DNA of 64,000 bases from Microbulbifer sediminum (GTDB taxonomy: Bacteria > Pseudomonadota > Gammaproteobacteria > Pseudomonadales > Cellvibrionaceae), in the NCBI RefSeq assembly GCF_021729035.1, contig NZ_JAJSAP010000004.1, positions 248,001-312,000 of the forward strand, read 5' to 3'. Below, one piece after another: positions 1 to 64,000 of the stretch; the first letter of the stretch is position 1, and each line of letters starts with the position of its first letter. The notes beneath the pieces were generated by a model. It ran no database searches. It saw only the letters and a list, made by a program, of their open reading frames with translations, and was not told the origin of the DNA. A program made the translations under genes and the position numbers.

Positions 1-2
1 CC

Positions 3-527
3 ATGCACTCAACCCTGCGCAGTGCCCTCGCGGGCCTGATTCTCGCCGTTCCCGGTGTCGTCATTGCGGCTGGAGAAACCGACTTCAAGGATATCCAGGT
101 CAACCTGAATATCCCCGAGCGCATCGTCGTCGACCAGCTCGACAATATCGACCTGTCCGCAGTTGCAGGTACCGATGCCGCCGGAGCCGATGCGTTCTGT
201 GTGGGCGGCACCGGTTTTGCCACTTACTCGATCCAGTTCGACAGCAATGCCGGCGGCGCTACTAATGAATTCCTGCTGGCCAATGTTGCCGATACCAGCC
301 TGACCGTGCCTTACTCTGTCGGCTATAGCAACGATGAGACCGCGACTGACGCCGCATCATTCGCCGACGAGGGGGTGGTACTGCCCGGAAACCTCCGTCG
401 TGACTTCCGCTGTGGTGCGGGCTACGAGAATGCCAAGCTGTTCGTCAACGTCGCCGCCAACGATTGGCAGAATGCCACTGGCGGTGATTACAGCGACACC
501 CTGACAGTCACTGTTGTGGCTGAGTAA
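3..527 (+). CDS. Secreted pilin-like subunit (SCPU-like)
   Basis: A 174-residue protein with a Sec signal peptide (cleavage near VIAAG, about residue 23) and a beta-rich mature part. The pattern resembles the spore coat U / alternate chaperone-usher pilin fold: a conserved Cys-Val-Gly-Gly segment about residue 66, a second Cys near residue 136, and a C-terminal strand of the form DTLTVTVVAE. It is probably a structural pilus subunit exported by the usher encoded 47 bases downstream. The segment IPERIVVDQLDNIDL resembles IPATIAISGLDDVTI in the third gene, so the two subunits are probably related. The start codon lies two bases from the window edge, so the ribosome-binding site cannot be seen. 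Family membership is inferred from pattern only. Confidence 0.6.
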   Translation: MHSTLRSALAGLILAVPGVVIAAGETDFKDIQVNLNIPERIVVDQLDNIDLSAVAGTDAAGADAFCVGGTGFATYSIQFDSNAGGATNEFLLANVADTSLTVPYSVGYSNDETATDAASFADEGVVLPGNLRRDFRCGAGYENAKLFVNVAANDWQNATGGDYSDTLTVTVVAE

Positions 528-574
528 GTGCGCTTCCGGCACCGGGTACCGCCCGGTGCCAATGCCCCTCCCCG

Positions 575-3073
575 ATGAAGTACCTGATCGTGGCCGCCCT
601 TCTCACTGCCGCCTGCTACAGCTGTCCGTCTGCAGGTGCGGCCGCGTTCACCCTGGAAACGGCTCCCCCGAAAGGCTTCGACGATCTCACCGGGCCCCAG
701 CAACTGGTGGCGGACCTGTATTTTGGCGGCCGCATGCTGGGAGCAACGCAGGTGACGGTGACACCAGGCCGCATCCGCTTTGACGAACCTGCCGCAGTGA
801 TGGCCCTGTTGCCGGAAGCGCTGCCCGCGGAAAAGGTCATTCCGTTGCTGCAGGGGGATCATCCCATCAACGCCTACCGTATCTGTCGCCGGGACCAGGC
901 AGCCGGCTGCGGTTTCCTGGAGCCGGAGTCCTTCGCGCTGATCTACGATGAGGATCGCTTCCGCGTCGACCTGTTCTTTGCCCGGCACCTGCTGCCCCGC
1001 CGCGCCGCGGTGGAAGATCCCTACCTGCCTGAATCCAGCAGCGACTTCTCATTCGTCCACAGTTTCAGCGGCAGCTGGAGTGGTGTGGAGGGAGACACCA
1101 GCAGCGATACAAGCACAGCCACCCTGCTCGGCCGGTCCATCCTCGGTTTTGGGGAGAGCGGCCTGCACGCCCAGTGGGCCACCGGCAACAAGCGCGGGAC
1201 CGAGCTCTACCAGCTCAACTGGGCGCGCGATTATCGCGGCCGGGCCTGGACGGTGGGCCTGTTGCAGCCGCAACAGGGTTTCAGCAGCTTTGCCGCTGCC
1301 CCTTACCTGTACGGAGTGGAGTACCGCACCTCCTACAACAGCCGCACCGACAACCGCCAGCAACAGGGAGCACCGCTGGAGATCAATATGCCGCTGCGCG
1401 GCCGGGTGGAGGTTTACCGGGATGGCCGGCTGCTGTACAGCGAACTGCTGGAGGCTGGCAACCAGTTGCTGGACACCTCCGGGCTGCCCGGTGGCGCCTA
1501 CGAGGTGGAGGTGCGCACCTACGACGAGAGCGGCCGGCCGCTGGCACAGTTCACCCAGTTTTTTGCCAAGGATGCCCTCCTGCCCGCCCCGGGAGAATGG
1601 CGCTGGAGCCTGCAACTGGGGCGCCCGGCAGAATTGTCGGAAAGCCTGTTCCCGGCAACGGCCGGGGACTACCTGGCGAGTGGCGGGGTGGCCCGGCGCG
1701 TTCATGACAGCGCGGGCATTTTCGCCAGTGCCGCCGCCACTGAAGATGAGCAAGTAGTGGAGATCGGTGCCCGCTGGATCACACCGCTGCTGAGCGTTTC
1801 ACCAAGCGTTATGCAGACTGCGGATGGTCGCCGGGGCCACCGTCTCCGTGCCCAGCTCACCACTCCCTGGTTCCGCCTCAATGCGACCGAGTCTTACCTG
1901 CAGGCCGGGGAACCGGCCGGCTCAACGGAGGAATTTTCCCTGCTCGGCCGGGGATTCCGGCAACGCAGCGCCAGTGCCCAGCGGGAATTCTGGGATGGCC
2001 AGCTCGGCCTGCGTTACAGCTCGCGGGAATTTGGCAACGCCGTGGTGGAACCGGAGTTTGTCTTGGACACCGGGCTTGAGGGCGCCAGCCAACTTACCAC
2101 CGTGGAATACCGCCGCAATATTTTCCGCAGCGGCAACTGGCTGGGTGATCTCACCCTGGCGCACAGCGAAGCCGACGGCCGCGCCTTTACCACCGCAAGC
2201 CTGCAGTTTCGTGCACGCGGGGAACACTGGACCCACGGGGCACGGCTACGCAGCGAGCGCAGCCCCGCTGGTTTCGGTAATCGCGCGGGTATGGACAGCA
2301 CCTGGAACGACCGCGACTTGTGGGCGGCGGAGCTGGAACAGCGTGTAACCGCGGAATCTACGGGAAGGGATCACGTCCTGGGCAGTCGTACCCGCCTGTC
2401 GGGCCACCGCGGCTACCTGGAGTCGACCATGCAATGGACGGATACTGCCGATTCGGAGTCTTTCAATTACGTGGGCAGCTTCAGCACCAACCTGGCCGGC
2501 GACGGCGAAACCTTTGCCTGGGGAGGGGAACGGCCGTACGAAAGTGCCGTGGTTGTGGATATCGATGGCAGCCCGGAGGAGAACTTTGAGATTCTCGTGA
2601 ACGGTGTGCGACGCGGTTATGCCCGGGGCGAGCAAAGCTCGGTGGTGAACCTGCCCTCATTCGACAGCTATGAAATCAGCCTGCGGCCACTGTCCGACGG
2701 GTTTCATGACTATGCCGAATCGAGCGAAACACTGACCCTGTACCCCGGCAATGTTGCCCGCACGCGCTATCGCATCCAACCGTTGATCCTGGCGCTGGGA
2801 AGGATTGTCCGCAACGGCCAGCCAGAGCCCGGGGCCAGGATCACCATCGGCGAATACTCGACTGTCACCGATGAAAACGGGGTTTTCCAGATGGAAATCC
2901 ACGGTAACCCACGCACCCTTGACATGCCGCCGGTGCGTTGGCGCGACTGTCGCGTGGCCCTGCCCGGGCAGAGCGCCGGCGAACACTGGATCAACCTGGG
3001 TGAAATCGATCTGGGCAAGGCGGAGTGCACGCCGGCGAACACCCGGAACCGACAAGGAGGCCAGAGTGATTGA
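575..3073 (+). CDS. Fimbrial outer-membrane usher
   Basis: An 832-residue outer-membrane usher, the pore that assembles pilus subunits handed over by a periplasmic chaperone. A signal peptide covers about residues 1-23. It is followed by an N-terminal chaperone-binding region (LVADLYFGGRMLG), a long beta-barrel rich in alternating aromatic residues, and C-terminal beta-sandwich domains (GRIVRNGQPEPGARITIGEY with VTDENGVFQM) typical of ushers. The early-middle part contains GRVEVYRDGRLLY and LPGGAYEVEVRTYDESG, which match the plug/E-set region of CS1/TcfC-type (alternate) ushers better than PapC. Length is normal for that group. The stop codon overlaps the GTG start of the next gene, indicating translational coupling. 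No clear Shine-Dalgarno precedes the ATG. Confidence 0.85.
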   Translation: MKYLIVAALLTAACYSCPSAGAAAFTLETAPPKGFDDLTGPQQLVADLYFGGRMLGATQVTVTPGRIRFDEPAAVMALLPEALPAEKVIPLLQGDHPINAYRICRRDQAAGCGFLEPESFALIYDEDRFRVDLFFARHLLPRRAAVEDPYLPESSSDFSFVHSFSGSWSGVEGDTSSDTSTATLLGRSILGFGESGLHAQWATGNKRGTELYQLNWARDYRGRAWTVGLLQPQQGFSSFAAAPYLYGVEYRTSYNSRTDNRQQQGAPLEINMPLRGRVEVYRDGRLLYSELLEAGNQLLDTSGLPGGAYEVEVRTYDESGRPLAQFTQFFAKDALLPAPGEWRWSLQLGRPAELSESLFPATAGDYLASGGVARRVHDSAGIFASAAATEDEQVVEIGARWITPLLSVSPSVMQTADGRRGHRLRAQLTTPWFRLNATESYLQAGEPAGSTEEFSLLGRGFRQRSASAQREFWDGQLGLRYSSREFGNAVVEPEFVLDTGLEGASQLTTVEYRRNIFRSGNWLGDLTLAHSEADGRAFTTASLQFRARGEHWTHGARLRSERSPAGFGNRAGMDSTWNDRDLWAAELEQRVTAESTGRDHVLGSRTRLSGHRGYLESTMQWTDTADSESFNYVGSFSTNLAGDGETFAWGGERPYESAVVVDIDGSPEENFEILVNGVRRGYARGEQSSVVNLPSFDSYEISLRPLSDGFHDYAESSETLTLYPGNVARTRYRIQPLILALGRIVRNGQPEPGARITIGEYSTVTDENGVFQMEIHGNPRTLDMPPVRWRDCRVALPGQSAGEHWINLGEIDLGKAECTPANTRNRQGGQSD

Positions 3074-4010
3074 ACGGATTCGACAGCGGCTGCTCCTGTG
3101 CACGCTGGGTGCACTCACACTGCTGGTAAGCCATGGCACAAGTGCGGCCTGTGATGCCAATGCGTTAATGCAGGCCTGCGATTTCGACAGTCCCTACAGT
3201 GCCACCCTCCAGTATCCTGTCACTACACCTGCGATCGGCGATATCGGCTTTCGCATTACGAGTAAGCGCATCAAGAAAAACGGCAGTTTCCAGGACAATA
3301 AATACCGTGTCACCGCCTATCCCGATATCGGGTCCGGTTTCACCCTGGTTTCCGAATACGGCGACGAGCTGGCGCTGGCGCTGACCTATAACAACTGGGA
3401 TGGCAACAGTGAGCTGCTGTCTGCCGGCATTGGCTCCGGGCAAATGAGCGGCACTGTCAGCTACCAACCCGCCTCGCTAACCCTCGCGCGTGCCGACACA
3501 ACCACCACACCCCGCCCCGGCAGCTATGCCGGCAGCATCCGGCTGGTGTGGGAACCTGCCTTCGCGTGCAAGAGCTGCACGCCCTTTGCCACAACCATCG
3601 ATCTCACGGTGGTCATCCCGGCCACCATTGCGATCAGCGGGCTGGACGATGTCACGATCGATTACCCGGCCAATAGCCACATGCAAACCTTTTGTGTTTC
3701 CACGTCTGCCGGGATGGGTTTCAATATCCGCGCGGACAGTGAAACTGGTGCCGGCCGTTTCGCGCTGCTGGGTCCGGGCACCGGGGACATCATCGATTAC
3801 CGCGTGGCCGCCGGTGCCGCCAGCGGTATCACTGAGGACCTGGTGGAAGGCCTATCGAGTGCTACGCACTGGCCGGGCGACCCGCTGGATAACTGTGCCA
3901 GCGGCGGCGAGAACATGCAGCTTCTTATCTCGGTAGACACCAGTGCGCTGGAACGCGCTGTGGAAACAAGCTATGCGGACAAGCTGACGCTGACCGTCGA
4001 AGTGCAGTAA
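3066..4010 (+). CDS. Two-domain pilin-like protein, probable tip subunit
   Basis: A 314-residue exported protein beginning at a GTG that overlaps the end of the usher gene and sits just after AAGGAGG, an excellent ribosome-binding site. The signal peptide ends near GTSAA (about residue 24). The mature protein has an N-terminal beta-rich domain (about 25-175) with a Cys pair (CKSC about residue 163) and a C-terminal domain (about 180-314) whose opening IPATIAISGLDDVTI and ending DKLTLTVEVQ parallel the 174-residue subunit upstream. A two-domain subunit placed after the usher is the usual layout for a tip adhesin in CS1-like and Csu-like systems. That role is inferred from position and architecture; the ligand is unknown. 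Confidence 0.6.
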   Translation: MIERIRQRLLLCTLGALTLLVSHGTSAACDANALMQACDFDSPYSATLQYPVTTPAIGDIGFRITSKRIKKNGSFQDNKYRVTAYPDIGSGFTLVSEYGDELALALTYNNWDGNSELLSAGIGSGQMSGTVSYQPASLTLARADTTTTPRPGSYAGSIRLVWEPAFACKSCTPFATTIDLTVVIPATIAISGLDDVTIDYPANSHMQTFCVSTSAGMGFNIRADSETGAGRFALLGPGTGDIIDYRVAAGAASGITEDLVEGLSSATHWPGDPLDNCASGGENMQLLISVDTSALERAVETSYADKLTLTVEVQ

Positions 4011-4016
4011 CGCCGA

Positions 4017-4703
4017 TCAGCCCGGCACCGGCAGTTCGAGCCGGCGGCTTTCACCGCCTCGGGCCAGCAGTTTCAGGACTCCGCCCGGCTGCAGCGGTTC
4101 GCCCAGTGCGAGACCCGCGCCGGCGTAGATGCGCCCCGCCACCCCCAGTGGGCGGCAGGTTGCCGGGGAGGGACAATAGGTGATATCCGAAACCTCGGTG
4201 TTGATGTTGCCACGATTGGTGAGTTGCCACCCGGACTGACTCCGCTCCAGGGCCAGCTGGAATTCACCGTCCTGAGGCTGGATAAACACCAGCGCCTGGT
4301 AGGCCACCAGGATTTTCAGCGCGGTGCGATCCGTCTTGATATCCCCCACCACCGGTTTGAAAGTCACCCGGTAAACCTTTTCCGTGTCCAGGTCCCGCTC
4401 CAGCGACATCAGCCGGAAACGCTTCTGTTCACCCTGGCCCAGCACCGCTTTGGCGGGGTTTACCAGTAATTTGAATTCCTTCGGGTCCACCACCCGCACA
4501 CGCCTCTCATCGGGCATGCCCGGATTATCGACGCGGTAGATTTCCGTCTGCAGGTAAAGGGTTTCCGCATCGGGGTTGGTCACCACGATATCGTCACGGG
4601 AGTTGGGCTGGTCGTCCAGATAGACAATGATCTTGTCCAGCGACATGGCGCCCAGCGCCGGCTGCGCCAGCAACAGGAGGATAGCGACGATATAGCGTTT
4701 CAT
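4017..4703 (-). CDS. Periplasmic pilus assembly chaperone
   Basis: A PapD-like fimbrial chaperone that caps subunits in the periplasm and delivers them to the usher. From the MKRYI start the protein has 228 residues: a signal peptide (cleavage after ALG, about residue 18), an N-terminal Ig-like domain with the pattern YLQTEIYRVDNPG and LLVNPAKAVLGQGEQKRFRLMSL, then VYRVTFKPVVGDI and LVAYQALVFIQP, followed by a second Ig-like domain with a disulfide-type Cys pair (CPSPATC). An in-frame ATG six codons upstream is a possible alternative start; neither has a strong ribosome-binding site. It runs convergently to the usher operon and its stop lies only seven bases from the tip-subunit stop, an unusual split of an otherwise single-operon system. 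Confidence 0.8.
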   Translation of the reverse strand: MKRYIVAILLLLAQPALGAMSLDKIIVYLDDQPNSRDDIVVTNPDAETLYLQTEIYRVDNPGMPDERRVRVVDPKEFKLLVNPAKAVLGQGEQKRFRLMSLERDLDTEKVYRVTFKPVVGDIKTDRTALKILVAYQALVFIQPQDGEFQLALERSQSGWQLTNRGNINTEVSDITYCPSPATCRPLGVAGRIYAGAGLALGEPLQPGGVLKLLARGGESRRLELPVPG

Positions 4704-4783
4704 GGCGAAGATGGTACCCATTGATATGTGGGAGACGTTCAGGGCGCCATTCTATGCCGAAGTCCCATGCCGGCAACAGCCCG

Positions 4784-5128
4784 TCACTCCGCCGCGACAG
4801 TAACCGTGAGCACGCCGCCCCCCTGCCCGCTGGCAGGGGCCGGCTGGCCGGTTCGCGGTATCGGGATACAGCCACCTGCCATCCCATCCCGGTTCTTGCC
4901 AACAGATCCGGAGCCCACCAGGACGGAATAATGCCTGGCCGGCACGTGGCGAACACAGAATTGCCGACCTGGACGGCCCGCCTCTGGGGACCTCCATTCG
5001 CTGACGGCCGGCAGGCGCAGGGTGATACGCACGCTGCCGGAGGCGGAGGCAGAGGTACTGTCCGCCACTGCGACTGGGCAGGCCAATAATGACACCACCG
5101 CGACCAGTGCTGCCTTGCCGCACGACAT
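4784..5128 (-). CDS. Small exported pilin-like protein
   Basis: A 114-residue protein starting at an ATG preceded by GGAGGTGAAT, a strong ribosome-binding site. That favours this start over an upstream in-frame codon at 5149. A signal peptide (MSCGKAALVAVVSLLACPVAVA) is followed by a short beta-type domain with SVRITLRLPAVSEW, a Cys (QFCV), a second Cys (GGCIP) and the C-terminal strand VLTVTVAAE, nearly the same ending as the 174-residue subunit at the window start. It lies 80 bases upstream of the chaperone gene on the same strand, so the two probably form an operon. I read it as a minor or truncated pilin-like subunit; this rests on the C-terminal strand and context only. Confidence 0.55.
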   Translation of the reverse strand: MSCGKAALVAVVSLLACPVAVADSTSASASGSVRITLRLPAVSEWRSPEAGRPGRQFCVRHVPARHYSVLVGSGSVGKNRDGMAGGCIPIPRTGQPAPASGQGGGVLTVTVAAE

Positions 5129-5398
5129 ATTCACCTCCGCCCCGGCCAATGGGACAAAACCTGACCAATGCTGTCAGTCTAGACAGGAGCACCAGGGCGC
5201 AGTGATCTCCTTGACCCGCCGGGCCGGCGGACACTGTTTTCCGCCCGCCATAAGCTTGCAACCGCGGGTGTACGGTCTATTTTTTCAGTGGGGCCGCCGG
5301 CACAGGGCGGCCGCCTTGACAGGCTCGTTACCGCTGGACCGCTTGCGTAGCGCGGCAGCGGCTAACGAAAATAATGCCGCCAGCAAGGTCAGACACTC

Positions 5399-6088
5399 AT
5401 GCTCATTGCCCACCGAGGCGACACTATTCGCCAACAGGCCAATACCATCGCCGCCTTCGAGGCAGCTCACAGCCTCGGTGCCTGTGCTATCCACACGGAA
5501 ATCCAGTTCAGCGCGGACGGCACGCCCTGGTGTCACCATGCCCCCACCCTGCCCTCGACCGGCAAAAAGCCGGTGTCCATCGAAGATCTCCGCGATCGCG
5601 ACCTGCGCGGCCACGGCCTGAACACCCTCGCCGAGGTTGTGGACTGGGCCGGTCGTCACCGCCACCTGGACTGGTTTGTGGAGGTGGACCTGGCGGTGAT
5701 GGAGCGCGTGGGGGTCGAGAACACGGTTGGGCAGATCGCGCGCCTGATCCGCCCGGAGAGTGATTCCTTTGCCCTGCTGAGCCGCGATATCCGCAGCCTG
5801 CGGATGGCGCGCAACCTGGGCTGCCACCAGGTGGCCCTGAAGGTGGACAGCGTGGCGCAGAGCCTGTCTGTGGGCGTGCTGACCCTGGCCCCGGACTACC
5901 TGCTGATTGGCGACAGCCAGGTGGACTGCCCGGAACTGCCACCGGGGCCCTGGCAATGGGTGGTGTACGAGATCAACTCTGCCGAGGAGGCGGTACGCTG
6001 GCGGCGGCGCGGGGCGCACCATATCCTGACAGGCAATCTCGCCCTGTTGATGCGCTCCCGGGAAGCCAGTGATGTCTACGGATTTTGA
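5399..6088 (+). CDS. Glycerophosphodiester phosphodiesterase-like protein
   Basis: A 229-residue cytoplasmic TIM-barrel protein of the GDPD (UgpQ/GlpQ) family, which hydrolyses glycerophosphodiesters to glycerol-3-phosphate and an alcohol. It opens with the family signature AHRG (His5, Arg6). Glu34, His46/47 and Glu95 (FVEVD) lie where metal-binding and catalytic residues are expected. Two signature positions differ: the usual ENT reads ANT (Ala14), and the metal-ligand Asp after the first Glu reads Gln36 (TEIQ). The usual His-Asp reads His-His-Ala. Activity may therefore be altered. The stop overlaps the start of the glycerol-3-phosphate dehydrogenase gene, so the two are translationally coupled and plausibly act in one glycerol-phosphate salvage route. 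Confidence 0.75.
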   Translation: MLIAHRGDTIRQQANTIAAFEAAHSLGACAIHTEIQFSADGTPWCHHAPTLPSTGKKPVSIEDLRDRDLRGHGLNTLAEVVDWAGRHRHLDWFVEVDLAVMERVGVENTVGQIARLIRPESDSFALLSRDIRSLRMARNLGCHQVALKVDSVAQSLSVGVLTLAPDYLLIGDSQVDCPELPPGPWQWVVYEINSAEEAVRWRRRGAHHILTGNLALLMRSREASDVYGF

Positions 6089-7280
6089 TGTACTTGTGAT
6101 CGGTGCCGGTATCCAGGGAGCCGGTGCCGCCGAAGCCCTGGTCAATGCCGGTTACAGTGTGGCCATCCTCGAGCAGTCGGGCATTGCAGCGGCTACATCA
6201 TCCCGCTCCTCCAAGCTGATTCACGGCGGCCTGCGCTACCTGGAGACCGGCCAGTTACGGCTGGTACGCGAATGCCTGCGGGAGCGGCAGTGGCTGCTGG
6301 ACCACAAGCCACACCTGGTCCACATGGTGCCCTTCTACCTGCCCGTATACCAGCACAGCAAGCGGGCCCCGTGGCAGATCCGGCTGGGACTGACGCTCTA
6401 CTCCCTGCTCGCCGGCGCCAGCCGGGAGTACGCCCGCTTCCGCAAGATTCCCCGTGAGGAATGGCACACCCTGCAGGGCCTGGACCAGGAGGGCCTGCTG
6501 GCGGTTTACCGCTACTTCGATGCCCAGACCGACGATGCGGCCCTCACCCATGAGGTGATCAATTCAGCTCTGCACGGCGGCGCGCGCCTTATCTGCCCTG
6601 CGAGCCTGGTAGGGGCGGAGCTCACCGATCACGGGCTGCTGGTGGACTATGTGGCCGATGGCCAGCTCAGCACGCTCCATACCCGTGCCCTGGTGAACTG
6701 CAGCGGACCCTGGGTGGCATCCACCAACGAGCGCTGCACCCCGGCCGCGCCGTTACCGAGGCTAGATTTGGTGGCAGGCACCCATATCGAGCTGCCCATT
6801 ATTCTCGGCGACAGCATTTTCTATGTGGAAGCTGAGGATGGGCGCGCCATTTTCGTAATGCCCTGGCGGGGGCGTACCCTGGTAGGCACCACTGAACGCA
6901 GCTATCACGGTGACCCCCGCGATGTGGGCCCCACGGTGGAGGAAGAGCGCTACCTTCTGCACACCCTGCAGCGTTATTTCCCACGCACCCGCAACCTGGT
7001 CCTGAGTGATATCTGCGACAGCTGGGCCGGCCTGCGGGTACTGCCTCAGACAGAGGCCAGTCCCTTTGCCCGTACCCGCGAGACACTGATTTCCAGCGAC
7101 GACAGCCGCCACCCACGCGTTCTCGCGGTCGCCGGTGGCAAGCTGACCAGCTACCGTGCCACTGCGCGCAAGATCCTGCGGAGACTGCGCCCGACCCTCG
7201 ATGGTGGCCTGGGCGGTGGCAGCACGCAATCGGCGGTAAATAACCCGCAGGGCACCTCCGAGAAAGAGCGCAATCTCTGA
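6072..7280 (+). CDS. glpD: FAD-dependent glycerol-3-phosphate dehydrogenase, short form
   Basis: Oxidises sn-glycerol-3-phosphate to dihydroxyacetone phosphate at the inner membrane and passes electrons to quinone. The 402-residue protein begins with the FAD-binding Rossmann motif VLVIGAGIQGAG (about residues 7-18), followed by ATSSRSSKLIHGGLRYLE (about 40-58), the GlpD signature. Near the C-terminus DSWAGLRVLPQ and VAGGKLTSYRATARKIL complete the DAO domain. Canonical GlpD is about 500 residues; this protein stops just after the DAO domain and lacks the C-terminal helical domain. The ATG at 6072 is preferred over an adjacent in-frame GTG at 6069. The gene overlaps the GDPD gene by 17 bases. 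Confidence 0.85.
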   Translation: MSTDFDVLVIGAGIQGAGAAEALVNAGYSVAILEQSGIAAATSSRSSKLIHGGLRYLETGQLRLVRECLRERQWLLDHKPHLVHMVPFYLPVYQHSKRAPWQIRLGLTLYSLLAGASREYARFRKIPREEWHTLQGLDQEGLLAVYRYFDAQTDDAALTHEVINSALHGGARLICPASLVGAELTDHGLLVDYVADGQLSTLHTRALVNCSGPWVASTNERCTPAAPLPRLDLVAGTHIELPIILGDSIFYVEAEDGRAIFVMPWRGRTLVGTTERSYHGDPRDVGPTVEEERYLLHTLQRYFPRTRNLVLSDICDSWAGLRVLPQTEASPFARTRETLISSDDSRHPRVLAVAGGKLTSYRATARKILRRLRPTLDGGLGGGSTQSAVNNPQGTSEKERNL

Positions 7281-7379
7281 GCTGTTTCCCGCAGCCCCCT
7301 GCTGGCCCGGCTTATGGAATGACGCCCCCATCCCCTATAATGCGCGGTTTGGCCACCCCGCAAACCGACACGCTGTTTT

Positions 7380-8357
7380 ATGTCCGCAAGTTTTTCGCAC
7401 CGTTTCTGCACCGCGCCCCTGCTCGACTGGAGCGACCGCCACTGCCGCTATATGTGGCGGCTGCTGAGCAAGCGCGCAGTGGTTTACAGCGAGATGGTGA
7501 CCACCGGGGCCATCATCCACGGCGACCAGGCCCGCCACCTGCAGTTTGACCCCGCCGAACAGCCGGTGGCACTGCAGCTCGGCGGCAGTGACCCGGCGGA
7601 GCTGGCGGAATGCGCGCGCATCGCCGAGGACTGGGGTTACAACGAGATCAACCTGAACTGTGGCTGTCCCAGCGACCGGGTACAGTCCGGTCGCTTCGGT
7701 GCCTGCCTGATGGCCGAACCGGACGTGGTGGCCGAGTGCCTGGCGGCCATGCGCGCGGCGGTCTCGGTCCCGGTAACGGTGAAGCACCGCATCGGTATCG
7801 ACGATATGGAAGACTATGCGGGCCTGACCCGCTTTGTGGAGGCACAGGCAGCCGTTGGCATCACCACCTTTATCGTTCACGCCCGCAAGGCATGGCTGAA
7901 CGGGCTGAGCCCGAAGGAAAACCGTGAGATCCCGCCGCTCAAGCATGAGATGGTGTACCAACTGAAGCGGGACTACCCGCAGCTGGAAATTGTCCTGAAC
8001 GGCGGCATCAATACCATCGACGAATGCCGCGAGCACCTGCGCCATGTGGACGGAGTCATGCTGGGCCGCGCCGCCTACCAGACCCCCAACCTGCTGGCAG
8101 AGGTAGACAGCGCCCTGTTCGGCGGGCAACCCGGCCCAGGCCCGGTGGAAGTGGTAGAACTGATGCTGCCCTATATCGAGCGCGAACTGGCCGCCGGGCA
8201 GCGCCTCAACCACATTACCCGCCATATGCTGGGACTGTTCCAGGGGCTGCCGGGTGCGCGCCGCTTCCGCCGCCACCTGAGCGAAAACGCACACAAGAAA
8301 GGCGCAGGTGTCGAAGTGGTGGAGCAGGCCCTGGCACTGGTGACCCAGGCCGCCTGA
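7380..8357 (+). CDS. dusA: tRNA-dihydrouridine(20/20a) synthase DusA
   Basis: FMN-dependent enzyme that reduces uridines 20 and 20a in the tRNA D-loop. The 325-residue protein has the TIM-barrel start [18 protein letters not shown], the catalytic motif [19 protein letters not shown] with the expected active-site Cys96, the [10 protein letters not shown] strand, the [16 protein letters not shown] segment characteristic of the DusA subfamily, and LNGGI with VMLGRAAYQ for FMN phosphate binding near the C-terminus. Length matches the family. No clear Shine-Dalgarno precedes the ATG. It stands apart from its neighbours by about 100-150 bases on each side and may be its own transcription unit. Confidence 0.95.
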
Positions 8358-8506
8358 CCGCCCGGAGCCCCCAACCGTTCACCGGGGGTTGCCGTGCGCC
8401 CGGTTCCCTTCCATGATGGTTAGCCGCTTTTCACCGCCGGAAATCGCTGCACCCGGGCATGGGTGCACCAGGAAGCAGGAAACGAGGTAATACAGGGAGA
8501 TCAACC

Positions 8507-9490
8507 ATGAGCAAGCTCGAACAACTCAGGCAACGTAGCCAGGTAGTGGCCGATACCGGTGATATCGAGGCCATCCGCCGCTATCGCCCCCACGATGCCA
8601 CCACCAATCCCTCGCTGCTGTTCAAGGCCGCGCAGCTGCCCCAGTACCGCGACACGATCGACGAAGCCCTGCAGTGGGCCGACCGCCAGGGCGGTGACCA
8701 GGCCAGGCTCGCGGCGATGAAACTGGCTGTCAGTATCGGCAGGGAGATCCTGGAGCTGGTTCCCGGCGTGGTTTCCACGGAGGTGGATGCCCGCCTCTCA
8801 TTCGATACCCGTGCCTCGGTCGAGTACGCGCGCCGCCTGATCGCCCTGTACGAAGAGGCCGGCGTGGAACGCGAGCGGGTGCTGATCAAGGTGGCCTCCA
8901 CATGGGAAGGCATTGCCGCCGCCTCGGTACTGGAGCGCGAAGGTATCCATTGCAATCTCACCCTGCTGTTCAGCTTCGCCCAGGCAGTGGCCTGCGCCGA
9001 GGCTGGCGTCACGCTGATTTCACCGTTTGTGGGACGGATTCTGGACTGGCACAAGGCCAGGACCGGGGTGGACCATATCCCCGCCGAGGAAGATCCCGGG
9101 GTAGCCTCTGTGCGCAACATCTACCATTACTACAAGTCTCGGGACTACCCGACGGTGGTGATGGGTGCCAGCTTCCGCAACACTGGCGAAATCGAGGCCC
9201 TGGCCGGTTGTGACCGCCTCACCATCAGCCCGCAACTGCTCGACGAACTGGAGCAGGACAGCGGCCCGCTGGCCGCCGGCCTCGATGCCGGGGCGAAAGG
9301 CGAGGCGCGCCCGGCCACCCCCCTGGACGAGGCGGCCTTCCGCTTCCAGCTGAACAGCGATGCCATGGCCACGGAAAAACTGGCCGAGGGCATCCGCAAC
9401 TTTGTACACGACCAGGAGCAACTGGAAACCCTGCTGGCCCAGCAGGCGACCACGGGAGAACAGAACCGGCATGCTGCGACAAATACGTAA
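8507..9490 (+). CDS. tal: Transaldolase
   Basis: Pentose-phosphate pathway enzyme that moves a three-carbon dihydroxyacetone unit between sugar phosphates. The 327-residue protein has the TalB signature DATTNPSLL (about residues 30-38) and [11 protein letters not shown] with Schiff-base Lys128, then the conserved [15 protein letters not shown] and [11 protein letters not shown] blocks. The ATG at 8507 was chosen because a purine-rich CAGGGAGA lies seven bases upstream and the protein then begins MSKLEQLRQ as in other transaldolases; the reading frame itself is open further upstream. The last 20 bases overlap the TerB-like gene, so the two are probably co-transcribed. Confidence 0.96.
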
Positions 9491-9935
9491 GCTGTTCGAA
9501 CAGATCGGCAGTGGCGACGATGTGGAGGTCAGCAACGATCGGGATGTGCGCATGATCAGCGCCGCCCTGCTGGCCGAGGTGGCCACCGTTGACCAGAAAC
9601 TGGACGACCGCGAGCAGGCCACCCTGGTGCGCCTGCTGCAGGAGCACTACCAGCTGGGCGAGCCGGAAGCCTGCGAGATGGTTGACCATGCGCTGTCCCA
9701 CCGGGAACAGGCGACCTCACTGTACGAATTCACCCAGGTGGTGAACGACCAGTTCGACGAGCGCAACAAGTACCTGCTGGTGCGCCAGATGTGGGAGGTG
9801 GCGTTCTCTGATGATGTGATCGAGGCATTCGAGGAACACCTGATCCGCCGGGTGGCGGAACTGATCTACCTACCGCACGGGCTCTTCACCCGCGCCCGGG
9901 CCGAGGCCCGGGAAATGCGCAACGGGGAGGACTGA
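9471..9935 (+). CDS. TerB-family protein
   Basis: A 154-residue all-helical, acidic soluble protein resembling the TerB / tellurite-resistance co-chaperone-like family. It has the usual arrangement of paired helices: [26 protein letters not shown], then a repeat-like [31 protein letters not shown] with acidic loops that in relatives bind divalent metal. The start is the ATG inside the end of the transaldolase gene, preceded by GGGAGAA at 9453; upstream in-frame codons would only read the other gene out of frame. Members of this family are common as single housekeeping-associated genes in gammaproteobacteria and need not confer tellurite resistance. The precise role is unknown. Confidence 0.8.
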
Positions 9936-10043
9936 GCGCACTCGCCACTGCTGGTCGCGGCCAGGAGGAAAGAGCCGGAAAGGGAGTCGTGCCGGGGGCC
10001 TGGGAAAGGTAGAGAGCTAGAGAGGTATTAAAGAGAAAGACAG

Positions 10044-10562
10044 TCAGTGCATGCGCGCAGAGGGCTTGCGTGTCGGCTCGCACTCGCGCTCGAGGGTATG
10101 GACCAGGTCGCGGAAGGTCTCCGCATTTTGCTCGTTCAGGCTCATCAGCACCCGGTGGGCCTCCAGCACTTTCTCGCGCGCAGCACACTCGTCCGGGGTG
10201 TTGCAATGCAGCGGCTGCGGTTCGCTGCCGTAATCGCGCTGCTCGTCACTGATCTCGATCAGCGCATCAAAGCCCATGGCATCGAGAAGGTGGCGTATCC
10301 CCGGGTCGGCACTGAGCGCCAGGGGTTTCTGGCAACCCCGGTCCAGGGCTCGGATGGCGACCTTGGCCATCAGGCCGAGGGTGGTGCTGTCGACCCCCCT
10401 GGCATCATGCAGGTCGAACACCACATCGTTGAAGTCCTCATGCGTGAACATCTTATCGATAAAAGTGTCGAAGGACGTGCACAGGTTCAGCCGCACGTCG
10501 CCCACCAGTTTGATGACATAAACACCCTCGTGGGCGCCGACCATAATTTGCCCGGACTGCAT
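10044..10562 (-). CDS. STAS-domain anti-sigma factor antagonist, HsbA-like
   Basis: A 172-residue cytoplasmic protein with an N-terminal STAS domain (about residues 5-105) and a helical C-terminal extension. The phosphorylatable site is in GVDSTTLGLM (Ser59, Thr60/61). STAS antagonists bind an anti-sigma factor when unphosphorylated and are inactivated by its kinase activity. The gene lies 211 bases downstream of a receiver-PP2C phosphatase gene on the same strand, the arrangement seen for HsbR-HsbA (Pseudomonas) and CrsR-CrsA (Shewanella), where the phosphatase output controls this protein and, through it, stress or motility genes. The ATG at 10562 is used because AGAGG stands five bases before it; a GTG five codons upstream is weaker. 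Confidence 0.75.
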   Translation of the reverse strand: MQSGQIMVGAHEGVYVIKLVGDVRLNLCTSFDTFIDKMFTHEDFNDVVFDLHDARGVDSTTLGLMAKVAIRALDRGCQKPLALSADPGIRHLLDAMGFDALIEISDEQRDYGSEPQPLHCNTPDECAAREKVLEAHRVLMSLNEQNAETFRDLVHTLERECEPTRKPSARMH

Positions 10563-10773
10563 AACAACCTCTGGCACGCCGGTCAGGAGCGGAACAGCTA
10601 CTGGGGCGGCGGCGAAAGTTTATCGACAGGGCACTGTGTCAACGCGTTTTCATCGCGCTGCAATCACAGTGCAACTTTGATGCATAAATCGGGCGGAGCT
10701 TACTCCTGCATACCGGCAGTGACAAGCTCTGGCCGCCAACAAGCCGGACCATCCGGTCACCGGCGTGCTCCCG

Positions 10774-11955
10774 CTAGTCCTGGCGAACCGTCAATATGGT
10801 AACGTCATCCGGCAGCTCCTCGGAGGTATCCACGTGCAGGGCCCCGCACAGGGTGTCCAGGTCGCCGCGACTCTCGTTAATCTTTTGCAGCAATTGTGCC
10901 TCCCGCTGTAACAGGTCCCCCTGCAACAGTTCCAGGACCCCGTCGGAGCAGGCAACCAACCGCCAGCTGGTGGGCAGGCTGGCCCGCAAGACCTGCCAGT
11001 TGCCCTGCTCGAACAGGCCCAGGGGCCGGCCCTTGCCAGGCAACCACTCGGCCCCGGCCGACGTCACCAGGGCCGGCATGGGGACCTGGCCGGCCACGGC
11101 GTAATGCAGTTTACGCGCCCGGCTGTCGACAACGCCGACAAACATACTGGCGTGCTTGTCGAGGTGGGTGGAGAGCAATTCCCGGTTGATCAGCTGGAGA
11201 ATTTCGAGGAGATCCGAGTCCAGGGACTCCAGGCTGGCAAAGAGCGGCTTCTCCCGCAGCAGGTGCATAATGCTGTGCTTGATCAGCGCCGTCACCAGTG
11301 CCGATGAGACACCGTGGCCCGAGACATCGACCAGGTAAAAGGCGACAAAACGCTCCCCGAACAGGCCGTAATCGATGAAATCGCCGCTCAGGTAGAGAGA
11401 AGGCACGAGCCGGTAGGCGGCCTCGATATTGCCCGGGTACTTGTAGGGTGTGCGCGGCAACAGGTGCTGCTGCAACAGGCGCCCGGCTTCCTGGTCCCGC
11501 TGCAGCACCTCGACATGCTCGTGCAGCTCCCGGTTGCGCTCCTCGAGCTGCTCGCGGTACTCGTGATTCTGGCGTGCCAGTGCCTCAGCGTCGGTGATAC
11601 GGGTTACCGCGTGCTCGATAACCGCTTCGTCCTCGATGGGCTGCAGGAGGTAGTCGCTGGCCCCAAGGCGCAGGGCCTGGACCACATCACTCACTTCGCT
11701 GTTGGAGGCGATCACCACCACAGCAGCGTCGGGGGATAAGTGCTTGATCTTGCGCAGTACCTCCAGCCCACCCATGTCGGGTAGGTGCAGGTCGGTAATC
11801 ACCACGCGGTAGAAACCGGGAACAAAGCGGCCGATCCCCTCCAGGCCGGTTTCCGCCTGGTCGACCTCAAATCCCAGGCGAGTGAGGCTGCGCCGCACGA
11901 ATTCGCGCGACGCGCCATCAGATTCAATCAGTAGCAGGCGCTGGCGGTCAGGCAT
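10774..11955 (-). CDS. Response regulator with PP2C-type phosphatase output, HsbR-like
   Basis: A 393-residue protein with an N-terminal receiver domain (about 1-125, phospho-acceptor Asp55 in ITDLHLPD, acidic pair near Glu11/Asp13), a coiled-coil linker (about 128-160, NHEYREQLEERNRELHEHVEVL) and a C-terminal SpoIIE/RsbU PP2C phosphatase domain (about 165-393). The PP2C metal-site acidic residues appear in SGDFIDY, DVSGHG, ACSDGV and PDDVTIL. The receiver lacks the usual invariant Lys of the KP motif: the sequence reads LLQPIED, with Gln105 in that place, so switching may be altered. Likely partner and substrate is the STAS protein encoded just downstream. No HptB-type gene is in view. It starts 36 bases from the MlaA-like stop on the same strand. 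Confidence 0.85.
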   Translation of the reverse strand: MPDRQRLLLIESDGASREFVRRSLTRLGFEVDQAETGLEGIGRFVPGFYRVVITDLHLPDMGGLEVLRKIKHLSPDAAVVVIASNSEVSDVVQALRLGASDYLLQPIEDEAVIEHAVTRITDAEALARQNHEYREQLEERNRELHEHVEVLQRDQEAGRLLQQHLLPRTPYKYPGNIEAAYRLVPSLYLSGDFIDYGLFGERFVAFYLVDVSGHGVSSALVTALIKHSIMHLLREKPLFASLESLDSDLLEILQLINRELLSTHLDKHASMFVGVVDSRARKLHYAVAGQVPMPALVTSAGAEWLPGKGRPLGLFEQGNWQVLRASLPTSWRLVACSDGVLELLQGDLLQREAQLLQKINESRGDLDTLCGALHVDTSEELPDDVTILTVRQD

Positions 11956-11991
11956 GAAGCTGGAATGCGGTCTGCTCGCCGCTGGTGGACA

Positions 11992-13152
11992 TCAACTGTC
12001 GAAGACATCGGGTTCGTCGGCAGCATCGCCACCGCTTTCATTCGCCGGTCCGGCCGGTTCCTCAACGGTACCGGCATCTTCGCCGCTACCAAATGGGTCA
12101 CTGTCGTCCGCGGCGGTATCTGCGTCACTGCCGCCACCACCGCCAAAAGGATCATCATCTCCACCGAACGCGTCGTCTTCATCGCCGAAATCGTCATCTA
12201 CGTTACCGTCGTTGATGAGGAAATCGCGGCGCTGCAGATAGGCGTCGCGCAGCAGGACATAACGGTCGCCCTGCAACAGGGATTCGGTCTTCAGCAGGCT
12301 GGCCCGGGTCTGGGTCAGGTCCGTGAACCGCAGGCTGTACCGGGTCTGGTTGTGGTCAACATAGGATACCGGGTCGGTGTAATAGTCCACCGCCATGCTC
12401 GGCACGCCGCGCACCGTTGACGGGCCCAGGAAGGGCAGCACCAGGTAAGGACCGGAGGGCACGCCCCAGACGGCCAGCGTCTGGTCAAAATCCTCGCCAT
12501 CGGTTGGCTCCAGGCCCACATGCTCAGCCACATCGAACAGCCCGGCAACACCCACGGTGGAGTTGATCAGGAAGCGGCCGGCGCCGTTACCCGCCTCTCC
12601 CCACTTCCACTGCAGTACGCTGTTGAAGGAATTGGTGATTTCCAGCAGGTTGCCGAAAAAGTTACTGACGCCATGCTGCATGAAAATCGGCGTTACCTGG
12701 CGATAGGTAACAGCCACCGGCTTCAACACCCACCGATCTGCGGTGTCGTTGAAGCGGAATACGGCGCGGTTGAACCCCTCCCAGGGATCGCGCGCCACGG
12801 GATCCTGGCCGCCGGAGAACTCTTCAGCGGGGTCGAAACCGTACTCGTCCTCAAGGCTGGAATCAGTGGATGCTCCTGCAGTCGATGTATCGTCGTCCCC
12901 TCCTTCAGCAAAGGGATCTGCCTCCCCCGCCTCGGCGGTATCGCTGGCAGAGCCATCATCGGTGGGGGCTGCGGCGGACTCACCGGTACCAGAGTCGACA
13001 GGCTGGTCCGCCGGCTCATCCCCAGGCTGCCCTGCAGCCTGGACTGCGGCGCCTTCCGCAAAGGGGTCCTCCTGGGCGGCTTGCGCCAGTACAGGACTGG
13101 CAGCCAGCAATGTTGCCAGCAACCAAGGCGATTTTACTGTGCGTCCAAGCAA
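11992..13152 (-). CDS. mlaA: MlaA-family (VacJ) phospholipid transport protein, no lipobox
   Basis: Homologue of the outer-membrane component of the Mla retrograde phospholipid-trafficking system. The conserved MlaA core spans about residues 115-320: DPWEGFNRAVFRFNDTADRWVLKPVA, GVSNFFGNLLEITN, GRFLINSTVGVAGLFDVAEHVGL, FDQTLAVWGVPSGPYLVLPFLGPSTVR. It starts at a TTG preceded by AGGAG. The signal peptide ends at VLAQA with no cysteine, so it is not a standard lipoprotein, unlike canonical MlaA. The core is flanked by long acidic, low-complexity extensions carrying a repeated DPF motif (DPFAEGA, DPFAEGG, DPFGGGG, DPFGSGE). Usual MlaA is about 250 residues; this one is 386. No other mla gene is in the window. 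Confidence 0.85.
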   Translation of the reverse strand: MLGRTVKSPWLLATLLAASPVLAQAAQEDPFAEGAAVQAAGQPGDEPADQPVDSGTGESAAAPTDDGSASDTAEAGEADPFAEGGDDDTSTAGASTDSSLEDEYGFDPAEEFSGGQDPVARDPWEGFNRAVFRFNDTADRWVLKPVAVTYRQVTPIFMQHGVSNFFGNLLEITNSFNSVLQWKWGEAGNGAGRFLINSTVGVAGLFDVAEHVGLEPTDGEDFDQTLAVWGVPSGPYLVLPFLGPSTVRGVPSMAVDYYTDPVSYVDHNQTRYSLRFTDLTQTRASLLKTESLLQGDRYVLLRDAYLQRRDFLINDGNVDDDFGDEDDAFGGDDDPFGGGGGSDADTAADDSDPFGSGEDAGTVEEPAGPANESGGDAADEPDVFDS

Positions 13153-13308
13153 GCCACTGCTCCTCTAATCATTCACCCGGAAGTTGCGCAAATTCTACCG
13201 CCGCCCGGGTATGCAGGCCACCCTTGGCAGCATAGCACCTGCCCGGGTTACGGTTTCTGTCAAAGATCAGGCAGTATCGGGCAAGCTGACGGGGAGATTC
13301 CACCAGTG

Positions 13309-14103
13309 CTATTCGAGGGGTTCCAGCCCCGCAATCACACCAGCCTGCAGCAACTGCTGCATAAGGGACTCACCGAAACCTACTACTGCTGACACATCGC
13401 CGTGGTTCATTTCCGCGGCGAGGTCTTCGAGCAGCGCCCGCCCGGTTTTGTTCCCAGGCTCCGCCAACTGTAATAGTCGCGCGGTTACGGCATTGATTTC
13501 CATGAACCCCACCTCATCCTCACGATTCCGGTATACCAGCAGGAAGGTGGGGTCTGCCGGCGGCTCCTGTGGCTGGAAGCCGGCTCCGATCATATGCACC
13601 GGGAAGCGGTAACTCAGGCTCCATGCCAGTGGCGACACCACCGGCACCTGTGCCAGCACATCGCCTTCCAGGTCAAGCCCGCCGGGCAGCTGGGCCGGGT
13701 TGACATCAAGCGCCAGCTCTACCCATTCGTAATGCGCCAGCTCCAGCAGGAAGGGCGGATCCGATTCCTGCGTACAGCGCTCTTCCTGCAGGTAGTGCAG
13801 GAACTCCTCACTGATTTGCAGGAAATAGGGGCTGCGCGAGGCATGGTGATGGACAAAATCCCGCACCATCCTGTGCCAGGCCTCATCACTGTACAGGCTC
13901 CGCAACACCGGAAAACCACTGGCGATAAAAGACTCGATATTGTTGTAGATAAGGTCGCGATAGATGCCCATACGGCGGTCTTCGATCTCCGCCGGGGCCT
14001 CATTCTCTACAGGGTTGCGCAGGTGCGCAGCGAACCGGCGCTGCACTTCGGCAAAGTGCGACGCCCCCGAAATGGCACGTTTTTCATCGGTACGCGCGGG
14101 CAT
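13309..14103 (-). CDS. hvfC: HvfC/BufC-type RiPP partner protein (DUF2063)
   Basis: A 264-residue protein with an N-terminal DUF2063 domain ([35 protein letters not shown], about residues 20-75) and a C-terminal region with a ferredoxin- or winged-type fold of uncertain role. In HvfABC/BufABC systems this partner presents the precursor peptide to the MNIO enzyme. The ATG at 14103 follows AGGAGGG at ideal spacing and lies 20 bases inside the end of hvfB, so translation is coupled. Upstream in-frame codons at up to 14265 would lie inside hvfB and have no comparable ribosome-binding site. The downstream neighbour is mlaA; no DoxX-type hvfD follows. Confidence 0.85.
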
Positions 14104-14980
14104 GGGCCATCCCTCCTGGCGCACTCGCACTGCTTTCAGGCATTGCTGCTCCCGCTGCCCCAGCCTGGAGTTGGCGCACATGTCCCACCTCCTGCACCAG
14201 TTCCCGCAGCGGCGGGATATTGAAGTCCCTCTCCAGCAAGGTGGGGAAAACGCCAAAGTGCGCATAAGCTTCCTGCAGCAGCTCCCACACGGGGTCGATT
14301 ACCGGCGCGCCGTGGGTATCCACCATCAGGTCTTCCGCCTCATTGAAATGGCCCGCCACATGCGCGTAGCGGATCCTTGCTCCGGGAAGCCCACGCAGGA
14401 ACTCCACTGGATCGTAGCGGTGATTGATGGCATTCACGTAGATGTTGTTGACGTCCAGCAGCAGATCGCAGTCCGCCTCCTCCAGCACGGCGTTGATGAA
14501 TTCCAGTTCGGTCATTTCCTGGGCCGGTGCCGCATAATAAGAAACGTTTTCCATCGCTATGCGCTGCCCAAGCACATCCTGGACCTGGCGAATCCGACCG
14601 GCTACATAAGTCACCGCCTCCGGCGTAAAAGGAATCGGCAGCAGGTCGTACAGGTGGCCGTGGTCGGAGCAATAGCTGAGGTGTTCACTGTAACAACGGA
14701 TACCGTGCTCGCGGATAAACCCTTTGACGGACTTTACCAGCTCCAGGTCCAGCGGGGACGGAGAGCCTATTGACAGTGACAGACCGTGAATAACGAACGG
14801 GTAGCGCTCGGTATATTCGCGGAGCCAGCGACCGTACCGCCCGCCGACATTGATCCAGTTTTCCGGTGCAACCTCAAGGAAGTCAACCGCACCGGGTGGC
14901 ATTTCCTCCCCCATCATGGAGCGGCGCAGGCCGAGCCCGGCGCCACTTACAGGGTATTCAACGGTCTTGCTAGTGATCAT
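14084..14980 (-). CDS. hvfB: MNIO-family RiPP-modifying oxidase (DUF692), HvfB-like
   Basis: A 298-residue TIM-barrel enzyme of the DUF692 family, now called multinuclear non-heme iron-dependent oxidases. They use iron and oxygen to convert Cys residues of a precursor peptide into oxazolone/thioamide or related copper-binding groups. The iron-ligand pattern is visible in order: [10 protein letters not shown] (His), YSEHLSY (Glu-His), AMENVSYY (Glu), [15 protein letters not shown] (Asp, Asn), YAHVAGH (His), VDTHGAPV (Asp, His) and LLERDFNIP (Glu). The ATG is preceded by AAGAGG. It lies 81 bases downstream of the Cys-repeat precursor gene and overlaps hvfC. The precursor next door strongly supports this assignment. 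Confidence 0.92.
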
Positions 14981-15061
14981 ATTGCCTCTTCTGCTGTTGC
15001 CAGCAGTGGGAGCGGCAGGGGCGGGGCTACGCCCTACCCCCGCACGGGGACCATGCGGACA

Positions 15062-15400
15062 TTATCCGCCGCATTTACCCTCACCACATTTACCTTCTTT
15101 TTTCTTACCTTCTTCGCCGCACTTACCTTCTTTTTTCTTACCTTCTTCGCCGCACTTACCTTCTTTTTTCTTACCTTCTTCGCCGCACTTACCCTCTTTT
15201 TTCTTGCCTTCTTCGCCGCATTTACCTTCTTTCTGCTTGTCGTCGCCGTGCTCACTCAGCATGGCCAGGTTGTAACCGGAAGACAGCTCTTCGGCCGCGA
15301 AGGGGTTGGCGCTGCCCACACCGGCAGAAGCGTTCATGGATGCCGAAGCGATAAAAGCCGCACCAACTGCCGCGGCCAGGGGCAAATTCTTCTTAGTCAT
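15062..15400 (-). CDS. hvfA: HvfA-type Cys-repeat RiPP precursor peptide
   Basis: A 112-residue exported precursor. MTKKNLPLAAAVGAAFIAS is a signal-type N-terminus ending at NASA (about residue 26), as in BufA/HvfA leaders, followed by a short conserved linker ANPFAAEELSSGYNLAML. The C-terminal half contains six EGKCG motifs, mostly in an 11-residue repeat EGKCGEEGKKK, with one Cys per motif. EGKCG is the core motif modified by HvfB/HvfC in known systems, where the modified Cys chelate copper. The start is supported by AAGGAGAG five bases before the ATG. It is the first gene of hvfA-hvfB-hvfC. Cys modification and copper binding are inferred from the family, not from this sequence. Confidence 0.9.
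   Translation of the reverse strand: MTKKNLPLAAAVGAAFIASASMNASAGVGSANPFAAEELSSGYNLAMLSEHGDDKQKEGKCGEEGKKKEGKCGEEGKKKEGKCGEEGKKKEGKCGEEGKKKEGKCGEGKCGG
15087..15235. repeat. 33-bp tandem repeat within hvfA
   Basis: Four full head-to-tail copies of a 33-bp unit (15087, 15120, 15153 and 15186) plus a partial fifth, each encoding the 11-residue unit EGKCGEEGKKK on the minus strand. The middle copies are almost identical at DNA level while the outer ones carry synonymous changes, as expected from slippage or unequal recombination. Copy number sets the number of metal-binding Cys in the peptide. Confidence 0.95.
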
Positions 15401-15471
15401 AACAACTCTCCTTTTAATATCCTAATGTACATCAATCCACGCTGACGGAGCGCTTATGCCCGCCTGCCCGG

Positions 15472-15502
15472 ATTATAACCAGCAATCCCATGGAGTGGTC
15501 AC
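15472..15502 (-). promoter_or_regulatory. Candidate sigma-70 promoter of hvfABC
   Basis: A perfect TATAAT on the minus strand (15472-15477) lies 72 bases upstream of the hvfA start. A weak GTGACC stands 19 bases further upstream as a possible -35. The spacing is longer than ideal, and no operator was recognised. Confidence 0.3.
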
Positions 15503-15704
15503 GGGCTGAGACCAGCAGTATCCCGAAAGCATTCAGCATCCGCGGGTACGTATCTCTGTGTCTCCCGGGTACAGTCGCGGGCCATCGGCGTTTGTTACAG
15601 TCCTGACCAGGATTTACTTCCCTGACCTGTGCGCTGGCGCAAACTCCCGGTTCAGGAGCCACCCGGAATCATGACTGTATGGGGAAGGGGGAACCCGCGA
15701 GCAA

Positions 15705-15745
15705 ATAAAGAAAAACCGGCCCGCGCACTGAATGCAGCGGGCCGG
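15705..15745 (-). terminator. Rho-independent terminator of hrpA
   Basis: On the minus strand a perfect 9-bp GC stem (15745-15737 pairing with 15724-15716) with a 12-base loop is followed directly by TTTTTCTTT. It sits about 150 bases beyond the hrpA stop. Confidence 0.8.
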
Positions 15746-15891
15746 CCACCGGAACTCCGGCGATAGCGGATGGACAGAACATGAAAAAAACCACAATGAC
15801 CGCCGGAGCCAAAAGCGGGAGCGGTCACCTTCCCTGGCGCAGGCGCTACCCAAACCCCGACAGCCGTTTCCGTCAATGCTGTATACGGCCG

Positions 15892-18800
15892 TCAGGGCAG
15901 ACTGGATTGCTCCAGTTCACTCCAGAGTTTGCCGAGGCGCTTACCGGATACCGGCATCAGCATTTTCAGTGACTGTGCAAACAGGGAGACGCGAAACTCC
16001 TCCAGCATCCATCGGTACTGGCGCAGCTCCGGCTCAGAGGCCATCACGCGCGGGGAGTGTTGCTCGGTCAGTGCCAGGAACGGCTCTGCCGCCTTGTGCC
16101 ACTCGGCCTGCAAACGCCGGTCGCGGTTGGGGTCCAGCGCGGCTTTCTCCAGCCTCAACTCGATGCCCTTGAGGTAGCGGGGGTACTGGCGCAACCACTC
16201 GAGCGGCGTGTCGAACAGGCAGCCCCGGTAGAAGAGCCGCTGCAACTGGTGCTGGATATCCCCCACCGCCATCGCCACTGCCAGGTTCTTCTGCTGCTTG
16301 ATCTGCTTGCGCAGGGGCACCAACTGGCCGAGCGCCTTTACCAGCAGGTCGGCAATTTCCTGCGCCACCGCAACCAGCTCGCCACTGCGCTCCAGCGCCG
16401 AGAGGAACTCTGCCTCGGTCCGCGGCCAGCTTTCATCAGGCCAGAACAATTCGCGCACCGCCGCCAGCAGGATGTCGTCGGCCACGTCTTCCCGCCGGCC
16501 CAGGTCGGCGGCACTGAGGCCCAGCTCCTTGCCACGCAGCAATTCCTTGCGCAGGTACTTGACCGGCTCCGGCAGGTGCAGAAGCGCCAGCCGGCAGGTA
16601 CCGGCCCGGGACAGTCGCCAGGCCTCGCGGGGGTTGTCGAGCAGCTTGAGGGAGACACTCTCGCGCTCTTCCTGCAGCGCCGGGTAGGCGCGCACTTTCA
16701 GGCCGCCCTGTTCCAGGGTATGGGTTTCCGGCAGGTTGCCGAAGTCCCAGCGAGTGATGCCGTCCCGCTCGAAACCGTCACCGGCGGAGGCCAGCTCGCG
16801 CTGGACACGGTCTTTATAACGCGACTGCAGGGTGGGCAGGTCCCGGTCCTGGTCGATCAGCTCACCAGACTCGTCGAGCACCTGGATATTGAAACGATAG
16901 AAATCCTCCAGCGACTGCTCGGCGGACTCCCACGCTTCTGCCGGCAGTTCAATGGCCGTCTGTCGGTGCAGCTCGTGCGCCAGCGCCCGCCACAGCGGTG
17001 TATCACCAGCCTGCATCCGCGGCAATGCACGGTCCACGGCCGCGGGTACGGGGACAAAGTATTTGCGCCACTGCTTGGGCAGCGCCTTCACCAGCGCGAT
17101 ACATTTATCGCGCAGCAGCCCGGGCACCAGCCAGCTCAGTCGCGCCGCCGGCACCTGGTGCAGGGCGCCCACCGGCACCTGGATACTCACGCCATCATCC
17201 ACGGCCCCGGGCTCGAAGTGGTAGCCAAGCGGGAACTCGATGCCGCCGGCCCGTAAGTCATCCGGGAATTGCGCCTCACCCACATGCTCAGCGCTCTGCT
17301 GCATCAGCAGGTCGCGGGGGATAAACAGGAGTTCGGGATCCTCTTCCTCCACCTTCTTGCGCCAGTGCTCGAAACCCGCCAGGTTGACGATATCGGCCGG
17401 GATGCGCTCATCGAAAAAGCGGAACACCACCTCGTCGTCCACCAGGATGTCCCGACGGCGCGACTTGGCCTCCAGGTCACCCAGCTCCTCCAGCAGATCG
17501 AGGTAGTGACGGAAGAAACGCCCCTTGCCCCGACGATTCTTGTCGTAGCGCTGCTCTACCAGAGCCTGGCGGATAAACACTGCGCGCGCGGTCTGGGGGT
17601 CCAGCTTGCCAAAGTGGATCCGGCGCTTTTCCACCAGTACCAGGCCGTAGAGGGAAATTTTTTCATAGGCCATCACCTGCCCGGCGCGGGCGTCGTAGTG
17701 GGGCTCAAAATAATTGCGTTTCACCAGGTGCTCGGCAGCCGCCAGTACCCAGTCCGGCTCGATTTTCGCCACGGTGTGGGCGAACAGGCGGCTGGTCTCC
17801 AGCAGCTGTCCGGCCACAATCCAGCGCGGCGGTTTCTTGTACTGCCCGGAGCCCGGGAAAATATGAAAACGCCGGTTGCGACAGCCTATGAATTCCTTGT
17901 TTTCATCCCGCACACCGATGTTGCCCAGCAGGCCGGGCAGGATCGCCCGGTGCACCGTGGCGTACTCGGCGGGCTCGCGGTTTTCCTTCAGCTTCAGTTC
18001 GCGACTGGCCACCCGGAGCTGGTGGTGGATATCCCGCCACTCGCGCATGCGCAGCCACGACAGGAAGTTTTTCTGGCACCACTTGCGCAACTGGTTTTGG
18101 CTCAGCTCCTGGCGCTGCTCCTCGAATCCGTCCCACAGCTGTACGAAAGAAAGAAAATCGGATTTCTCGTGGCGCCATTGGCGGTGTTTTTCATCCGCCG
18201 CCTGGCGTTTCTCCGCCGGGCGCTCGCGCGGGTCCTGCACTGCAAGCGCACTGACAACCACCAGCACCTCGCGCAGGCAATCGTGCTCGCCCGCCGCCAG
18301 CAGCATGCGGCCCAGCTGCGGATCCAGGGGAAGGCGCGACAGGGCGCGACCAAGCGGCTTTACCTGCCCGTGACTATCCACGGCCTGCAGCTCTTCCAGC
18401 AGCTTGTAGCCGTCATTGATCAGGCGCGGGTCGGGCGGGTCGACAAAGGGGAAATTGTGGATATCGCCGATGCGCATCTGCAGCATCTGCAGGATCACCG
18501 CGGCCAGGTTGGTACGCAGGATCTCCGCATCGGTAAATTCCGGCCGCTGCTCGAAATCGCGCTCCTCGTACAGGCGCACACAGACACCGGCACTTACCCG
18601 GCCACAGCGACCGGCACGCTGGTTGGCGCTGGCCTGGGAGATCGCCTCTACCGGCAGGCGCTGGATCTTGCTGCGGTAACTGTAGCGACTGATTCGCGCC
18701 GTGCCCGGATCGATCACGTAGCGGATGCCCGGCACGGTAATGGAGGTTTCCGCCACATTGGTGGCCAGCACGATGCGGCGGCCCTTGTGGCCGTGGAACA

Positions 18801-19827
18801 CCCGGTTCTGCTCTGCCAGGCTCAACCGCGCATACAGGGGCAACACTTCCAGCTGGGGAATCTGTGCATCCCGCAGCGCTTTGGCACACTCGCGGATTTC
18901 CCGCTCGCCGCTCATAAACACCAGGATATCGCCGCCGCGCCGGCTGCTGCCCTTTTCTTCATGTAACAGCTCTTCCACTGCCGCGATCACCTGTTCACTC
19001 AGGTCCGCATCGCTGTCCGCGGGTGGCCGGTAGTGGATTTCCACCGGGTAGGTACGGCCGGAAACCTCGATGATCGGTGCATCATCGAAATGCTTCGAGA
19101 ATTTTTCCAGATCAATGGTGGCGGAGGTAATGATCAGTTTCAGGTCCGGGCGCTTCGGCAGCAGGGTCTTGAGGTATCCCAGCAGGAAGTCGATGTTGAG
19201 GCTGCGCTCGTGGGCCTCATCAATGATCAGGGTGTCGTACTTGTTCAGCAACGGGTCCCGCTGGATCTCGGCCAGCAGGATGCCGTCGGTCATCAGCTTG
19301 ACGTGGGTGTGCTCGTCGCTGTGGTCGGTGAAGCGGACCTGGTAGCCCACGGAGTGACCGAGCGGTTGCTGCAGCTCCTCGGCGATACGGTTGGCCACGG
19401 TCCGCGCGGCGATACGCCGGGGCTGGGTATGACCAATCTGGCCATAGACTCCACGCCCCAGCTCCAGGCAGATTTTCGGCAGCTGGGTGGTCTTGCCGGA
19501 ACCGGTCTCGCCGGCCACCACGACCACCTGGTTCTGTGCAATCAGTTCGGCGATCTCATCGCGGCGCGCCACCACCGGCAGCTCTTCCGGCCAGGTGACC
19601 TCAGGCAGCTTGTCCCTGCGGGCGGCAGCCAGTGCCCGCGAGGCCTCCAGCTCCTTGCCCAGCTTCTCCAGCATGCGGTCCGCCGGCTTACCCTCCCGCA
19701 ACCGTCGCCGGGCGCTGTCCAGGGTCTTGCGCAGGCGATGGCGATCGCGCCCCATGCACTCGGTGATGCGGGGCCCGAACTCCTCGCTCAGGGCTTTCAG
19801 GGCGGCGGTGGTTTCGGTGTGACTCAT
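15892..19827 (-). CDS. hrpA: ATP-dependent RNA helicase HrpA
   Basis: A 1311-residue DEAH-box RNA helicase, involved in mRNA processing and ribosome rescue in relatives. Motifs in order: an N-terminal helical segment; Walker A GETGSGKTTQ (about residue 105); TQPRRIAARTVANR (Ia); IIDEAHERS (motif II, about residue 203); TSATID (III); FMSGEREI (IV); VLATNVAETSITV (V); QRAGRCGR (VI, about residue 415). The helicase-associated and OB-fold regions follow, then a long C-terminal region (GRTYP/DUF3418 type) ending in LGKLWSELEQ. Length agrees with E. coli HrpA (1300). It is monocistronic, with a clear terminator downstream and a repeat array upstream. Confidence 0.97.
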   Translation of the reverse strand: MSHTETTAALKALSEEFGPRITECMGRDRHRLRKTLDSARRRLREGKPADRMLEKLGKELEASRALAAARRDKLPEVTWPEELPVVARRDEIAELIAQNQVVVVAGETGSGKTTQLPKICLELGRGVYGQIGHTQPRRIAARTVANRIAEELQQPLGHSVGYQVRFTDHSDEHTHVKLMTDGILLAEIQRDPLLNKYDTLIIDEAHERSLNIDFLLGYLKTLLPKRPDLKLIITSATIDLEKFSKHFDDAPIIEVSGRTYPVEIHYRPPADSDADLSEQVIAAVEELLHEEKGSSRRGGDILVFMSGEREIRECAKALRDAQIPQLEVLPLYARLSLAEQNRVFHGHKGRRIVLATNVAETSITVPGIRYVIDPGTARISRYSYRSKIQRLPVEAISQASANQRAGRCGRVSAGVCVRLYEERDFEQRPEFTDAEILRTNLAAVILQMLQMRIGDIHNFPFVDPPDPRLINDGYKLLEELQAVDSHGQVKPLGRALSRLPLDPQLGRMLLAAGEHDCLREVLVVVSALAVQDPRERPAEKRQAADEKHRQWRHEKSDFLSFVQLWDGFEEQRQELSQNQLRKWCQKNFLSWLRMREWRDIHHQLRVASRELKLKENREPAEYATVHRAILPGLLGNIGVRDENKEFIGCRNRRFHIFPGSGQYKKPPRWIVAGQLLETSRLFAHTVAKIEPDWVLAAAEHLVKRNYFEPHYDARAGQVMAYEKISLYGLVLVEKRRIHFGKLDPQTARAVFIRQALVEQRYDKNRRGKGRFFRHYLDLLEELGDLEAKSRRRDILVDDEVVFRFFDERIPADIVNLAGFEHWRKKVEEEDPELLFIPRDLLMQQSAEHVGEAQFPDDLRAGGIEFPLGYHFEPGAVDDGVSIQVPVGALHQVPAARLSWLVPGLLRDKCIALVKALPKQWRKYFVPVPAAVDRALPRMQAGDTPLWRALAHELHRQTAIELPAEAWESAEQSLEDFYRFNIQVLDESGELIDQDRDLPTLQSRYKDRVQRELASAGDGFERDGITRWDFGNLPETHTLEQGGLKVRAYPALQEERESVSLKLLDNPREAWRLSRAGTCRLALLHLPEPVKYLRKELLRGKELGLSAADLGRREDVADDILLAAVRELFWPDESWPRTEAEFLSALERSGELVAVAQEIADLLVKALGQLVPLRKQIKQQKNLAVAMAVGDIQHQLQRLFYRGCLFDTPLEWLRQYPRYLKGIELRLEKAALDPNRDRRLQAEWHKAAEPFLALTEQHSPRVMASEPELRQYRWMLEEFRVSLFAQSLKMLMPVSGKRLGKLWSELEQSSLP

Positions 19828-19895
19828 AATCCGGAAACTGACTGCAAACGGGCGATTATACCCGCTGGGCCGTGACGGGCTAAATGCCCCGCCGG

Positions 19896-20195
19896 AGACC
19901 AGCAGGTAACGAGCGGCACTGGGATGTGCCGCCCGCCGGCAAAGCCGGCGCGAGCCCCGGAATGCCAGCAGGTTCGCACACCTGCGCCAGCATTCCCGGG
20001 GCGACGGTCTGAGCGGTCAGGACGACCGCGAAGACCAGCAGGTAACGAGCGGCACTGGGATGTGCCGCCCGCCGGCAAAGCCGGCGCGAGCCCCGGAATG
20101 CCAGCAGGTTCGCACACCTGCGCCAGCATTCCCGGGGCGACGGTCTGAGCGGTCAGGACGACCGCGAAGACCGGCAGGTAAAAAGTGGCGCTGAA
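19896..20195. repeat. 136-bp tandem hairpin repeat upstream of the POT transporter
   Basis: Two perfectly repeated 136-bp units (19896-20031 and 20032-20167) followed by a diverged partial third (20168 to about 20195). Each unit holds several inverted repeats: GCGGCAC/GTGCCGC; CGCCGGC/GCCGGCG with an AAA loop; a long nested stem CCCCGGAATGC/GCATTCCCGGGG enclosing GCAGGT/ACCTGC; and CGGTC/GACCG. This resembles a BIME-like or REP-type structured element. No protein is credible here. Together with flanking sequence it makes up the 451-base gap between hrpA and the transporter. Confidence 0.9.
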
Positions 20196-20278
20196 CTATA
20201 CTCAAGGCAACACCGTCCCCGGAGGTGCAGCCCGGGCGACACCTTTTCCTATGCCCGGGACTTGCCAGAGGTACCTTC

Positions 20279-21754
20279 ATGCAAGATCTCAAGCCAAAAC
20301 CGCCCGCCACCGCCGGGGAGATGCTCGGCCATCCCAAGGGGCTGTTCCTACTGTTCGGCACCGAGATGTGGGAACGGCTCAGTTATTACGGCATGCGCGG
20401 TATCTTTGTCTTCTACCTGACCTCTGCCGCAGCCGCGGCAGCATTTGGCTGGGAGCAGCTGTCGGATACCGAGCTACAGTCCCAGGCCCTGAGTTACCTG
20501 GGCTGGTACGCGATGCTGGTGTACCTGACCCCGATCATCGGCGGCTGGATGGCGGACAACAAATGGGGCCAGCGCCGCTGCATCATGTTCGGTGGCACCC
20601 TGATGATGCTGGGCCAGTTCGCCCTGGGCTTTCCCCATAGCTGGCTGCCTGACGGTACCGAAATCTACATGCTCTGGCTGGGCCTGGCGCTGTTGATTGT
20701 GGGGAACGGCTTCTTCAAGCCGAATATCTCCACGATGGTGGGTGACCTCTACGATGAGGGTGATCACCGGCGCGATACGGCTTTCACCATTTTCTACATG
20801 GGCATCAACCTGGGCTCGATCCTGGGGTACCTGGTCATCGGGTGGATCGGTGAGAAGGTGAATTACCAGCTGGCGTTCTTCACCGCCGGTATCGGCATGC
20901 TGCTGGGCCTGCTGCTGCAGATGGCCCAGGCGAAGAAATTCCTCGGTGATATCGGCTTACAGCCCTCGGCCAAGCTGGGGCTGAAAAAGGATACTGCCGA
21001 CAAGCACAAGCCCCTGACCCCGGAAGAACGCGACCGTATCAAGGTAATCCTGATCCTGGGTGTGTTCACGGTGATCTTCTGGGCCGGCTTCGAGCAGGCG
21101 GCGGGCTCAATGAACCTGTTTGCCAAGTACAACACCGACCTGAACGTGATGGGTTTCGAGATCCCGGCCAGCTGGCTGCAGATGGTGAACCCCCTGTTTA
21201 TCATTATCCTGGCGCCGGTGATGGCGAGCCTGTGGGTGGGGCTGGGCGCACGGGAGCCCAGCTCCCCGGCCAAGTTCAGCATGGGCCTGGTATTCCTGGG
21301 CCTGGGCTTTGTCTCCATGTGCGGTGCCGCCCTGCAGATCGGCGATTCCGAGACCATCAAGGCGAGTATCTGGTGGCTGGTATTCGCCTATATCTTCCAC
21401 ACCATCGGCGAGCTGAGCCTGTCACCAATCGGTCTCTCCATGGTCACCAAACTGTCCCCTCTGCGCTACCTGTCACTGATGATGGGGCTATGGTTTGCCT
21501 TTATCGGCGTGGCCAACAAGGGGGCCGCGGAAATCGGTAAGCTGGTGGGTGAATCCGGTCCCCTGGCCACGTTCGGTGGCGTCGCCATCGCGGCGATCGG
21601 TGCGGGTATCATCCTGTTCCTGATCCGCAACAAGCTGGTGGACTGGATGCACGGTGCCGAGGAGGAGCATACCCGGGTTGGGCCGACCACCCAGGAAGAG
21701 ATCGGCATCACCGCCGACCACGAGGGGGCACCACAGCGGCACTTCAGGGAATGA
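20279..21754 (+). CDS. POT-family proton-dependent oligopeptide transporter
   Basis: A 491-residue inner-membrane di/tripeptide:H+ symporter. The POT signature ExxER is present early in TEMWERLSYYGMRG (about residues 29-42). FKPNISTMVGDLY and GINLGSILGYLVIGWIGE match the second PTR2 signature, and FWAGFEQAAGSMNLFA is the conserved block before the C-terminal bundle. About 14 membrane segments can be read. The ATG at 20279 is used because AGAGG lies just upstream and MQDLKPKPPATAGEMLGHPKGL matches related N-termini. A paralogue lies at 55866. The structured repeat ends about 85 bases before the start codon. Confidence 0.93.
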   Translation: MQDLKPKPPATAGEMLGHPKGLFLLFGTEMWERLSYYGMRGIFVFYLTSAAAAAAFGWEQLSDTELQSQALSYLGWYAMLVYLTPIIGGWMADNKWGQRRCIMFGGTLMMLGQFALGFPHSWLPDGTEIYMLWLGLALLIVGNGFFKPNISTMVGDLYDEGDHRRDTAFTIFYMGINLGSILGYLVIGWIGEKVNYQLAFFTAGIGMLLGLLLQMAQAKKFLGDIGLQPSAKLGLKKDTADKHKPLTPEERDRIKVILILGVFTVIFWAGFEQAAGSMNLFAKYNTDLNVMGFEIPASWLQMVNPLFIIILAPVMASLWVGLGAREPSSPAKFSMGLVFLGLGFVSMCGAALQIGDSETIKASIWWLVFAYIFHTIGELSLSPIGLSMVTKLSPLRYLSLMMGLWFAFIGVANKGAAEIGKLVGESGPLATFGGVAIAAIGAGIILFLIRNKLVDWMHGAEEEHTRVGPTTQEEIGITADHEGAPQRHFRE

Positions 21755-21767
21755 TTTGAGGTAATCG

Positions 21768-21790
21768 GGCCGCTCCCCGCGGGAGCGGCC
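21768..21790. terminator. Hairpin between convergent genes
   Basis: A perfect 10-bp stem GGCCGCTCCC/GGGAGCGGCC with a 3-base loop lies between the transporter stop and the VWA gene stop. Neither side has a T-tract, so it may be a weak bidirectional terminator or only a structure. Confidence 0.4.
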
Positions 21791-21824
21791 TATGGCCGCG
21801 ATGGGCCGTGCGGGCACCCGGGGC

Positions 21825-23006
21825 TCAGCGCCCCTTGACCAACCGGCCGATCGCGCGATCCAGGCCTTCCAGGGTCATGGGGAACATGCGCCCTTCCACC
21901 AGCTGCGCGGTCATGCCGATACTGGGCGTGTATTGCCAGTATTCCTCCCCCACCGGGTTCAGCCACACCAGGTTGCTCCAGGTATCCGTTACCCGCTCCA
22001 TCCAGGCTGCACCGGGCTCTTCGTTCATGTGCTCGACACTGCCGTAGCGGTGGGTGATCTCGTAGGGCGCCATCGAGGCATCGCCCACAAAAATCACCTT
22101 GTAGTCGTTACCATAAGTGCGCAGCACCTCAAGCAACGGTGTGGTCTCCTGATAGCGGCGCTGGTTGTCTTTCCACACATGCTCGTAAATGAAGTTGTGG
22201 AAATAGAAATACTCCAGATGCTTGAACTCCGACCGGCAGGCTGAGAACAGCTCCTCGCAGGATTTCACATAGGAATCCATGGAGCCGCCCACATCGAAAA
22301 AGATCAGTACCTTGATAGCGTTGTGGCGCTCCGGAACCATCTTGATATCCAGCAGGCCGGCATTGCGGGCGGTGGAGGAAATGGTGTCGTCCAGGTCCAA
22401 CTCTTCGGCGGCGCCGGTGCGGGCGAACTTGCGCAGCTTGCGCAGGGCGACCTGGATATTGCGGGTACCCAGCGACACGCTGTCATCCAGGTTGCGGAAC
22501 TGTCGCTTCTGCCACACCTTGGCGGCGGACCGGTTGCGGCTGTTGCCGCCCACACGGATGCCTTCCGGGTTGTAACCGTTGTTGCCAAACGGGCTGGTAC
22601 CGCCGGTTCCGATCCACTTGTTACCGCCGCTGTGGCGCTCTTTCTGTTCCTCCAGGCGCTTCTGGAACTCCTCCAACAGTTTTTCCAGGCCACCCAGGCT
22701 TTCGATCTTCGCCTTTTCCTCCTCACTCAGCTGCTTGAGGAATTCGGCCCGCACCCACTCTTCCGGGATCATCTGCTCCAGCAGGTCGTCGAGGGTTTCC
22801 AGGTCCTTGAAGTAGGCATCGAAAGCACGGTCAAACTTGTCGAAGTGCTTCTCATCCTTCACCAGGCAGGTCCGCGCGAGGAAATAGAACTCCTCCAGGT
22901 CGGCGAACACCAGCCGTTGCTGCAGGGCCTCGATCAGGGCCAGCAGCTCGGTGATGGACGCCGGGAGTTTGTAGCGGCGCAGGTTGAGGAAGAATCCAAT
23001 CAGCAT
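21825..23006 (-). CDS. CoxE-like VWA-domain protein
   Basis: A 393-residue cytoplasmic protein with a C-terminal von Willebrand A domain. The MIDAS-like motif reads FFDVGGSMDSYV (about residue 244), with Gly in the place of the first Ser of DxSxS, a variant usual in this subfamily. The N-terminal half is helical and charged (LEEFQKRLEEQKER). The stop of its MoxR-type ATPase partner gene is 14 bases upstream, and the order ATPase then VWA is that of MoxR-VWA pairs, which act as chaperones or remodellers of metalloenzymes or envelope complexes. The client is not evident from the neighbours. Confidence 0.85.
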   Translation of the reverse strand: MLIGFFLNLRRYKLPASITELLALIEALQQRLVFADLEEFYFLARTCLVKDEKHFDKFDRAFDAYFKDLETLDDLLEQMIPEEWVRAEFLKQLSEEEKAKIESLGGLEKLLEEFQKRLEEQKERHSGGNKWIGTGGTSPFGNNGYNPEGIRVGGNSRNRSAAKVWQKRQFRNLDDSVSLGTRNIQVALRKLRKFARTGAAEELDLDDTISSTARNAGLLDIKMVPERHNAIKVLIFFDVGGSMDSYVKSCEELFSACRSEFKHLEYFYFHNFIYEHVWKDNQRRYQETTPLLEVLRTYGNDYKVIFVGDASMAPYEITHRYGSVEHMNEEPGAAWMERVTDTWSNLVWLNPVGEEYWQYTPSIGMTAQLVEGRMFPMTLEGLDRAIGRLVKGR

Positions 23007-23020
23007 GGGAAAAGGCCGGC

Positions 23021-23866
23021 TCAGCGGTTTTCGCGGCGCGCCATAAACGCCAGGCGCTCAAGCATATGCACATCCTGCTCGTTTTTCAGCAGGGCGCCGT
23101 AGAGTGGCGGGATGGCACTGGTGCTATCGCGGTTCTTGAGCACCTCCTCGGGGATATCGTCTGCCATCAGCAGCTTCAGCCAGTCAATCAGCTCGGAGGT
23201 GGAGGGCTTTTTCTTCAGGCCCGGGACCTCTCGCAACTGGAAAAAGATATCCATCGCTTCCCTGACCAGCTGCTGCTTGATACCCGGGTAGTGCACGTCG
23301 ACGATCCGGTGCATGGTGTCCCGGTCCGGGAAACTGATGTAGTGGAAGAAACAGCGGCGCAGGAACGCGTCGGGAAGTTCTTTTTCATTGTTGGAGGTGA
23401 TGATCACAATCGGGCGCTGCCTGGCCCTTACTGTTTCGCCGGTTTCGTAGACGAAAAACTCCATGCGATCCAGCTCCACCAGCAGATCGTTGGGAAATTC
23501 GATATCGGCCTTGTCGATCTCGTCGATCAGCAGCACCACGCGCTCGTCAGAGTCGAAAGCCTCCCACAGCTTGCCGCGCTTGATGTAGTTGGCGATGTTG
23601 TGCACCCGGTCCACCCCCAGCTGGGAATCCCGCAACCGCGACACCGCGTCGTATTCATACAGGCCCTGCTGGGCCTTGGTGGTGGACTTGATATGCCACT
23701 GGATGAGCTTCAGGCCCAGGCTCTGTGCCACTTCCTCTGCCAGCAGGGTCTTGCCGGTGCCCGGCTCGCCCTTGATCAGCAGCGGGCGCTGCAGGGTGAC
23801 CGCCGCGTTCACTGCCATCTGCAGGTCATCGGTGGCGACGTAGTTGTCGGTGCCGGTAAATTTCAT
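23021..23866 (-). CDS. MoxR-family AAA+ ATPase
   Basis: A 281-residue AAA+ ATPase. It has Walker A GEPGTGKT (about residues 34-41), Walker B VVLLIDEIDKAD (about 112-123), sensor-1 IITSNNEKELPDAFLRRC with the arginine finger, and a C-terminal lid. The ATG at 23866 (MKFTGTDNY) is chosen because GGGAG stands six bases before it; an in-frame ATG four codons upstream lacks a ribosome-binding site. Paired with the VWA gene downstream; such pairs are thought to use ATP hydrolysis to insert cofactors or assemble partners. Confidence 0.9.
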   Translation of the reverse strand: MKFTGTDNYVATDDLQMAVNAAVTLQRPLLIKGEPGTGKTLLAEEVAQSLGLKLIQWHIKSTTKAQQGLYEYDAVSRLRDSQLGVDRVHNIANYIKRGKLWEAFDSDERVVLLIDEIDKADIEFPNDLLVELDRMEFFVYETGETVRARQRPIVIITSNNEKELPDAFLRRCFFHYISFPDRDTMHRIVDVHYPGIKQQLVREAMDIFFQLREVPGLKKKPSTSELIDWLKLLMADDIPEEVLKNRDSTSAIPPLYGALLKNEQDVHMLERLAFMARRENR

Positions 23867-23999
23867 GGTGACTCCCATCGCGAAAGAACAGAGATGGGCA
23901 GCATGGTAAGGGATGTCAACGGGAGATCAATGACAATTCAGCATGGATCGCTTGCCCGGACTTTGCAGTATCCGGGACGATGGATTCAGGAATGGCCGG

Positions 24000-24701
24000 T
24001 CACTCACCCACCCGCTCGTCGGCAACCGCCTGCGAGCTGCGCCGGCGCACCACCTGCCGGCCCTTGTCAGTGATATACCAGCGGATGCCCAGGTGGCTGT
24101 GGATCTTGCCCACCATCTCCAGCACCAGCAGGCTGTTCAGGGCGCGGGCGGTGGAGTTTGTCTCCATCCCCCCTTCCTGCACCATCCCGCCCAGGGAACG
24201 GAACACACACTCACCGGTGTTAAGCAGTTTCAGCACGTGCAGGGCGTTCTCATCGAGCTTGCGGATCTCGTTGAAATCCAGGGTCGGCCCCTGGTCCGGG
24301 TCGCCCTCGATTTCATGTTCCAGCAGCGGCATCATCTCCAGCTGCATGGCGCGCAGTTCCTGCTCCAGGTTTTCCACCCGGGCACGGGCAATGCTGGCGT
24401 CGCGCAACTGCCGGCGCGCGGCGTTGAATACGAACATGCGCGAGGCGATGGCGGCAAGCAGGCAGTAGCCGGTGAACAGCAGCAGGCGGGAGGGGTCACC
24501 CTGGATCTCGATCAGCAGGTCGCTCTGGGTGAACTTGAGGAAGATGGGCACCATCAGTGCGCCACACAGCCCCATGATCAGGCAGCGTGCCAGGCCCGCC
24601 GGATCCTCCTCGGTGAACAGCATCTGGTAGTAATTGACCAGGCCACCGAGAATACCGGAGACCAGCATGACAGCACTCAGAATTAACAGATGGTCGAGCA
24701 T
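24000..24701 (-). CDS. Membrane protein with winged-helix-like C-terminus
   Basis: A 233-residue protein of unknown function. Three membrane segments occupy the N-terminal half (about residues 4-24, 38-57 and 72-90), followed by a coiled-coil stretch (ASIARARVENLEQELRAMQLEM, split by charged residues) and a C-terminal segment resembling a winged helix: FNEIRKLDENALHVLKLL, TARALNSLLVLEMVGKI and WYITDKGRQVV. The composition recalls the three-transmembrane proteins described as YEATS-associated, but I cannot confirm that. It starts as an ATG 245 bases from the preceding operon and reads toward the MoxR gene. Confidence 0.6.
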   Translation of the reverse strand: MLDHLLILSAVMLVSGILGGLVNYYQMLFTEEDPAGLARCLIMGLCGALMVPIFLKFTQSDLLIEIQGDPSRLLLFTGYCLLAAIASRMFVFNAARRQLRDASIARARVENLEQELRAMQLEMMPLLEHEIEGDPDQGPTLDFNEIRKLDENALHVLKLLNTGECVFRSLGGMVQEGGMETNSTARALNSLLVLEMVGKIHSHLGIRWYITDKGRQVVRRRSSQAVADERVGE

Positions 24702-24946
24702 CCGGGCTCCTCTGCCGGGCAGGACCGGAAACCCCTGTGCCCCCGGACCGGAGGCCCGGGAGGCTGTCTGGAAGGGAGGAGGGTTCCCGGGTACCAGGCC
24801 ACATTCTTGTAGTCACCGGGCCCCGCCTTGCCGCGGGGCCAGCCCTATAGATATAGCAGCTGTCCGCCGGGCGCGGACAGCGCCATGAGGAATTGCGCGC
24901 CTTTGCTCGACCGGGCGCGGGAGATCGGTACTGTTACAGCTTCCGG
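24702..24946. other. Short intergenic region with two strong hairpins
   Basis: GGCCCCGC/GCGGGGCC (near 24819-24841) and a perfect 9-bp stem GCTGTCCGC/GCGGACAGC with a 5-base loop (24861-24883) lie downstream of the ycgN operon end. Neither is followed by a T-tract. They may be processing or attenuated-termination structures. Confidence 0.5.
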
Positions 24947-25327
24947 TTATTGATTGCTGTAATAGGGGTCGTCCTCGAACTCGCGACGCTTCTCCCGGCG
25001 ATGACGCAATATCAGCGCCACCAGCCCCCACAGGGATACCAGGGCAAGCGCCCCACCGGTGGCGAAAACCAGGTTGGCAGTCACTTCCGGGGCTGCCCCT
25101 TCTTCCTCAAATACGAGCTGGTAGACAAACATGGGCAGTACCGGCATCGGCGCGGATTCCGGCGTACGCCCCACGGTAGGCACCAGCAGGGCCGCAGCCG
25201 CTACCAGCAACAGGGCACGCCGCGGCCATGACCAGCGCCAGTTACGCATAAACCACCAGCCCGCCAGTAACAATACCAGGGTACCGCCCAGGTAAATCAT
25301 CCAGGCAATTCGAAACTCTTCCGCCAT
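24947..25327 (-). CDS. Small hypothetical membrane protein
   Basis: A 126-residue protein I do not recognise. Three membrane segments are clear (about residues 9-27, 36-52 and 86-107), with a basic cytoplasmic tail RHRREKRREFEDDPYYSNQ. It lies 36 bases downstream of ycgN on the same strand and is the last gene of the dnaX-ybaB-recR-rnd-ycgL-ycgN series. Confidence 0.7.
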   Translation of the reverse strand: MAEEFRIAWMIYLGGTLVLLLAGWWFMRNWRWSWPRRALLLVAAAALLVPTVGRTPESAPMPVLPMFVYQLVFEEEGAAPEVTANLVFATGGALALVSLWGLVALILRHRREKRREFEDDPYYSNQ

Positions 25328-25363
25328 AGTGTCCTGTTCTTAACTTTATGTCTTGTGTTGGTT

Positions 25364-25819
25364 TTAAACGGGATCGTCACCCACCCAGGTGACAATATGT
25401 TCCTCGAAGTCGTCCGGATGTACCAGCTCTTCGCTGATCACGCAGCCCTGTACCGAGATGCCGGCTTCGTGTACGGACTCGGCTCGTCCCGACACCAGCG
25501 GATGCCAGTCCTCCAGCGGGCGGCCTTCCGACAGCGCCCGGTAGGCACAGGTCTGCGGCAGCCAGTGGAAATCGGCCAGGTCGCCGGCACGCAACTGGAT
25601 GCAGTCCGGCACCCGTTGCTTGCGGTTCGGGTAGTCACTGCACCGGCAACTGTGGGTATCCAACAGGCGGCAGGCAACACTGGTGGTGAAGACCTGGCCG
25701 GTCTCCTCATCTTCCAGCCGGTGCAGGCAGCAGCGCCCGCAGCCGTCGCAGAGCGACTCCCATTCGGTATCGGTCATCTGCTCCAGTGACTTGTACTGCC
25801 AGAATGGTTTGTCGTTCAC
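25364..25819 (-). CDS. ycgN: YcgN-family cysteine-cluster protein
   Basis: A 151-residue member of the UPF0260/YcgN family, in the wider zinc/iron-chelating CxxCxxCC group. The motif CDGCGRCCLHRLED (about residues 24-37) and further Cys in ACRLLDTHSCRCSDYPNRKQRVPDC match the family; the function is unsettled. It begins with a GTG three bases after the ycgL stop, so translation is probably coupled. The YcgL-YcgN adjacency is widespread in gammaproteobacteria. Confidence 0.92.
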   Translation of the reverse strand: MNDKPFWQYKSLEQMTDTEWESLCDGCGRCCLHRLEDEETGQVFTTSVACRLLDTHSCRCSDYPNRKQRVPDCIQLRAGDLADFHWLPQTCAYRALSEGRPLEDWHPLVSGRAESVHEAGISVQGCVISEELVHPDDFEEHIVTWVGDDPV

Positions 25820-25822
25820 GGT

Positions 25823-26122
25823 TCAGCGCTGTAACTTGCTGTTCTGCGCGGCGATCGCACGCATTTCATCGTCGGCAGCGGGCGGCATCTGCAGGTAGAA
25901 ACCGCGCTCACGGATCTCTTCCAGAACCCTGCCCGCATCGGCCCGCGCCAGCGGCTTGTCCGGTGTAATCAGCAGGGTCACCATATGCTCGGGTTTGCCG
26001 AAGAGGTCCAGCAGCTTTTCCGGGACACGCGCGATGCCTTCACGCTTCTCCACGTAAAGATACATTTCCTCTGTCCGCGGGCTGCGGTAGATATCACAAA
26101 CTGTCTTCACTACGGTATTCAT
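25823..26122 (-). CDS. ycgL: YcgL-domain protein
   Basis: A 99-residue YcgL-domain protein: CDIYRSPRTEEMYLYVEK at the start, VPEKLLDLFGKPEHMVTLLITPDKPLA in the middle, EIRERGFYLQMPP near the end, which is the whole length of the family. The biochemical role is unknown. Its start overlaps the rnd stop by four bases. Confidence 0.94.
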   Translation of the reverse strand: MNTVVKTVCDIYRSPRTEEMYLYVEKREGIARVPEKLLDLFGKPEHMVTLLITPDKPLARADAGRVLEEIRERGFYLQMPPAADDEMRAIAAQNSKLQR

Positions 26123-27249
26123 CCTACTCTCTCGCCACGCAGTGCCTGTAACTCCCGCAACAGGGGCTCACCGATAACATTGCCTCGCCAGCCGGCCAGG
26201 CGCCCCTCCAGGCAGGGCTTATCGGACTGCACCAGCGCTTCCAACTCTTTCTTGCGCACCAGGATTTCCGCCGGCAGGCGGCGTTCCTCGGCGACCTCGC
26301 GCACACGCTGGCGCAGCTGCTTGAGGCATTCCCCCTCGCGCCGGTCAAGGGGCCGCGGCATGGCCGGAGGCGTATCGTCACGCCCTGCCGCACGCCCAAT
26401 AATCTGCAGCAGTATATCCCCGTACTCCCGCAGCGCCTTGCCTTCAAGCCCCGGTTGCGCCATAGCGGCGGCGTGGTTCGGCAACTGCTGGGCCAGGTTC
26501 ATACAGACACTCTCTTTCAGCAGGTGATTGCGCGGCATGTCCCGCAGGCGCGCCTCGCGCTCACGCCAGGCACAGAGATCCTGCAACGCAGCCAGCTGCG
26601 GGCCGCTCAGGCGCCAGGCGCCCTTGACCCGCTGATAGTAAAGCTCCGGTGGCTGCGGATTGCGTGCGGCACTAACCAGCGCCGCGCAGTCTTCCTGCAG
26701 CCACTCGAGCCGGCCCTGTTCCCGCAAACGCTTCCACAGCACACCGTAGACCGGTGGTAACCAGGCGACATCCAGGGCCGCATAGTTTTTCTGCGCCTCG
26801 CTCAGGGGGCGCTGCAACCAGTCGGAGCGGGTCTCGCTCTTGGGCAACTCCACATTGAGCAGTTCATGGACCGTGGCGGCATAGCCCAGGCCAGCCCCCA
26901 TACCGGTCAGGGCCGCTGCGATCTGGGTATCGAAGACCGGGTCGGGTATTGCCCCCAGCAGCCGCTCCAGGGTCTCCAGGTCCTCACTGCAGGAATGCAT
27001 GACCTTGGTAACCTCCGTATCCAGCAGCAACTCCCGCAACGGTTCCAGGTCATCAATTGCCAGGTTGTCGATCAGGTAGGCGTGCTCTCCATCCCCGACC
27101 TGGACCAGCGCCGGCTGTGGATAAAAGGTGCGGCTGCGCATGAATTCGGTATCCAGGGCCACAGCTTTCTGCCCGCGCCACTTTTCACACAGTTGTGCCA
27201 GCTGCGCACTGTCATCCACCCAGACGGGTGTGGTGTCCACATTGAGCAT
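26119..27249 (-). CDS. rnd: Ribonuclease D
   Basis: A 376-residue 3'-5' exoribonuclease that trims tRNA and other stable RNA 3' ends. The DEDDy catalytic residues are visible: Asp33 and Glu35 (VALDTEFMRSRTFYP), Asp90 (SCSEDLETL), and Tyr156 with Asp160 (KNYAALDVAWL). An HRDC domain follows at about residues 205-285, plus a second C-terminal HRDC-like region. The ATG at 27249 (MLNVDTTPVW) is seven bases after the recR stop; longer in-frame starts would run into recR. Confidence 0.95.
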   Translation of the reverse strand: MLNVDTTPVWVDDSAQLAQLCEKWRGQKAVALDTEFMRSRTFYPQPALVQVGDGEHAYLIDNLAIDDLEPLRELLLDTEVTKVMHSCSEDLETLERLLGAIPDPVFDTQIAAALTGMGAGLGYAATVHELLNVELPKSETRSDWLQRPLSEAQKNYAALDVAWLPPVYGVLWKRLREQGRLEWLQEDCAALVSAARNPQPPELYYQRVKGAWRLSGPQLAALQDLCAWREREARLRDMPRNHLLKESVCMNLAQQLPNHAAAMAQPGLEGKALREYGDILLQIIGRAAGRDDTPPAMPRPLDRREGECLKQLRQRVREVAEERRLPAEILVRKKELEALVQSDKPCLEGRLAGWRGNVIGEPLLRELQALRGERVG

Positions 27250-27256
27250 CGAAACC

Positions 27257-27862
27257 TCAGTTACCGGAGAAAAACGCCGTACGGCTGTTGAAGGCGTGCG
27301 CGAGGGTACCGCCATCGATATATTCGAGTTCCCCCCCGATAGGTACACCATGGGCAATGCGGCTCACGGCAATACCCCGGTCACGGGCCCGCTCGGCGAT
27401 AAACTGCGCGGTGGCCTCACCTTCGACGGTGGGATTGGTGGCGACGATCAGTTCCTGCACCGGCTCGCGATCGAGCCGCTGCTCCAGCAAGTCGATGCCA
27501 AGGTCTGCCGGCCCCACCCCGTCGATCGGGGAGAGATGCCCGTGCAGGACAAAATAGCGGCCGTGGTAATTACCTGCCTGCTCGATGGCCAGCACATCGG
27601 CCGGCGTCTCGACCACGCACAGTGACGCGCCATCGCGCCGGCTGCTGCCGCACAGGGCGCAGAGCTCCTGCTCCGTGAGGGTTCGGCACTGCGAGCAGCG
27701 CCCAACCTTCTCCACAGCCAGCTCCAGGGTTCGTGCCAGCAGGCCCGCCGCGTCGCGGTCCCGCTCCAGCAGGTACATGGCCATGCGCTGGGCGGACTTG
27801 GGGCCGACGCCCGGCAGACAGCGCAGGGCGCGGATCAGGTCTTCAATCAGGGGACTGAACAT
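27257..27862 (-). CDS. recR: Recombination mediator protein RecR
   Basis: A 201-residue subunit of RecFOR, which loads RecA on gapped DNA. It has the helix-hairpin-helix [13 protein letters not shown] (about residues 16-28), a C4 zinc finger (Cys56, 59, 68, 71) and a Toprim domain with [16 protein letters not shown] and [15 protein letters not shown]. Length matches E. coli RecR (201). It lies 15 bases downstream of ybaB. Confidence 0.97.
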
Positions 27863-27877
27863 AGGTACGGGTAGCCC

Positions 27878-28222
27878 TTAAAACGGGAACTTGAAGCCTT
27901 CCGGCAGGTTCATGCCGGAAGCCAGGCCACCCAGCTGGTCTTTCTGCAGCTTTTGCGCCTGCTCTTCCGCCCGGCGCACCGCATCGTTCACCGCGGCGGC
28001 CACCAGGTCCTCAAGCATTTCCTTGTCTTCACCCATCAGGTCGGGGTCAATCTCGACCCCGGTGACGTCGTGGCGGCCGTTCATGGTGACTTTCACCATG
28101 CCGGCGCCGGCCTCGCCGACCACGCGCAGCTCATTGAGTTGCTCCTGCACTTTTTGCATCTTTTCCTGCATGTCGGCCTGCATTTTCTGGGCCTGCTGCA
28201 TCAAATCGCCCAAACCTTTCAT
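27878..28222 (-). CDS. ybaB: YbaB/EbfC nucleoid-associated protein
   Basis: A 114-residue YbaB/EbfC protein, a small dimeric DNA-binding protein. It opens [15 protein letters not shown] with a Gln/Met-rich helix, then [21 protein letters not shown] and an acidic helix. The ATG at 28222 begins four bases after the dnaX stop; the upstream in-frame GTG lies inside dnaX and is less likely. The dnaX-ybaB-recR order is conserved in gammaproteobacteria. Confidence 0.95.
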
Positions 28223-28226
28223 GGTC

Positions 28227-30593
28227 TCACTCACTCTCTTTCAGGTATTCAACCGAGTCGGCCACCAGTTCGGCGCCGAGCTCCTCCTGCAGTTCCCGCA
28301 CCAGCGGGTCCTGCGCCAGGGCATCGCGGGCCGCTGCGGCCCGCGCCTCGCGGGTCGCCTGCACCAGCCGCGCGGGGGTGGTGCCATGTACCTGGCCCAC
28401 CTGGATATGGACATTCACCGGCTGCTGCACAAAGTCACCGATGACGTCCGCCAGCCGGCGCTGGTGCACCTCGTCATACAGGCTGCTGTAGGACTCATCG
28501 AGGGTAAAGGACAGTATATTGTCCTGCCGCCCCACCAGTTCCAGGTGCATTGCAATGGAGTGCAGTATGCCGGTAATCCCCAGCTGCGGGTACAGTGCGG
28601 GCCAGTTGCCCGGGGTCAGGGCCTCCAGCCGGGCCCGCGGCGCCGCCGGTGCTGGCTCCGGTTCAGGTGCCGCTGGCTGGGCTTCCTCGCCGACCACCGG
28701 GGCAGACTCTACCGCGGCAACCTGCTGGCGCAGCTGCTCGCGCAGCGCCGCGCGCTGGTCCGTCGCGGCCCCCGATTCCGGAGACCGGGGTTCGGGGCCG
28801 CCCTGGACGGGGCCGCCCTGGACGGGGCTGCGCTGTTCGGTAGCCGGAGCCGGCTGCCGCGGCTGGGGAAATGGCCGCTCCACAGGCTGGGGGCTCTCCA
28901 TTCGCTGAGGGCTTTCCACGGGCTGAGGGCTTTCCACGGGCTGACGGCTCTCAAAATGCTGGGCACCCTGCCTTTCACCGGGAGCTTCCTCCCACGGGGG
29001 GGGACTGTCCGGGAAAGCGCTATCGCCGGGGTCCTGCGGCGCGCCGGCGGTATCCGGGGCAACTTCCGCTCCTGTCACAGACAAGTTTTGCGCCCCGGCG
29101 GGGGCAGGCTGAGGGTCCTGGTGCTGCGGCGCAGTGACTGGTCCCATGGGCTGGGGGCCTGCGGCACCCTGCTGTTGATTTGTGAACGCGGGGCCACTGG
29201 CCCGCTGCGGAGGTACTTCCTGCGGGGGGAGGTCCTCGGCCTGAGGGCTCTCTATCCGCTCAGGGCTGTCCATCCGCTCAGGGCTGTCCATCTGCTGAGA
29301 GCTCTCTGTACGCTGAGGGCTCTCTGTGCGCTGAGGGCTCGCAGCAGGTGCGGGCGCTGCGCCGGCAGCCGCAGGCTCGGGCGGCGGTTGTACAGGGGAC
29401 GCGCCGGCTTCAGCCGGCTCCGGGCTCGGTTGGGACTTTTTTGCCTCGGGTTCCTCCGCGCTGGCCGGCTGGCCGGAGTCCAGCCGGGCACTGGGGATAT
29501 CCGCCACACCCTGGGGCCGGAAGGCCAGCATCCGCAGCAGTGCCATCTCGAAGCCGCTGCGCGGGTCCGGCGCCAGCGGCAGGTCACGGCGAGCCAGCAG
29601 GGCCATCTGGTAATAGAGCTGTACGTTTTCCGGGGCCAGTCGCGCCGCGTGCTGTTGCAGGCGCTCTCCGTCACCCAGCGTGTTGTCCACCGACTGGGGC
29701 AGGACCTGGGCCACGGCGATACGATGCAGGTTGTTCGCCAGCTCAGCCAGGGCGGCACTGAAGTCCGGCGCCTGCCCGGCGAGTTCCTCCACTGCGGCGA
29801 ACAGGGCCGGGGCGCTCTCATCGGCCAGGGCTTCCAGCAGCTTCCATACCAGCCCGGTATCAATACTGCCCAGCATGGCACGCACCTCGGCCTCGGCCAC
29901 CTTGCCACCGCCAAAGGCGATGGCCTGGTCGGTCAGGCTCATGGCATCGCGCATACTGCCATCTGCGGCGCGCCCCAGGTGCCACAGGGCCCCCTGCTCA
30001 AACGGCACCATTTCCTGCTCAAGCACAAAGCGCAGGTGCTCCACCACGCGCTCCGGGCTCATGTTCTTCAGGTTGAACTGCAGGCAGCGGGACAGGACAG
30101 TGACCGGTAGTTTCTGCGGGTCGGTGGTTGCCAGCAGGAACTTGACGTGGGGAGGCGGCTCTTCCAGCGTCTTCAAGAGGGCGTTAAAAGAGCTGTTGGA
30201 AAGCATGTGCACCTCGTCGATCAGGTACACCTTGTAGCGGCCGCGGGTCGGCGCATACTGCACATTTTCCAGGAGCTCCCGGGTATCCTCCACCTTGGTA
30301 CGTGACGCGGCATCCACTTCAATCAGGTCGACAAACCGGCCCTCGGCGATCTCCGTACAGGCCGTGCACTGCCCGCAGGGTTCCGAGCTGACCCCACTTT
30401 CACAATTGAGGCATTTGGCCAGGATTCGGGCAATAGTGGTTTTCCCCACCCCCCGGGTGCCGGCGAACAGGTAGGCGTGGTGCAGCCGACCGTTATCCAG
30501 GGCATTGATCAGGGCCTGCAGCACATGCTCCTGCCCCACCATTTCCCGGAACAACCGCGGCCGCCACTTGCGTGCCAGTACTTGATAACTCAT
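28227..30593 (-). CDS. dnaX: DNA polymerase III subunits gamma and tau
   Basis: A 788-residue clamp-loader subunit. It has Walker [10 protein letters not shown] (residues 45-53), a zinc module with Cys64, 73, 76 and 79, Walker [11 protein letters not shown], and SRCLQFNL in the sensor-2/arginine-finger region (domains I-III, about 1-365). A long proline- and glutamine-rich linker (about 370-640) contains two blocks of six-residue repeats, then the tau-specific domains IV-V that bind DnaB helicase and Pol III alpha. E. coli tau is 643 residues; the longer linker explains the size. A -1 frameshift cassette at codon 386 would yield a gamma form of about 394 residues. It is the first gene of the leftward operon. 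Confidence 0.96.
28875..28946. repeat. 18-bp coding repeat B in the dnaX linker
   Basis: About four 18-bp units, related in sense to repeat A, encoding ESPQPV / ESPQRM. They lie about 300 bases nearer the 3' end of dnaX. Confidence 0.8.
29243..29340. repeat. 18-bp coding repeat A in the dnaX linker
   Basis: Five and a half head-to-tail 18-bp units, encoding six-residue copies of the type ESPQRT, SSQQMD and SPERMD in the disordered DnaX linker. Units differ by a few bases. Confidence 0.85.
29401..29457 (-). promoter_or_regulatory. Programmed -1 frameshift site in dnaX (gamma subunit)
   Basis: In coding order on the minus strand: GGAGG (29457-29453), ten bases, the slippery heptamer A-AAA-AAG (29442-29436, codons GCA AAA AAG), then a GCCGGC-TGAA-GCCGGC hairpin. 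After a -1 slip the ribosome would read eight codons (V P T E P G A G) and stop at TGA (29412-29410), giving a gamma protein of about 394 residues. E. coli dnaX uses the same A-AAA-AAG with an upstream Shine-Dalgarno ten bases away and a downstream stem. Here the hairpin begins farther away (about 17 bases), so the efficiency is uncertain. Confidence 0.65.
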
Positions 30594-30841
30594 CCGTTCT
30601 CCAGCGCCCCCGGCGCCCTGTGAATTCTGTCAGCGTTGGCGCCTGTGGCGCGGGGCCATTATAACGGGATCACGGGCAAGTTATAGCGCCGCGACCACCC
30701 CGGCCGCCCGCGAGGCTGGTAATCCGGGGCAGGGATTTCCCCGAGCCCCCTCGTCGGCGGGGAGATGGCTGTGATATAACTGTGCGCCAGCTCGCAATAC
30801 AACAAAATCACAGCGGGCGTAGTTAGGAATCCCACTTATCG

Positions 30842-31366
30842 ATGAATAAAGGTCGGAAAACGCTTCTCGAAAAGCTGTTTGCCGAACACGGCCAGGCGCT
30901 GGTGCGCTTTGTGACCCGCATTGTCAGGAATACTGAGGATGCCGAGGACATTGCCCAGCACGCCTACCTGCGCCTGCAGAAGCTCAGCGACGAGAAAGAG
31001 CTGGACAACCCGCGGGCGTACCTTTACCAGATCGCCAACAACCTGGCCGTAGATCAACTGCGCCGCGGCCGCCTGCACATGGATTATGTCAGCCAGCAGA
31101 CTCCGGCAGAGGGAGAGCCCCCGGCTGACGACCACGCCGACCACCAGTCCCCTGAACGGGTGCTTGCCGCCCGCCAGCAACTGCAGTCTATATACGAGGC
31201 AATGGACAGCCTGCCGCTGAAGTGTCGCCAGGCATTCCTCCTGCACCGGACTCGCGGCCTCTCCTACAACGAGATTGCCCGGGAAATGAACACATCGGTG
31301 AGCAGTGTCGAAAAATATATCCTGCAGGCCCTCAAGACCTGCCGCCAGAGGGTCACTCCCCCCTGA
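30842..31366 (+). CDS. FecI-like ECF RNA polymerase sigma factor
   Basis: A 174-residue sigma factor with region 2 (about residues 15-80: LVRFVTRIVRNTEDAEDIAQHAYLRL, then NPRAYLYQIANNLAVDQLRRGR) and region 4 (about 115-168: MDSLPLKCRQAFLLHRTRGLSYNEIAREM with SVSSVEKYILQALKTCR). This is the FecI class, normally activated by a FecR-type transmembrane regulator. The next genes are a FecR and an STN-domain TBDR. The FecR start is 503 bases downstream, longer than the usual few bases, so a separate promoter for fecR is possible. Confidence 0.93.
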   Translation: MNKGRKTLLEKLFAEHGQALVRFVTRIVRNTEDAEDIAQHAYLRLQKLSDEKELDNPRAYLYQIANNLAVDQLRRGRLHMDYVSQQTPAEGEPPADDHADHQSPERVLAARQQLQSIYEAMDSLPLKCRQAFLLHRTRGLSYNEIAREMNTSVSSVEKYILQALKTCRQRVTPP

Positions 31367-31869
31367 CCACGGCCTGTGCCCCAGCGACTACACTTCCCGA
31401 CGACAGTGCCAGGCAAAACCAGTCAGGGAATCTTCATAATCCACTGCTACCGTGCGCCTACGGCCACGACCGCCGGCACACCCAGGCGGGAACCATCAAC
31501 CGGACGGTGCTGTCGCGGACTAAGCCGGCCAGGGCGCCTGCGCGCTGTGCCAGCAAAGGCTTCCGAGAGCCAGCGCACAAGCGTTGTGCGCAACGAGTTA
31601 GATTTTTCACAAAAACACTTGAGGGATCCACTGTGCCGGTCGTCTCATCTCAAGAGCCGGTCATCTGAGCACAAAAAGCGGGCCCGGCAACACAGGAAAC
31701 GCTAAGATTCAGCGCAATTGATAGAAGTTATTGCGCGAATGGTTAGCAGGACGCAGAAAAACGCGCCAATAGTGCACTTTGCAGATAGAATGCGCCGTTT
31801 TGGGGCGGCCAGCCGGCCACCCCAGCTGCAGGCAGGCGTAACAGGATTCTTAAGTAAACAGGATAAACA
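31367..31869. other. Long gap between sigma factor and FecR genes
   Basis: A stretch of 503 bases with no convincing gene. It contains an imperfect palindrome CGCACAA-GCG-TTGTGCG near 31575 and AT-richer sequence from about 31595. The distal part may hold an ECF-dependent promoter for fecR, but I cannot point to a -35/-10 pair with confidence. Confidence 0.5.
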
Positions 31870-32922
31870 GTGGTGAACTCAGCGGGCGGACAGACAATTC
31901 CCAGCGATGAGCAGCTCGACCAGGCCTGTGCCTGGATCGCGCGCCTGCGCTCGGATTCTGTTTCCGCAGCCGACCGCCGCGAGTTCACCCACTGGATCGG
32001 CAGCGCCGAGGCAAATCGCCGCGCATTCGATGAAATGTCCAGCCTGTGGGGCGACCTCGGTGCCCTGCGTCACATGCCGATCAACGAACTCTTCCCGGAA
32101 AGCCTCCCCAGTGCGTCGAGCCGCCCCGCTCCTGCAGCCCGCAGCACGGCCACTGCGAAAAGCACCGGCTGGAGCTGGCCACAATGGCTGACCGGGGGAG
32201 GCCTGGTAGCCGCATGCCTCGTTGTGACCCTATGGGTAGGCAACCAATGGCTGGCCGGGGAAGCTGTAAATCAACAGGTTTACGCCACCGTCGTTGGCGA
32301 GACCCGCACTGTCACCCTTGCGGATGGCACGCGGGTACAGCTGAATACCAACTCCGAACTCCAGGTGAGCTACAGCCGCGAGGAGCGCCACACCGCCCTG
32401 CTCCGCGGCGAGGCGTTTTTCGATGTGGAACGCCAGACATCACGGCCATTTATCGTTGCGGCAGGCAAGGCCAATATCCGCGTCCTGGGCACTGAATTCA
32501 ATGTGGAACGCAACCCGGATAACACCCGCGTCTCCGTTACCGGGGGCGTGGTCTCGGTGAGCGAGTCCAGCAGCGCCAGCGGCCTGCGCCCCGAATCTGT
32601 CAAACTGGTCAAGAACCAGAAAGTCAGCGTATCCGGCAGCGGCCTGAGCCAGGTCAGTACCACTTCCGCTGACGAAGCGCTGGACTGGACCCGCGGTGTG
32701 CTCGTGTTCGACCGCACGCCCCTCGAGGACGCGCTGGAAGAGCTGAACCGTTATCTGTCAGTACCGGCAGAGGCTGAGACCAGTGTGCGCGAACGCAAGC
32801 TCTCCGGCACTTTCGAGCTTTCCGATCCGGACAGCGCCCTGAAAGCCATTGCCGCGGCCCTGGACCTGCGGGAAGATCGCAGCAACCCTGACCTGACTCT
32901 CTTGTCTCCCAAGCCTAACTAA
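31870..32922 (+). CDS. FecR-type anti-sigma/signalling regulator
   Basis: A 350-residue inner-membrane regulator that transmits the TBDR signal to the sigma factor. The cytoplasmic N-terminal anti-sigma domain (DUF4880-like, about residues 15-60) ends in RRAFDEMSSLWGDL. One transmembrane helix follows at about 110-130 (WLTGGGLVAACLVVTLWVGN). The periplasmic FecR domain (about 135-230) contains VTLADGTRVQLNTNSEL and the diagnostic GEAFFDVE, and a C-terminal STN-like module (ALEELNRYLS, KLSGTFELSDPDSALKAIAAAL) interacts with the receptor in relatives. Two GTG codons (31870 and 31873) follow AGGA and either could be the start. Confidence 0.92.
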   Translation: MVNSAGGQTIPSDEQLDQACAWIARLRSDSVSAADRREFTHWIGSAEANRRAFDEMSSLWGDLGALRHMPINELFPESLPSASSRPAPAARSTATAKSTGWSWPQWLTGGGLVAACLVVTLWVGNQWLAGEAVNQQVYATVVGETRTVTLADGTRVQLNTNSELQVSYSREERHTALLRGEAFFDVERQTSRPFIVAAGKANIRVLGTEFNVERNPDNTRVSVTGGVVSVSESSSASGLRPESVKLVKNQKVSVSGSGLSQVSTTSADEALDWTRGVLVFDRTPLEDALEELNRYLSVPAEAETSVRERKLSGTFELSDPDSALKAIAAALDLREDRSNPDLTLLSPKPN

Positions 32923-33037
32923 GTTATAAAACTGCCCGGGCGGATAAATATTAAACAGCTTCCCCGCTGATTGCCGCCGATCACTATAAATCCTGATAAA
33001 AAGCAGCGGCCTCCCGGTCAGACGGGCCGCCGTTGGC

Positions 33038-35953
33038 GTGGAACGGGCAAGCAGATTGATTAAACGGCTCTGGGCCTCCCTGTCACTGGCGACATTTGCA
33101 GCGCTACCCGCGTCTGCCGATACCGCGTGCCCGGCCTCCGGAATCCAACTGCCCGCCGGCAATCTCTCCAGCGCCCTGATCACGCTGGGCCGGCAATGCA
33201 AGATTTCCATCCTGGTACAGACTTCAGCGGTACATGGCTACACAGTGCCAAGCCAGAACCTGCCATCCGAGGATGGGGACTTTGTGGCCGCACTGGAGCA
33301 GTTGCTTGGCAACTCCCCATTTGACTACCGCCGCATCGGTCCCGCGGCAGTGGCCGTGGTGGCCCGCACGGGATCCCCCGTCGAATCCGCTGACGACGCC
33401 CCCCCGTCGCCCACGGAAGAGATCACGGTTACCGGCCGCAGCCTGACCGGTACCCACCTGCGGCACAAGCGACTCAGCAGCTACGCGCCTATCGACATCC
33501 TGGCCCAGCCGGAACTGGAAATCACCGGTGCCCAGACGATCTCCGAGCTCCTGAAATTCCTGCCGGCGGTCTCCGGCAACTCCACCAGTACATCGGTCAG
33601 TAATGGGGGCGACGGTACGGCCAATGTCACATTGCGCGGATTACCCGCCAGCAACACCCTGGTTTTGATTAACGGGCGACGGATCGTAAGCAACGGTTTT
33701 GGCGGCGAGACCGCTGACCTGAACACCATTCCCCTGTCCGCCGTCGACCGGATAGAAATCCTCAAGGATGGGGCCTCGGCCGTATACGGTTCGGACGCCA
33801 TCGCCGGCGTGGTCAACATTATTCTGCGCCGTGACTTCGAGGGGCTGTCCCTGAACACCTACTTCGGCGCCGCCGAACAGGGCGACCAGCAAACCACTTC
33901 GAATCACCTGACCTGGGGCCAGGCATTCGAACAGGGCCACCTGATGTTCAGCATCGCCCATTACCAGCAGGGAGAACTGAATAGCCGCGATCGCGCACTG
34001 TCCGCCACCGCGGACAATCGCAGCAGGGGCGGTACCGATCTGCGTTCCGCCGCCTCTCCCGATGGCTATATCGCCCTGCCCGATGGACAGGTCGTGACCA
34101 ATGCTGGCAGCGGTGGTTACCGCGAATGGACCCAGGAAGACCGCTATGACTACAGTGAATTTACCACTGCAGTAGTGCCTTCAGAGCGCTGGTCGGCCTA
34201 TATGGCCGGGGAGCTGGCTCTCGAAGACAACAGCACACTGTTCGCCGAAATCATGGGTGTGCAGACGCAGGCGGAAACAATCTTTGCCCCGACGCCGGTA
34301 TTCACCCGTTTCGATAATGGCGACCTGCAAATCAGTGCAGACAACACCTATAACCCGTTCGGCCAACCGCTCACCGATGTGCGCAAGCGTGTGCTCGAGC
34401 TGGGCCCACGCGAGCAGGAAAACCAGACTGACACCTGGCGTGCCAACACCGGCGTGAAAGGCGCCTGGGACAGCTGGCAATGGGAGCTGGCCCTGAGCCT
34501 GCACTACACCAAGGCCGAGGAATCGCTAAGCAACCTGATCGACCCTGACCGCCTGTCCGCAGGATTAAAGGGAGCTGATTGCAACGCTGATCCCGACTGC
34601 GTTCCGGTTAACCTACTGGGTCCCAGTGGCAGTATTGATGCAAACCAGCTGGACTTTATTCGCGCACAGAGCCGGGTGACCGGGGAAACCGAGATGACGT
34701 CGCTGACATACATCACGGACGGTATTCTGGCCAGTTACGGGGCTGGCGACATTCCCGCGGCGGCAGGTATCGAACTCCGCAGCGAAGCCATTGACTTCCG
34801 CTCCAGCGACGCGGGCAAGCTGTCCAAGATCGGTGGTATCGCCGCAGGTGCGGCCGAGGGCACCCGACTGGTCGCCGAGGCCTTTACCGAAATCTCGATA
34901 CCATTGCTGGAAGAACAGCTCTGGTTCGATGCTGCCCTGCGCGTGTCCGACTACAGTGACTTCGGCAGCACCGCCAACCCGAAAATGGCGCTGCGCTGGA
35001 AAGCTTTTCCGTCACTGATGATTCGCGGCACCTACGCCACAGGTTTCCGGGCCCCGAACCTGGTTGACATGAACCAGACCGGCTACCAGAGCCAGGAATT
35101 CCTGTTCGACCCCTGCACCCGGGAAAATGCGGACACGCTGCCCGGCTGTACCGGCATTGCAGACAGCTCCCGTATCCAGTTCCTTACCGAATTCGGCGGG
35201 AACAGCGACTTGCAGCCGGAGACCTCTGACAACCGGACCATTGGCCTGGTCTGGACCCCCGAGGTGGCAGAGGGATTCGCGGCAACACTGGACCTGTTCG
35301 ACATTCGCCAGAATGATGTGATCGACACCAGCCCCCAGTACCTTATCGACCAGAATGCCAATCGCGGCCTGTTCTCCAGCCGGGTGCTGCGCGATGCACA
35401 GGGCGATATCACCAAAATTATCGCGACCCGCCTCAATATCGGCGCGCGCGAAGTGCGGGGGCTCGACCTGGCATTGCGCTATGAAAAGTCTTCCGAAAAG
35501 CTCGGCCAGCTGCGCTGGTCTTTCAACGCCAGCCACCTGCAGCGCTACCTGAACCAGCCGGCGCCCGGCGCCGAAATCGAGGACCTGACCGGCACATTTG
35601 TCGATCCGGCCAGTGGCGGTGCCGGCTCGCTTCCGGAGTGGAAGGCCAACACCGGCATATACTGGAAACGCAAACGCTGGGAAGGCGGGTATACCATCCA
35701 TTATGTGGACACGCTGGAAGAAACCTTCACCCGTGGCTCTGTGGCAGTAACGCGCAAAATCGACAGCTGGACCAGCCATGATATGCAGGTTGCCTACGCC
35801 ATGCCGCAGGGCATCCGTGTAGCGGTGGGCGTCGACAACATGTTTGACCGAGCCCCGCCTTTTGCAGCAACCGCATTCAATGATAATCACGACGGTCGCA
35901 CCTACGACCTGAGTGGACGCTACTGGTATACAACCCTGTCCTACAGCCTGTAG
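33038..35953 (+). CDS. TonB-dependent receptor with STN signalling domain
   Basis: A 971-residue outer-membrane receptor of the transducer class. After a signal peptide ending near ASADT comes an STN domain (about 30-110: LSSALITLGRQCKISILVQ), which in FecA-type systems signals to FecR. A TonB-box-like EEITVTGRS (about 127) leads into the plug, with ITGAQTISELLKFLPAV, LVLINGRRIV, VDRIEILKDGASAVYGSDAIAGVVNII. A 22-strand barrel follows. The end, YWYTTLSYSL, is not strictly aromatic-terminal. It starts with GTG at 33038; a TTG at 33056 is a possible alternative. Its position after the sigma factor and FecR supports a cell-surface signalling trio. The ligand is unknown. Confidence 0.9.
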   Translation: MERASRLIKRLWASLSLATFAALPASADTACPASGIQLPAGNLSSALITLGRQCKISILVQTSAVHGYTVPSQNLPSEDGDFVAALEQLLGNSPFDYRRIGPAAVAVVARTGSPVESADDAPPSPTEEITVTGRSLTGTHLRHKRLSSYAPIDILAQPELEITGAQTISELLKFLPAVSGNSTSTSVSNGGDGTANVTLRGLPASNTLVLINGRRIVSNGFGGETADLNTIPLSAVDRIEILKDGASAVYGSDAIAGVVNIILRRDFEGLSLNTYFGAAEQGDQQTTSNHLTWGQAFEQGHLMFSIAHYQQGELNSRDRALSATADNRSRGGTDLRSAASPDGYIALPDGQVVTNAGSGGYREWTQEDRYDYSEFTTAVVPSERWSAYMAGELALEDNSTLFAEIMGVQTQAETIFAPTPVFTRFDNGDLQISADNTYNPFGQPLTDVRKRVLELGPREQENQTDTWRANTGVKGAWDSWQWELALSLHYTKAEESLSNLIDPDRLSAGLKGADCNADPDCVPVNLLGPSGSIDANQLDFIRAQSRVTGETEMTSLTYITDGILASYGAGDIPAAAGIELRSEAIDFRSSDAGKLSKIGGIAAGAAEGTRLVAEAFTEISIPLLEEQLWFDAALRVSDYSDFGSTANPKMALRWKAFPSLMIRGTYATGFRAPNLVDMNQTGYQSQEFLFDPCTRENADTLPGCTGIADSSRIQFLTEFGGNSDLQPETSDNRTIGLVWTPEVAEGFAATLDLFDIRQNDVIDTSPQYLIDQNANRGLFSSRVLRDAQGDITKIIATRLNIGAREVRGLDLALRYEKSSEKLGQLRWSFNASHLQRYLNQPAPGAEIEDLTGTFVDPASGGAGSLPEWKANTGIYWKRKRWEGGYTIHYVDTLEETFTRGSVAVTRKIDSWTSHDMQVAYAMPQGIRVAVGVDNMFDRAPPFAATAFNDNHDGRTYDLSGRYWYTTLSYSL

Positions 35954-36184
35954 CCATATCCCCGCGGCTCGCCCCTGACCAACGCCCCCGGCTTATCCCC
36001 AACCTTCTCTGGCATTTTATTTATCAGAATACGCCGCCTTAGGCGTACGAATGTTCGAAGCAAGCTTTCCATGTAGAAAAAATGTTCTAGTGTTTTAGCA
36101 AGCCTCTGTTGATAGTAGTTAGCAGTTGTCATGGAGGGCACTGCCGAATTCGGCGTTTAGAACCGGTATCAGGAGAGGTATACC

Positions 36185-38962
36185 ATGGACAGATCCCGTC
36201 TATCCCGGGCAATTAAGGGCGCAATCGCAGCCACCGCCGTATCTTCAAGCTTTTTTGCCACTTTGTCGTTTGCTCAGGAAGTGGAGGAAGTTGTCGTTAC
36301 CGGTACACGCATCCAGCGTGCGACCGATGCTACCAGCGCCACCCCAATCAGCGTTTTTGATGCAGCGGCGCTGGAAGCGTCTGGCCAGACAACGCTGGAG
36401 GATTTCCTGCAGGAAGTCCCCTCAATGACTGGCGGCCAGCTGGGTTCTTCGGTCAACAACGGCAACCCCGGCCTGGCCACCGTATCGCTGCGCGGCCTGG
36501 GCTCTTCCCGGACACTGATCCTGCTGAATGGTCGCCGCCTGAGTTCCTCCGGCCCCTCTACCGGTGTGGTGGACCTGAATACCATTCCCACCACCGCCAT
36601 CGAGCGGGTGGAAATCCTGCGGGATGGCGCCTCGACGATTTACGGTTCTGACGCCATCGCCGGCGTGGTCAACATCATCACCAAGAAGAATTTCGAAGGT
36701 GCCGAGGCATTCTTCGACGCGGGCACCTCGCAGGAAAACGACGGCCAGGAATACCTGGCGGCCTGGACCTTTGGAGCCGCCTCAGATGACGGTGACGGGC
36801 ACGTAATGTTGAATGTCCAGTACACCAGGCGCCACGATATTTTCCAGGGCGACCGCAAGTTCTCCGATTGCCCGCTGTTTGAGAGCGGCGGCTCAGTGCT
36901 CTGCGGCGGCAGTAGCTATACCGTTCCCCCGCGCTTCTTCAGCGATAGCTTCCCCGGGGGCCCGATCCTGGATGCCAATACCGGCCAGATACGCCCGTTC
37001 AACCCGGCAGGGGATGCGTTCAACTACGCAGAGGTCAGCTACCTGATTACCCCACAGGAAGTGGTCACTTTCTACGGCTTTGGTGACAAGGACTTGTGGG
37101 ACTGGGAGAACTTCACCACATTCGGCACCTTCGGTGAGATTCTCTACGCCAACCGCCAGTCTGACCAGCTACTTGCCCCAGAGGGCACCTTCTTCCAGCC
37201 CACAGTACCGGCCACCAACCCCGGCAACCCGACCGGAGAGGATGCCATTATCCTCCGCCGGCTGGTGGAGACCGGCGGCCGCTCGTTCAACCAGGACCTG
37301 AGCATGTGGCGGGGCGTGGTTGGCTTCGACGGCGAAATCTGCAACGAATGGACCTGGGATATTTCCTACAACTACGCGCGCTGGATCGACTCACAGATCG
37401 ATCGCGGCCGCGCCAACCCCGGCCGCTTTACCACCCTGCTCGATCCTGCTCTCTGCGCGGCGGACGAGGACTGCGCCGCAGCAGCAAGCGAGGCCGGCGT
37501 AACCGCCTGGGATCCCTTCCGGCCGGGCACCTTCACCCAGCCGCTGCAGGACTATGCGCTGGTGGTCAACTCCCCGGTGGAGAAAGCCACTCTCAACAGC
37601 CTGCAGGTCAACCTGGTCGGCGATTTCTATGACTGGTCGATCCCCTGGGCCAGCGAAGACCCCGCGTGGGCCGTAGGCTACGAGCGCCGCCGGGAAAGGA
37701 CCGAAATCACCGTCGACGGCGCCGCGTCCCTGGGACAGATCTACTTTGTCAGCGGCGTGGACTGGGGCGGCTCCTATGACGTCGACGAGTTCTATGGCGA
37801 GGTGCGCCTGCCCATCATAGATGGCCGTGAGTGGGCAGACCTGCTGGCCGCCGAGCTCTCGTTCCGCTACTCCGACTATGACACCATCGGCAGCGACACC
37901 ACCTGGGCCGGGGTGCTGGAATATGCGCCCCTGGAACAACTGCGCTTTCGCGGCACCTACGCCGAAGGCTTTCGGGCCCCGGGCCTGGACGACCTGTTCC
38001 TGCCCCCGACACAGTCTGCAGAAACCTATACCGACCCCTGCGTGAATTACGGCAGCAGCGGCAACTCAGTACTGCGGGATAACTGTGCCGCCGACGGCCT
38101 GCCACCCAACTTCGAGCTGGGCAACTCCCAGGCCACCGGCCTCTTCGGCGGTAACGAAAACCTGAAGGCAGAGGAGTCCGAGAGCTGGACCCTGGGCATC
38201 GTGTGGACGCCGACGTTCGTGTCGGACCTGAGCTTCTCCGTCGATTACTTCGATATCAGCGTCGACAATGCCATCGGCACCTTCAACACCAATACCATCG
38301 TCAGCAACTGCTACAACAGCCCCGATTTCAGCTCGCCTTCGTGCGCCCTGATCACCGGTGCCGGCGCTGTGGGCCTGACCTCACTGCCCACCAGCCCGCG
38401 GCGGGACCAGAGTGGCACCATTGCCGGCCAGCTACTTAACGCCCAGAACATCTCCACGTTCGAAACCTCAGGCGTGGATTTGGGGGCCGAATACAGCCAG
38501 GATCTGGGCCCCGGGGTCTTCACCTTCACCGGTAATGCCACCTGGCTGGATGAGTGGAAGTTCCAGGCGAGTGAATTCGAGCCAGAGGTCGACCTGTCCG
38601 GTTACTACGGTGTTGACCCGGTCACTACCCGGATCGCGGCCTTCCCGGAATGGAAGCTGTATACCAGCTTCGGCTACGAGTACGACTGCTGGTCCACCAA
38701 TGTGATCGTACGTATGGAGGGCGAAGTCGAGGATATCGATCCCCGGGATGTTGACCTGGCCACCCGCGTGGACAGCACCTGGTACACCGACTTCAACTTC
38801 CGTTACTTCCGCTGGGAGAACGTCACCCTGTCGGGTGGTATCCGCAATGTCTGGAACCAGCAGCCGCCCTATGTCACCAACTACGATGACATGAACACGC
38901 TGCCGCTGAACTACGACACCGTGGGCCGGTTCTACTATGGCCGGGTAGCCTTCTCCTTCTGA
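36185..38962 (+). CDS. TonB-dependent receptor
   Basis: A 925-residue outer-membrane receptor with a strong AGGAGAGG ribosome-binding site and signal peptide MDRSRLSRAIKGAIAATAVSS ending near LSFAQ. A TonB-box-like VEEVVVTGTRIQ precedes the plug (LEDFLQEVPSMTGGQ; LRGLGSSRTLILLNGRRL; TAIERVEILRDGASTIYGSDAIAGVVNII). There is no STN domain. The barrel carries Cys pairs in extracellular loops and ends in VAFSF, a typical C-terminal aromatic. It is one of at least five TBDRs between 33 and 53 kb. The substrate cannot be read from sequence. Confidence 0.92.
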   Translation: MDRSRLSRAIKGAIAATAVSSSFFATLSFAQEVEEVVVTGTRIQRATDATSATPISVFDAAALEASGQTTLEDFLQEVPSMTGGQLGSSVNNGNPGLATVSLRGLGSSRTLILLNGRRLSSSGPSTGVVDLNTIPTTAIERVEILRDGASTIYGSDAIAGVVNIITKKNFEGAEAFFDAGTSQENDGQEYLAAWTFGAASDDGDGHVMLNVQYTRRHDIFQGDRKFSDCPLFESGGSVLCGGSSYTVPPRFFSDSFPGGPILDANTGQIRPFNPAGDAFNYAEVSYLITPQEVVTFYGFGDKDLWDWENFTTFGTFGEILYANRQSDQLLAPEGTFFQPTVPATNPGNPTGEDAIILRRLVETGGRSFNQDLSMWRGVVGFDGEICNEWTWDISYNYARWIDSQIDRGRANPGRFTTLLDPALCAADEDCAAAASEAGVTAWDPFRPGTFTQPLQDYALVVNSPVEKATLNSLQVNLVGDFYDWSIPWASEDPAWAVGYERRRERTEITVDGAASLGQIYFVSGVDWGGSYDVDEFYGEVRLPIIDGREWADLLAAELSFRYSDYDTIGSDTTWAGVLEYAPLEQLRFRGTYAEGFRAPGLDDLFLPPTQSAETYTDPCVNYGSSGNSVLRDNCAADGLPPNFELGNSQATGLFGGNENLKAEESESWTLGIVWTPTFVSDLSFSVDYFDISVDNAIGTFNTNTIVSNCYNSPDFSSPSCALITGAGAVGLTSLPTSPRRDQSGTIAGQLLNAQNISTFETSGVDLGAEYSQDLGPGVFTFTGNATWLDEWKFQASEFEPEVDLSGYYGVDPVTTRIAAFPEWKLYTSFGYEYDCWSTNVIVRMEGEVEDIDPRDVDLATRVDSTWYTDFNFRYFRWENVTLSGGIRNVWNQQPPYVTNYDDMNTLPLNYDTVGRFYYGRVAFSF

Positions 38963-38973
38963 TATGCCCCTCT

Positions 38974-38997
38974 CGCCCCGCCCGCCAGGGCGGGGCG
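38974..38997 (+). terminator. Strong hairpin after the TBDR gene
   Basis: A perfect 10-bp stem CGCCCCGCCC/GGGCGGGGCG with a 4-base loop lies 12 bases beyond the TBDR stop. The sequence after it has no T-run, so it is a terminator or 3' stabilising structure of uncertain strength. Confidence 0.5.
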
Positions 38998-39224
38998 CGC
39001 TCGGACAAAAAACCACCACACTGATCATATTTTGCCCCACCCCAAAGCTCCCTCACCTGTCTATTCAAAAATTGCGAAAAATTCTACGAATTTATTGAGG
39101 GGATCCTTCCGTCATCCGTCTCTATCTCTGTTGGGAAGGAAGCGACCACTTGGGGGTAGTCGTTTCCACTATCGCCATTCGTGGCAAAAGTCCAATAAAT
39201 CCAACGATCAAGAGAGGATTTACA

Positions 39225-42101
39225 ATGAAAAAGAACCTCCTGTCCGTAGCTGTAAAGGGAGCCATTGGCTTCACCGCAGCCGCAGTAATGGTTCCAGCCA
39301 TGCCCGCCTTCGCGCAACAAGACGCGACCCTGGTGGAAGAGGTTGTAGTTACCGGTTCGCGTATCCAGCGCGACGCCAATGAGACAAGCGTTAGCCCGGT
39401 TACTTCCGTCGGCGCAGAAGACTTCAAGGCCACGGGCGTCGTGCGCGTCGAGGATCTCATCAATGACCTGCCGCAAGTCGCTGCCACCCAGACCGCTGGT
39501 CAGGCCAACGGTGCCACTGGTACCGCCACTGTCTCCCTGCGCGGCCTGGGCTCTACCCGTACTCTGGTACTGATTGATGGTCGCCGCATGCCCGCCGGCT
39601 CACCTCTGGCAGGTGGTTCTGGCGCTGACCTGAACCAAATCCCGGGTGCCCTGGTTGAGCGTGTTGAAGTACTGACCGGTGGCTCCTCTGCCACTTACGG
39701 TTCAGACGCCATTGCCGGCGTTGTGAACTTCATCATGATGGACGACTTCGAAGGTGTTCGCTTCGAGTCCCAGACCAGCGTCTATCAGCACAACAACGAC
39801 AATAGCGACATTCAGGACCTCGTAACCTCCAACGGCTTCGATGTCGCCGATGGCAGCGTGACCGATGGTGAAACCAATGATTTCTCCATGATCATGGGTG
39901 CAAACCTGGACGGTGGTCGCGGTAACGTGACCGGCTATGCCAACTACCGCAAGATTGACGCTGTCCTGCAGTCAGACCGCGACTACAGCGGCTGTGCCCT
40001 GGCTGGCTCCCCGGACTCTTTCGGTTGCGGTGGCTCCGCCACTCTGCCTTCCGGTTTCTTCTCTCCGTTTGACGGAAACTACTACACCGTTTCCGGTGAT
40101 CAATTCGTTGATTGGGATGGCAGCTACTACAACTACGGCCCCCTGAACTACTTCCAGCGTCCCGACGAGCGCTGGACTATGGGCGTATTCGGCCACTACG
40201 ACATCAACGAGAAGGCCACTGCCTACACCCAGCTGTCTTACGCTGATGACCGCACCGTGGCACAGATTGCGCCGTCTGGTAACTTCTTTGTTACCAACAG
40301 CATCAACTGTGACAACCCCCTGCTGTCCGACCAGCAGCGTGACCTGATCTGCACCAGCGCAGGCCTGGGTCCGGACGATGATGCTCCTTACTACATCGGA
40401 CGTCGTAACGTTGAAGGCGGTCCGCGCCAGGATGACCTGCGTCACACCACCTTCCGTGGCGTATTTGGTCTGCGCGGCGACCTGAACGACACCTGGGCTT
40501 ACGATGTATATGCTCAGTACTCTGAAGTGAGCATGGAAGAGACCTACCTGAACGACCTGTCCGCAACCCGCATCGGTCGCGCGATTGACGTTGTTACTGA
40601 CCCGGCGACTGGTGAGCCGGTATGTCAATCCGTTCTGGACGGCAGCGATCCGAGCTGTGTGCCCTGGAACATCTTCCAGGAAGGTGGCGTAACCCAGGAA
40701 GCTCTGGATTACCTGGTACTGCCCCTGTACGCCCGCGGTACCACTGAGCAAGAGATCTACTCTGGCTACGTGACAGGTAATCTGGGTGACTACGGTGTGC
40801 AAATGCCGACTGCTGACACTGGTGTAGCCGTTGTCATGGGTCTGGAAAGCCGCCGTGAAGCCCTGAACTACAGCCCGGACAATGGTTACCAGTCAGGTGA
40901 CGGCGCTGGCCAGGGCGGCCCGAGCAAGCCGGTAAGCGGTTCCCTGAGCGTTAAGGAAGCCTTCACCGAGATGAATGTACCGCTGGTTTCCGGCAAGCCT
41001 GGCGCCGAGTACCTGGGTCTGGAACTGGCATACCGCTACTCCGATTACTCAACCGACGTAACCACCAACACCTACAAGGTAGGTGCTGACTGGCAGCCGA
41101 TCGAAGACGTTAAGCTGCGTGCCAGCTTCCAGTCCGCCACCCGTCACGCCAATATCCGGGAACTGTTCACCGGCCAGGGCATCGCACTGTTCGACATGGA
41201 CTTCGACCCGTGTGGCGGTGAAAACCCTGAGGCGAGCCTGGCTGAATGTCAGAACTCCGGCGTAACCGAAGCTCAGTACGGTAATATCCCGAACAGCCCG
41301 GCCGGTCAGTACAACTACATCCAGGGCGGTAACCCAGAGCTGGATCCGGAAGAATCCGAAACCTACGCACTTGGTTTTGTTTACACTCCGAGCCAGATCG
41401 ACGGCCTGAGCGTGAGCCTCGACTACTTCAACATTGAAGTAACTGAAGCAATCTCCGCTGTTGATCCGGGCTTCCTGCTCGACCAGTGTATTGCTACTGG
41501 CGACAGCTCGCTGTGCGGTCAGATCGACCGTGGCCCGAATGGTAACCTGTGGATTGGCAGCGCTGCCGTTGTCTCCACCAATGTAAACATTGGCTACTTC
41601 GAAACTGCAGGCGTTGACATCAATGCCAACTACGGTTTCGAGATGGGCAGCATGGGTACCATGGACCTCAACTACATCGCCACTTACCTGACCAAGTATG
41701 ACCAGCAGGAAATCGTTGGTGCAGAAGTTGTCGACTGTGTTGGTAACTGGGGCGGTTCCTGTGGCCAGCCTACTCCGGAGTACGTCAGCACTCTGCGTGC
41801 AACCTGGGGCACCCCGGTCACTGGCCTGGATGTAACTGGTGCTTGGCGCTACATTGGCGAAGCTCAGGACCTCGGCGCGAACGAGGCCAATTTTGATGCC
41901 ATGAACTACTTTGACGTGTCAGCAGCCTGGGCTGCTACCGACACCCTCACTGTTCGCAGTGGTATCAGCAACGTCCTGGACGAAGAACCGCCTCTGACCG
42001 CTGACGCGGGTGCAGGCATCTACGGCAACGGCAATACCTTCCCGGGCGTTTATGATGCCCTGGGTCGTTACGCCTTCCTGGGCCTGACTGTAGATTTCTA
42101 A
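39225..42101 (+). CDS. TonB-dependent receptor
   Basis: A 958-residue TBDR. AGAGAGGA precedes the ATG; the frame is open further upstream, but MKKNLLSVAVKGAIGFTAAA is the evident signal-peptide start (cleavage after AFAQ). A TonB-box-like VEEVVVTGSRIQRDANET is followed by plug blocks VEDLINDLPQVA, LRGLGSTRTLVLIDGRRMP, VERVEVLTGGSSATYGSDAIAGVVNFI. Large Cys-containing surface loops and the C-terminus FLGLTVDF are typical. The 5' leader and first 50 codons closely match those of the TBDR at 47238. A clear terminator follows. Confidence 0.93.
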   Translation: MKKNLLSVAVKGAIGFTAAAVMVPAMPAFAQQDATLVEEVVVTGSRIQRDANETSVSPVTSVGAEDFKATGVVRVEDLINDLPQVAATQTAGQANGATGTATVSLRGLGSTRTLVLIDGRRMPAGSPLAGGSGADLNQIPGALVERVEVLTGGSSATYGSDAIAGVVNFIMMDDFEGVRFESQTSVYQHNNDNSDIQDLVTSNGFDVADGSVTDGETNDFSMIMGANLDGGRGNVTGYANYRKIDAVLQSDRDYSGCALAGSPDSFGCGGSATLPSGFFSPFDGNYYTVSGDQFVDWDGSYYNYGPLNYFQRPDERWTMGVFGHYDINEKATAYTQLSYADDRTVAQIAPSGNFFVTNSINCDNPLLSDQQRDLICTSAGLGPDDDAPYYIGRRNVEGGPRQDDLRHTTFRGVFGLRGDLNDTWAYDVYAQYSEVSMEETYLNDLSATRIGRAIDVVTDPATGEPVCQSVLDGSDPSCVPWNIFQEGGVTQEALDYLVLPLYARGTTEQEIYSGYVTGNLGDYGVQMPTADTGVAVVMGLESRREALNYSPDNGYQSGDGAGQGGPSKPVSGSLSVKEAFTEMNVPLVSGKPGAEYLGLELAYRYSDYSTDVTTNTYKVGADWQPIEDVKLRASFQSATRHANIRELFTGQGIALFDMDFDPCGGENPEASLAECQNSGVTEAQYGNIPNSPAGQYNYIQGGNPELDPEESETYALGFVYTPSQIDGLSVSLDYFNIEVTEAISAVDPGFLLDQCIATGDSSLCGQIDRGPNGNLWIGSAAVVSTNVNIGYFETAGVDINANYGFEMGSMGTMDLNYIATYLTKYDQQEIVGAEVVDCVGNWGGSCGQPTPEYVSTLRATWGTPVTGLDVTGAWRYIGEAQDLGANEANFDAMNYFDVSAAWAATDTLTVRSGISNVLDEEPPLTADAGAGIYGNGNTFPGVYDALGRYAFLGLTVDF

Positions 42102-42129
42102 CAACAACTAGATAAAATCACAGTCTCTA

Positions 42130-42160
42130 GCGCGGCGGGTTTCCCGCCGCGCTTTTTTTT
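42130..42160 (+). terminator. Rho-independent terminator
   Basis: A perfect 10-bp stem GCGCGGCGGG/CCCGCCGCGC with a TTT loop is followed by eight T. It lies 28 bases past the TBDR stop. Confidence 0.9.
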
Positions 42161-42247
42161 GCCCTCAAGATTTTTTTTCCTGCCTTATTTCGCGATATAG
42201 TTATCGCAAACATCATCACTTAGCACACCATCAGGTAATCCCGAAGT

Positions 42248-43873
42248 ATGCCTAAATCGTCGCAGAACCAGACCGATCAACTGTTCATCGAAGCACGTCA
42301 GGCAATCTCCCAGGGGCGCCCACGGGCGGCTATTGAATACGCCCAGAAGGCCATCTCGATTGACCACAGACAGTCTCGCCTCTGGCATCTTTTGGCAGAC
42401 GCGATCTCTATCAGCAAGGGCCCGGCCGCTGGAATTACCATCCTTGAGTCAGCGCTCCAGGATCACCAGGATATACCTAATGCCGACCGCGCCTCCCTAC
42501 AGATTCATCTCGCATCCAGCTATTTGAAAACCAGCGATCTCGGCTCTGCTGCCACCAGCATAGACCTGGATCTAGTCACCGCACTGGACGACCCGAAGCT
42601 GGCGGCGAGAGCTGGCTACCTGCTAGCCCTTTGCGAAGAACATAGTGGAGCACTGCGAGCGTTTGAATGCGCGCTCGCAAAAGACAAGGAAAACCCGGAG
42701 CTGCTTTTCAATGCGGCGGCGGCCCACCGTTCAATGGGCAACCTGAAAGCAGCTGAGAAACTTTACGACCAGGTAATCAAGCGAGCCCCGGACAGCTATC
42801 CCGCCTACTGGCTCAGGTCCTCGCTCCGAAAGCAGACCCCGGGAAATAATCATATCGCCGCACTTCAGCGAGAGCTGGCTAAAGATTCTACCTCCGTTGA
42901 AGGTCGAACCCACCTGAATTTCGCCCTGGCCAAGGAGCAAGAAGACCTGGGTAACTATAACGAGAGCTTTGCAGCTCTCAGTTCAGGTGCCCGCCTCAGG
43001 AAATCTGAGTCGCAATACAATGTCGAGGGGGACATCCAGGCGATCGACACCATCCGCAGGTCATACAGTGCCGAGCTATTAAGCCAAGCCCCCGGAGAGG
43101 AAAACCGTGCAGGCGAGGGAATAATCTTTATTCTGGGAATGCCAAGGACAGGTTCAACCCTGGTCGACAGAATCCTGTCCAGCGATGGGGCAGTTGACTC
43201 CGCCGGAGAACCCGACACATTTGCGCAACTTTTCTACCGTGACGCCATGCAAGCAGCAGGGATCAGAATACTGAATGCGGAAACCCAGCTGAAAGCCATT
43301 GAAAAAAGCACGGAAATTGATTTTGCGAAGCTGGGAATCAACTATCAGGAGATGCTATCAAGGAGAGCAAAGCACAAGAAGAGTCAATATATCATCGACA
43401 AGAACCCCAGTAATTTCCTTTACCTCGGGGCAATAAAGCTCGCCCTTCCTGGGGCAAAGATCATTCATATCCAGCGTAACCCTATGGATACCTGTTACGC
43501 CATATTCAAGACACTCTTCAAGAGTGCCCATCCGTATTCGTACGATCTGGCAGATCTCGCCGAATACTACAGTGCATATGACAGCCTGATGAAGCACTGG
43601 CGCAGCACAATCGGTAACGGCTTCCTCGAAGTTCGATACGAGGATCTGGTGCAGGCCCCGGAGGCCACATCACGGGTTCTTATGGAATACTGTGGCCTGG
43701 AGTGGCGGGAGTCATGCCTGCAATTCCATAGCAATAAAGAAAAGGGCACCGCAACTGCCAGCGCGGCCCAGGTGCGCAGGCCTATCTATGCCGATTCCGT
43801 GCAGCTCTGGGAGCGATATGCAAGCCAGCTAGAGCCGCTGAAAGTGATTTTGGAGAGAAAGGGTCTGCTATGA
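42248..43873 (+). CDS. TPR-repeat sulfotransferase
   Basis: A 541-residue soluble protein without a signal peptide. The N-terminal half (about 1-280) is built of tetratricopeptide repeats (ARQAISQGRPRAAIEYAQKAI, AAAHRSMGNLKAAEKLYDQVI). The C-terminal half is a PAPS-dependent sulfotransferase domain: the 5'-phosphosulfate loop FILGMPRTGSTLVDRIL at about residue 294 and the 3'-phosphate-binding IIHIQRNPMDTCYAIF near 405. A second sulfotransferase of the same kind lies convergently downstream. The acceptor is unknown. The gene stands directly after the TBDR transcription unit and its terminator. Confidence 0.87.
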   Translation: MPKSSQNQTDQLFIEARQAISQGRPRAAIEYAQKAISIDHRQSRLWHLLADAISISKGPAAGITILESALQDHQDIPNADRASLQIHLASSYLKTSDLGSAATSIDLDLVTALDDPKLAARAGYLLALCEEHSGALRAFECALAKDKENPELLFNAAAAHRSMGNLKAAEKLYDQVIKRAPDSYPAYWLRSSLRKQTPGNNHIAALQRELAKDSTSVEGRTHLNFALAKEQEDLGNYNESFAALSSGARLRKSESQYNVEGDIQAIDTIRRSYSAELLSQAPGEENRAGEGIIFILGMPRTGSTLVDRILSSDGAVDSAGEPDTFAQLFYRDAMQAAGIRILNAETQLKAIEKSTEIDFAKLGINYQEMLSRRAKHKKSQYIIDKNPSNFLYLGAIKLALPGAKIIHIQRNPMDTCYAIFKTLFKSAHPYSYDLADLAEYYSAYDSLMKHWRSTIGNGFLEVRYEDLVQAPEATSRVLMEYCGLEWRESCLQFHSNKEKGTATASAAQVRRPIYADSVQLWERYASQLEPLKVILERKGLL

Positions 43874-43900
43874 GCAAACACCGCACCCAGCCGGGAATTA

Positions 43901-43934
43901 GGGGAAGCCACTGGCCAGATCAGTGATCTTCCCC
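43901..43934. terminator. Hairpin between the convergent sulfotransferase genes
   Basis: An interrupted inverted repeat, GGGGAAG-CACTG pairing with CAGTG-CTTCCCC, spans the end of the second sulfotransferase gene. Its location between convergent stops suggests a bidirectional terminator, but T-runs are absent. Confidence 0.35.
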
Positions 43935-45563
43935 AAGCCCCTGCAGGAACTTTCGGTAATGGACAAAACGCCCCGAAGAACGCTGGTAGAGGGGTTTACG
44001 AACCTGCCAGATACTTGCCGTTCGCACATGCCCCTCGCTGCGAGTAAAGTCCAGGCAGGCATCCTCCCAATCCAGCCCAAGGAAACCCAGCACCCTGCCA
44101 AGCACATCCCTTGGGGACTGGACAAACTCCTCGTAATGAACCTCTTGGATGCTATCGGGAAACAGGGATTTCCAATAATCCATGAGGCGAACCTGCTGCC
44201 GGTAATAATGGCCAATGGACTCCAGGTCAACAGAGTAGCTCATCCCGCCACCCAGTTGCTGAAAATAAATCGACAGGCAGTTATCCAGCACTCCCCTTCG
44301 CGTCCATAGGATTTTCGCTTCGGGAAACATACTCTTGATCAGGCCCAGATGCAGGAAATTGTCCGGGCGTTTGTCAGTAAAGACCGATGGATTCCCGAGC
44401 CGCTCACGCACAAACTCTTGGTATTCCTGTGCCGTGTGCCGCAGGAATTCCTCCCCCCTTTCAGGCAAGCTCAAGGGGTACGCATCCCCCAACTGTTTCA
44501 CCAGGCGAGGAATAAATTCGAGCTCGCCACCGGCACGTACCCGCGAATGACCTGCTAGTACACGCTCCAACAAAGTTGATCCAGAGCGCAGCATACCGCA
44601 GATAAAAACCGGGGCCAGGTCCGATATCACCGGCAGGCGGCCGTACCATTCCCGGTCGAAGGTGGCGATGATACTGTCGACAAGCCGCTCCTGAGCCACA
44701 GGATCGTAGGGCCGAAAGCGTCGGCGACCAAGGTTATTGGCCGACTGATATGCAGCGAAAGCGGCGTCATACTCCCCACACTCATCCAACACTTTGCCAA
44801 GGGCAAAGCCCAGCTCTTCCCTCTCCAACGGCGGTACACCTTCCTGCTGCAAGGCACGCCTTAGCCTGGTGATCAGAGGGTCATCAGCCTTACTCGTATC
44901 ATTAAGGTAAGCTAGCCGACTGAGCGCGGGAAAATAATTTCCGTCGATAGACAGGACTTGTTCATAGAGCCTCCTGGCTGCATCCTTGTGGCCGCGCTCC
45001 TCCTCCAGGGATGCCAGGTTAAATATTGCGGGAATATAGTCAGGGTTTACAGACAGGGCATGCTGCAGGCACTTCTCCGAAGCCTCCTGATCCTGCAGCT
45101 CAGAGTAGACAAGCGCCAGGTTGTTATACACTTCCTCCTGGCTAGAAACACCACGCTCGATTGCCAACTCATAAGCAGCTGCTGCCTCGCGGTACTGTCC
45201 AAGCTTTTTAAGCTGCCGCGCCATATTAAACAGGCTGTTTGGCAAATTGGCATTTATCGCCAGCGCCTTTCGGTAAGCGGCAATACTGTCCTCTGGAAGG
45301 CCAGCAGCATCACACTCCGAAGCCAACCTCAGCAGATAGTCAAGGGAACGGGGATTGATATCCAGCAGGTCGTGAAGAGTCTTTATCGCTTTTTGTCGCT
45401 GCCCAGTGTGCAGATAGAGCTGGCAGAGTTCACCGAGTACGCCTTCGCGCTCCATACCGGTCTCGAGGAGCTGAAGATAACAGGTCTCTGCTTTCTCCGG
45501 ACGAGAATTGGCAATGGCTTCTCTAGCTTCCTTGAGAGTCGCGATAAATACTGCTTGATCCAT
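43920..45563 (-). CDS. TPR-repeat sulfotransferase
   Basis: A 547-residue homologue of the preceding gene, on the opposite strand. TPR units occupy about residues 1-270 (EVYNNLALVYSELQDQEASEKCLQHAL; IPAIFNLASLEEERGHKDAARRLYEQVL). The sulfotransferase domain begins at FICGMLRSGSTLLERVLAG (about residue 316), with the second PAPS element ILWTRRGVLDNCLSIYF near 418. No export signal. Sulfotransferases of this TPR type occur beside TBDR clusters in marine gammaproteobacteria; whether they modify a TBDR, a glycan or a secreted peptide is not known. Stops face those of the paralogue 46 bases away. Confidence 0.87.
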   Translation of the reverse strand: MDQAVFIATLKEAREAIANSRPEKAETCYLQLLETGMEREGVLGELCQLYLHTGQRQKAIKTLHDLLDINPRSLDYLLRLASECDAAGLPEDSIAAYRKALAINANLPNSLFNMARQLKKLGQYREAAAAYELAIERGVSSQEEVYNNLALVYSELQDQEASEKCLQHALSVNPDYIPAIFNLASLEEERGHKDAARRLYEQVLSIDGNYFPALSRLAYLNDTSKADDPLITRLRRALQQEGVPPLEREELGFALGKVLDECGEYDAAFAAYQSANNLGRRRFRPYDPVAQERLVDSIIATFDREWYGRLPVISDLAPVFICGMLRSGSTLLERVLAGHSRVRAGGELEFIPRLVKQLGDAYPLSLPERGEEFLRHTAQEYQEFVRERLGNPSVFTDKRPDNFLHLGLIKSMFPEAKILWTRRGVLDNCLSIYFQQLGGGMSYSVDLESIGHYYRQQVRLMDYWKSLFPDSIQEVHYEEFVQSPRDVLGRVLGFLGLDWEDACLDFTRSEGHVRTASIWQVRKPLYQRSSGRFVHYRKFLQGLGEDH

Positions 45564-46152
45564 GAATTACCCGTCGAGTGGAAGACTCCCAATTTAATAA
45601 ACAAGAGCAATTTGCTGGCGGCAGTGCGATTCAGGGAACAATATACTCTAAAAGCCTGAATTCGCTGGCTGCCGCCTTCAAGTATCAACCTCCGGCGGGA
45701 TTTCCCTGCACGGATCTCCTGTTCGCGTTCCCTACCATCGTCTTAGAGCCCCTGGCCATGTTTCCCCACTGCTCAGCGGTCATACAGGCCTCCTGCTTAA
45801 AACGTGACCCGGTTATCTGTCGCTTCTTGCAGAGAAGTCGATCTTTCGGATTGGCAGAGCTGGCACCCGGCGGGCCCTGCATTTCACCAGGACTCGACAA
45901 TTCAGCGCCGGCATCGCTCCCCCCCGGGAGTGGTGCTGGCGCATGCGGTAACCAGGAAGCCGGTCAATGCCAGGCAAGCTGCTCTTCTTATAGGCACTGA
46001 GACAACTCCTTATTGTTACCACTTGATATGAACATATGAAGGGTTAGATTCTATACGCTTGCAGTACACCAAGTACACAGCGCTATACGAAGCTTTTTCG
46101 GTATACTGTGCAAGATATTTGCTTTCCCTTTCCCGACGCAAGAAGGATAACC
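45564..46152. other. Intergenic region
   Basis: A stretch of 589 bases between the divergent sulfotransferase and MarC genes. No open frame has a ribosome-binding site and coding-like composition. The last 150 bases are AT-richer and likely carry the marC-type promoter and leader. Confidence 0.55.
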
Positions 46153-46737
46153 ATGGATGCCTTTACCGCCTTTTTGACATTGCTATTCGTTATGGATCCA
46201 CTGGGAAATATACCGGTGTTCCTGGCAGCACTGAAAAATGTCCCGCAGCGCCGACAACTTTTTGTGATCATGCGAGAACTGATCTTTGCGCTGATCGTTT
46301 TACTCGTGTTTCTTTACGGCGGCAGATTTGTACTGGCCTGGCTTGGACTGTCGCAGGAAGCTATCCGTATCGCCGGGGCAATCATTTTGTTCCTGATTGC
46401 GATTCGCATGGTATTCCCCAGCGAGGGCGGCATCATGGGTGAACGACTTGACGGGGAACCTTTCTTTGTGCCACTCGCAGTCCCCCTCGTCGCGGGCCCC
46501 TCTACCATGGCTATCCTGATGCTGATGACAAACAGCGAAGGCGAACAGCTAATGGACTGGACGCTGGCACTGCTCGGGGCCTGGGGCGTGTCTGCGGTTA
46601 TCCTGCTGGCATCAGCGCCATTGGCAAAGCTCCTCGGCGGACGCGGGTTGATCGCCGTGGAGCGGCTGATGGGCATGGTACTGGTTATGCTCGCGGTACA
46701 GCTGTTCCTCGATGGAGTGAAACAAAGCCTTGCGTAA
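46153..46737 (+). CDS. MarC/YhgN-family membrane protein
   Basis: A 194-residue integral membrane protein with six apparent helices. The opening DAFTAFLTLLFVMDPLGNIPVF and the mid-segment VPLAVPLVAGPSTMAILML are diagnostic of the MarC (UPF0056) family, here of the YhgN-like branch. The function is unknown; the family is not an antibiotic-resistance determinant. The start is an ATG eight bases after AGAAGGA. It is flanked by noncoding DNA on both sides and is probably monocistronic. Confidence 0.9.
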   Translation: MDAFTAFLTLLFVMDPLGNIPVFLAALKNVPQRRQLFVIMRELIFALIVLLVFLYGGRFVLAWLGLSQEAIRIAGAIILFLIAIRMVFPSEGGIMGERLDGEPFFVPLAVPLVAGPSTMAILMLMTNSEGEQLMDWTLALLGAWGVSAVILLASAPLAKLLGGRGLIAVERLMGMVLVMLAVQLFLDGVKQSLA

Positions 46738-47237
46738 TATAAACAAGTGCAAGTGCCCTCATGATTTGCACTGAATTCACCGGAGCTGGCCCGTTGCGGC
46801 AGCTCCGGCAGCCACACTGCTCAATCATCAGCCAATTCGACAAACCGTTTTTCTTTTTGCAAAACAAAGCAATCATCCTAAAAAAAATCTCTTCTTAGTA
46901 TGAGCTTTCGATTTTAATCATTTTGCAACACACCCATCCTACCCGGCCGCCCACTTTTTGCACCACTCGAACAACATTTCACCAGCCCTCACCTGCCAAC
47001 ATCACTCCCGCATAGTCAGGTAAGTTCCATTAATCATTTTGATACATTAAAGTCAGCTCGCGCATTAAGGGCACGAACCGCACAAGGTCATGCAAATACC
47101 TTGTAGCGCAAACCAAGCCGCCTCAGAGCGCGGCGCCAATAACGGCAAGCAGTCCTCACTGTACGGGGTGCCGTTTAGATCATTCGCCTCATAAGGCTGA
47201 ATCACTATAAATCCAACGATTCAAAAGAGGATTTACA
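46738..47237. other. AT-rich region upstream of a TBDR
   Basis: A stretch of 500 bases without a gene. It includes an AT-rich block (about 46850-46930) and the leader ATAAATCCAACGATTC that recurs almost unchanged before the TBDR at 39225. The latter is probably a promoter-proximal 5' UTR element. Confidence 0.55.
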
Positions 47238-49856
47238 ATGAAAAAGAACCTCCTGTCAGTAGCTGTTAAAGGCGCTGTTGGCCTTACCGCAGCCGCAGTT
47301 ATGGTTCCCGTTATGCCCGCCTTCGCCCAGGGAGACGCGACCCTGGTTGAAGAGCTTGTTGTGACTGGCTCGCGCATCAAGCGCACAAATTTCGACCAGT
47401 CCGCCCAGGTTGTCAGCATGGACCGCGCCGATATTGAGGCAACCGGCAGCCTGATGATCTCCGACACCCTGCGTGCCACCCCGCTGAACTCCCTGGGCTC
47501 CTTCAACGAGCGCTCGGGCAGCTCCGCCCAGTCCAACGCCACTGTCGACCTGCGGGGACTTGGCTCCCAGCGCAGCCTGGTCATGGTTAATGGCCGCCGC
47601 CTGCCGGGCTCCCCGAACCTGGGCGCCGCATCCGTCAACCTGAACATGATCCCGATGACCGCCGTTGAACGGATCGACATCCTGGCTGACGGTGCTTCCG
47701 CTGTTTATGGCTCCGATGCGGTTGCCGGTGTTGTCAACCTGATGATGCGCGAAAACTTTGAGGGCCTTGAGTTCACTGCCCGTCGCGGCGAGCGCTCAAA
47801 CGACGACGGTATTGAGGAGTCCTTCGGCTTCATTTCCGGTATCACCAGTGATCGTGGCAACGTAACCTTTGCCGCTGAATACAACCGTCGCGACCCGATC
47901 TTCGACGCTGACCGTGACTACACAGCAGCCTGGGTTCGCGATAATAATGGCGACGGACGTATCGATTCCTACCTGGATACCGATGGCTACTCCTACTACG
48001 GCAAGTCCATCCAGATCTCCGATCCGAATACCAAGTATTACGACATCCAGGCCGCCAACAGTTGCGGCAACGATTCTGCTTTCCTGGAAACCGGCGCCCT
48101 GGCTTTCAACGAGCCCGAAGGCACCCTGTGTAACTACAACTATGCGAACGTCGCGGCCAACAAAGCCGAGCTTAACCGCGTCAATACCTTTCTGAGCGCA
48201 AATTACGACATCTCTGAAAGTGTCGAGTTTTTCACCAACATCCTGTTCTCGAAGGTAGATTCATTTGGCCGTTATGCACCGCCGGCTGCCAAGTGGGAAG
48301 ACATGCCAGCCGACTACAGCGACGTTCCGTTCGATGTTGACGCCCTTCTGGCCAGTGGTGACATCACAGAAGACTACGAGATCACCGGTTATTACCGCTG
48401 GACCAATATTGGCCCGCGCGATAATTTCGTCACCGACACCCAGTACGATTTCACTGCAGGCTTTCGCGGCGACCTGCCCAATGGCATGAGCTACGAGACT
48501 TACGCCCAGAAAGGCCGTTACGAGTCCAAGGAAAACGGTAATTACTACCTGTCGTACCCGGGACTGGACTATGTTCTGGCCGAGGGTATTGACCCGCTTT
48601 CCGCCGAAGGCGCAACCAACATGCGCGCTACCACCAGCCAGGACAACTTCACTTCACTGTCCAAGGTCTACGGTCACTTGCAGTTTGACGCCGGCGACTG
48701 GTTCGGCGCCGGTGAGACCATCGTCCTGAGTGGTGCCGAGGCTTACCAGATTGAATACGCAAACCAGTACGACGCTGCCTCTGAGGCGGGCCTCGTAGGC
48801 GGAAGCTCTGGCAACTCCGCCGCTGGTGAACGCGATGTCGCCGCGGTGTTCGCAGAAGCAATCATTCCGGTCACCGATATGATCGAGATGAATGCGGCTG
48901 TTCGTTACGATGATTACAGCGACTTCGGCTCGAACGTTGCGCCGTCCCTGTCTGCCACATACAACGTGACCGACACTCTGAGCCTGCGTGCACGCGCCGG
49001 TAAGGGCTTCCGCGCCCCGGCTCTCGATGAGCTGTACGGCCCGTCTGCCTTCTCCGCAGAAAGTGCTACCGATCCGGCGTCCGGCGTTTCCCGCCAGTGG
49101 GACACCTACTACTCCACCAACGAAGACCTGGACGCGGAAACTTCCACTTCTCTGTCTATCGGCGGTAACTGGGAATTCGTCAGCGGCTGGAACCTCGACG
49201 TGGGCGTTTGGAACGTGGAAGTTGAGGACGTAATTGTCCAGCCTTCCACCCAGGAGATCTTCTGGGCTCGTGCTGGCGGTGTGGAGCTGGATCCGTCTAC
49301 CGGTATTTATATCACCGGCTCTGGCGCTGATACCGAGGTGTTCTCCAAGACCACCAACGCGGGTATCCTGGACGTTACCGGTGTAGATGTGAAACTGGAT
49401 GGTGGCTTCGACACCGAGTTCGGCATGATCACCGTAGGCGGGCTGGTCAGCCAGCAGCTCTCTTACGAGAAAGATGCCTTCTATCTGGGACCGGTACAGG
49501 ACGTTTCCACCTTTAACCTGTACCCTGACATGCGCGGCCAGTTTATTCTGGGCTGGAGCATGGGCATGCATGCTGTTGACCTGACCGTCGACTACGTCGC
49601 TGCTCATGATGAGCTCACAGAGATCGCTGACAACGGCACCCTGTCCAAGAGCGGTGAAGATCTTGATGACTGGACCACCCTGAACCTGTCCTATCGCCTG
49701 GACACCGAGTCGCTGGGCTCCATCAAGGTCGGTGCCCGCAACCTGACCAACGAGGACCCGGTACTCGACAAGGACGGCAAGTACGCTCGCGAGCACTTCA
49801 ACCTGTACGACAACACCGGTCGTATGGTTTACGCCGAGTACTCTGTTGCCTTCTAA
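47238..49856 (+). CDS. TonB-dependent receptor
   Basis: An 872-residue TBDR with an AAGAGGA ribosome-binding site and signal peptide MKKNLLSVAVKGAVGLTAAA (cleavage after AFAQ). The TonB-box-like VEELVVTGSRIKRTNF leads into plug blocks ISDTLRATPLNSLG, LRGLGSQRSLVMVNGRRLP, VERIDILADGASAVYGSDAVAGVVNLMM. It ends VYAEYSVAF, a C-terminal aromatic. The 5' leader and signal-peptide region are almost identical to the gene at 39225 while the rest diverges. A strong terminator follows. Confidence 0.93.
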   Translation: MKKNLLSVAVKGAVGLTAAAVMVPVMPAFAQGDATLVEELVVTGSRIKRTNFDQSAQVVSMDRADIEATGSLMISDTLRATPLNSLGSFNERSGSSAQSNATVDLRGLGSQRSLVMVNGRRLPGSPNLGAASVNLNMIPMTAVERIDILADGASAVYGSDAVAGVVNLMMRENFEGLEFTARRGERSNDDGIEESFGFISGITSDRGNVTFAAEYNRRDPIFDADRDYTAAWVRDNNGDGRIDSYLDTDGYSYYGKSIQISDPNTKYYDIQAANSCGNDSAFLETGALAFNEPEGTLCNYNYANVAANKAELNRVNTFLSANYDISESVEFFTNILFSKVDSFGRYAPPAAKWEDMPADYSDVPFDVDALLASGDITEDYEITGYYRWTNIGPRDNFVTDTQYDFTAGFRGDLPNGMSYETYAQKGRYESKENGNYYLSYPGLDYVLAEGIDPLSAEGATNMRATTSQDNFTSLSKVYGHLQFDAGDWFGAGETIVLSGAEAYQIEYANQYDAASEAGLVGGSSGNSAAGERDVAAVFAEAIIPVTDMIEMNAAVRYDDYSDFGSNVAPSLSATYNVTDTLSLRARAGKGFRAPALDELYGPSAFSAESATDPASGVSRQWDTYYSTNEDLDAETSTSLSIGGNWEFVSGWNLDVGVWNVEVEDVIVQPSTQEIFWARAGGVELDPSTGIYITGSGADTEVFSKTTNAGILDVTGVDVKLDGGFDTEFGMITVGGLVSQQLSYEKDAFYLGPVQDVSTFNLYPDMRGQFILGWSMGMHAVDLTVDYVAAHDELTEIADNGTLSKSGEDLDDWTTLNLSYRLDTESLGSIKVGARNLTNEDPVLDKDGKYAREHFNLYDNTGRMVYAEYSVAF

Positions 49857-49892
49857 GGCACACAGTGATTCTTAAGATAACTTAGGAAGGAA

Positions 49893-49921
49893 AAGGGCCA
49901 ACTCAGTTGGCCCTTTTTTTT
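49893..49921 (+). terminator. Rho-independent terminator
   Basis: Stem GGGCCAAC/GTTGGCCC with a 3-base loop, followed by eight T, 36 bases beyond the TBDR stop. The A-run before it may let it act weakly in the other direction. Confidence 0.9.
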
Positions 49922-49972
49922 GGAAACTTGTGTATATCTATGCGCTTGCACCCAAATACTGTCTCCCTTAAT

Positions 49973-50001
49973 GAAAAAAGCCCCCTGCATATGCAGGGGG
50001 C
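49973..50001 (-). terminator. Rho-independent terminator of the leftward TBDR
   Basis: A perfect palindrome CCCCCTGCAT/ATGCAGGGGG, read leftward, is followed by six T (49979-49974), 41 bases past the stop of the TBDR at 50042. Confidence 0.85.
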
Positions 50002-50041
50002 CCACGTTGAAACAATTACTCCTGACCGCCTTTATCAACCA

Positions 50042-53023
50042 TCAGAAATCATAGCTGACTCCGGCAGTTACATAACGCCCGAGAACGTCATACAGACCAA
50101 TTGCACTAAATGAGTTCACAGCAGTCGGCGGCTCCTCATCAAAGACATTACGGACAGACAGGCTGGCCCGCAGGTTGTCGTTGAACTGGTAACCCAGGTA
50201 GGCGTTATTCAACCAGTAATCCGGTACAACGGGGATGTCACGGGACTCAGGCGTATCGTCGTTGTCGACATTGGCCTCACCAATGTACTGCGCCTGCCAG
50301 CTGGCGGTCAGGTTATCAAGGTTGTATGCCAGGCTGAACTGCCCCTGCCACTCCGAGAAACCGATCTCGCCAGCGTCGACTTCAAGGTCCTTGCCAGTAA
50401 CGGAGAACTGCTGTTCTTTGATGTGGAACGCTTTCATACCAACATCAAAAGAGCCCGGGATACTCCAGTTGGCCAGGTCGAAATTATAGGTCAGATCGGA
50501 CTGGACACCGCGGAAGTTGTAAAAGCCAGCGTTGCGGAAGCCAGTAGTGAAATCCACGACCTGGAAGCTCTCATCGCGGGTAAAGTTATCACATGCAGCA
50601 TTATCCTGGTCACCGTCGTAACAGGCTTCCATCAGCACCGTCAGCGACAACTTCTCAATTGCATCTTCGATGTCAATGTTCACCCAATCGACTGTCAGCT
50701 CGAGACCTTCTGCAAACCCGGGAGCCCACACAAAGCCCCAGGTAGAAGCATCAGCACGCTCATTCAACAGGTCCGGATTACCACCGGTGAAGCCCTCTTT
50801 GGAGGCATTCACAATCTCAGACTGGTACGAGTCGGGATCGTATGCGTAACCCGCTGCCGCCGCTTCCGCCTCACAGTTTGCACGACGCTGGGCAGGATTC
50901 TCGCCTTGCCCCACATAGCGCTCATCACAAGGATCATTTGCAGATGAGAAGGTCTCAGACAATGGCAGCAGAGCCTCGGTTACAGCCGGTGCACGAATCG
51001 ACTCCGTTACGTTACCGCGCAGTGTCAGTGCGCCGACAACCGGAATATCGAACATAATGCGTGTACCAATACTCCAGGTGTCATCCTCACCAGCCTGGGA
51101 GTGATCCACCGTACGCCAGGCACCCTCAATCTCCATACCTTCCAGAGCGGGCAACAGATCCGCTGGGAGCACCGGGATTAACGCTTCGGTGTAAAATTCC
51201 CTGGTGTCGAAGCCACCGGAGAGCGGTGAAAGTGCGGCGCTCCGGCCGAGCCCCTGGCGCATGAAATCGTCGGGACGGAACACGGAGAATTCGTCTCGTA
51301 TTTCATAGCCGAAGCCCATGGAAAGTGGTCCCGCCGGAAGGTCAATCACATCACCATTGGCGTTCAGGCTGATAATCTCCTGCTCCAGGTCCCCCCAGGT
51401 AACCGCTTGGGTAGTGACATAGTTGATCGCTGCCTGGTCGGTAACCGTACCCATTACATTTAGCGGCACACAATCTGGATCACCGGAAACACACACGATA
51501 TTGCCGTTGGCGTCGGTGGTGACATCGATAGCCTTTTCGTAATTAGCCTGTACCAGCTGTGTTCTAGTTGTCGTGGAAGAGCTTTCACCCTTGTTGTAGG
51601 TAAATTCCCAGTTCCAGCCCCTCCCGGCCAGGTCCATATCCCCTTTAAGCCCCAGGACATAGCGGAACATCTCGTTCTCACCACCGGTACGGCCACTTTG
51701 CGATAAATCGTTCATACCCTTGTGCAGGTAAAAAGTGCCCCCTGCAGGCACATCATTCGCCATTAGCAGCTCGCGATCACGGGCATTCAGGTATGGATTA
51801 TCAATAGAGAGCGGCAGGGCAGCCGCGTCGCCACCAAATATGCCGGACTGGTAGAACGGCTGGGCGTTGGGATCACTGGACTCCGCGGTGTAGTAGTTGA
51901 TCTCGGCAAAGGCCTGCATGCTATCGCTCAGGTCGTAGTGACCCATGGTATTAAACAGGTTGCGCTCGATTGGCGCACGAATCGAGTCGTAATTCTGCAG
52001 CAGCAGGCCGTCACCACCAATAAAGTTGATGATGTTACCGGATGGCTCACCGATATTGATCTGGGTCAGGTGGCCGTCGCTGCCAAAGCCGATCGGGTTG
52101 CCATCCTCGTCTGTCATATTCTGACCGATTGCGAACAGGGGCAAACCACCCGTGGCTGTGGGGATGCCTTCTTCCGTCAAAACGGCAATTGATCGCCCTT
52201 TGTCAAAAATCTTGTCTGGTATTCCGTCATCGGCACCCTGGCTTTCCGGATTCTCGAAGAAGTAGTAGTAATCACCGGTAAAGTCACGGTCGTTCATAAG
52301 TACGGCATCAGCCTTGTTGTACTCATAGCTTGCCACTACATTACCTCGGCCATTCGAAAAATTCTGACCGATAGTGATAGAGGCCTTGTGGTCACCTGCA
52401 TCGTTTTCGCCATGGGCAAAACCACTGGAAAACTCGGTTTCTACACCTTCAAAATCATCACGCAAAATTACATTGATCGTTCCAGCAATTGCATCTGAAC
52501 CATAGATCGGCGCACCGCCCACAGAAACCACATCCACGCGTTCAATCAACGCAGTCGGCAGGGAGTTCAGGTCAACCTGAAGCCCGCCAGTCGCACCAAA
52601 TGCAGTGGGGGCATTGGCAGCAACTACCCGCCGGCCGTTCACCAGCGTCAGCGTACGCTGGGAGCCCAGGCCATAAAAGTCAGCGAAACTCTGGCCAACG
52701 TTATTCGGGTCTGATTCAGCAAGGCTGGTACCTGACGGAACCATCATCGGCAGACTGTTGAGGGCGTCAGCCACATTGGTATAGCCATTGGTATCGAGGA
52801 AGTCCTTATCAAGGCTGGAGGCGGGCTGCATGGTGTCATAACCGGCACGGGCAATCCGGGACCCCGTCACATACACCTCTTCAATCAGCTCCCTTTCACC
52901 GGCCTTCTTGACGCCTTTCTTCTCACCGGAACTCATGTCTTGAGCCATGGCTGGCAACATAGCCACAACTGCGGTAAAACCAATGGCAGCCCTGATTGCG
53001 CTCACGAGATTTTTTTTATGCAT
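50042..53023 (-). CDS. TonB-dependent receptor
   Basis: A 993-residue TBDR on the opposite strand to the others in the island. The signal peptide is MHKKNLVSAIRAAIGFTAVV (cleavage after AMAQ). A charged linker EKKGVKKAGERELIEEVYVTGSRI contains the TonB-box-like element. The plug reads VADALNSLPMMVPSG, YGLGSQRTLTLVNGRRVV, LIERVDVVSVGGAPIYGSDAIAGTINVIL. It ends TAGVSYDF, an aromatic terminus. It runs convergently with the TBDR at 47238, with back-to-back terminators between them. The ligand is unknown. Confidence 0.93.
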   Translation of the reverse strand: MHKKNLVSAIRAAIGFTAVVAMLPAMAQDMSSGEKKGVKKAGERELIEEVYVTGSRIARAGYDTMQPASSLDKDFLDTNGYTNVADALNSLPMMVPSGTSLAESDPNNVGQSFADFYGLGSQRTLTLVNGRRVVAANAPTAFGATGGLQVDLNSLPTALIERVDVVSVGGAPIYGSDAIAGTINVILRDDFEGVETEFSSGFAHGENDAGDHKASITIGQNFSNGRGNVVASYEYNKADAVLMNDRDFTGDYYYFFENPESQGADDGIPDKIFDKGRSIAVLTEEGIPTATGGLPLFAIGQNMTDEDGNPIGFGSDGHLTQINIGEPSGNIINFIGGDGLLLQNYDSIRAPIERNLFNTMGHYDLSDSMQAFAEINYYTAESSDPNAQPFYQSGIFGGDAAALPLSIDNPYLNARDRELLMANDVPAGGTFYLHKGMNDLSQSGRTGGENEMFRYVLGLKGDMDLAGRGWNWEFTYNKGESSSTTTRTQLVQANYEKAIDVTTDANGNIVCVSGDPDCVPLNVMGTVTDQAAINYVTTQAVTWGDLEQEIISLNANGDVIDLPAGPLSMGFGYEIRDEFSVFRPDDFMRQGLGRSAALSPLSGGFDTREFYTEALIPVLPADLLPALEGMEIEGAWRTVDHSQAGEDDTWSIGTRIMFDIPVVGALTLRGNVTESIRAPAVTEALLPLSETFSSANDPCDERYVGQGENPAQRRANCEAEAAAAGYAYDPDSYQSEIVNASKEGFTGGNPDLLNERADASTWGFVWAPGFAEGLELTVDWVNIDIEDAIEKLSLTVLMEACYDGDQDNAACDNFTRDESFQVVDFTTGFRNAGFYNFRGVQSDLTYNFDLANWSIPGSFDVGMKAFHIKEQQFSVTGKDLEVDAGEIGFSEWQGQFSLAYNLDNLTASWQAQYIGEANVDNDDTPESRDIPVVPDYWLNNAYLGYQFNDNLRASLSVRNVFDEEPPTAVNSFSAIGLYDVLGRYVTAGVSYDF

Positions 53024-54310
53024 AGAAAAACCTTTCCATTTGTTTTTTTGTTATGTGGCAATTGTACTAACGTGCTATCTCAAACCATGACAGTAATCAA
53101 TGGCCGCTTTAAATCGCCAAACAAACAAATCATACACCCGCACAACTTTACTTAGCCACCCTACTTTTTATTAGCGATATAACCTGTAAAAAATAGACAT
53201 CTCCAATATTCAATTAAATTTTCGTAAAACTTTTATTAATTTAATTAACACTAAAATTCCATGCAGAGACAAGACACTGGCAGAGTGACAACTACAGCCT
53301 TACTTGCTGCTGAAGTTTACAAACAGGATGTCATTGCCAATGATGAGAAAAAGAGGAAACCTGGTAGGACCCGGCGCCAGAAAATATAGCTGCTGTCCGC
53401 TCTGAATCTACAGCTCCTTTTAACCATGACCGGACACTCGGAACTTATCAGGCAGAGAAAACATGATTTTAGTAGCGGGGGGAAGCAGTGGCTCGCCCGA
53501 TGGATTAGGCTGGCAAACCTGGCTGCAGGGCCCCCTCAGGGACATAGCCATTTGACATATGTCTTTTTTACCCCTGGGATGTTAAGAAGAAGTGTGCATC
53601 CCGGATCAGCGCCCGAGACAATGGCCGGCGGGGTATCGAATTGCCTGTTGATCCGCAACTCTCCGGAGCTGGACTTGTTGCAGGCTGGACGGTAGTCCGC
53701 GGGTTCGGCCAGCAGCAGTCTCCGTTTATTGTCAGGAGGCACTCATGATTTCATTTGGGGAGGGCACCGGCGCTCTGCAGCTTCAGGTAATGGAAGCGGT
53801 GGGTGTAATCTCACCATCGGGAGTGCGGCAACAATATCGCTCTCGCACTGCGCGAGTGGCCCGGTACTTTGGAAACATAACTCCACGACCCCGTGCCCGT
53901 TGCGCGGGCCGCACTGCAACAGCCGGGGACGCGGTTATACCCCACGATGTACTGGAGCCGTGTGGTCTATCCCCCGGAATCGAGCAGGCACTTCGCCGCG
54001 GGGAGCCTCGCTCCAGCCTGTATTGCAAGAGCACCTGGCCTGCTGCCGCCTGCGGGATCAGGATGTCGCCAGGCTCATCAGGGGGGCGGGTCCGGATTGC
54101 CAGTGTGGAAACACTCAGCCACGCGATGACGATGAAAAAAGCGGGCAATGAAGAGGGCTTCCCGCAATTCAACCACCCGCTTTAAGCAGACTCTCAAAAT
54201 ATCATCGACAAAGCCGGGCACCCCGATCTGCCAAAAATTCAGAATGGCATGACACCGTCGGGACTGACTCACCTCCACCAGGGATGCCCCAGCGGTGCCT
54301 GCCCTCGCCC
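53024..54310. other. 1.29-kb region without a confident gene
   Basis: The first 250 bases are AT-rich and probably hold the leftward TBDR promoter. Between 53745 and 54185 a rightward frame has a good AGGAGG before its ATG but a non-protein-like composition. On the other strand a frame from about 54172 to 53783 opens with a TTG and a hydrophobic stretch (LPAFFIVIAWLSVSTLAI), then becomes Arg/Pro-rich. Neither is convincing, and the block may be decayed. Confidence 0.5.
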
Positions 54311-55456
54311 TTAAAACTCAAACTGTAGCTCGCCACGAGATATGGCCCTGAGTTTCCGTGCGTATGCATTTTCAGTACTGGGGTTGTCAGCCAGGAGGAA
54401 TGCCTGGGTGAAGTGTTCGCGGGAGTCTTGTACATCCCCCAACCTCAGGCTGGTAAGCGCCATAAGGAAATGAAAGCGGTGATCATCCCCATGTTTCCAC
54501 AACGCGCGCTTGAGCTGGTGGCGCGCCTCCTGATACTCCCCACTCTCAAAGGCATAGCGTGCCTGCTGGTAGAGGTAATAAGGGTTTCGCTCCCGGTGGT
54601 AACGCGCCCGCCGGGCATAGTCATCAGCCAGTGCCGTACGGCCATCAGCACGGTAAAGCCGCTCCAGGTTACTGGTGGCCACCAGGTGACCTGAATCCAG
54701 CAGCAGGGTCTGGCGATAGCTCTGCTCCGCCTCATTCATATGCCCTGCCCGGCTGTACAGCGCCCCCAGGTTTGACCAGAGATCAGCACTGGCAGGCTGC
54801 AGGTCGATAGCCTTTCGCAGGTACAGGAACGCTGATTCTATGTCCCCGGCCTGCATCAGCTCGACACCGCGATTGCTGTAAAACTGGGCAAACGCCTGGC
54901 GGTCGCTCAGGCGGCGCTGGTCATACACCGGATCGTAGGCCTCCAGGTTGAAGTCGACCACCCGGCGGCCGCGCTTGCCTTCGGACACCATATTGATGTG
55001 CCGGTAGACCACGAATGTCTGCTCCTCGGCACTGTCCCAGACCGGAGGCACGTCCACCTCGTTAAAATAGGCATCCGCCCCGAGCTGTCGCGTCATGGCC
55101 ACCATCATCAGGGTAAACGCCAGGCAGTTGCCTCGCTGCTGGTGGTAAGTGTCGCTAGCGCCCAGGGTACTGTTCGCATCGTATTGCACGGCAAACTCCT
55201 GCTGCCCGAATGCGCGGATCAGTGCCGCCAGGCGTGCATCCGGTCGAGCCCCCGGCGCGACCCCGGCCAGGTAGTCACGCATTGCAGGGGACAGTGCCAA
55301 CAGGTCGTGGTCCGGCAGGCGATCAATGCTGACCGGCTGCCCAAGGATGGGCTCCCCAGAGAGGACAGCGGAGATATCCCGAGGCGGCTCGGGTTCAGGC
55401 AGGCTGGCACAACCCGCGAGGACCAGCAAGGCAAGGAAGATCAGTGGGGTTCTCAT
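54311..55456 (-). CDS. Transglutaminase-like TPR lipoprotein
   Basis: A 381-residue lipoprotein. The signal ends in the lipobox LVLAGC (Cys16). A transglutaminase/cysteine-protease-like core with a readable triad follows: Cys111 (RGNCLAFTLMMV), His153 (YRHINMV) and Asp168 (VVDFN). The C-terminal half (about 190-375) consists of TPRs (FYSNRGVELMQAGDIESAFLYLRKAI; LWSNLGALYSRAGHMNEAEQSYRQTL). The ATG at 55456 follows AGGGGA and is preferred over upstream in-frame codons. A triad in a Cys-based enzyme plus TPRs suggests envelope protein or peptidoglycan-related processing; the substrate is unknown. Confidence 0.82.
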   Translation of the reverse strand: MRTPLIFLALLVLAGCASLPEPEPPRDISAVLSGEPILGQPVSIDRLPDHDLLALSPAMRDYLAGVAPGARPDARLAALIRAFGQQEFAVQYDANSTLGASDTYHQQRGNCLAFTLMMVAMTRQLGADAYFNEVDVPPVWDSAEEQTFVVYRHINMVSEGKRGRRVVDFNLEAYDPVYDQRRLSDRQAFAQFYSNRGVELMQAGDIESAFLYLRKAIDLQPASADLWSNLGALYSRAGHMNEAEQSYRQTLLLDSGHLVATSNLERLYRADGRTALADDYARRARYHRERNPYYLYQQARYAFESGEYQEARHQLKRALWKHGDDHRFHFLMALTSLRLGDVQDSREHFTQAFLLADNPSTENAYARKLRAISRGELQFEF

Positions 55457-55865
55457 GTCATTTTCCCCTGTCATAGAGCAGCCATACAGCATTTAACACC
55501 AATTCTCGCGGATTTGAATAGCCGAATGCCAAATTGGGCGGTTTCAATTGCAACGAGTCGCCTGCCTACAAGAGTGCTGTTAAACTGCGATGGCTTGTTT
55601 TGGAAGTCTCCGTGACACCTTCTGCGCCCCCCCGGCCAGGCTGGTGCTCCCGTGTGACTGCCGATAACCACTGCAGACTGAGGAGTACCATGCATCCACC
55701 AGTAGTCGTCGCGATCGCGACCAATACTGACGGATCGGTCGGGTTTTTCCGCCGGTTCGCGCTGGCTCGCTCCCGGATACTGCCATTCAACAACCGGCAA
55801 CCGGTCCGGCTATGTGCCGGCCCCGGGTCTCACGCCTAAAGCTATAACAACTGGAATTTCAGGTT
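55457..55865. other. Intergenic region between divergent genes
   Basis: A stretch of 409 bases between the leftward lipoprotein and the rightward POT gene. No credible gene or strong structure was seen; it presumably contains both promoters. Confidence 0.5.
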
Positions 55866-57401
55866 ATGTCGTCCAACACACATCAGAACAGCGATGGCTT
55901 CTTTGGCCATCCGAAAGGGCTCTCGACCCTGTTCTTTACCGAAATGTGGGAGCGCATGAGCTACTACGGTATGCGCGCGCTGCTCGTACTGTTCATGACC
56001 GCGAGCCTGCAGGAAGAAGGCCTGGCCTTCACCGTGGCGGCCGCAACCGCCATCTACGGCCTGTACACCGGCGCGGTCTATTTCCTCGGCCTGCCAGGCG
56101 GCTGGATTGCTGACCGCCTGCTCGGTGGGCAGAGGACGGTCTGGTATGGCGGCATCATTATCATGTGCGGCCATATCGTGCTCGCCATCCCCAGTGACAG
56201 CACCTTCTTTGTCGGCCTGATCCTGGTGGCCTCCGGTACCGGCCTGCTGAAACCCAACATCAGCGCCCTGGTCGGTCACCTGTACGCCTCCGACGATGTG
56301 CGCCGCGACAGCGGTTACGCCCTCTACTACATGGGCATCAATATCGGCTCCGTACTCGGCTACATGATCTGCGGTTACTTCGGTGAGAAAGTCGGCTGGC
56401 ACTGGGGCTTCGGTGCCGCTGCGGTGGGCATGGCGGTTGGCCTGATCCAGTACCGCAAGACCATCGGCAACCTGGGCGATGCCAGCCTGAAGCCGGAACA
56501 TCCGATGACCCCGGCGGGCGAAAAGAAGGCCTGGAGCACCATCTGGGCGATCGTCGCCGCGGTGGTGGCGATCACCGCCCTGACCATGACCGGCATCATC
56601 TCCATCAACCCGGTTGCAGTCGCTCAGTATGTAGCGATCGCCTTCACCCTGATCTTCTTCGTCTACTACGCCTACATCTACTTTGGGGGCAACCTGAACG
56701 AGTCGGAGAAAAGGAAGCTGTGGGCACTGTTCCTGGTGTGTATCGCGTCCGCCTGTTTCTGGGCCGGTTTCGAGCAGGCGGGTTCCTCCCTGAACCTGTT
56801 CGGCCGCGACTATACCGACCGCATGATCGGCTCCTTCGAGATCCCGGCCTCCTGGTTCCAGAACGTCAACCCGATGTTCATCATCATCCTGTCGCCGTTC
56901 TTCGCCGCACTGTGGATCAACCTGGGCAAGCGCATGATCACCCCGTCCTACGGCATGAAGTGCGCCGTCGGCCTGATGATCATGGCCAGCGGGTTTATCG
57001 TCATGTTCTTCGCTTCCCAGTACGCGGCCGAGGGCCTGAAAGTGGCACCCTACTGGCTGGTGACCACTTACTTCCTGCATACGGTGGGTGAGCTGTGCCT
57101 GAGCCCGGTGGCCCTGAGCGCCGTCAGCAAGCTGTCCCCGCGCCGCTTCGCCGGCCAGATGATGGGCGTGTTCGTACTGACCTACTCTATTGGCAACATC
57201 ATTGCCGGCCTGCTGGCAGGTAATTTCGACCCGGAGAACGTCTCCGAGCTGCCGAACCTGTACCTGCAGATCGCGGTATTCAGTATCGGTATCGGCGCCG
57301 TGATCGCGCTGATCAGCCTCAAATCCAAGAAATGGGAAGGCCACAGCGAGGTGGCCCAGCCGGTGGAGCCGGCCGAGACCGCCGCCAGAACCACCTCCTG
57401 A
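55866..57401 (+). CDS. POT-family proton-dependent oligopeptide transporter
   Basis: A 511-residue di/tripeptide:H+ symporter, paralogue of the gene at 20279. The ExxER signature is in TEMWERMSYYGMRALL (about residues 26-41). LLKPNISALVGHLY and GINIGSVLGYMICGYFGE are the PTR2 second signature, and FWAGFEQAGSSLNLFGRDYTDR is the conserved block before the C-terminal bundle. About 14 transmembrane segments. Start ATG with CAGG just upstream; no alternative in frame nearby. A strong terminator follows. Confidence 0.94.
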   Translation: MSSNTHQNSDGFFGHPKGLSTLFFTEMWERMSYYGMRALLVLFMTASLQEEGLAFTVAAATAIYGLYTGAVYFLGLPGGWIADRLLGGQRTVWYGGIIIMCGHIVLAIPSDSTFFVGLILVASGTGLLKPNISALVGHLYASDDVRRDSGYALYYMGINIGSVLGYMICGYFGEKVGWHWGFGAAAVGMAVGLIQYRKTIGNLGDASLKPEHPMTPAGEKKAWSTIWAIVAAVVAITALTMTGIISINPVAVAQYVAIAFTLIFFVYYAYIYFGGNLNESEKRKLWALFLVCIASACFWAGFEQAGSSLNLFGRDYTDRMIGSFEIPASWFQNVNPMFIIILSPFFAALWINLGKRMITPSYGMKCAVGLMIMASGFIVMFFASQYAAEGLKVAPYWLVTTYFLHTVGELCLSPVALSAVSKLSPRRFAGQMMGVFVLTYSIGNIIAGLLAGNFDPENVSELPNLYLQIAVFSIGIGAVIALISLKSKKWEGHSEVAQPVEPAETAARTTS

Positions 57402-57444
57402 CCCGGATACCGGGCAAGGAGCGACATTCTGTCGCTGCAAGCGA

Positions 57445-57472
57445 GGGCCGCTGGCAACAGCGGCCCTTTTTT
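57445..57472 (+). terminator. Rho-independent terminator
   Basis: Stem GGGCCGCTG/CAGCGGCCC with a 4-base loop, followed by six T, about 45 bases past the POT stop. Confidence 0.9.
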
Positions 57473-57596
57473 ATGGCCAGTCCCCAGTCATCACAATCGC
57501 CCCCTCGTACCAGCAGGCCACAGGCAGGCTGATACTAATGAGTGAGCAGCGGAGCACTGGGATGACTATGCCCCCAGCCTGCAGGGGCCGGGGCAG

Positions 57597-58418
57597 TCAG
57601 GTGAACAGGTGAAGGTTCAGCCAGATAAACCGCAGCCCGATCACAAACAGCAGGCCGCCGAAGCAGTTCTTGAGTAGCGGTGGGGACAGGCGGTGGGCCA
57701 GCAGCGCACCGAAGCGGGCGAAAATTGCGCTGGCGAGCACAATACCCAGAAAAGCAGGCCAGTAGATATAACCGGTACTCCAGTCAGGCAGCAGCGGGGC
57801 CGAGGAGCCCTGAACCGCGAAACTGATCGCGCCTGCCACCGCAATGGGCAGTCCACAGGCGGCGGAGGTGGCCACGGCTCGCTGGATCTGCACATGGCAG
57901 CGGGACAGGAAAGGTACGGTCAGCGAGCCCCCACCGATACCGAAGATCGCCGACGCCCAGCCGATCACGCCACCCGCACCACTGAGTATCCCCCCCCCGG
58001 GCAACCTGCCGCCGTCCTCGGGCAGCGGCACCGAGCGCAGGCCGTCCAGCCACATTTTGCAGGCGATGGCCACGGCGAAAATACCGATCAGCATCTGCAA
58101 CCAGGCCCCAGGCAACAGGTGTGCGGTAACGCCGCCGAGCCAGGAGCCCAGCAGGATGCCCGGCGCCATCAAGCGGAACACGCGCCAGTCCACCGCCCCC
58201 TTGAGGTGATGCGTGCGAATAGAGCTGACAGAAGTGATGACGATGGTGGCCAGTGACGTAGCCACTGCCATATGGGTGAGAATCTCCGGCGAGATGCCCT
58301 GGGCGGCAAACACCAGCACCAGCGCCGGGACAATGACCAGTCCCCCACCAACTCCAAAGAGGCCGGCGATGGTGCCAGCGACCGCGCCCACGGCGAGATA
58401 AACCAGAAGTGTTTCCAT
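57597..58418 (-). CDS. TauE/SafE-family sulfite/anion exporter
   Basis: A 273-residue membrane protein with about eight helices. It opens LAVGAVAGTIAGLFGVGGGLVIVPAL and has the internal-repeat counterpart GWASAIFGIGGGSLTVPFL; GxGGG in both halves is the family hallmark. Substrates in relatives include sulfite, sulfoacetate and other anions; here it is unspecified. It is convergent with the POT gene. Confidence 0.9.
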   Translation of the reverse strand: METLLVYLAVGAVAGTIAGLFGVGGGLVIVPALVLVFAAQGISPEILTHMAVATSLATIVITSVSSIRTHHLKGAVDWRVFRLMAPGILLGSWLGGVTAHLLPGAWLQMLIGIFAVAIACKMWLDGLRSVPLPEDGGRLPGGGILSGAGGVIGWASAIFGIGGGSLTVPFLSRCHVQIQRAVATSAACGLPIAVAGAISFAVQGSSAPLLPDWSTGYIYWPAFLGIVLASAIFARFGALLAHRLSPPLLKNCFGGLLFVIGLRFIWLNLHLFT

Positions 58419-58525
58419 TACTACCCTCCCCTCTTAAATTCCTTCTTGTGGGCCAGCTGGCTGATGTGAGCGGGAACAGGCCGGTCTCCACCACGCGAGC
58501 CGGGCGATCGCAGGATTGTCCCTGG

Positions 58526-59305
58526 TTATCGATTAATTTCCAGCCAGTCGAAACCCTGCTGCTGGCAGGCGAATATACAGTTGTCGACCTGCTCTGCGGG
58601 GACCGCCAATGCAGTCCGTGCCAGCTCGACGGTATTGTTCTTTTCACTGATATGAGCCACCACCAGGTGCTGCAGTTGCTCGTGGCCGACGCGCTGCAGG
58701 AATCCCGCAGCCTGCTGGTTGCTGAGGTGACCGTAAGCACCGCCCACACGTCTTTTGAGTGAGGGGGGATACGGCCCCTGGGCCAGCATCAGCGGGTCGT
58801 GGTTGGCCTCCAGCACCAGGGCGTCACAGCCACTGTAGTGCTCCTCAACGTGCGGGGTGACCGTCCCCAGGTCGGTAAGCAGCCCAAGGCTGCGGCCATT
58901 TCGGCGGAAGACGAACTGCGCCGCCTCGCGGGCATCATGGGGCACCGCTACGGGAGTAACCTCGATATCCGCTACCGCAAAGGGCCGGTGCCCCTCGATC
59001 AGGTGGATCTCTGGCAGCTTGCCGATATCCCGGGCCCGCAGGGTGCCCGGCGTCAGGTAAACGGGGAGCTTGTACTTGCGCGCCAGCGGCGCCACCCCGG
59101 ATAGGTGGTCGCTGTGCTCGTGGGTGACAAGAATTGCCGACAGGTCTGCCGGCGTCATGCCGAGCCGCGCCATACGCCGCTCGGTTTCCTTGATGGTAAA
59201 ACCGCAGTCCACCAGCAGGCAGTGGTCGCCACTGGCGACCAGGGTGCCATTGCCCTTACTGCCACTCCCCAGGGAAGCAAAACGGAGAGACGAACCGGCC
59301 GGCAT
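58526..59305 (-). CDS. MBL-fold metallo-hydrolase
   Basis: A 259-residue metallo-beta-lactamase-fold hydrolase of the YycJ/WalJ-like group. It has ASLGSGSKGNGTLVASGDHCLLVDCGF at the start, the metal motif ILVTHEHSDHLSGV (HxHxDH), and downstream metal ligands in LVLEANHDPLML and YGHLSNQQAAG. It lies 15 bases downstream of bamC and is the last gene of dapA-bamC-MBL, an order also seen in Pseudomonas-type genomes. The substrate is unknown. Confidence 0.9.
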   Translation of the reverse strand: MPAGSSLRFASLGSGSKGNGTLVASGDHCLLVDCGFTIKETERRMARLGMTPADLSAILVTHEHSDHLSGVAPLARKYKLPVYLTPGTLRARDIGKLPEIHLIEGHRPFAVADIEVTPVAVPHDAREAAQFVFRRNGRSLGLLTDLGTVTPHVEEHYSGCDALVLEANHDPLMLAQGPYPPSLKRRVGGAYGHLSNQQAAGFLQRVGHEQLQHLVVAHISEKNNTVELARTALAVPAEQVDNCIFACQQQGFDWLEINR

Positions 59306-59320
59306 TATTTTGCCAGCCCC

Positions 59321-60493
59321 TTAGATCAGGTTCTGGCGGATAGCCATCAGCAGGTCAGAGGCTCTCGCGCGCTTCAGGGGCTTGCCGCTGGTATCCCGTA
59401 CCCGGACTTCCACGGCGTCCGGCGTGCTGCGCACCACGACGATATACCCGGGAATATCGGCACCGGTGGCGCCACCCAGGCCGGTCATGCCACCGAACAG
59501 GGCCGGGTCGGTGGTCGGGTCCACATTGCCCAGGAGTTGCTGCAGGGTCACCTTGGATGCCGACTGCGCCAACTTGTCCTCTTCGTCCGAGGAACCCCAG
59601 GAAAACCAGCCGCCGTCTTCCTCTCCCTCGGTCAGTTCGCGATCCTGATCGAAGGTCACATAGAAAATCCGTCGCTCTTCATCTTCCAGGTGCATGCGGT
59701 AGGCACCGGAATTCACCGCGTGGGCCACTGTTGCCCAGGCCCGGTCCATGGACAGGTCCAGAGACAGGAAGGGGTCACGGCGGGCCGGCTCGAGCAGCTG
59801 CACCTTGACGCTGCCGCCACCAATAGCCTGTGCCACCAGGGACGCCGCCGCACCGGAAGCCTCCGCAGCCAGGGCGGTGGACATCTCGTCAATCATCCAG
59901 CCCTCGCGCTCCGGGCTGGTGGATTGCTCGGGCCAGGTCACCTCGTTGCGGGGATCATCCTTGGGCAGGGAGTAGTGACGCACATGAATCTCGGTGGTGT
60001 CCGGCTGCACACCGGATTCCACCCGCAGGCGGTACTTGTCCTTGGTTTCCGGGCTCTCGCGGAAGCCCAGCCAGGTCGTTTCCATAATGCCTGCGTTGGC
60101 ATCGGACCTTGCCAGCTGCAGCCCAGAGGTGCGCAGGAAATAGTGAAGCTGGGGCCAGACCTCCTCGGGCGGCTGGGAGACCAGCACCCAGCGACGACTG
60201 CCGAGTTTCTGGATCTTGACCCGGTCCAGGCCGACATTAACCGACAGCGCCTGCGGCCGCGGCACCTCGAACTCGCTCGGCTCCACGTCACCACTGCTGA
60301 CCTGGGGAACCTCGTACAGCTCTTCCTGCTGCTTCGGTGTCACCCCTTCGGGCATGCGCAGGGGCGGCAGGCTGTCTGCCATCTGGTAGTCATCACTGCG
60401 ATCGCGGAAATAACCGTCGTCGCCGAAAATACCGCAACCCGAAAGCGCCACGCTGGCGATACACAGCGCAGCTCCGGCAGTCAGTCTTGTCAT
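59321..60493 (-). CDS. bamC: Outer-membrane assembly lipoprotein BamC
   Basis: A 390-residue lipoprotein (lipobox VALSGC, Cys20) of the BAM beta-barrel assembly machinery. After the lipid-anchored, unstructured N-terminus (DYQMADSLPPLRMPEG, the BamD-binding type segment) come two helix-grip domains (about 90-200 and 260-385). It is longer than E. coli BamC (344). The gene lies 82 bases downstream of dapA, as in other gammaproteobacteria (former nlpB). Confidence 0.93.
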   Translation of the reverse strand: MTRLTAGAALCIASVALSGCGIFGDDGYFRDRSDDYQMADSLPPLRMPEGVTPKQQEELYEVPQVSSGDVEPSEFEVPRPQALSVNVGLDRVKIQKLGSRRWVLVSQPPEEVWPQLHYFLRTSGLQLARSDANAGIMETTWLGFRESPETKDKYRLRVESGVQPDTTEIHVRHYSLPKDDPRNEVTWPEQSTSPEREGWMIDEMSTALAAEASGAAASLVAQAIGGGSVKVQLLEPARRDPFLSLDLSMDRAWATVAHAVNSGAYRMHLEDEERRIFYVTFDQDRELTEGEEDGGWFSWGSSDEEDKLAQSASKVTLQQLLGNVDPTTDPALFGGMTGLGGATGADIPGYIVVVRSTPDAVEVRVRDTSGKPLKRARASDLLMAIRQNLI

Positions 60494-60575
60494 TATTGGT
60501 TCCTATGCATTAAAGCTTGTTACGCCGGCCGGCCACTGTGGCCACCGGTGATTGCGTCTCCCCGGGGCCGCAGCC

Positions 60576-61451
60576 TCAGAGCACACCGGCACTGCGCAGG
60601 GCCTCGCGCACGGTTGCGTGATGTTCCGGCGAGAGCGGTGTCAGCGGCAGGCGGATGCCACTGTCGATCCGCCCCATCTCCCGCAGCGCCCATTTCACCG
60701 GGATCGGGTTCGATTCCAGGAACAGCGCCCTGTGCAGCGGCTGGATCCGCTGGTCGATGGCCCGGGCTTTCTCTGCGTCGCCCTGCAGGGCGGCCTCACA
60801 TACCTGGGACACCGCTGCCGGGGCCACGTTCGCAGTCACGCTGACATTGCCGTGGCCGCCGGCCAGCATCAGGTCCAGGGCGGTGGCGTCATCACCGGAG
60901 TAGATGGCGAAATCCTTCGGCAGGATTTCAAGCAACTCGCGGGCGCGATCGATGTTGCCGGTGGCTTCCTTGATGCCCACGATATTACTGATTGAAGCCA
61001 GTCGACGCACGGTTTCCGGCTGCATGTCCACGGCGGTACGCCCCGGCACATTGTAGAGAATCTGCGGAATGGCCACGGCCCTGGCAATGGTCTTGTAGTG
61101 CTGGTACAGGCCTTCCTGGGTGGGCTTGTTATAGTACGGGGTCACCAGCAGGCAGGCATCGGCGCCACACTTGGCGGCGTTTTCGGTCAGCTCGATCGCT
61201 TCAGTCACGGAATTGGCACCGGTTCCCGCGATCACCGGAATACGGCCACCCACCTGGTCCACCACTCGGCGAATGACCTCCAGGTGCTCGTTCACGCTCA
61301 GCGTGGCGGACTCACCGGTGGTACCCACAGCCACAATGGCCCGGGTACCCTGCTCGATATGCCACTCCACCAGGTTGTGCAGGCTGTCCCAGTCCAGGCC
61401 ACCATCTGCATACATCGGGGTGGCCAGGGCCACCAAACTGCCGGAAAACAT
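60576..61451 (-). CDS. dapA: 4-hydroxy-tetrahydrodipicolinate synthase
   Basis: Condenses pyruvate with aspartate semialdehyde in the lysine/diaminopimelate pathway. The 291-residue protein has [11 protein letters not shown] (residues 41-51), Tyr133 in YNVPGRT and the Schiff-base Lys161 in GIKEATGN, exactly as in E. coli DapA. Length is standard. It is the first gene of the dapA-bamC-MBL operon. Confidence 0.97.
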
Positions 61452-61558
61452 CCTAACTCCTTAAATTCTACCCCGTTTGCGCGAGGAAAGGCCGCCGCAA
61501 CGAAACCGGTATGTTACTGATGGCGCCCGGTCGATGCCAGAGGCGGGCCGCCCGGGGA

Positions 61559-62524
61559 TCAACGGCGGTCACGACGCCGTTTTTTCTTGCGCTTGCGCAC
61601 CCCGTCATAGATGCCGGGCTCGCCCGGTGGGCGCGTCTTAAAGCGCCGGTGCACCCACATGTACTGCTCCGGCAGCTCACGCATACGCGCCTCCACGAAC
61701 TGATTGACCAGCACAGCGTCCCGCAGTTCGTCGCCGGAAGGTATTTCCTCGATGGGTGGATACACTTTGACCGCATATCCGGCGCCATTCTCCAGGCGTC
61801 GCACAATATAAGGCACCACCAGGGCCCGCCCCACACGCGCAAAGCGCGAAGTCCCGGTCACGGTGGCCGCCGGCTGCCCGAACAGGGGCGCAAATACTCC
61901 CTGTTTGATCCCGTAGTCCTGGTCGGGGGCATACCAGACTGCCCGCCCCCGCTTGAGCGCCCGCAACATGCCGCGTACGTCCTTGCGCTGGAATACCTCG
62001 GAGTCCTCACCGTGGCGCTCCCGGCCCTTGCGCTGCATGTAGTCGTATACCGGGTTCTTGTGCGGTCGGTACATGCCATCCACCGGGTGGCACAGGGACA
62101 TAAACTGGGCACCGATCTCCAGGGTGGTGAAGTGCATGGCCAGCATCACCACGCCCTGTCCCCGCTCCGCAGGCCCCTGCAGGTGTTCCAGGCCCTCGAT
62201 CGTGAAAAGCCGGCGCAACCAGTCACTGCTGCGGAACCAGGCCATGCCGGTTTCCATCAGTGCGATACCGTTGGACTCAAAATTGCGCCGCAACAGGGAA
62301 GCCCGTTCTTCATTAGACATTTCCGGGAAACACAGGGCCAGGTTGCGCTCGGCGATCAGGCGCCGGCTGGGCGCGAATCTCAGCATGACCCGGCCCAGCG
62401 CGCGGCCACAGGCCAGCTGCCAGCGATAGGGCAGCTGTGCCATCAGGAACCAGAGCCCGAACAGCAACCAGGTGGGCCAGTAACGCGGATGCAGCAGGCC
62501 CGCGCGAAAATGCGGTTTTTCCAT
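61559..62524 (-). CDS. LpxL/HtrB-family lipid A acyltransferase
   Basis: A 321-residue inner-membrane acyltransferase that adds a secondary acyl chain to the lipid A precursor. One membrane helix near the start (about 17-31), the HX4(D/E) catalytic motif HFTTLE (His131, Glu136), RPHKNP and AVWYAPDQDYG are family hallmarks. The C-terminal tail is strikingly basic (RKRKKKRRRDRR). I cannot decide between LpxL, LpxM and LpxP from this alone; LpxL is most likely. Confidence 0.9.
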   Translation of the reverse strand: MEKPHFRAGLLHPRYWPTWLLFGLWFLMAQLPYRWQLACGRALGRVMLRFAPSRRLIAERNLALCFPEMSNEERASLLRRNFESNGIALMETGMAWFRSSDWLRRLFTIEGLEHLQGPAERGQGVVMLAMHFTTLEIGAQFMSLCHPVDGMYRPHKNPVYDYMQRKGRERHGEDSEVFQRKDVRGMLRALKRGRAVWYAPDQDYGIKQGVFAPLFGQPAATVTGTSRFARVGRALVVPYIVRRLENGAGYAVKVYPPIEEIPSGDELRDAVLVNQFVEARMRELPEQYMWVHRRFKTRPPGEPGIYDGVRKRKKKRRRDRR

Positions 62525-63293
62525 GGTTCAGGGTGTACTCGCCGCCAGGTGAAAGAAAGCCGCGCATTATAGCGGATATCCGGCGCCTGTTGCGTCGCTG
62601 AGTGCCGGGAATTCACCCGGACAGGCCCCGTTGGCGCCGCAGGGCTACCAGCGCGACCCCCCCGGAAATGCCAACCGCCGAGACTGTACAGGCAAAGGCG
62701 GCAGCCATCGCTTCCAGCTGCGGCGCCGGAAGGACCAGGAGCAGCCCTTGCACTACGGCAAAGCCGGTGAGGCCGCGAGCGGGATGCGATTTTGCGGCTG
62801 GTACTCGAGGTGGGTCGGGCCCACCGCCTGCATGAAGGTGGCAGCAGCGACAGGGTACTTGCTACGCCCGTTGCGCTGCTGTGCGCATTGGGGCACCAGG
62901 GTACAGGGGAAGGGGCAGGACGAGGGTAATACTGCCCTCTCCAAGGCAACCGCTGGCGTTATAGGTAAGTCTGGGCAAGCCCGCTATAGGGCCATGCAGG
63001 CATTTACCGGGAGCGGCCTAGCCTGCATGGCATTGCAGGCGATGCGGCAATTTCATTCAGGGCTTCCTCGCCCAGCCCCCTGACTTCCGGCGTTCCAGCA
63101 GCGAACGCTGGACCGCGCCAATGGGTATCGGTACCGGGCAGAAACCCATGCTCCACGAGCAGTCCATAACGGCTATCCGCCAGGCGGCCTGAGCTTTTGA
63201 GCCGCTATCGCCGGGAACCGGGAGGCTTCTCGCTTTCTGCGGCACTCCTGCTGCCGCAGAGCAAGTCCCATGGCATCAGCCCCCGGGCAGGCC
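62525..63293. other. 769-base region with a possible decayed small gene
   Basis: No complete gene is convincing. On the minus strand two overlapping frames look like one broken membrane-protein gene: 62944-62753 (MERAVLPSSCPF..., 63 residues) and a second frame ending at 62613 that reads ARGLTGFAVVQGLLLVLPA, then TM-like AAFACTVSAVGISGGVALVAL and a basic end RRQRGLSG. A single frameshift near 62785 would join them. The rest (about 62950-63293) shows nothing recognisable. Confidence 0.35.
62613..62944 (-). pseudogene. Possible frameshifted small membrane protein
   Basis: See the region entry: two minus-strand frames overlap near 62785. The second has two hydrophobic segments and no plausible upstream start of its own. 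It could also be chance. No ribosome-binding site of note precedes the ATG at 62944. Confidence 0.2.
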
Positions 63294-63527
63294 TCAATGG
63301 CGCAGCAGCGAATCCAGTTCGTCCACCACCTCACACCAGTCGGAATCATCCTCTATTGCCTGCTCCAGGAAGCGGCGCTGGTTATCCGACCAGAAAGGGG
63401 CGGCAGCAAGCTTTTCATCTCCCGCCAGGTGATGCCGTGCCAGGAATTCATCGATGGCCGCATCTTCAGACGCAAGTCCCAACTGTGCAAACAGGTCGTT
63501 GAGATTGTGATGGGTAGAAGTATCCAT
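63294..63527 (-). CDS. DUF2789 family protein
   Basis: A 77-residue acidic cytoplasmic protein, MDTSTHHNLNDLFAQLGL..., with AIDEFLARHHLAGDEKLAAAPFW and EQAIEDDSDWCEVVDELD. This is the full length and pattern of the DUF2789 family, whose function is unknown. It stands alone between noncoding stretches. Confidence 0.85.
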   Translation of the reverse strand: MDTSTHHNLNDLFAQLGLASEDAAIDEFLARHHLAGDEKLAAAPFWSDNQRRFLEQAIEDDSDWCEVVDELDSLLRH

Positions 63528-63888
63528 TGCTGCTCCATCTGACTTGGATTTACAGCGTGGTTTTACACGCCGGCGTGTCTCTGTGTACCGCGAATTTACC
63601 TGAGTATAGTGGCCTGGTTAAAGCCGTACTCTCTCCGGCCCCGCCTATCAGCGCATGAGGCGGAATACCGGCACCAGTATTGACTTGGGTCAGGACGGCT
63701 ATTTTTCAAGATCTTTCGATTTCGAGCCGTCGACAGACTGATGTTTGACACAGCGCACAAGTTTGGTCGCCCCCTGGTCTCACTTTGGCGCTCTACTCCT
63801 CCCCGACGCCCCACCAGGCTGATAGTCTCGAACCCGCTGTAAAAATATAAAAAGTTTTCCAATAAAAATGCATAAAGAGGACAAACCT
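63528..63888. other. Leader region of the last gene
   Basis: A stretch of 361 bases between the divergent DUF2789 gene and a rightward TBDR-type gene. No gene seen. The last 50 bases are AT-rich and end in AAAGAGG, the ribosome-binding site of the next gene. Confidence 0.5.
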
Positions 63889-64000
63889 ATGGAAAGGTAC
63901 CAATTCAAGAAAACGCCGATCGCACTTTGCCTTTCGGCACTGCTGGCCAGTGCCCCGTCACTGGCGCAAACCACCCAGACCGGCGGCGATGCCGCCGAAC
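63889..64000 (+). CDS. Start of a probable TonB-dependent receptor (cut by window end)
   Basis: An ATG preceded by AAGAGG opens a frame with a signal peptide (MERYQFKKTPIALCLSALLA, cleavage after SLAQ) and then TTQTGGDAAE, as in TBDR N-termini. An in-frame ATG seven codons upstream (63868) has no ribosome-binding site. The gene runs out of the window. The receptor assignment is inferred from the signal peptide and linker only. Confidence 0.45.
   Translation, partial: MERYQFKKTPIALCLSALLASAPSLAQTTQTGGDAAE

Follow-up and report, generated by a model that had tools for sequence, protein, structure and literature searches.

The best-described relative of the locus analysed here is the mmrABC operon of Microbulbifer, in which each of the six EGKCG cysteines of the precursor MmrA is modified, the chemistry being assigned tentatively there, and a modified MmrA fragment binds Cu(I) (PMC12538549). 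According to the available part of a further report, the modification of EGKCG cysteines is now assigned as 5-thiooxazole (PMC13097082). As far as the accessible portion of the mmrABC paper goes, MmrA-C were undetected in Microbulbifer VAAF005 with 0, 0.1 or 0.2 mM CuSO4, mmr coexpression slightly helped E. coli in liquid culture with 2 mM CuSO4, and no regulator or DoxX partner is named (PMC12538549). Within that same portion, Tang et al. 2025 report the cluster in every Microbulbifer genome they examined and leave its role open.

Related genes are placed under ECF sigma factors in other bacteria. The Haemophilus factor RpoE2/HrsE, which is paired with a ZAS anti-sigma, controls a DoxX/COG3220/DUF2063 cluster after HOCl (PMC7907618), and this cluster probably corresponds to hvf, to judge from the COG3220, DUF2063 and DoxX families. 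Sigma-E of Neisseria uses the promoter GTMAGBWTT-N12/13-CGTCTAAH; the meningococcal factor gave no response to H2O2, diamide or singlet oxygen (PMC2893595), and the gonococcal genes respond to H2O2. In Caulobacter, sigma-F acts in heavy-metal stress on DUF2282/DUF692/DUF2063/DoxX operons, with the promoter GTAACC-N16-CGAA (PMC3511200). For the locus described below, we consider it likely that a secreted Cu(I)-binding RiPP operon belongs to a dispersed ECF/ZAS regulon, with envelope oxidation rather than copper as the most likely trigger.

The mmrABC operon of Microbulbifer sediminum

The window, that is, the whole 64,000-nucleotide stretch of DNA that was analysed, carries a three-gene operon on the minus strand: the gene for a precursor of 112 aa that contains EGKCG six times comes first, followed by that of an MNIO of the HvfB type and, overlapping it, that of HvfC. 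The features are, in the direction of transcription:

15892..19827, minus: HrpA-like helicase gene, upstream neighbour (boundary, outside the system)
15574..15599, minus: candidate ECF-sigma-type promoter element TGTAACA-N15-CGAC (TGTAAnA-N15-CGAC), starting 199 nt ahead of the mmrA ATG
15472..15477, minus: second, sigma-70-like TATAAT box, 77 nt ahead of the ATG
15062..15400, minus: mmrA/hvfA, precursor of 112 aa, putative Sec-type signal peptide followed by six EGKCG (NCBIfam NF050137)
15323..15400, minus: putative Sec signal peptide, residues 1-26, AxA-type end (judged by eye)
15090..15232, minus: core-encoding tandem array, 33-nt (11-residue) unit, 4.3 copies, 96% matches (TRF)
14084..14980, minus: mmrB/hvfB, MNIO (DUF692) enzyme of 298 aa (PF05114, NF003818)
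13309..14103, minus: mmrC/hvfC, DUF2063 partner of 264 aa (NF050145, DUF2063, NGO1945_C), 20-nt overlap with mmrB
11992..13152, minus: mlaA, next gene downstream (boundary, outside the system; PF04333, 240 bits)

The initial annotation had read this stretch as an HvfABC-type MNIO RiPP locus with a secreted 112-residue precursor, an overlapping DUF2063 partner gene and mlaA next downstream. Gene calls, translation and family models bear out this reading, secretion being judged by eye. The MNIO scores 350 bits against PF05114 (cut-off 25) and 438 bits against NF003818, 'HvfB family MNIO-type RiPP peptide maturase' (cut-off 360), which places it in the HvfB family. The partner protein reaches 327 bits with NF050145, 'HvfC family' (cut-off 142), and 95.3 with DUF2063 (cut-off 27.2), and also matches NGO1945_C; as a DUF2063 (PME1/HvfC) partner it would have an RRE-type N-terminus. 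In a phmmer alignment, H65, H100, E144, D176, N179, H207, D221, H223, E250 and D252 of the MNIO, which we take to be the metal ligands and the base, face identical residues in PDB 3bww, in agreement with the expected ligand set. A homologue of HvfB (E up to 1e-80) is present in 47 of the 48 Microbulbifer genomes, so a chance ORF can be ruled out for the enzyme gene, and mmrB is the only MNIO gene found in its own genome (a single match). Methanobactin as an alternative class was rejected: the MbnB model TIGR04159 scores 37 against a cut-off of 325, and the partner is HvfC.

The precursor exceeds the cut-off of the short NCBIfam domain KCGExKCG_twice (NF050137; 25.0 bits vs 19.5) and has no Pfam match. 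With the HvfA equivalog model NF050188 it scores 17.7 against a cut-off of 95; it is therefore HvfA-like without being an HvfA equivalog. Its core cysteines are spaced 11, 11, 11, 11 and 5 residues apart, which gives four steps of 11 residues with a single Cys each and then one pair at the end, in contrast to the three two-Cys cassettes of the VAAF005 core given in the accessible part of the mmrABC paper. Otherwise, the locus shares with the bulbicupramide mmrABC described there the genus, gene order, EGKCG core and conservation across the genus (PMC12538549). Its nearest named relatives are Microbulbifer, and the locus itself is ordinary, the operon being already published in this genus as mmrABC in that report.

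By analogy with these homologues, HvfC/MmrC would deliver the precursor to HvfB/MmrB. This iron enzyme would convert the EGKCG cysteines to 5-thiooxazoles, and Sec would export the peptide. The product would then be a secreted, probably periplasmic Cu(I)-binding RiPP of the captophorin class (bulbicupramide type). Both the 5-thiooxazole chemistry and the Cu(I) binding are presumed here from family membership, having been shown on homologues elsewhere. The copper-binding role proposed earlier agrees with the published homologue, whereas the oxazolone/thioamide chemistry stated with it is outdated. Copper capacity may depend on the number of repeats, as was also proposed there.

A promoter element shared with an ECF sigma gene and hvfX

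An ECF sigma gene unlinked to the operon (own genome, G000:C11:364899-365540) carries the same promoter element upstream, where its spacer measures 18 and not 17. The encoded protein lies above the cut-offs of families NF009196 and TIGR02943. The gene is followed by one for a 78-aa ZAS-type protein (NF052368, 76 vs cut-off 50). Its pattern C-X25-H-X3-C-X2-C fits the general form C/H-X23-26-H-X3-C-X2-C, and its C4, H30, C34 and C37 coincide with the residue numbers given for MseR of Neisseria (PMC2893595). The same element also precedes hvfX (DoxX; NF050144, 214 vs 80), located on another contig. The earlier statement that no DoxX gene is present holds beside the operon and fails genome-wide; an HvfX homologue (E up to 1e-20) occurs in 45 of the 48 Microbulbifer genomes. 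Among the 17 sigma-factor loci of the own genome, the element was found only at the proposed ECF gene. The ECF gene inside the window (30842-31366) was discarded as the cognate factor: it shows no element, and FecR-like and TonB-receptor ORFs follow it, as judged by eye.

Across the genus, the element (spacer 16-18, within 450 nt) precedes mmrA in 37 of 45 script-readable genomes (antisense 0), the ECF gene in 35 of 38 (antisense 2) and hvfX in 33 of 45 (antisense 0), with mononucleotide-shuffle rates of 0.0013-0.0022 for the strict element. The mmrA count leaves out G045, in which the script found no precursor. With one mismatch allowed, all ECF-bearing genomes show the element upstream of mmrA (37/37), the ECF gene (38/38) and hvfX (38/38); within 300 nt the counts are 37, 37 and 38, against 4, 3 and 0 in antisense and mononucleotide-shuffle rates of 0.016-0.029. 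These observations, together with joint presence and absence and the gene neighbourhoods, suggest that one ECF sigma factor, held by the ZAS-type anti-sigma, binds the element upon release and drives mmr, its own gene and the unlinked hvfX.

The proximal TATAAT box offers another reading, namely low constitutive expression from this promoter with little importance of the distal element. Its form TATA[AC]T is retained within 160 nt of mmrA in 43 of 45 genomes, including 6 of the 8 lacking the ECF gene (the chance rate of this short pattern was not computed). By eye, no -35 box is recognised at a fixed distance from it, and the proteins went undetected in the laboratory, as stated in the available part of the mmrABC paper (PMC12538549). 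Moreover, the distal element occurs in 37 of 37 ECF-bearing and in 0 of 9 ECF-lacking readable genomes. We regard the constitutive reading as improbable.

In one part of the genus, though not in the rest, a 19-nt spacing from xTGACx to TATA[AC]T, as in a MerR-type promoter, can be made out by eye; no dyad was seen.

Co-occurrence and a candidate genome-wide regulon

Element and ECF gene were compared in 46 readable genomes, including G053, which the script's precursor rule had missed and which was scanned with a hand-set start. In 37 of these genomes both the mmrA element and the ECF gene are present, in 9 neither, and in none one alone. On the mmrB tree, which is a gene tree and not a species tree, each of the two characters changes 6 times, and all three independent pairs on supported branches agree. 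With three pairs, the sign test gives p = 0.25, and the Fisher test ignores kinship. Such a small number of independent pairs would allow the ECF gene and the element to track each other by common descent only, with another regulator reading the element. Several observations speak against this: the ECF gene itself bears the element in most genomes, its own genome shows the element at no other sigma-factor locus, the genome-wide excess is confined to ECF-bearing genomes, and in another lineage (L310) the ECF gene, promoter and hvfAB are adjacent. We therefore regard common descent alone as very improbable, and control by the ECF factor remains the preferred reading.

A tighter pattern gave 65 matches genome-wide in the 38 ECF-bearing genomes against 19 for the reversed control, and 1 match against 3 in the 10 ECF-lacking genomes. 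Taken by itself, the own genome shows no enrichment of the motif (4 matches vs 7 for the reversed control). Of 66 match regions, 40 were fetched, the remaining 26 being own-genome or mmr sites. Thirty of the 40 precede the ECF gene (12), mmr (4), msrP (4), a gene for a membrane protein weakly resembling RclC (3), a thioredoxin/DsbD-like pair (2), or msrA, hvfX, arsS, DUF547 and VTT genes; for the other 10 no target could be recognised, or the match falls within a gene. Gene groups were named from one scanned representative each and BLAST between members, except that the DsbD-like membrane protein, without an NCBIfam match, was named by eye. Elsewhere in the genus, the factor would thus also drive methionine-sulfoxide reductases and other envelope redox genes. 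Two ECF-lacking genomes retain traces of the element: G055 keeps an exact copy before hvfX, and G007 has a one-mismatch copy before both hvfX and mmrA. The latter genome is 80% complete, and its missing ECF gene may reflect an assembly gap.

Outside the genus, L310 carries the ECF gene, the ZAS protein, TGTAAGGATT-N12-CGTCTATA, the EGKCG precursor and the MNIO in a row. A universal hvfA promoter was rejected: GTAA-N17-CG[AT]C has no match in 53 of 55 hvfA upstream regions outside Microbulbifer. Since only 2 of these 55 loci have the element, such regulation does not extend to the family as a whole.

Related regulons and the candidate trigger

The operon resembles hvfABCX/oxazolin of H. influenzae in its HvfB, HvfC and HvfX families (NCBIfam), its six EGKCG motifs and ECF/ZAS control, the last reported there for the cluster that is probably hvf (PMC7907618) and a candidate here. 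Unlike in H. influenzae, hvfX lies outside the operon on another contig, and the precursor falls below the HvfA equivalog cut-off. The Neisseria sigma-E system, with operon NMB2140-NMB2145 and MseR, shares the ZAS residues Cys4, His30, Cys34 and Cys37 and a partly similar promoter build with the system here and, if the candidate regulon holds, autoregulation and a methionine-sulfoxide reductase in the regulon (PMC2893595). Its sigma factor, however, lies inside the same operon, whereas in the present genome the operon, the sigma gene and hvfX lie apart from one another. Promoters also differ, the -10 box being CGAC here and the -35 box sharing mainly GTAA. In the window copy, GTAACAAAC-N12-CGACTG, only GTAA, the distance and CGnC of the Neisseria consensus are kept; other Microbulbifer copies, e.g. 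GTAAGAATT, come closer, and that of L310 fits well. In the Caulobacter sigma-F regulon and the bufferin operons, MNIO, DUF2063 and DoxX genes and those of the YedY/MsrP type likewise stand under a single ECF factor (PMC3511200), but with DUF2282 precursors and a DUF1109 anti-sigma instead of EGKCG and ZAS.

These sequence comparisons suggest that a distant stress regulator, probably answering oxidative damage, controls the copper-peptide operon. The trigger would most likely be envelope oxidation by hypochlorous or hypobromous acid or peroxide, upon which the peptide would bind copper freed from damaged proteins. A response of mmr to oxidative envelope damage, not to copper as such, fits the reported silence with copper. 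What is new here concerns regulation: a candidate sigma factor, a located promoter element, an unlinked HvfX partner and a predicted inducer class make the question of role testable. EGKCG copper peptides of this free-living marine genus may on this evidence be counted among its defences against envelope stress, the role reported for the matching Haemophilus cluster.

HOBr is made by haloperoxidases on algae and sponges. We tentatively hypothesize, as a possibility that we hold short of an even chance, that the thiooxazole peptide is part of a reactive-halogen (HOCl/HOBr) stress response and not a copper-response product. The ECF/ZAS switch would then couple methionine-sulfoxide repair to a peptide that either takes up the Cu(I) lost by oxidised periplasmic proteins or scavenges the oxidant itself. 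With its trigger hidden in this way, the silence in culture of a cluster found throughout the genus would be explained. The meningococcal result and the incomplete match with the Neisseria consensus reduce our confidence in this reading and in the overall explanation.

Plain copper detoxification, switched on by the metal via a copper regulator that escaped notice or via the ECF factor as metal sensor, can draw on the Caulobacter operons run by sigma-F under heavy metals (PMC3511200), on the oxidant-silent meningococcal counterpart (PMC2893595) and, within the accessible text of the mmrABC paper, on Cu(I) binding by the homologous peptide and the slight benefit to E. coli (PMC12538549). Against it stand the undetected proteins of VAAF005 at all three CuSO4 levels and the methionine-sulfoxide repair genes in the shared regulon, and we consider it unlikely. 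CueR-like inverted repeats, searched with a pattern that we assume for this type, occur in the last 250 nt before mmrA in 0 (strict) or 1 (loose) of 45 upstream regions, which argues against a regulator of the CueR type, the only one covered by the scan. The initial annotation's remark that no copper regulator adjoins the operon is incomplete, as the most likely regulator is the unlinked ECF sigma/ZAS pair.

The 490-nt mmrA leader has a riboswitch-like look, and an RNA element was rejected with Rfam, where 4 matches (E up to 5) in 13000-16200 all lie well below gathering scores. A 35-codon upstream ORF is readable by eye in this leader; control by upstream ORFs is known for some copper operons.

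The operon, its precursor and an unlinked partner

The precursor, MNIO and DUF2063 genes lie on the minus strand in the order and with the overlap that the initial annotation had described, and mlaA is indeed the next gene.

The mmr operon, its neighbours and its proposed unlinked partners in the window and elsewhere in its genome (G000; C7 and C11 are contigs)
15062-15400, minus strand: precursor gene mmrA (112 residues), first in order
14084-14980, minus strand: MNIO gene mmrB, second in order
13309-14103, minus strand: DUF2063 gene mmrC, third in order, overlapping the MNIO gene by 20 nt
Downstream neighbour of the operon: MlaA gene
Upstream neighbour of the operon: HrpA-like helicase gene
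G000:C7:158002-158622, on another contig than the operon: hvfX (DoxX); NF050144 'HvfX family Cu-binding RiPP maturation protein', 214 bits (cut-off 80)
G000:C11:364899-365540: ECF sigma gene, 214 aa; NF009196 and TIGR02943 above cut-off
Just after the ECF gene: anti-sigma-type (ZAS) protein, 78 aa, with C4, H30, C34 and C37; NF052368, 76 (cut-off 50)

The comparison with known families proposed earlier places the MNIO enzyme in HvfB (438 bits, cut-off 360) and the DUF2063 partner in HvfC (327 bits, cut-off 142) by NCBIfam, with Pfam in agreement for both. The metal-ligand set, named beforehand as a test of the enzyme, is likewise retained: the positions that we take to be the metal ligands and the base are identical in an alignment with PDB 3bww. 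This is the single MNIO gene found in a genome-wide search. Among NCBIfam models, the precursor scores above the cut-off of a short KCGExKCG domain and below that of full HvfA; the six EGKCG motifs previously counted in it are carried by a 33-nt tandem array (4.3 copies, 96% matches). The reported lack of a DoxX gene is true of the operon neighbourhood but not of the genome, and the unlinked hvfX is, by its family match, the missing partner of the operon.

Among the 80 named contigs kept, the best 15 (L032-L046) are from Microbulbifer, with 73-85% identity over the best segment. HvfB homologues occur in 47 of 48 Microbulbifer genomes and HvfX homologues in 45. In G043, the one genome with no HvfB homologue at E up to 1e-80, neither the ECF factor nor HvfX was found at E up to 1e-20, so that the entire system is absent there.

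Novelty lies neither in the locus nor in its chemistry or copper binding, because both mmrABC and the 5-thiooxazole revision have been published. The Microbulbifer operon is in print under that name, with the cluster found in all strains examined, 4 H lost at each of six cysteines and a product that binds Cu(I) and is tentatively assigned as a thiooxazole (PMC12538549). The oxazolone/thioamide chemistry that the initial annotation invoked for the EGKCG cysteines has been superseded: the Haemophilus product is now assigned as a 5-thiooxazole, and its class has received the name captophorins (PMC13097082); a 2026 preprint states the revision as well (PMC13419390). Thiooxazole formation and Cu(I) binding have thus been shown elsewhere, for homologues.

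The cysteines of this precursor are spaced by 11, 11, 11, 11 and 5 residues, unlike those of the relative YPW16 (11, 5, 11, 5, 11, 5). Over 45 precursors compared, the cysteine count ranges from 4 to 10, and seven, this strain's among them, contain a single 5-spaced pair. Since Fontimonas substrates were modified with a double repeat and unmodified with a single one (PMC13097082), the largely unpaired core makes a useful natural test of whether cysteine spacing or number matters for copper. The precursor of genome G053 (L279 1131-1520), with two cysteines and outside the 45-member comparison, has five EGM units within a Met/His-rich stretch (HGEGMQ repeats), as if cysteine sites had been swapped for methionine/histidine copper ligands; this genome has neither the ECF factor nor HvfX. 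In a same-order genome (L026), a 193-aa EGKCG precursor has long Thr/Ala/Asp-rich spacers between motif pairs.

A promoter element and its probable link to an unlinked ECF gene

Comparison across the genus reveals a common bipartite element, TGTAA[CGT]A-N15-CGAC, its spacer at times one longer, 167 to 276 nt before the mmrA start codon; the first base of the window copy is 15599, 199 nt upstream of the ATG. The N15 form has four copies in the genome; two of the other three stand before the DoxX gene and a DUF547 gene, and the third before a VTT (TVP38) gene with a mercuric-reductase-like oxidoreductase after it. This count alone is no evidence, because a reversed control pattern yields seven matches. 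Of 17 sigma-factor loci in the genome, one, the proposed ECF gene, carries the element, with the longer spacer.

With spacers of 16-18 and a limit of 450 nt upstream of the gene, the element stands before mmrA (37 of 45 genomes), the ECF gene (35 of 38) and hvfX (33 of 45), against antisense counts of 0, 2 and 0 and shuffle rates of 0.0013-0.0022. With one mismatch allowed, it is present in all readable upstream regions of ECF-bearing genomes (37 mmrA, 38 ECF, 38 hvfX), at a higher background (antisense 4, 3 and 0; shuffle rates 0.016-0.029), and in ECF-lacking genomes at 1/8 mmrA and 2/7 hvfX.

The ECF homologue itself occurs in 38 of the 48 genomes (E up to 1e-20), and its presence and absence follow those of the mmrA element: 37 genomes have both, nine neither and none is discordant (Fisher 9e-10, kinship ignored; G053 entered by hand). 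For hvfX, 32 have both, one the element only, six the ECF gene only and six neither (p 0.0007). On an mmrB tree of 47 rows, the mmrA element and the ECF gene change six times each; the independent pairs on supported branches agree (3/3, sign test p 0.25), and the six pairs drawable on the whole tree would agree too, because no row is discordant. The tree is suggestive, not decisive.

Neighbourhoods outside the genus also support the link. An ECF homologue (E up to 1e-30) is found in 14 of 142 other genomes of the class, at 15 places, nine of which were read. At L310, the ECF gene, a ZAS protein (68, cut-off 50), TGTAAGGATT-N12-CGTCTATA, an EGKCG precursor and an MNIO gene follow one another; at L306, an EGKCG precursor lies <1.5 kb from the ECF gene on the opposite strand; and near the ECF gene of L307, L313 and L314 lie genes related to the oxidoreductase, VTT or ArsS members of the Microbulbifer regulon. 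No such neighbour was recognised at the other four, and the element is rare in hvfA upstream regions outside Microbulbifer (2/55).

Another promoter-like block, TATA[AC]T, lies before mmrA (window 15400-15520) in 43 of 45 genomes; inspection by eye shows a G+C-rich inverted repeat after it in many species and, in part of the genus, a GGTCTCA-like box ~30 nt upstream.

Genus-wide occurrence of the element

Searched for across whole genomes of the genus in a stricter form, the element has 66 matches: 65 in the 38 ECF-bearing genomes, against 19 for the reversed control, and 1 in the 10 ECF-lacking ones, against 3. Of these, 40 were fetched, the remaining 26 being own-genome sites or at mmr. Fetched sites precede the ECF sigma gene (12), mmrA (4), msrP (4), a membrane gene weakly matching RclC (3), a thioredoxin and DsbD-like pair (2) and, once each, exported msrA, hvfX, arsS, DUF547 and VTT; at 10 of the 40, a recognisable target was absent or the site was intragenic. 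Representatives exceed NCBIfam cut-offs for MsrP (480, cut-off 207), MsrA (191, 108) and ArsS (474, 300), whereas the RclC match is partial and far too low (37, 275). The thioredoxin and the oxidoreductase stay under their cut-offs (for the latter, all those shown), and nothing matches the DsbD-like protein. Compared members within each group are alike by BLAST. The element appears to mark a regulon. It also precedes ORFs of 151 and 136 aa in single genomes (L196, L180), possibly further members or chance.

Comparison with known sigma systems and the possible trigger

Neisseria sigma-E recognises GTMAGBWTT, a spacer of 12-13 and CGTCTAAH, controls the NMB2140-2145 operon and msrA/msrB, and is paired with MseR, a ZAS protein with Cys4, His30, Cys34 and Cys37 (PMC2893595, PMC3240639). 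The window element has GTAA, the distance and CGnC in common with this consensus; L310 and other Microbulbifer copies come nearer to it. In Haemophilus, HOCl is answered by RpoE2, whose ZAS partner is the 67-aa HrsE; under RpoE2 control are msrAB, mtsZ and a doxX/COG3220/DUF2063 cluster (PMC7907618), which we take to be the hvf cluster. Titles and passages of the open-licence literature yielded no prior report of an ECF-mmr link in Microbulbifer.

In the mechanism we propose, the ECF factor would bind the element, the ZAS protein would hold the factor, and the trigger would be not copper itself but oxidation of the envelope, with hypohalous acids or peroxide as the agents; such a trigger would explain the silence in culture and the missing copper response. 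Copper or another metal might possibly act through the same ECF factor, as Caulobacter sigma-F, which drives DUF2282 counterparts from GTAACC-N16-CGAA, is heavy-metal-responsive (PMC3511200). Meningococcal sigma-E targets were unresponsive to H2O2, diamide and singlet oxygen, which counts against oxidation, and the same source cites a gonococcal response to H2O2 (PMC2893595). Against copper, MmrA-C were undetected in the proteome at 0, 0.1 or 0.2 mM CuSO4 (PMC12538549).

Elsewhere in the window, at 30842-35953, an ECF sigma gene, before which the mmrA element is absent, is followed by FecR-like and TonB-dependent receptor ORFs (by eye) and looks like iron-uptake signalling. A response regulator carrying a SpoIIE phosphatase domain (10774-11955) has a STAS-domain protein (10044-10577) as its neighbour, and the two form a pair predicted to be of the partner-switching type.
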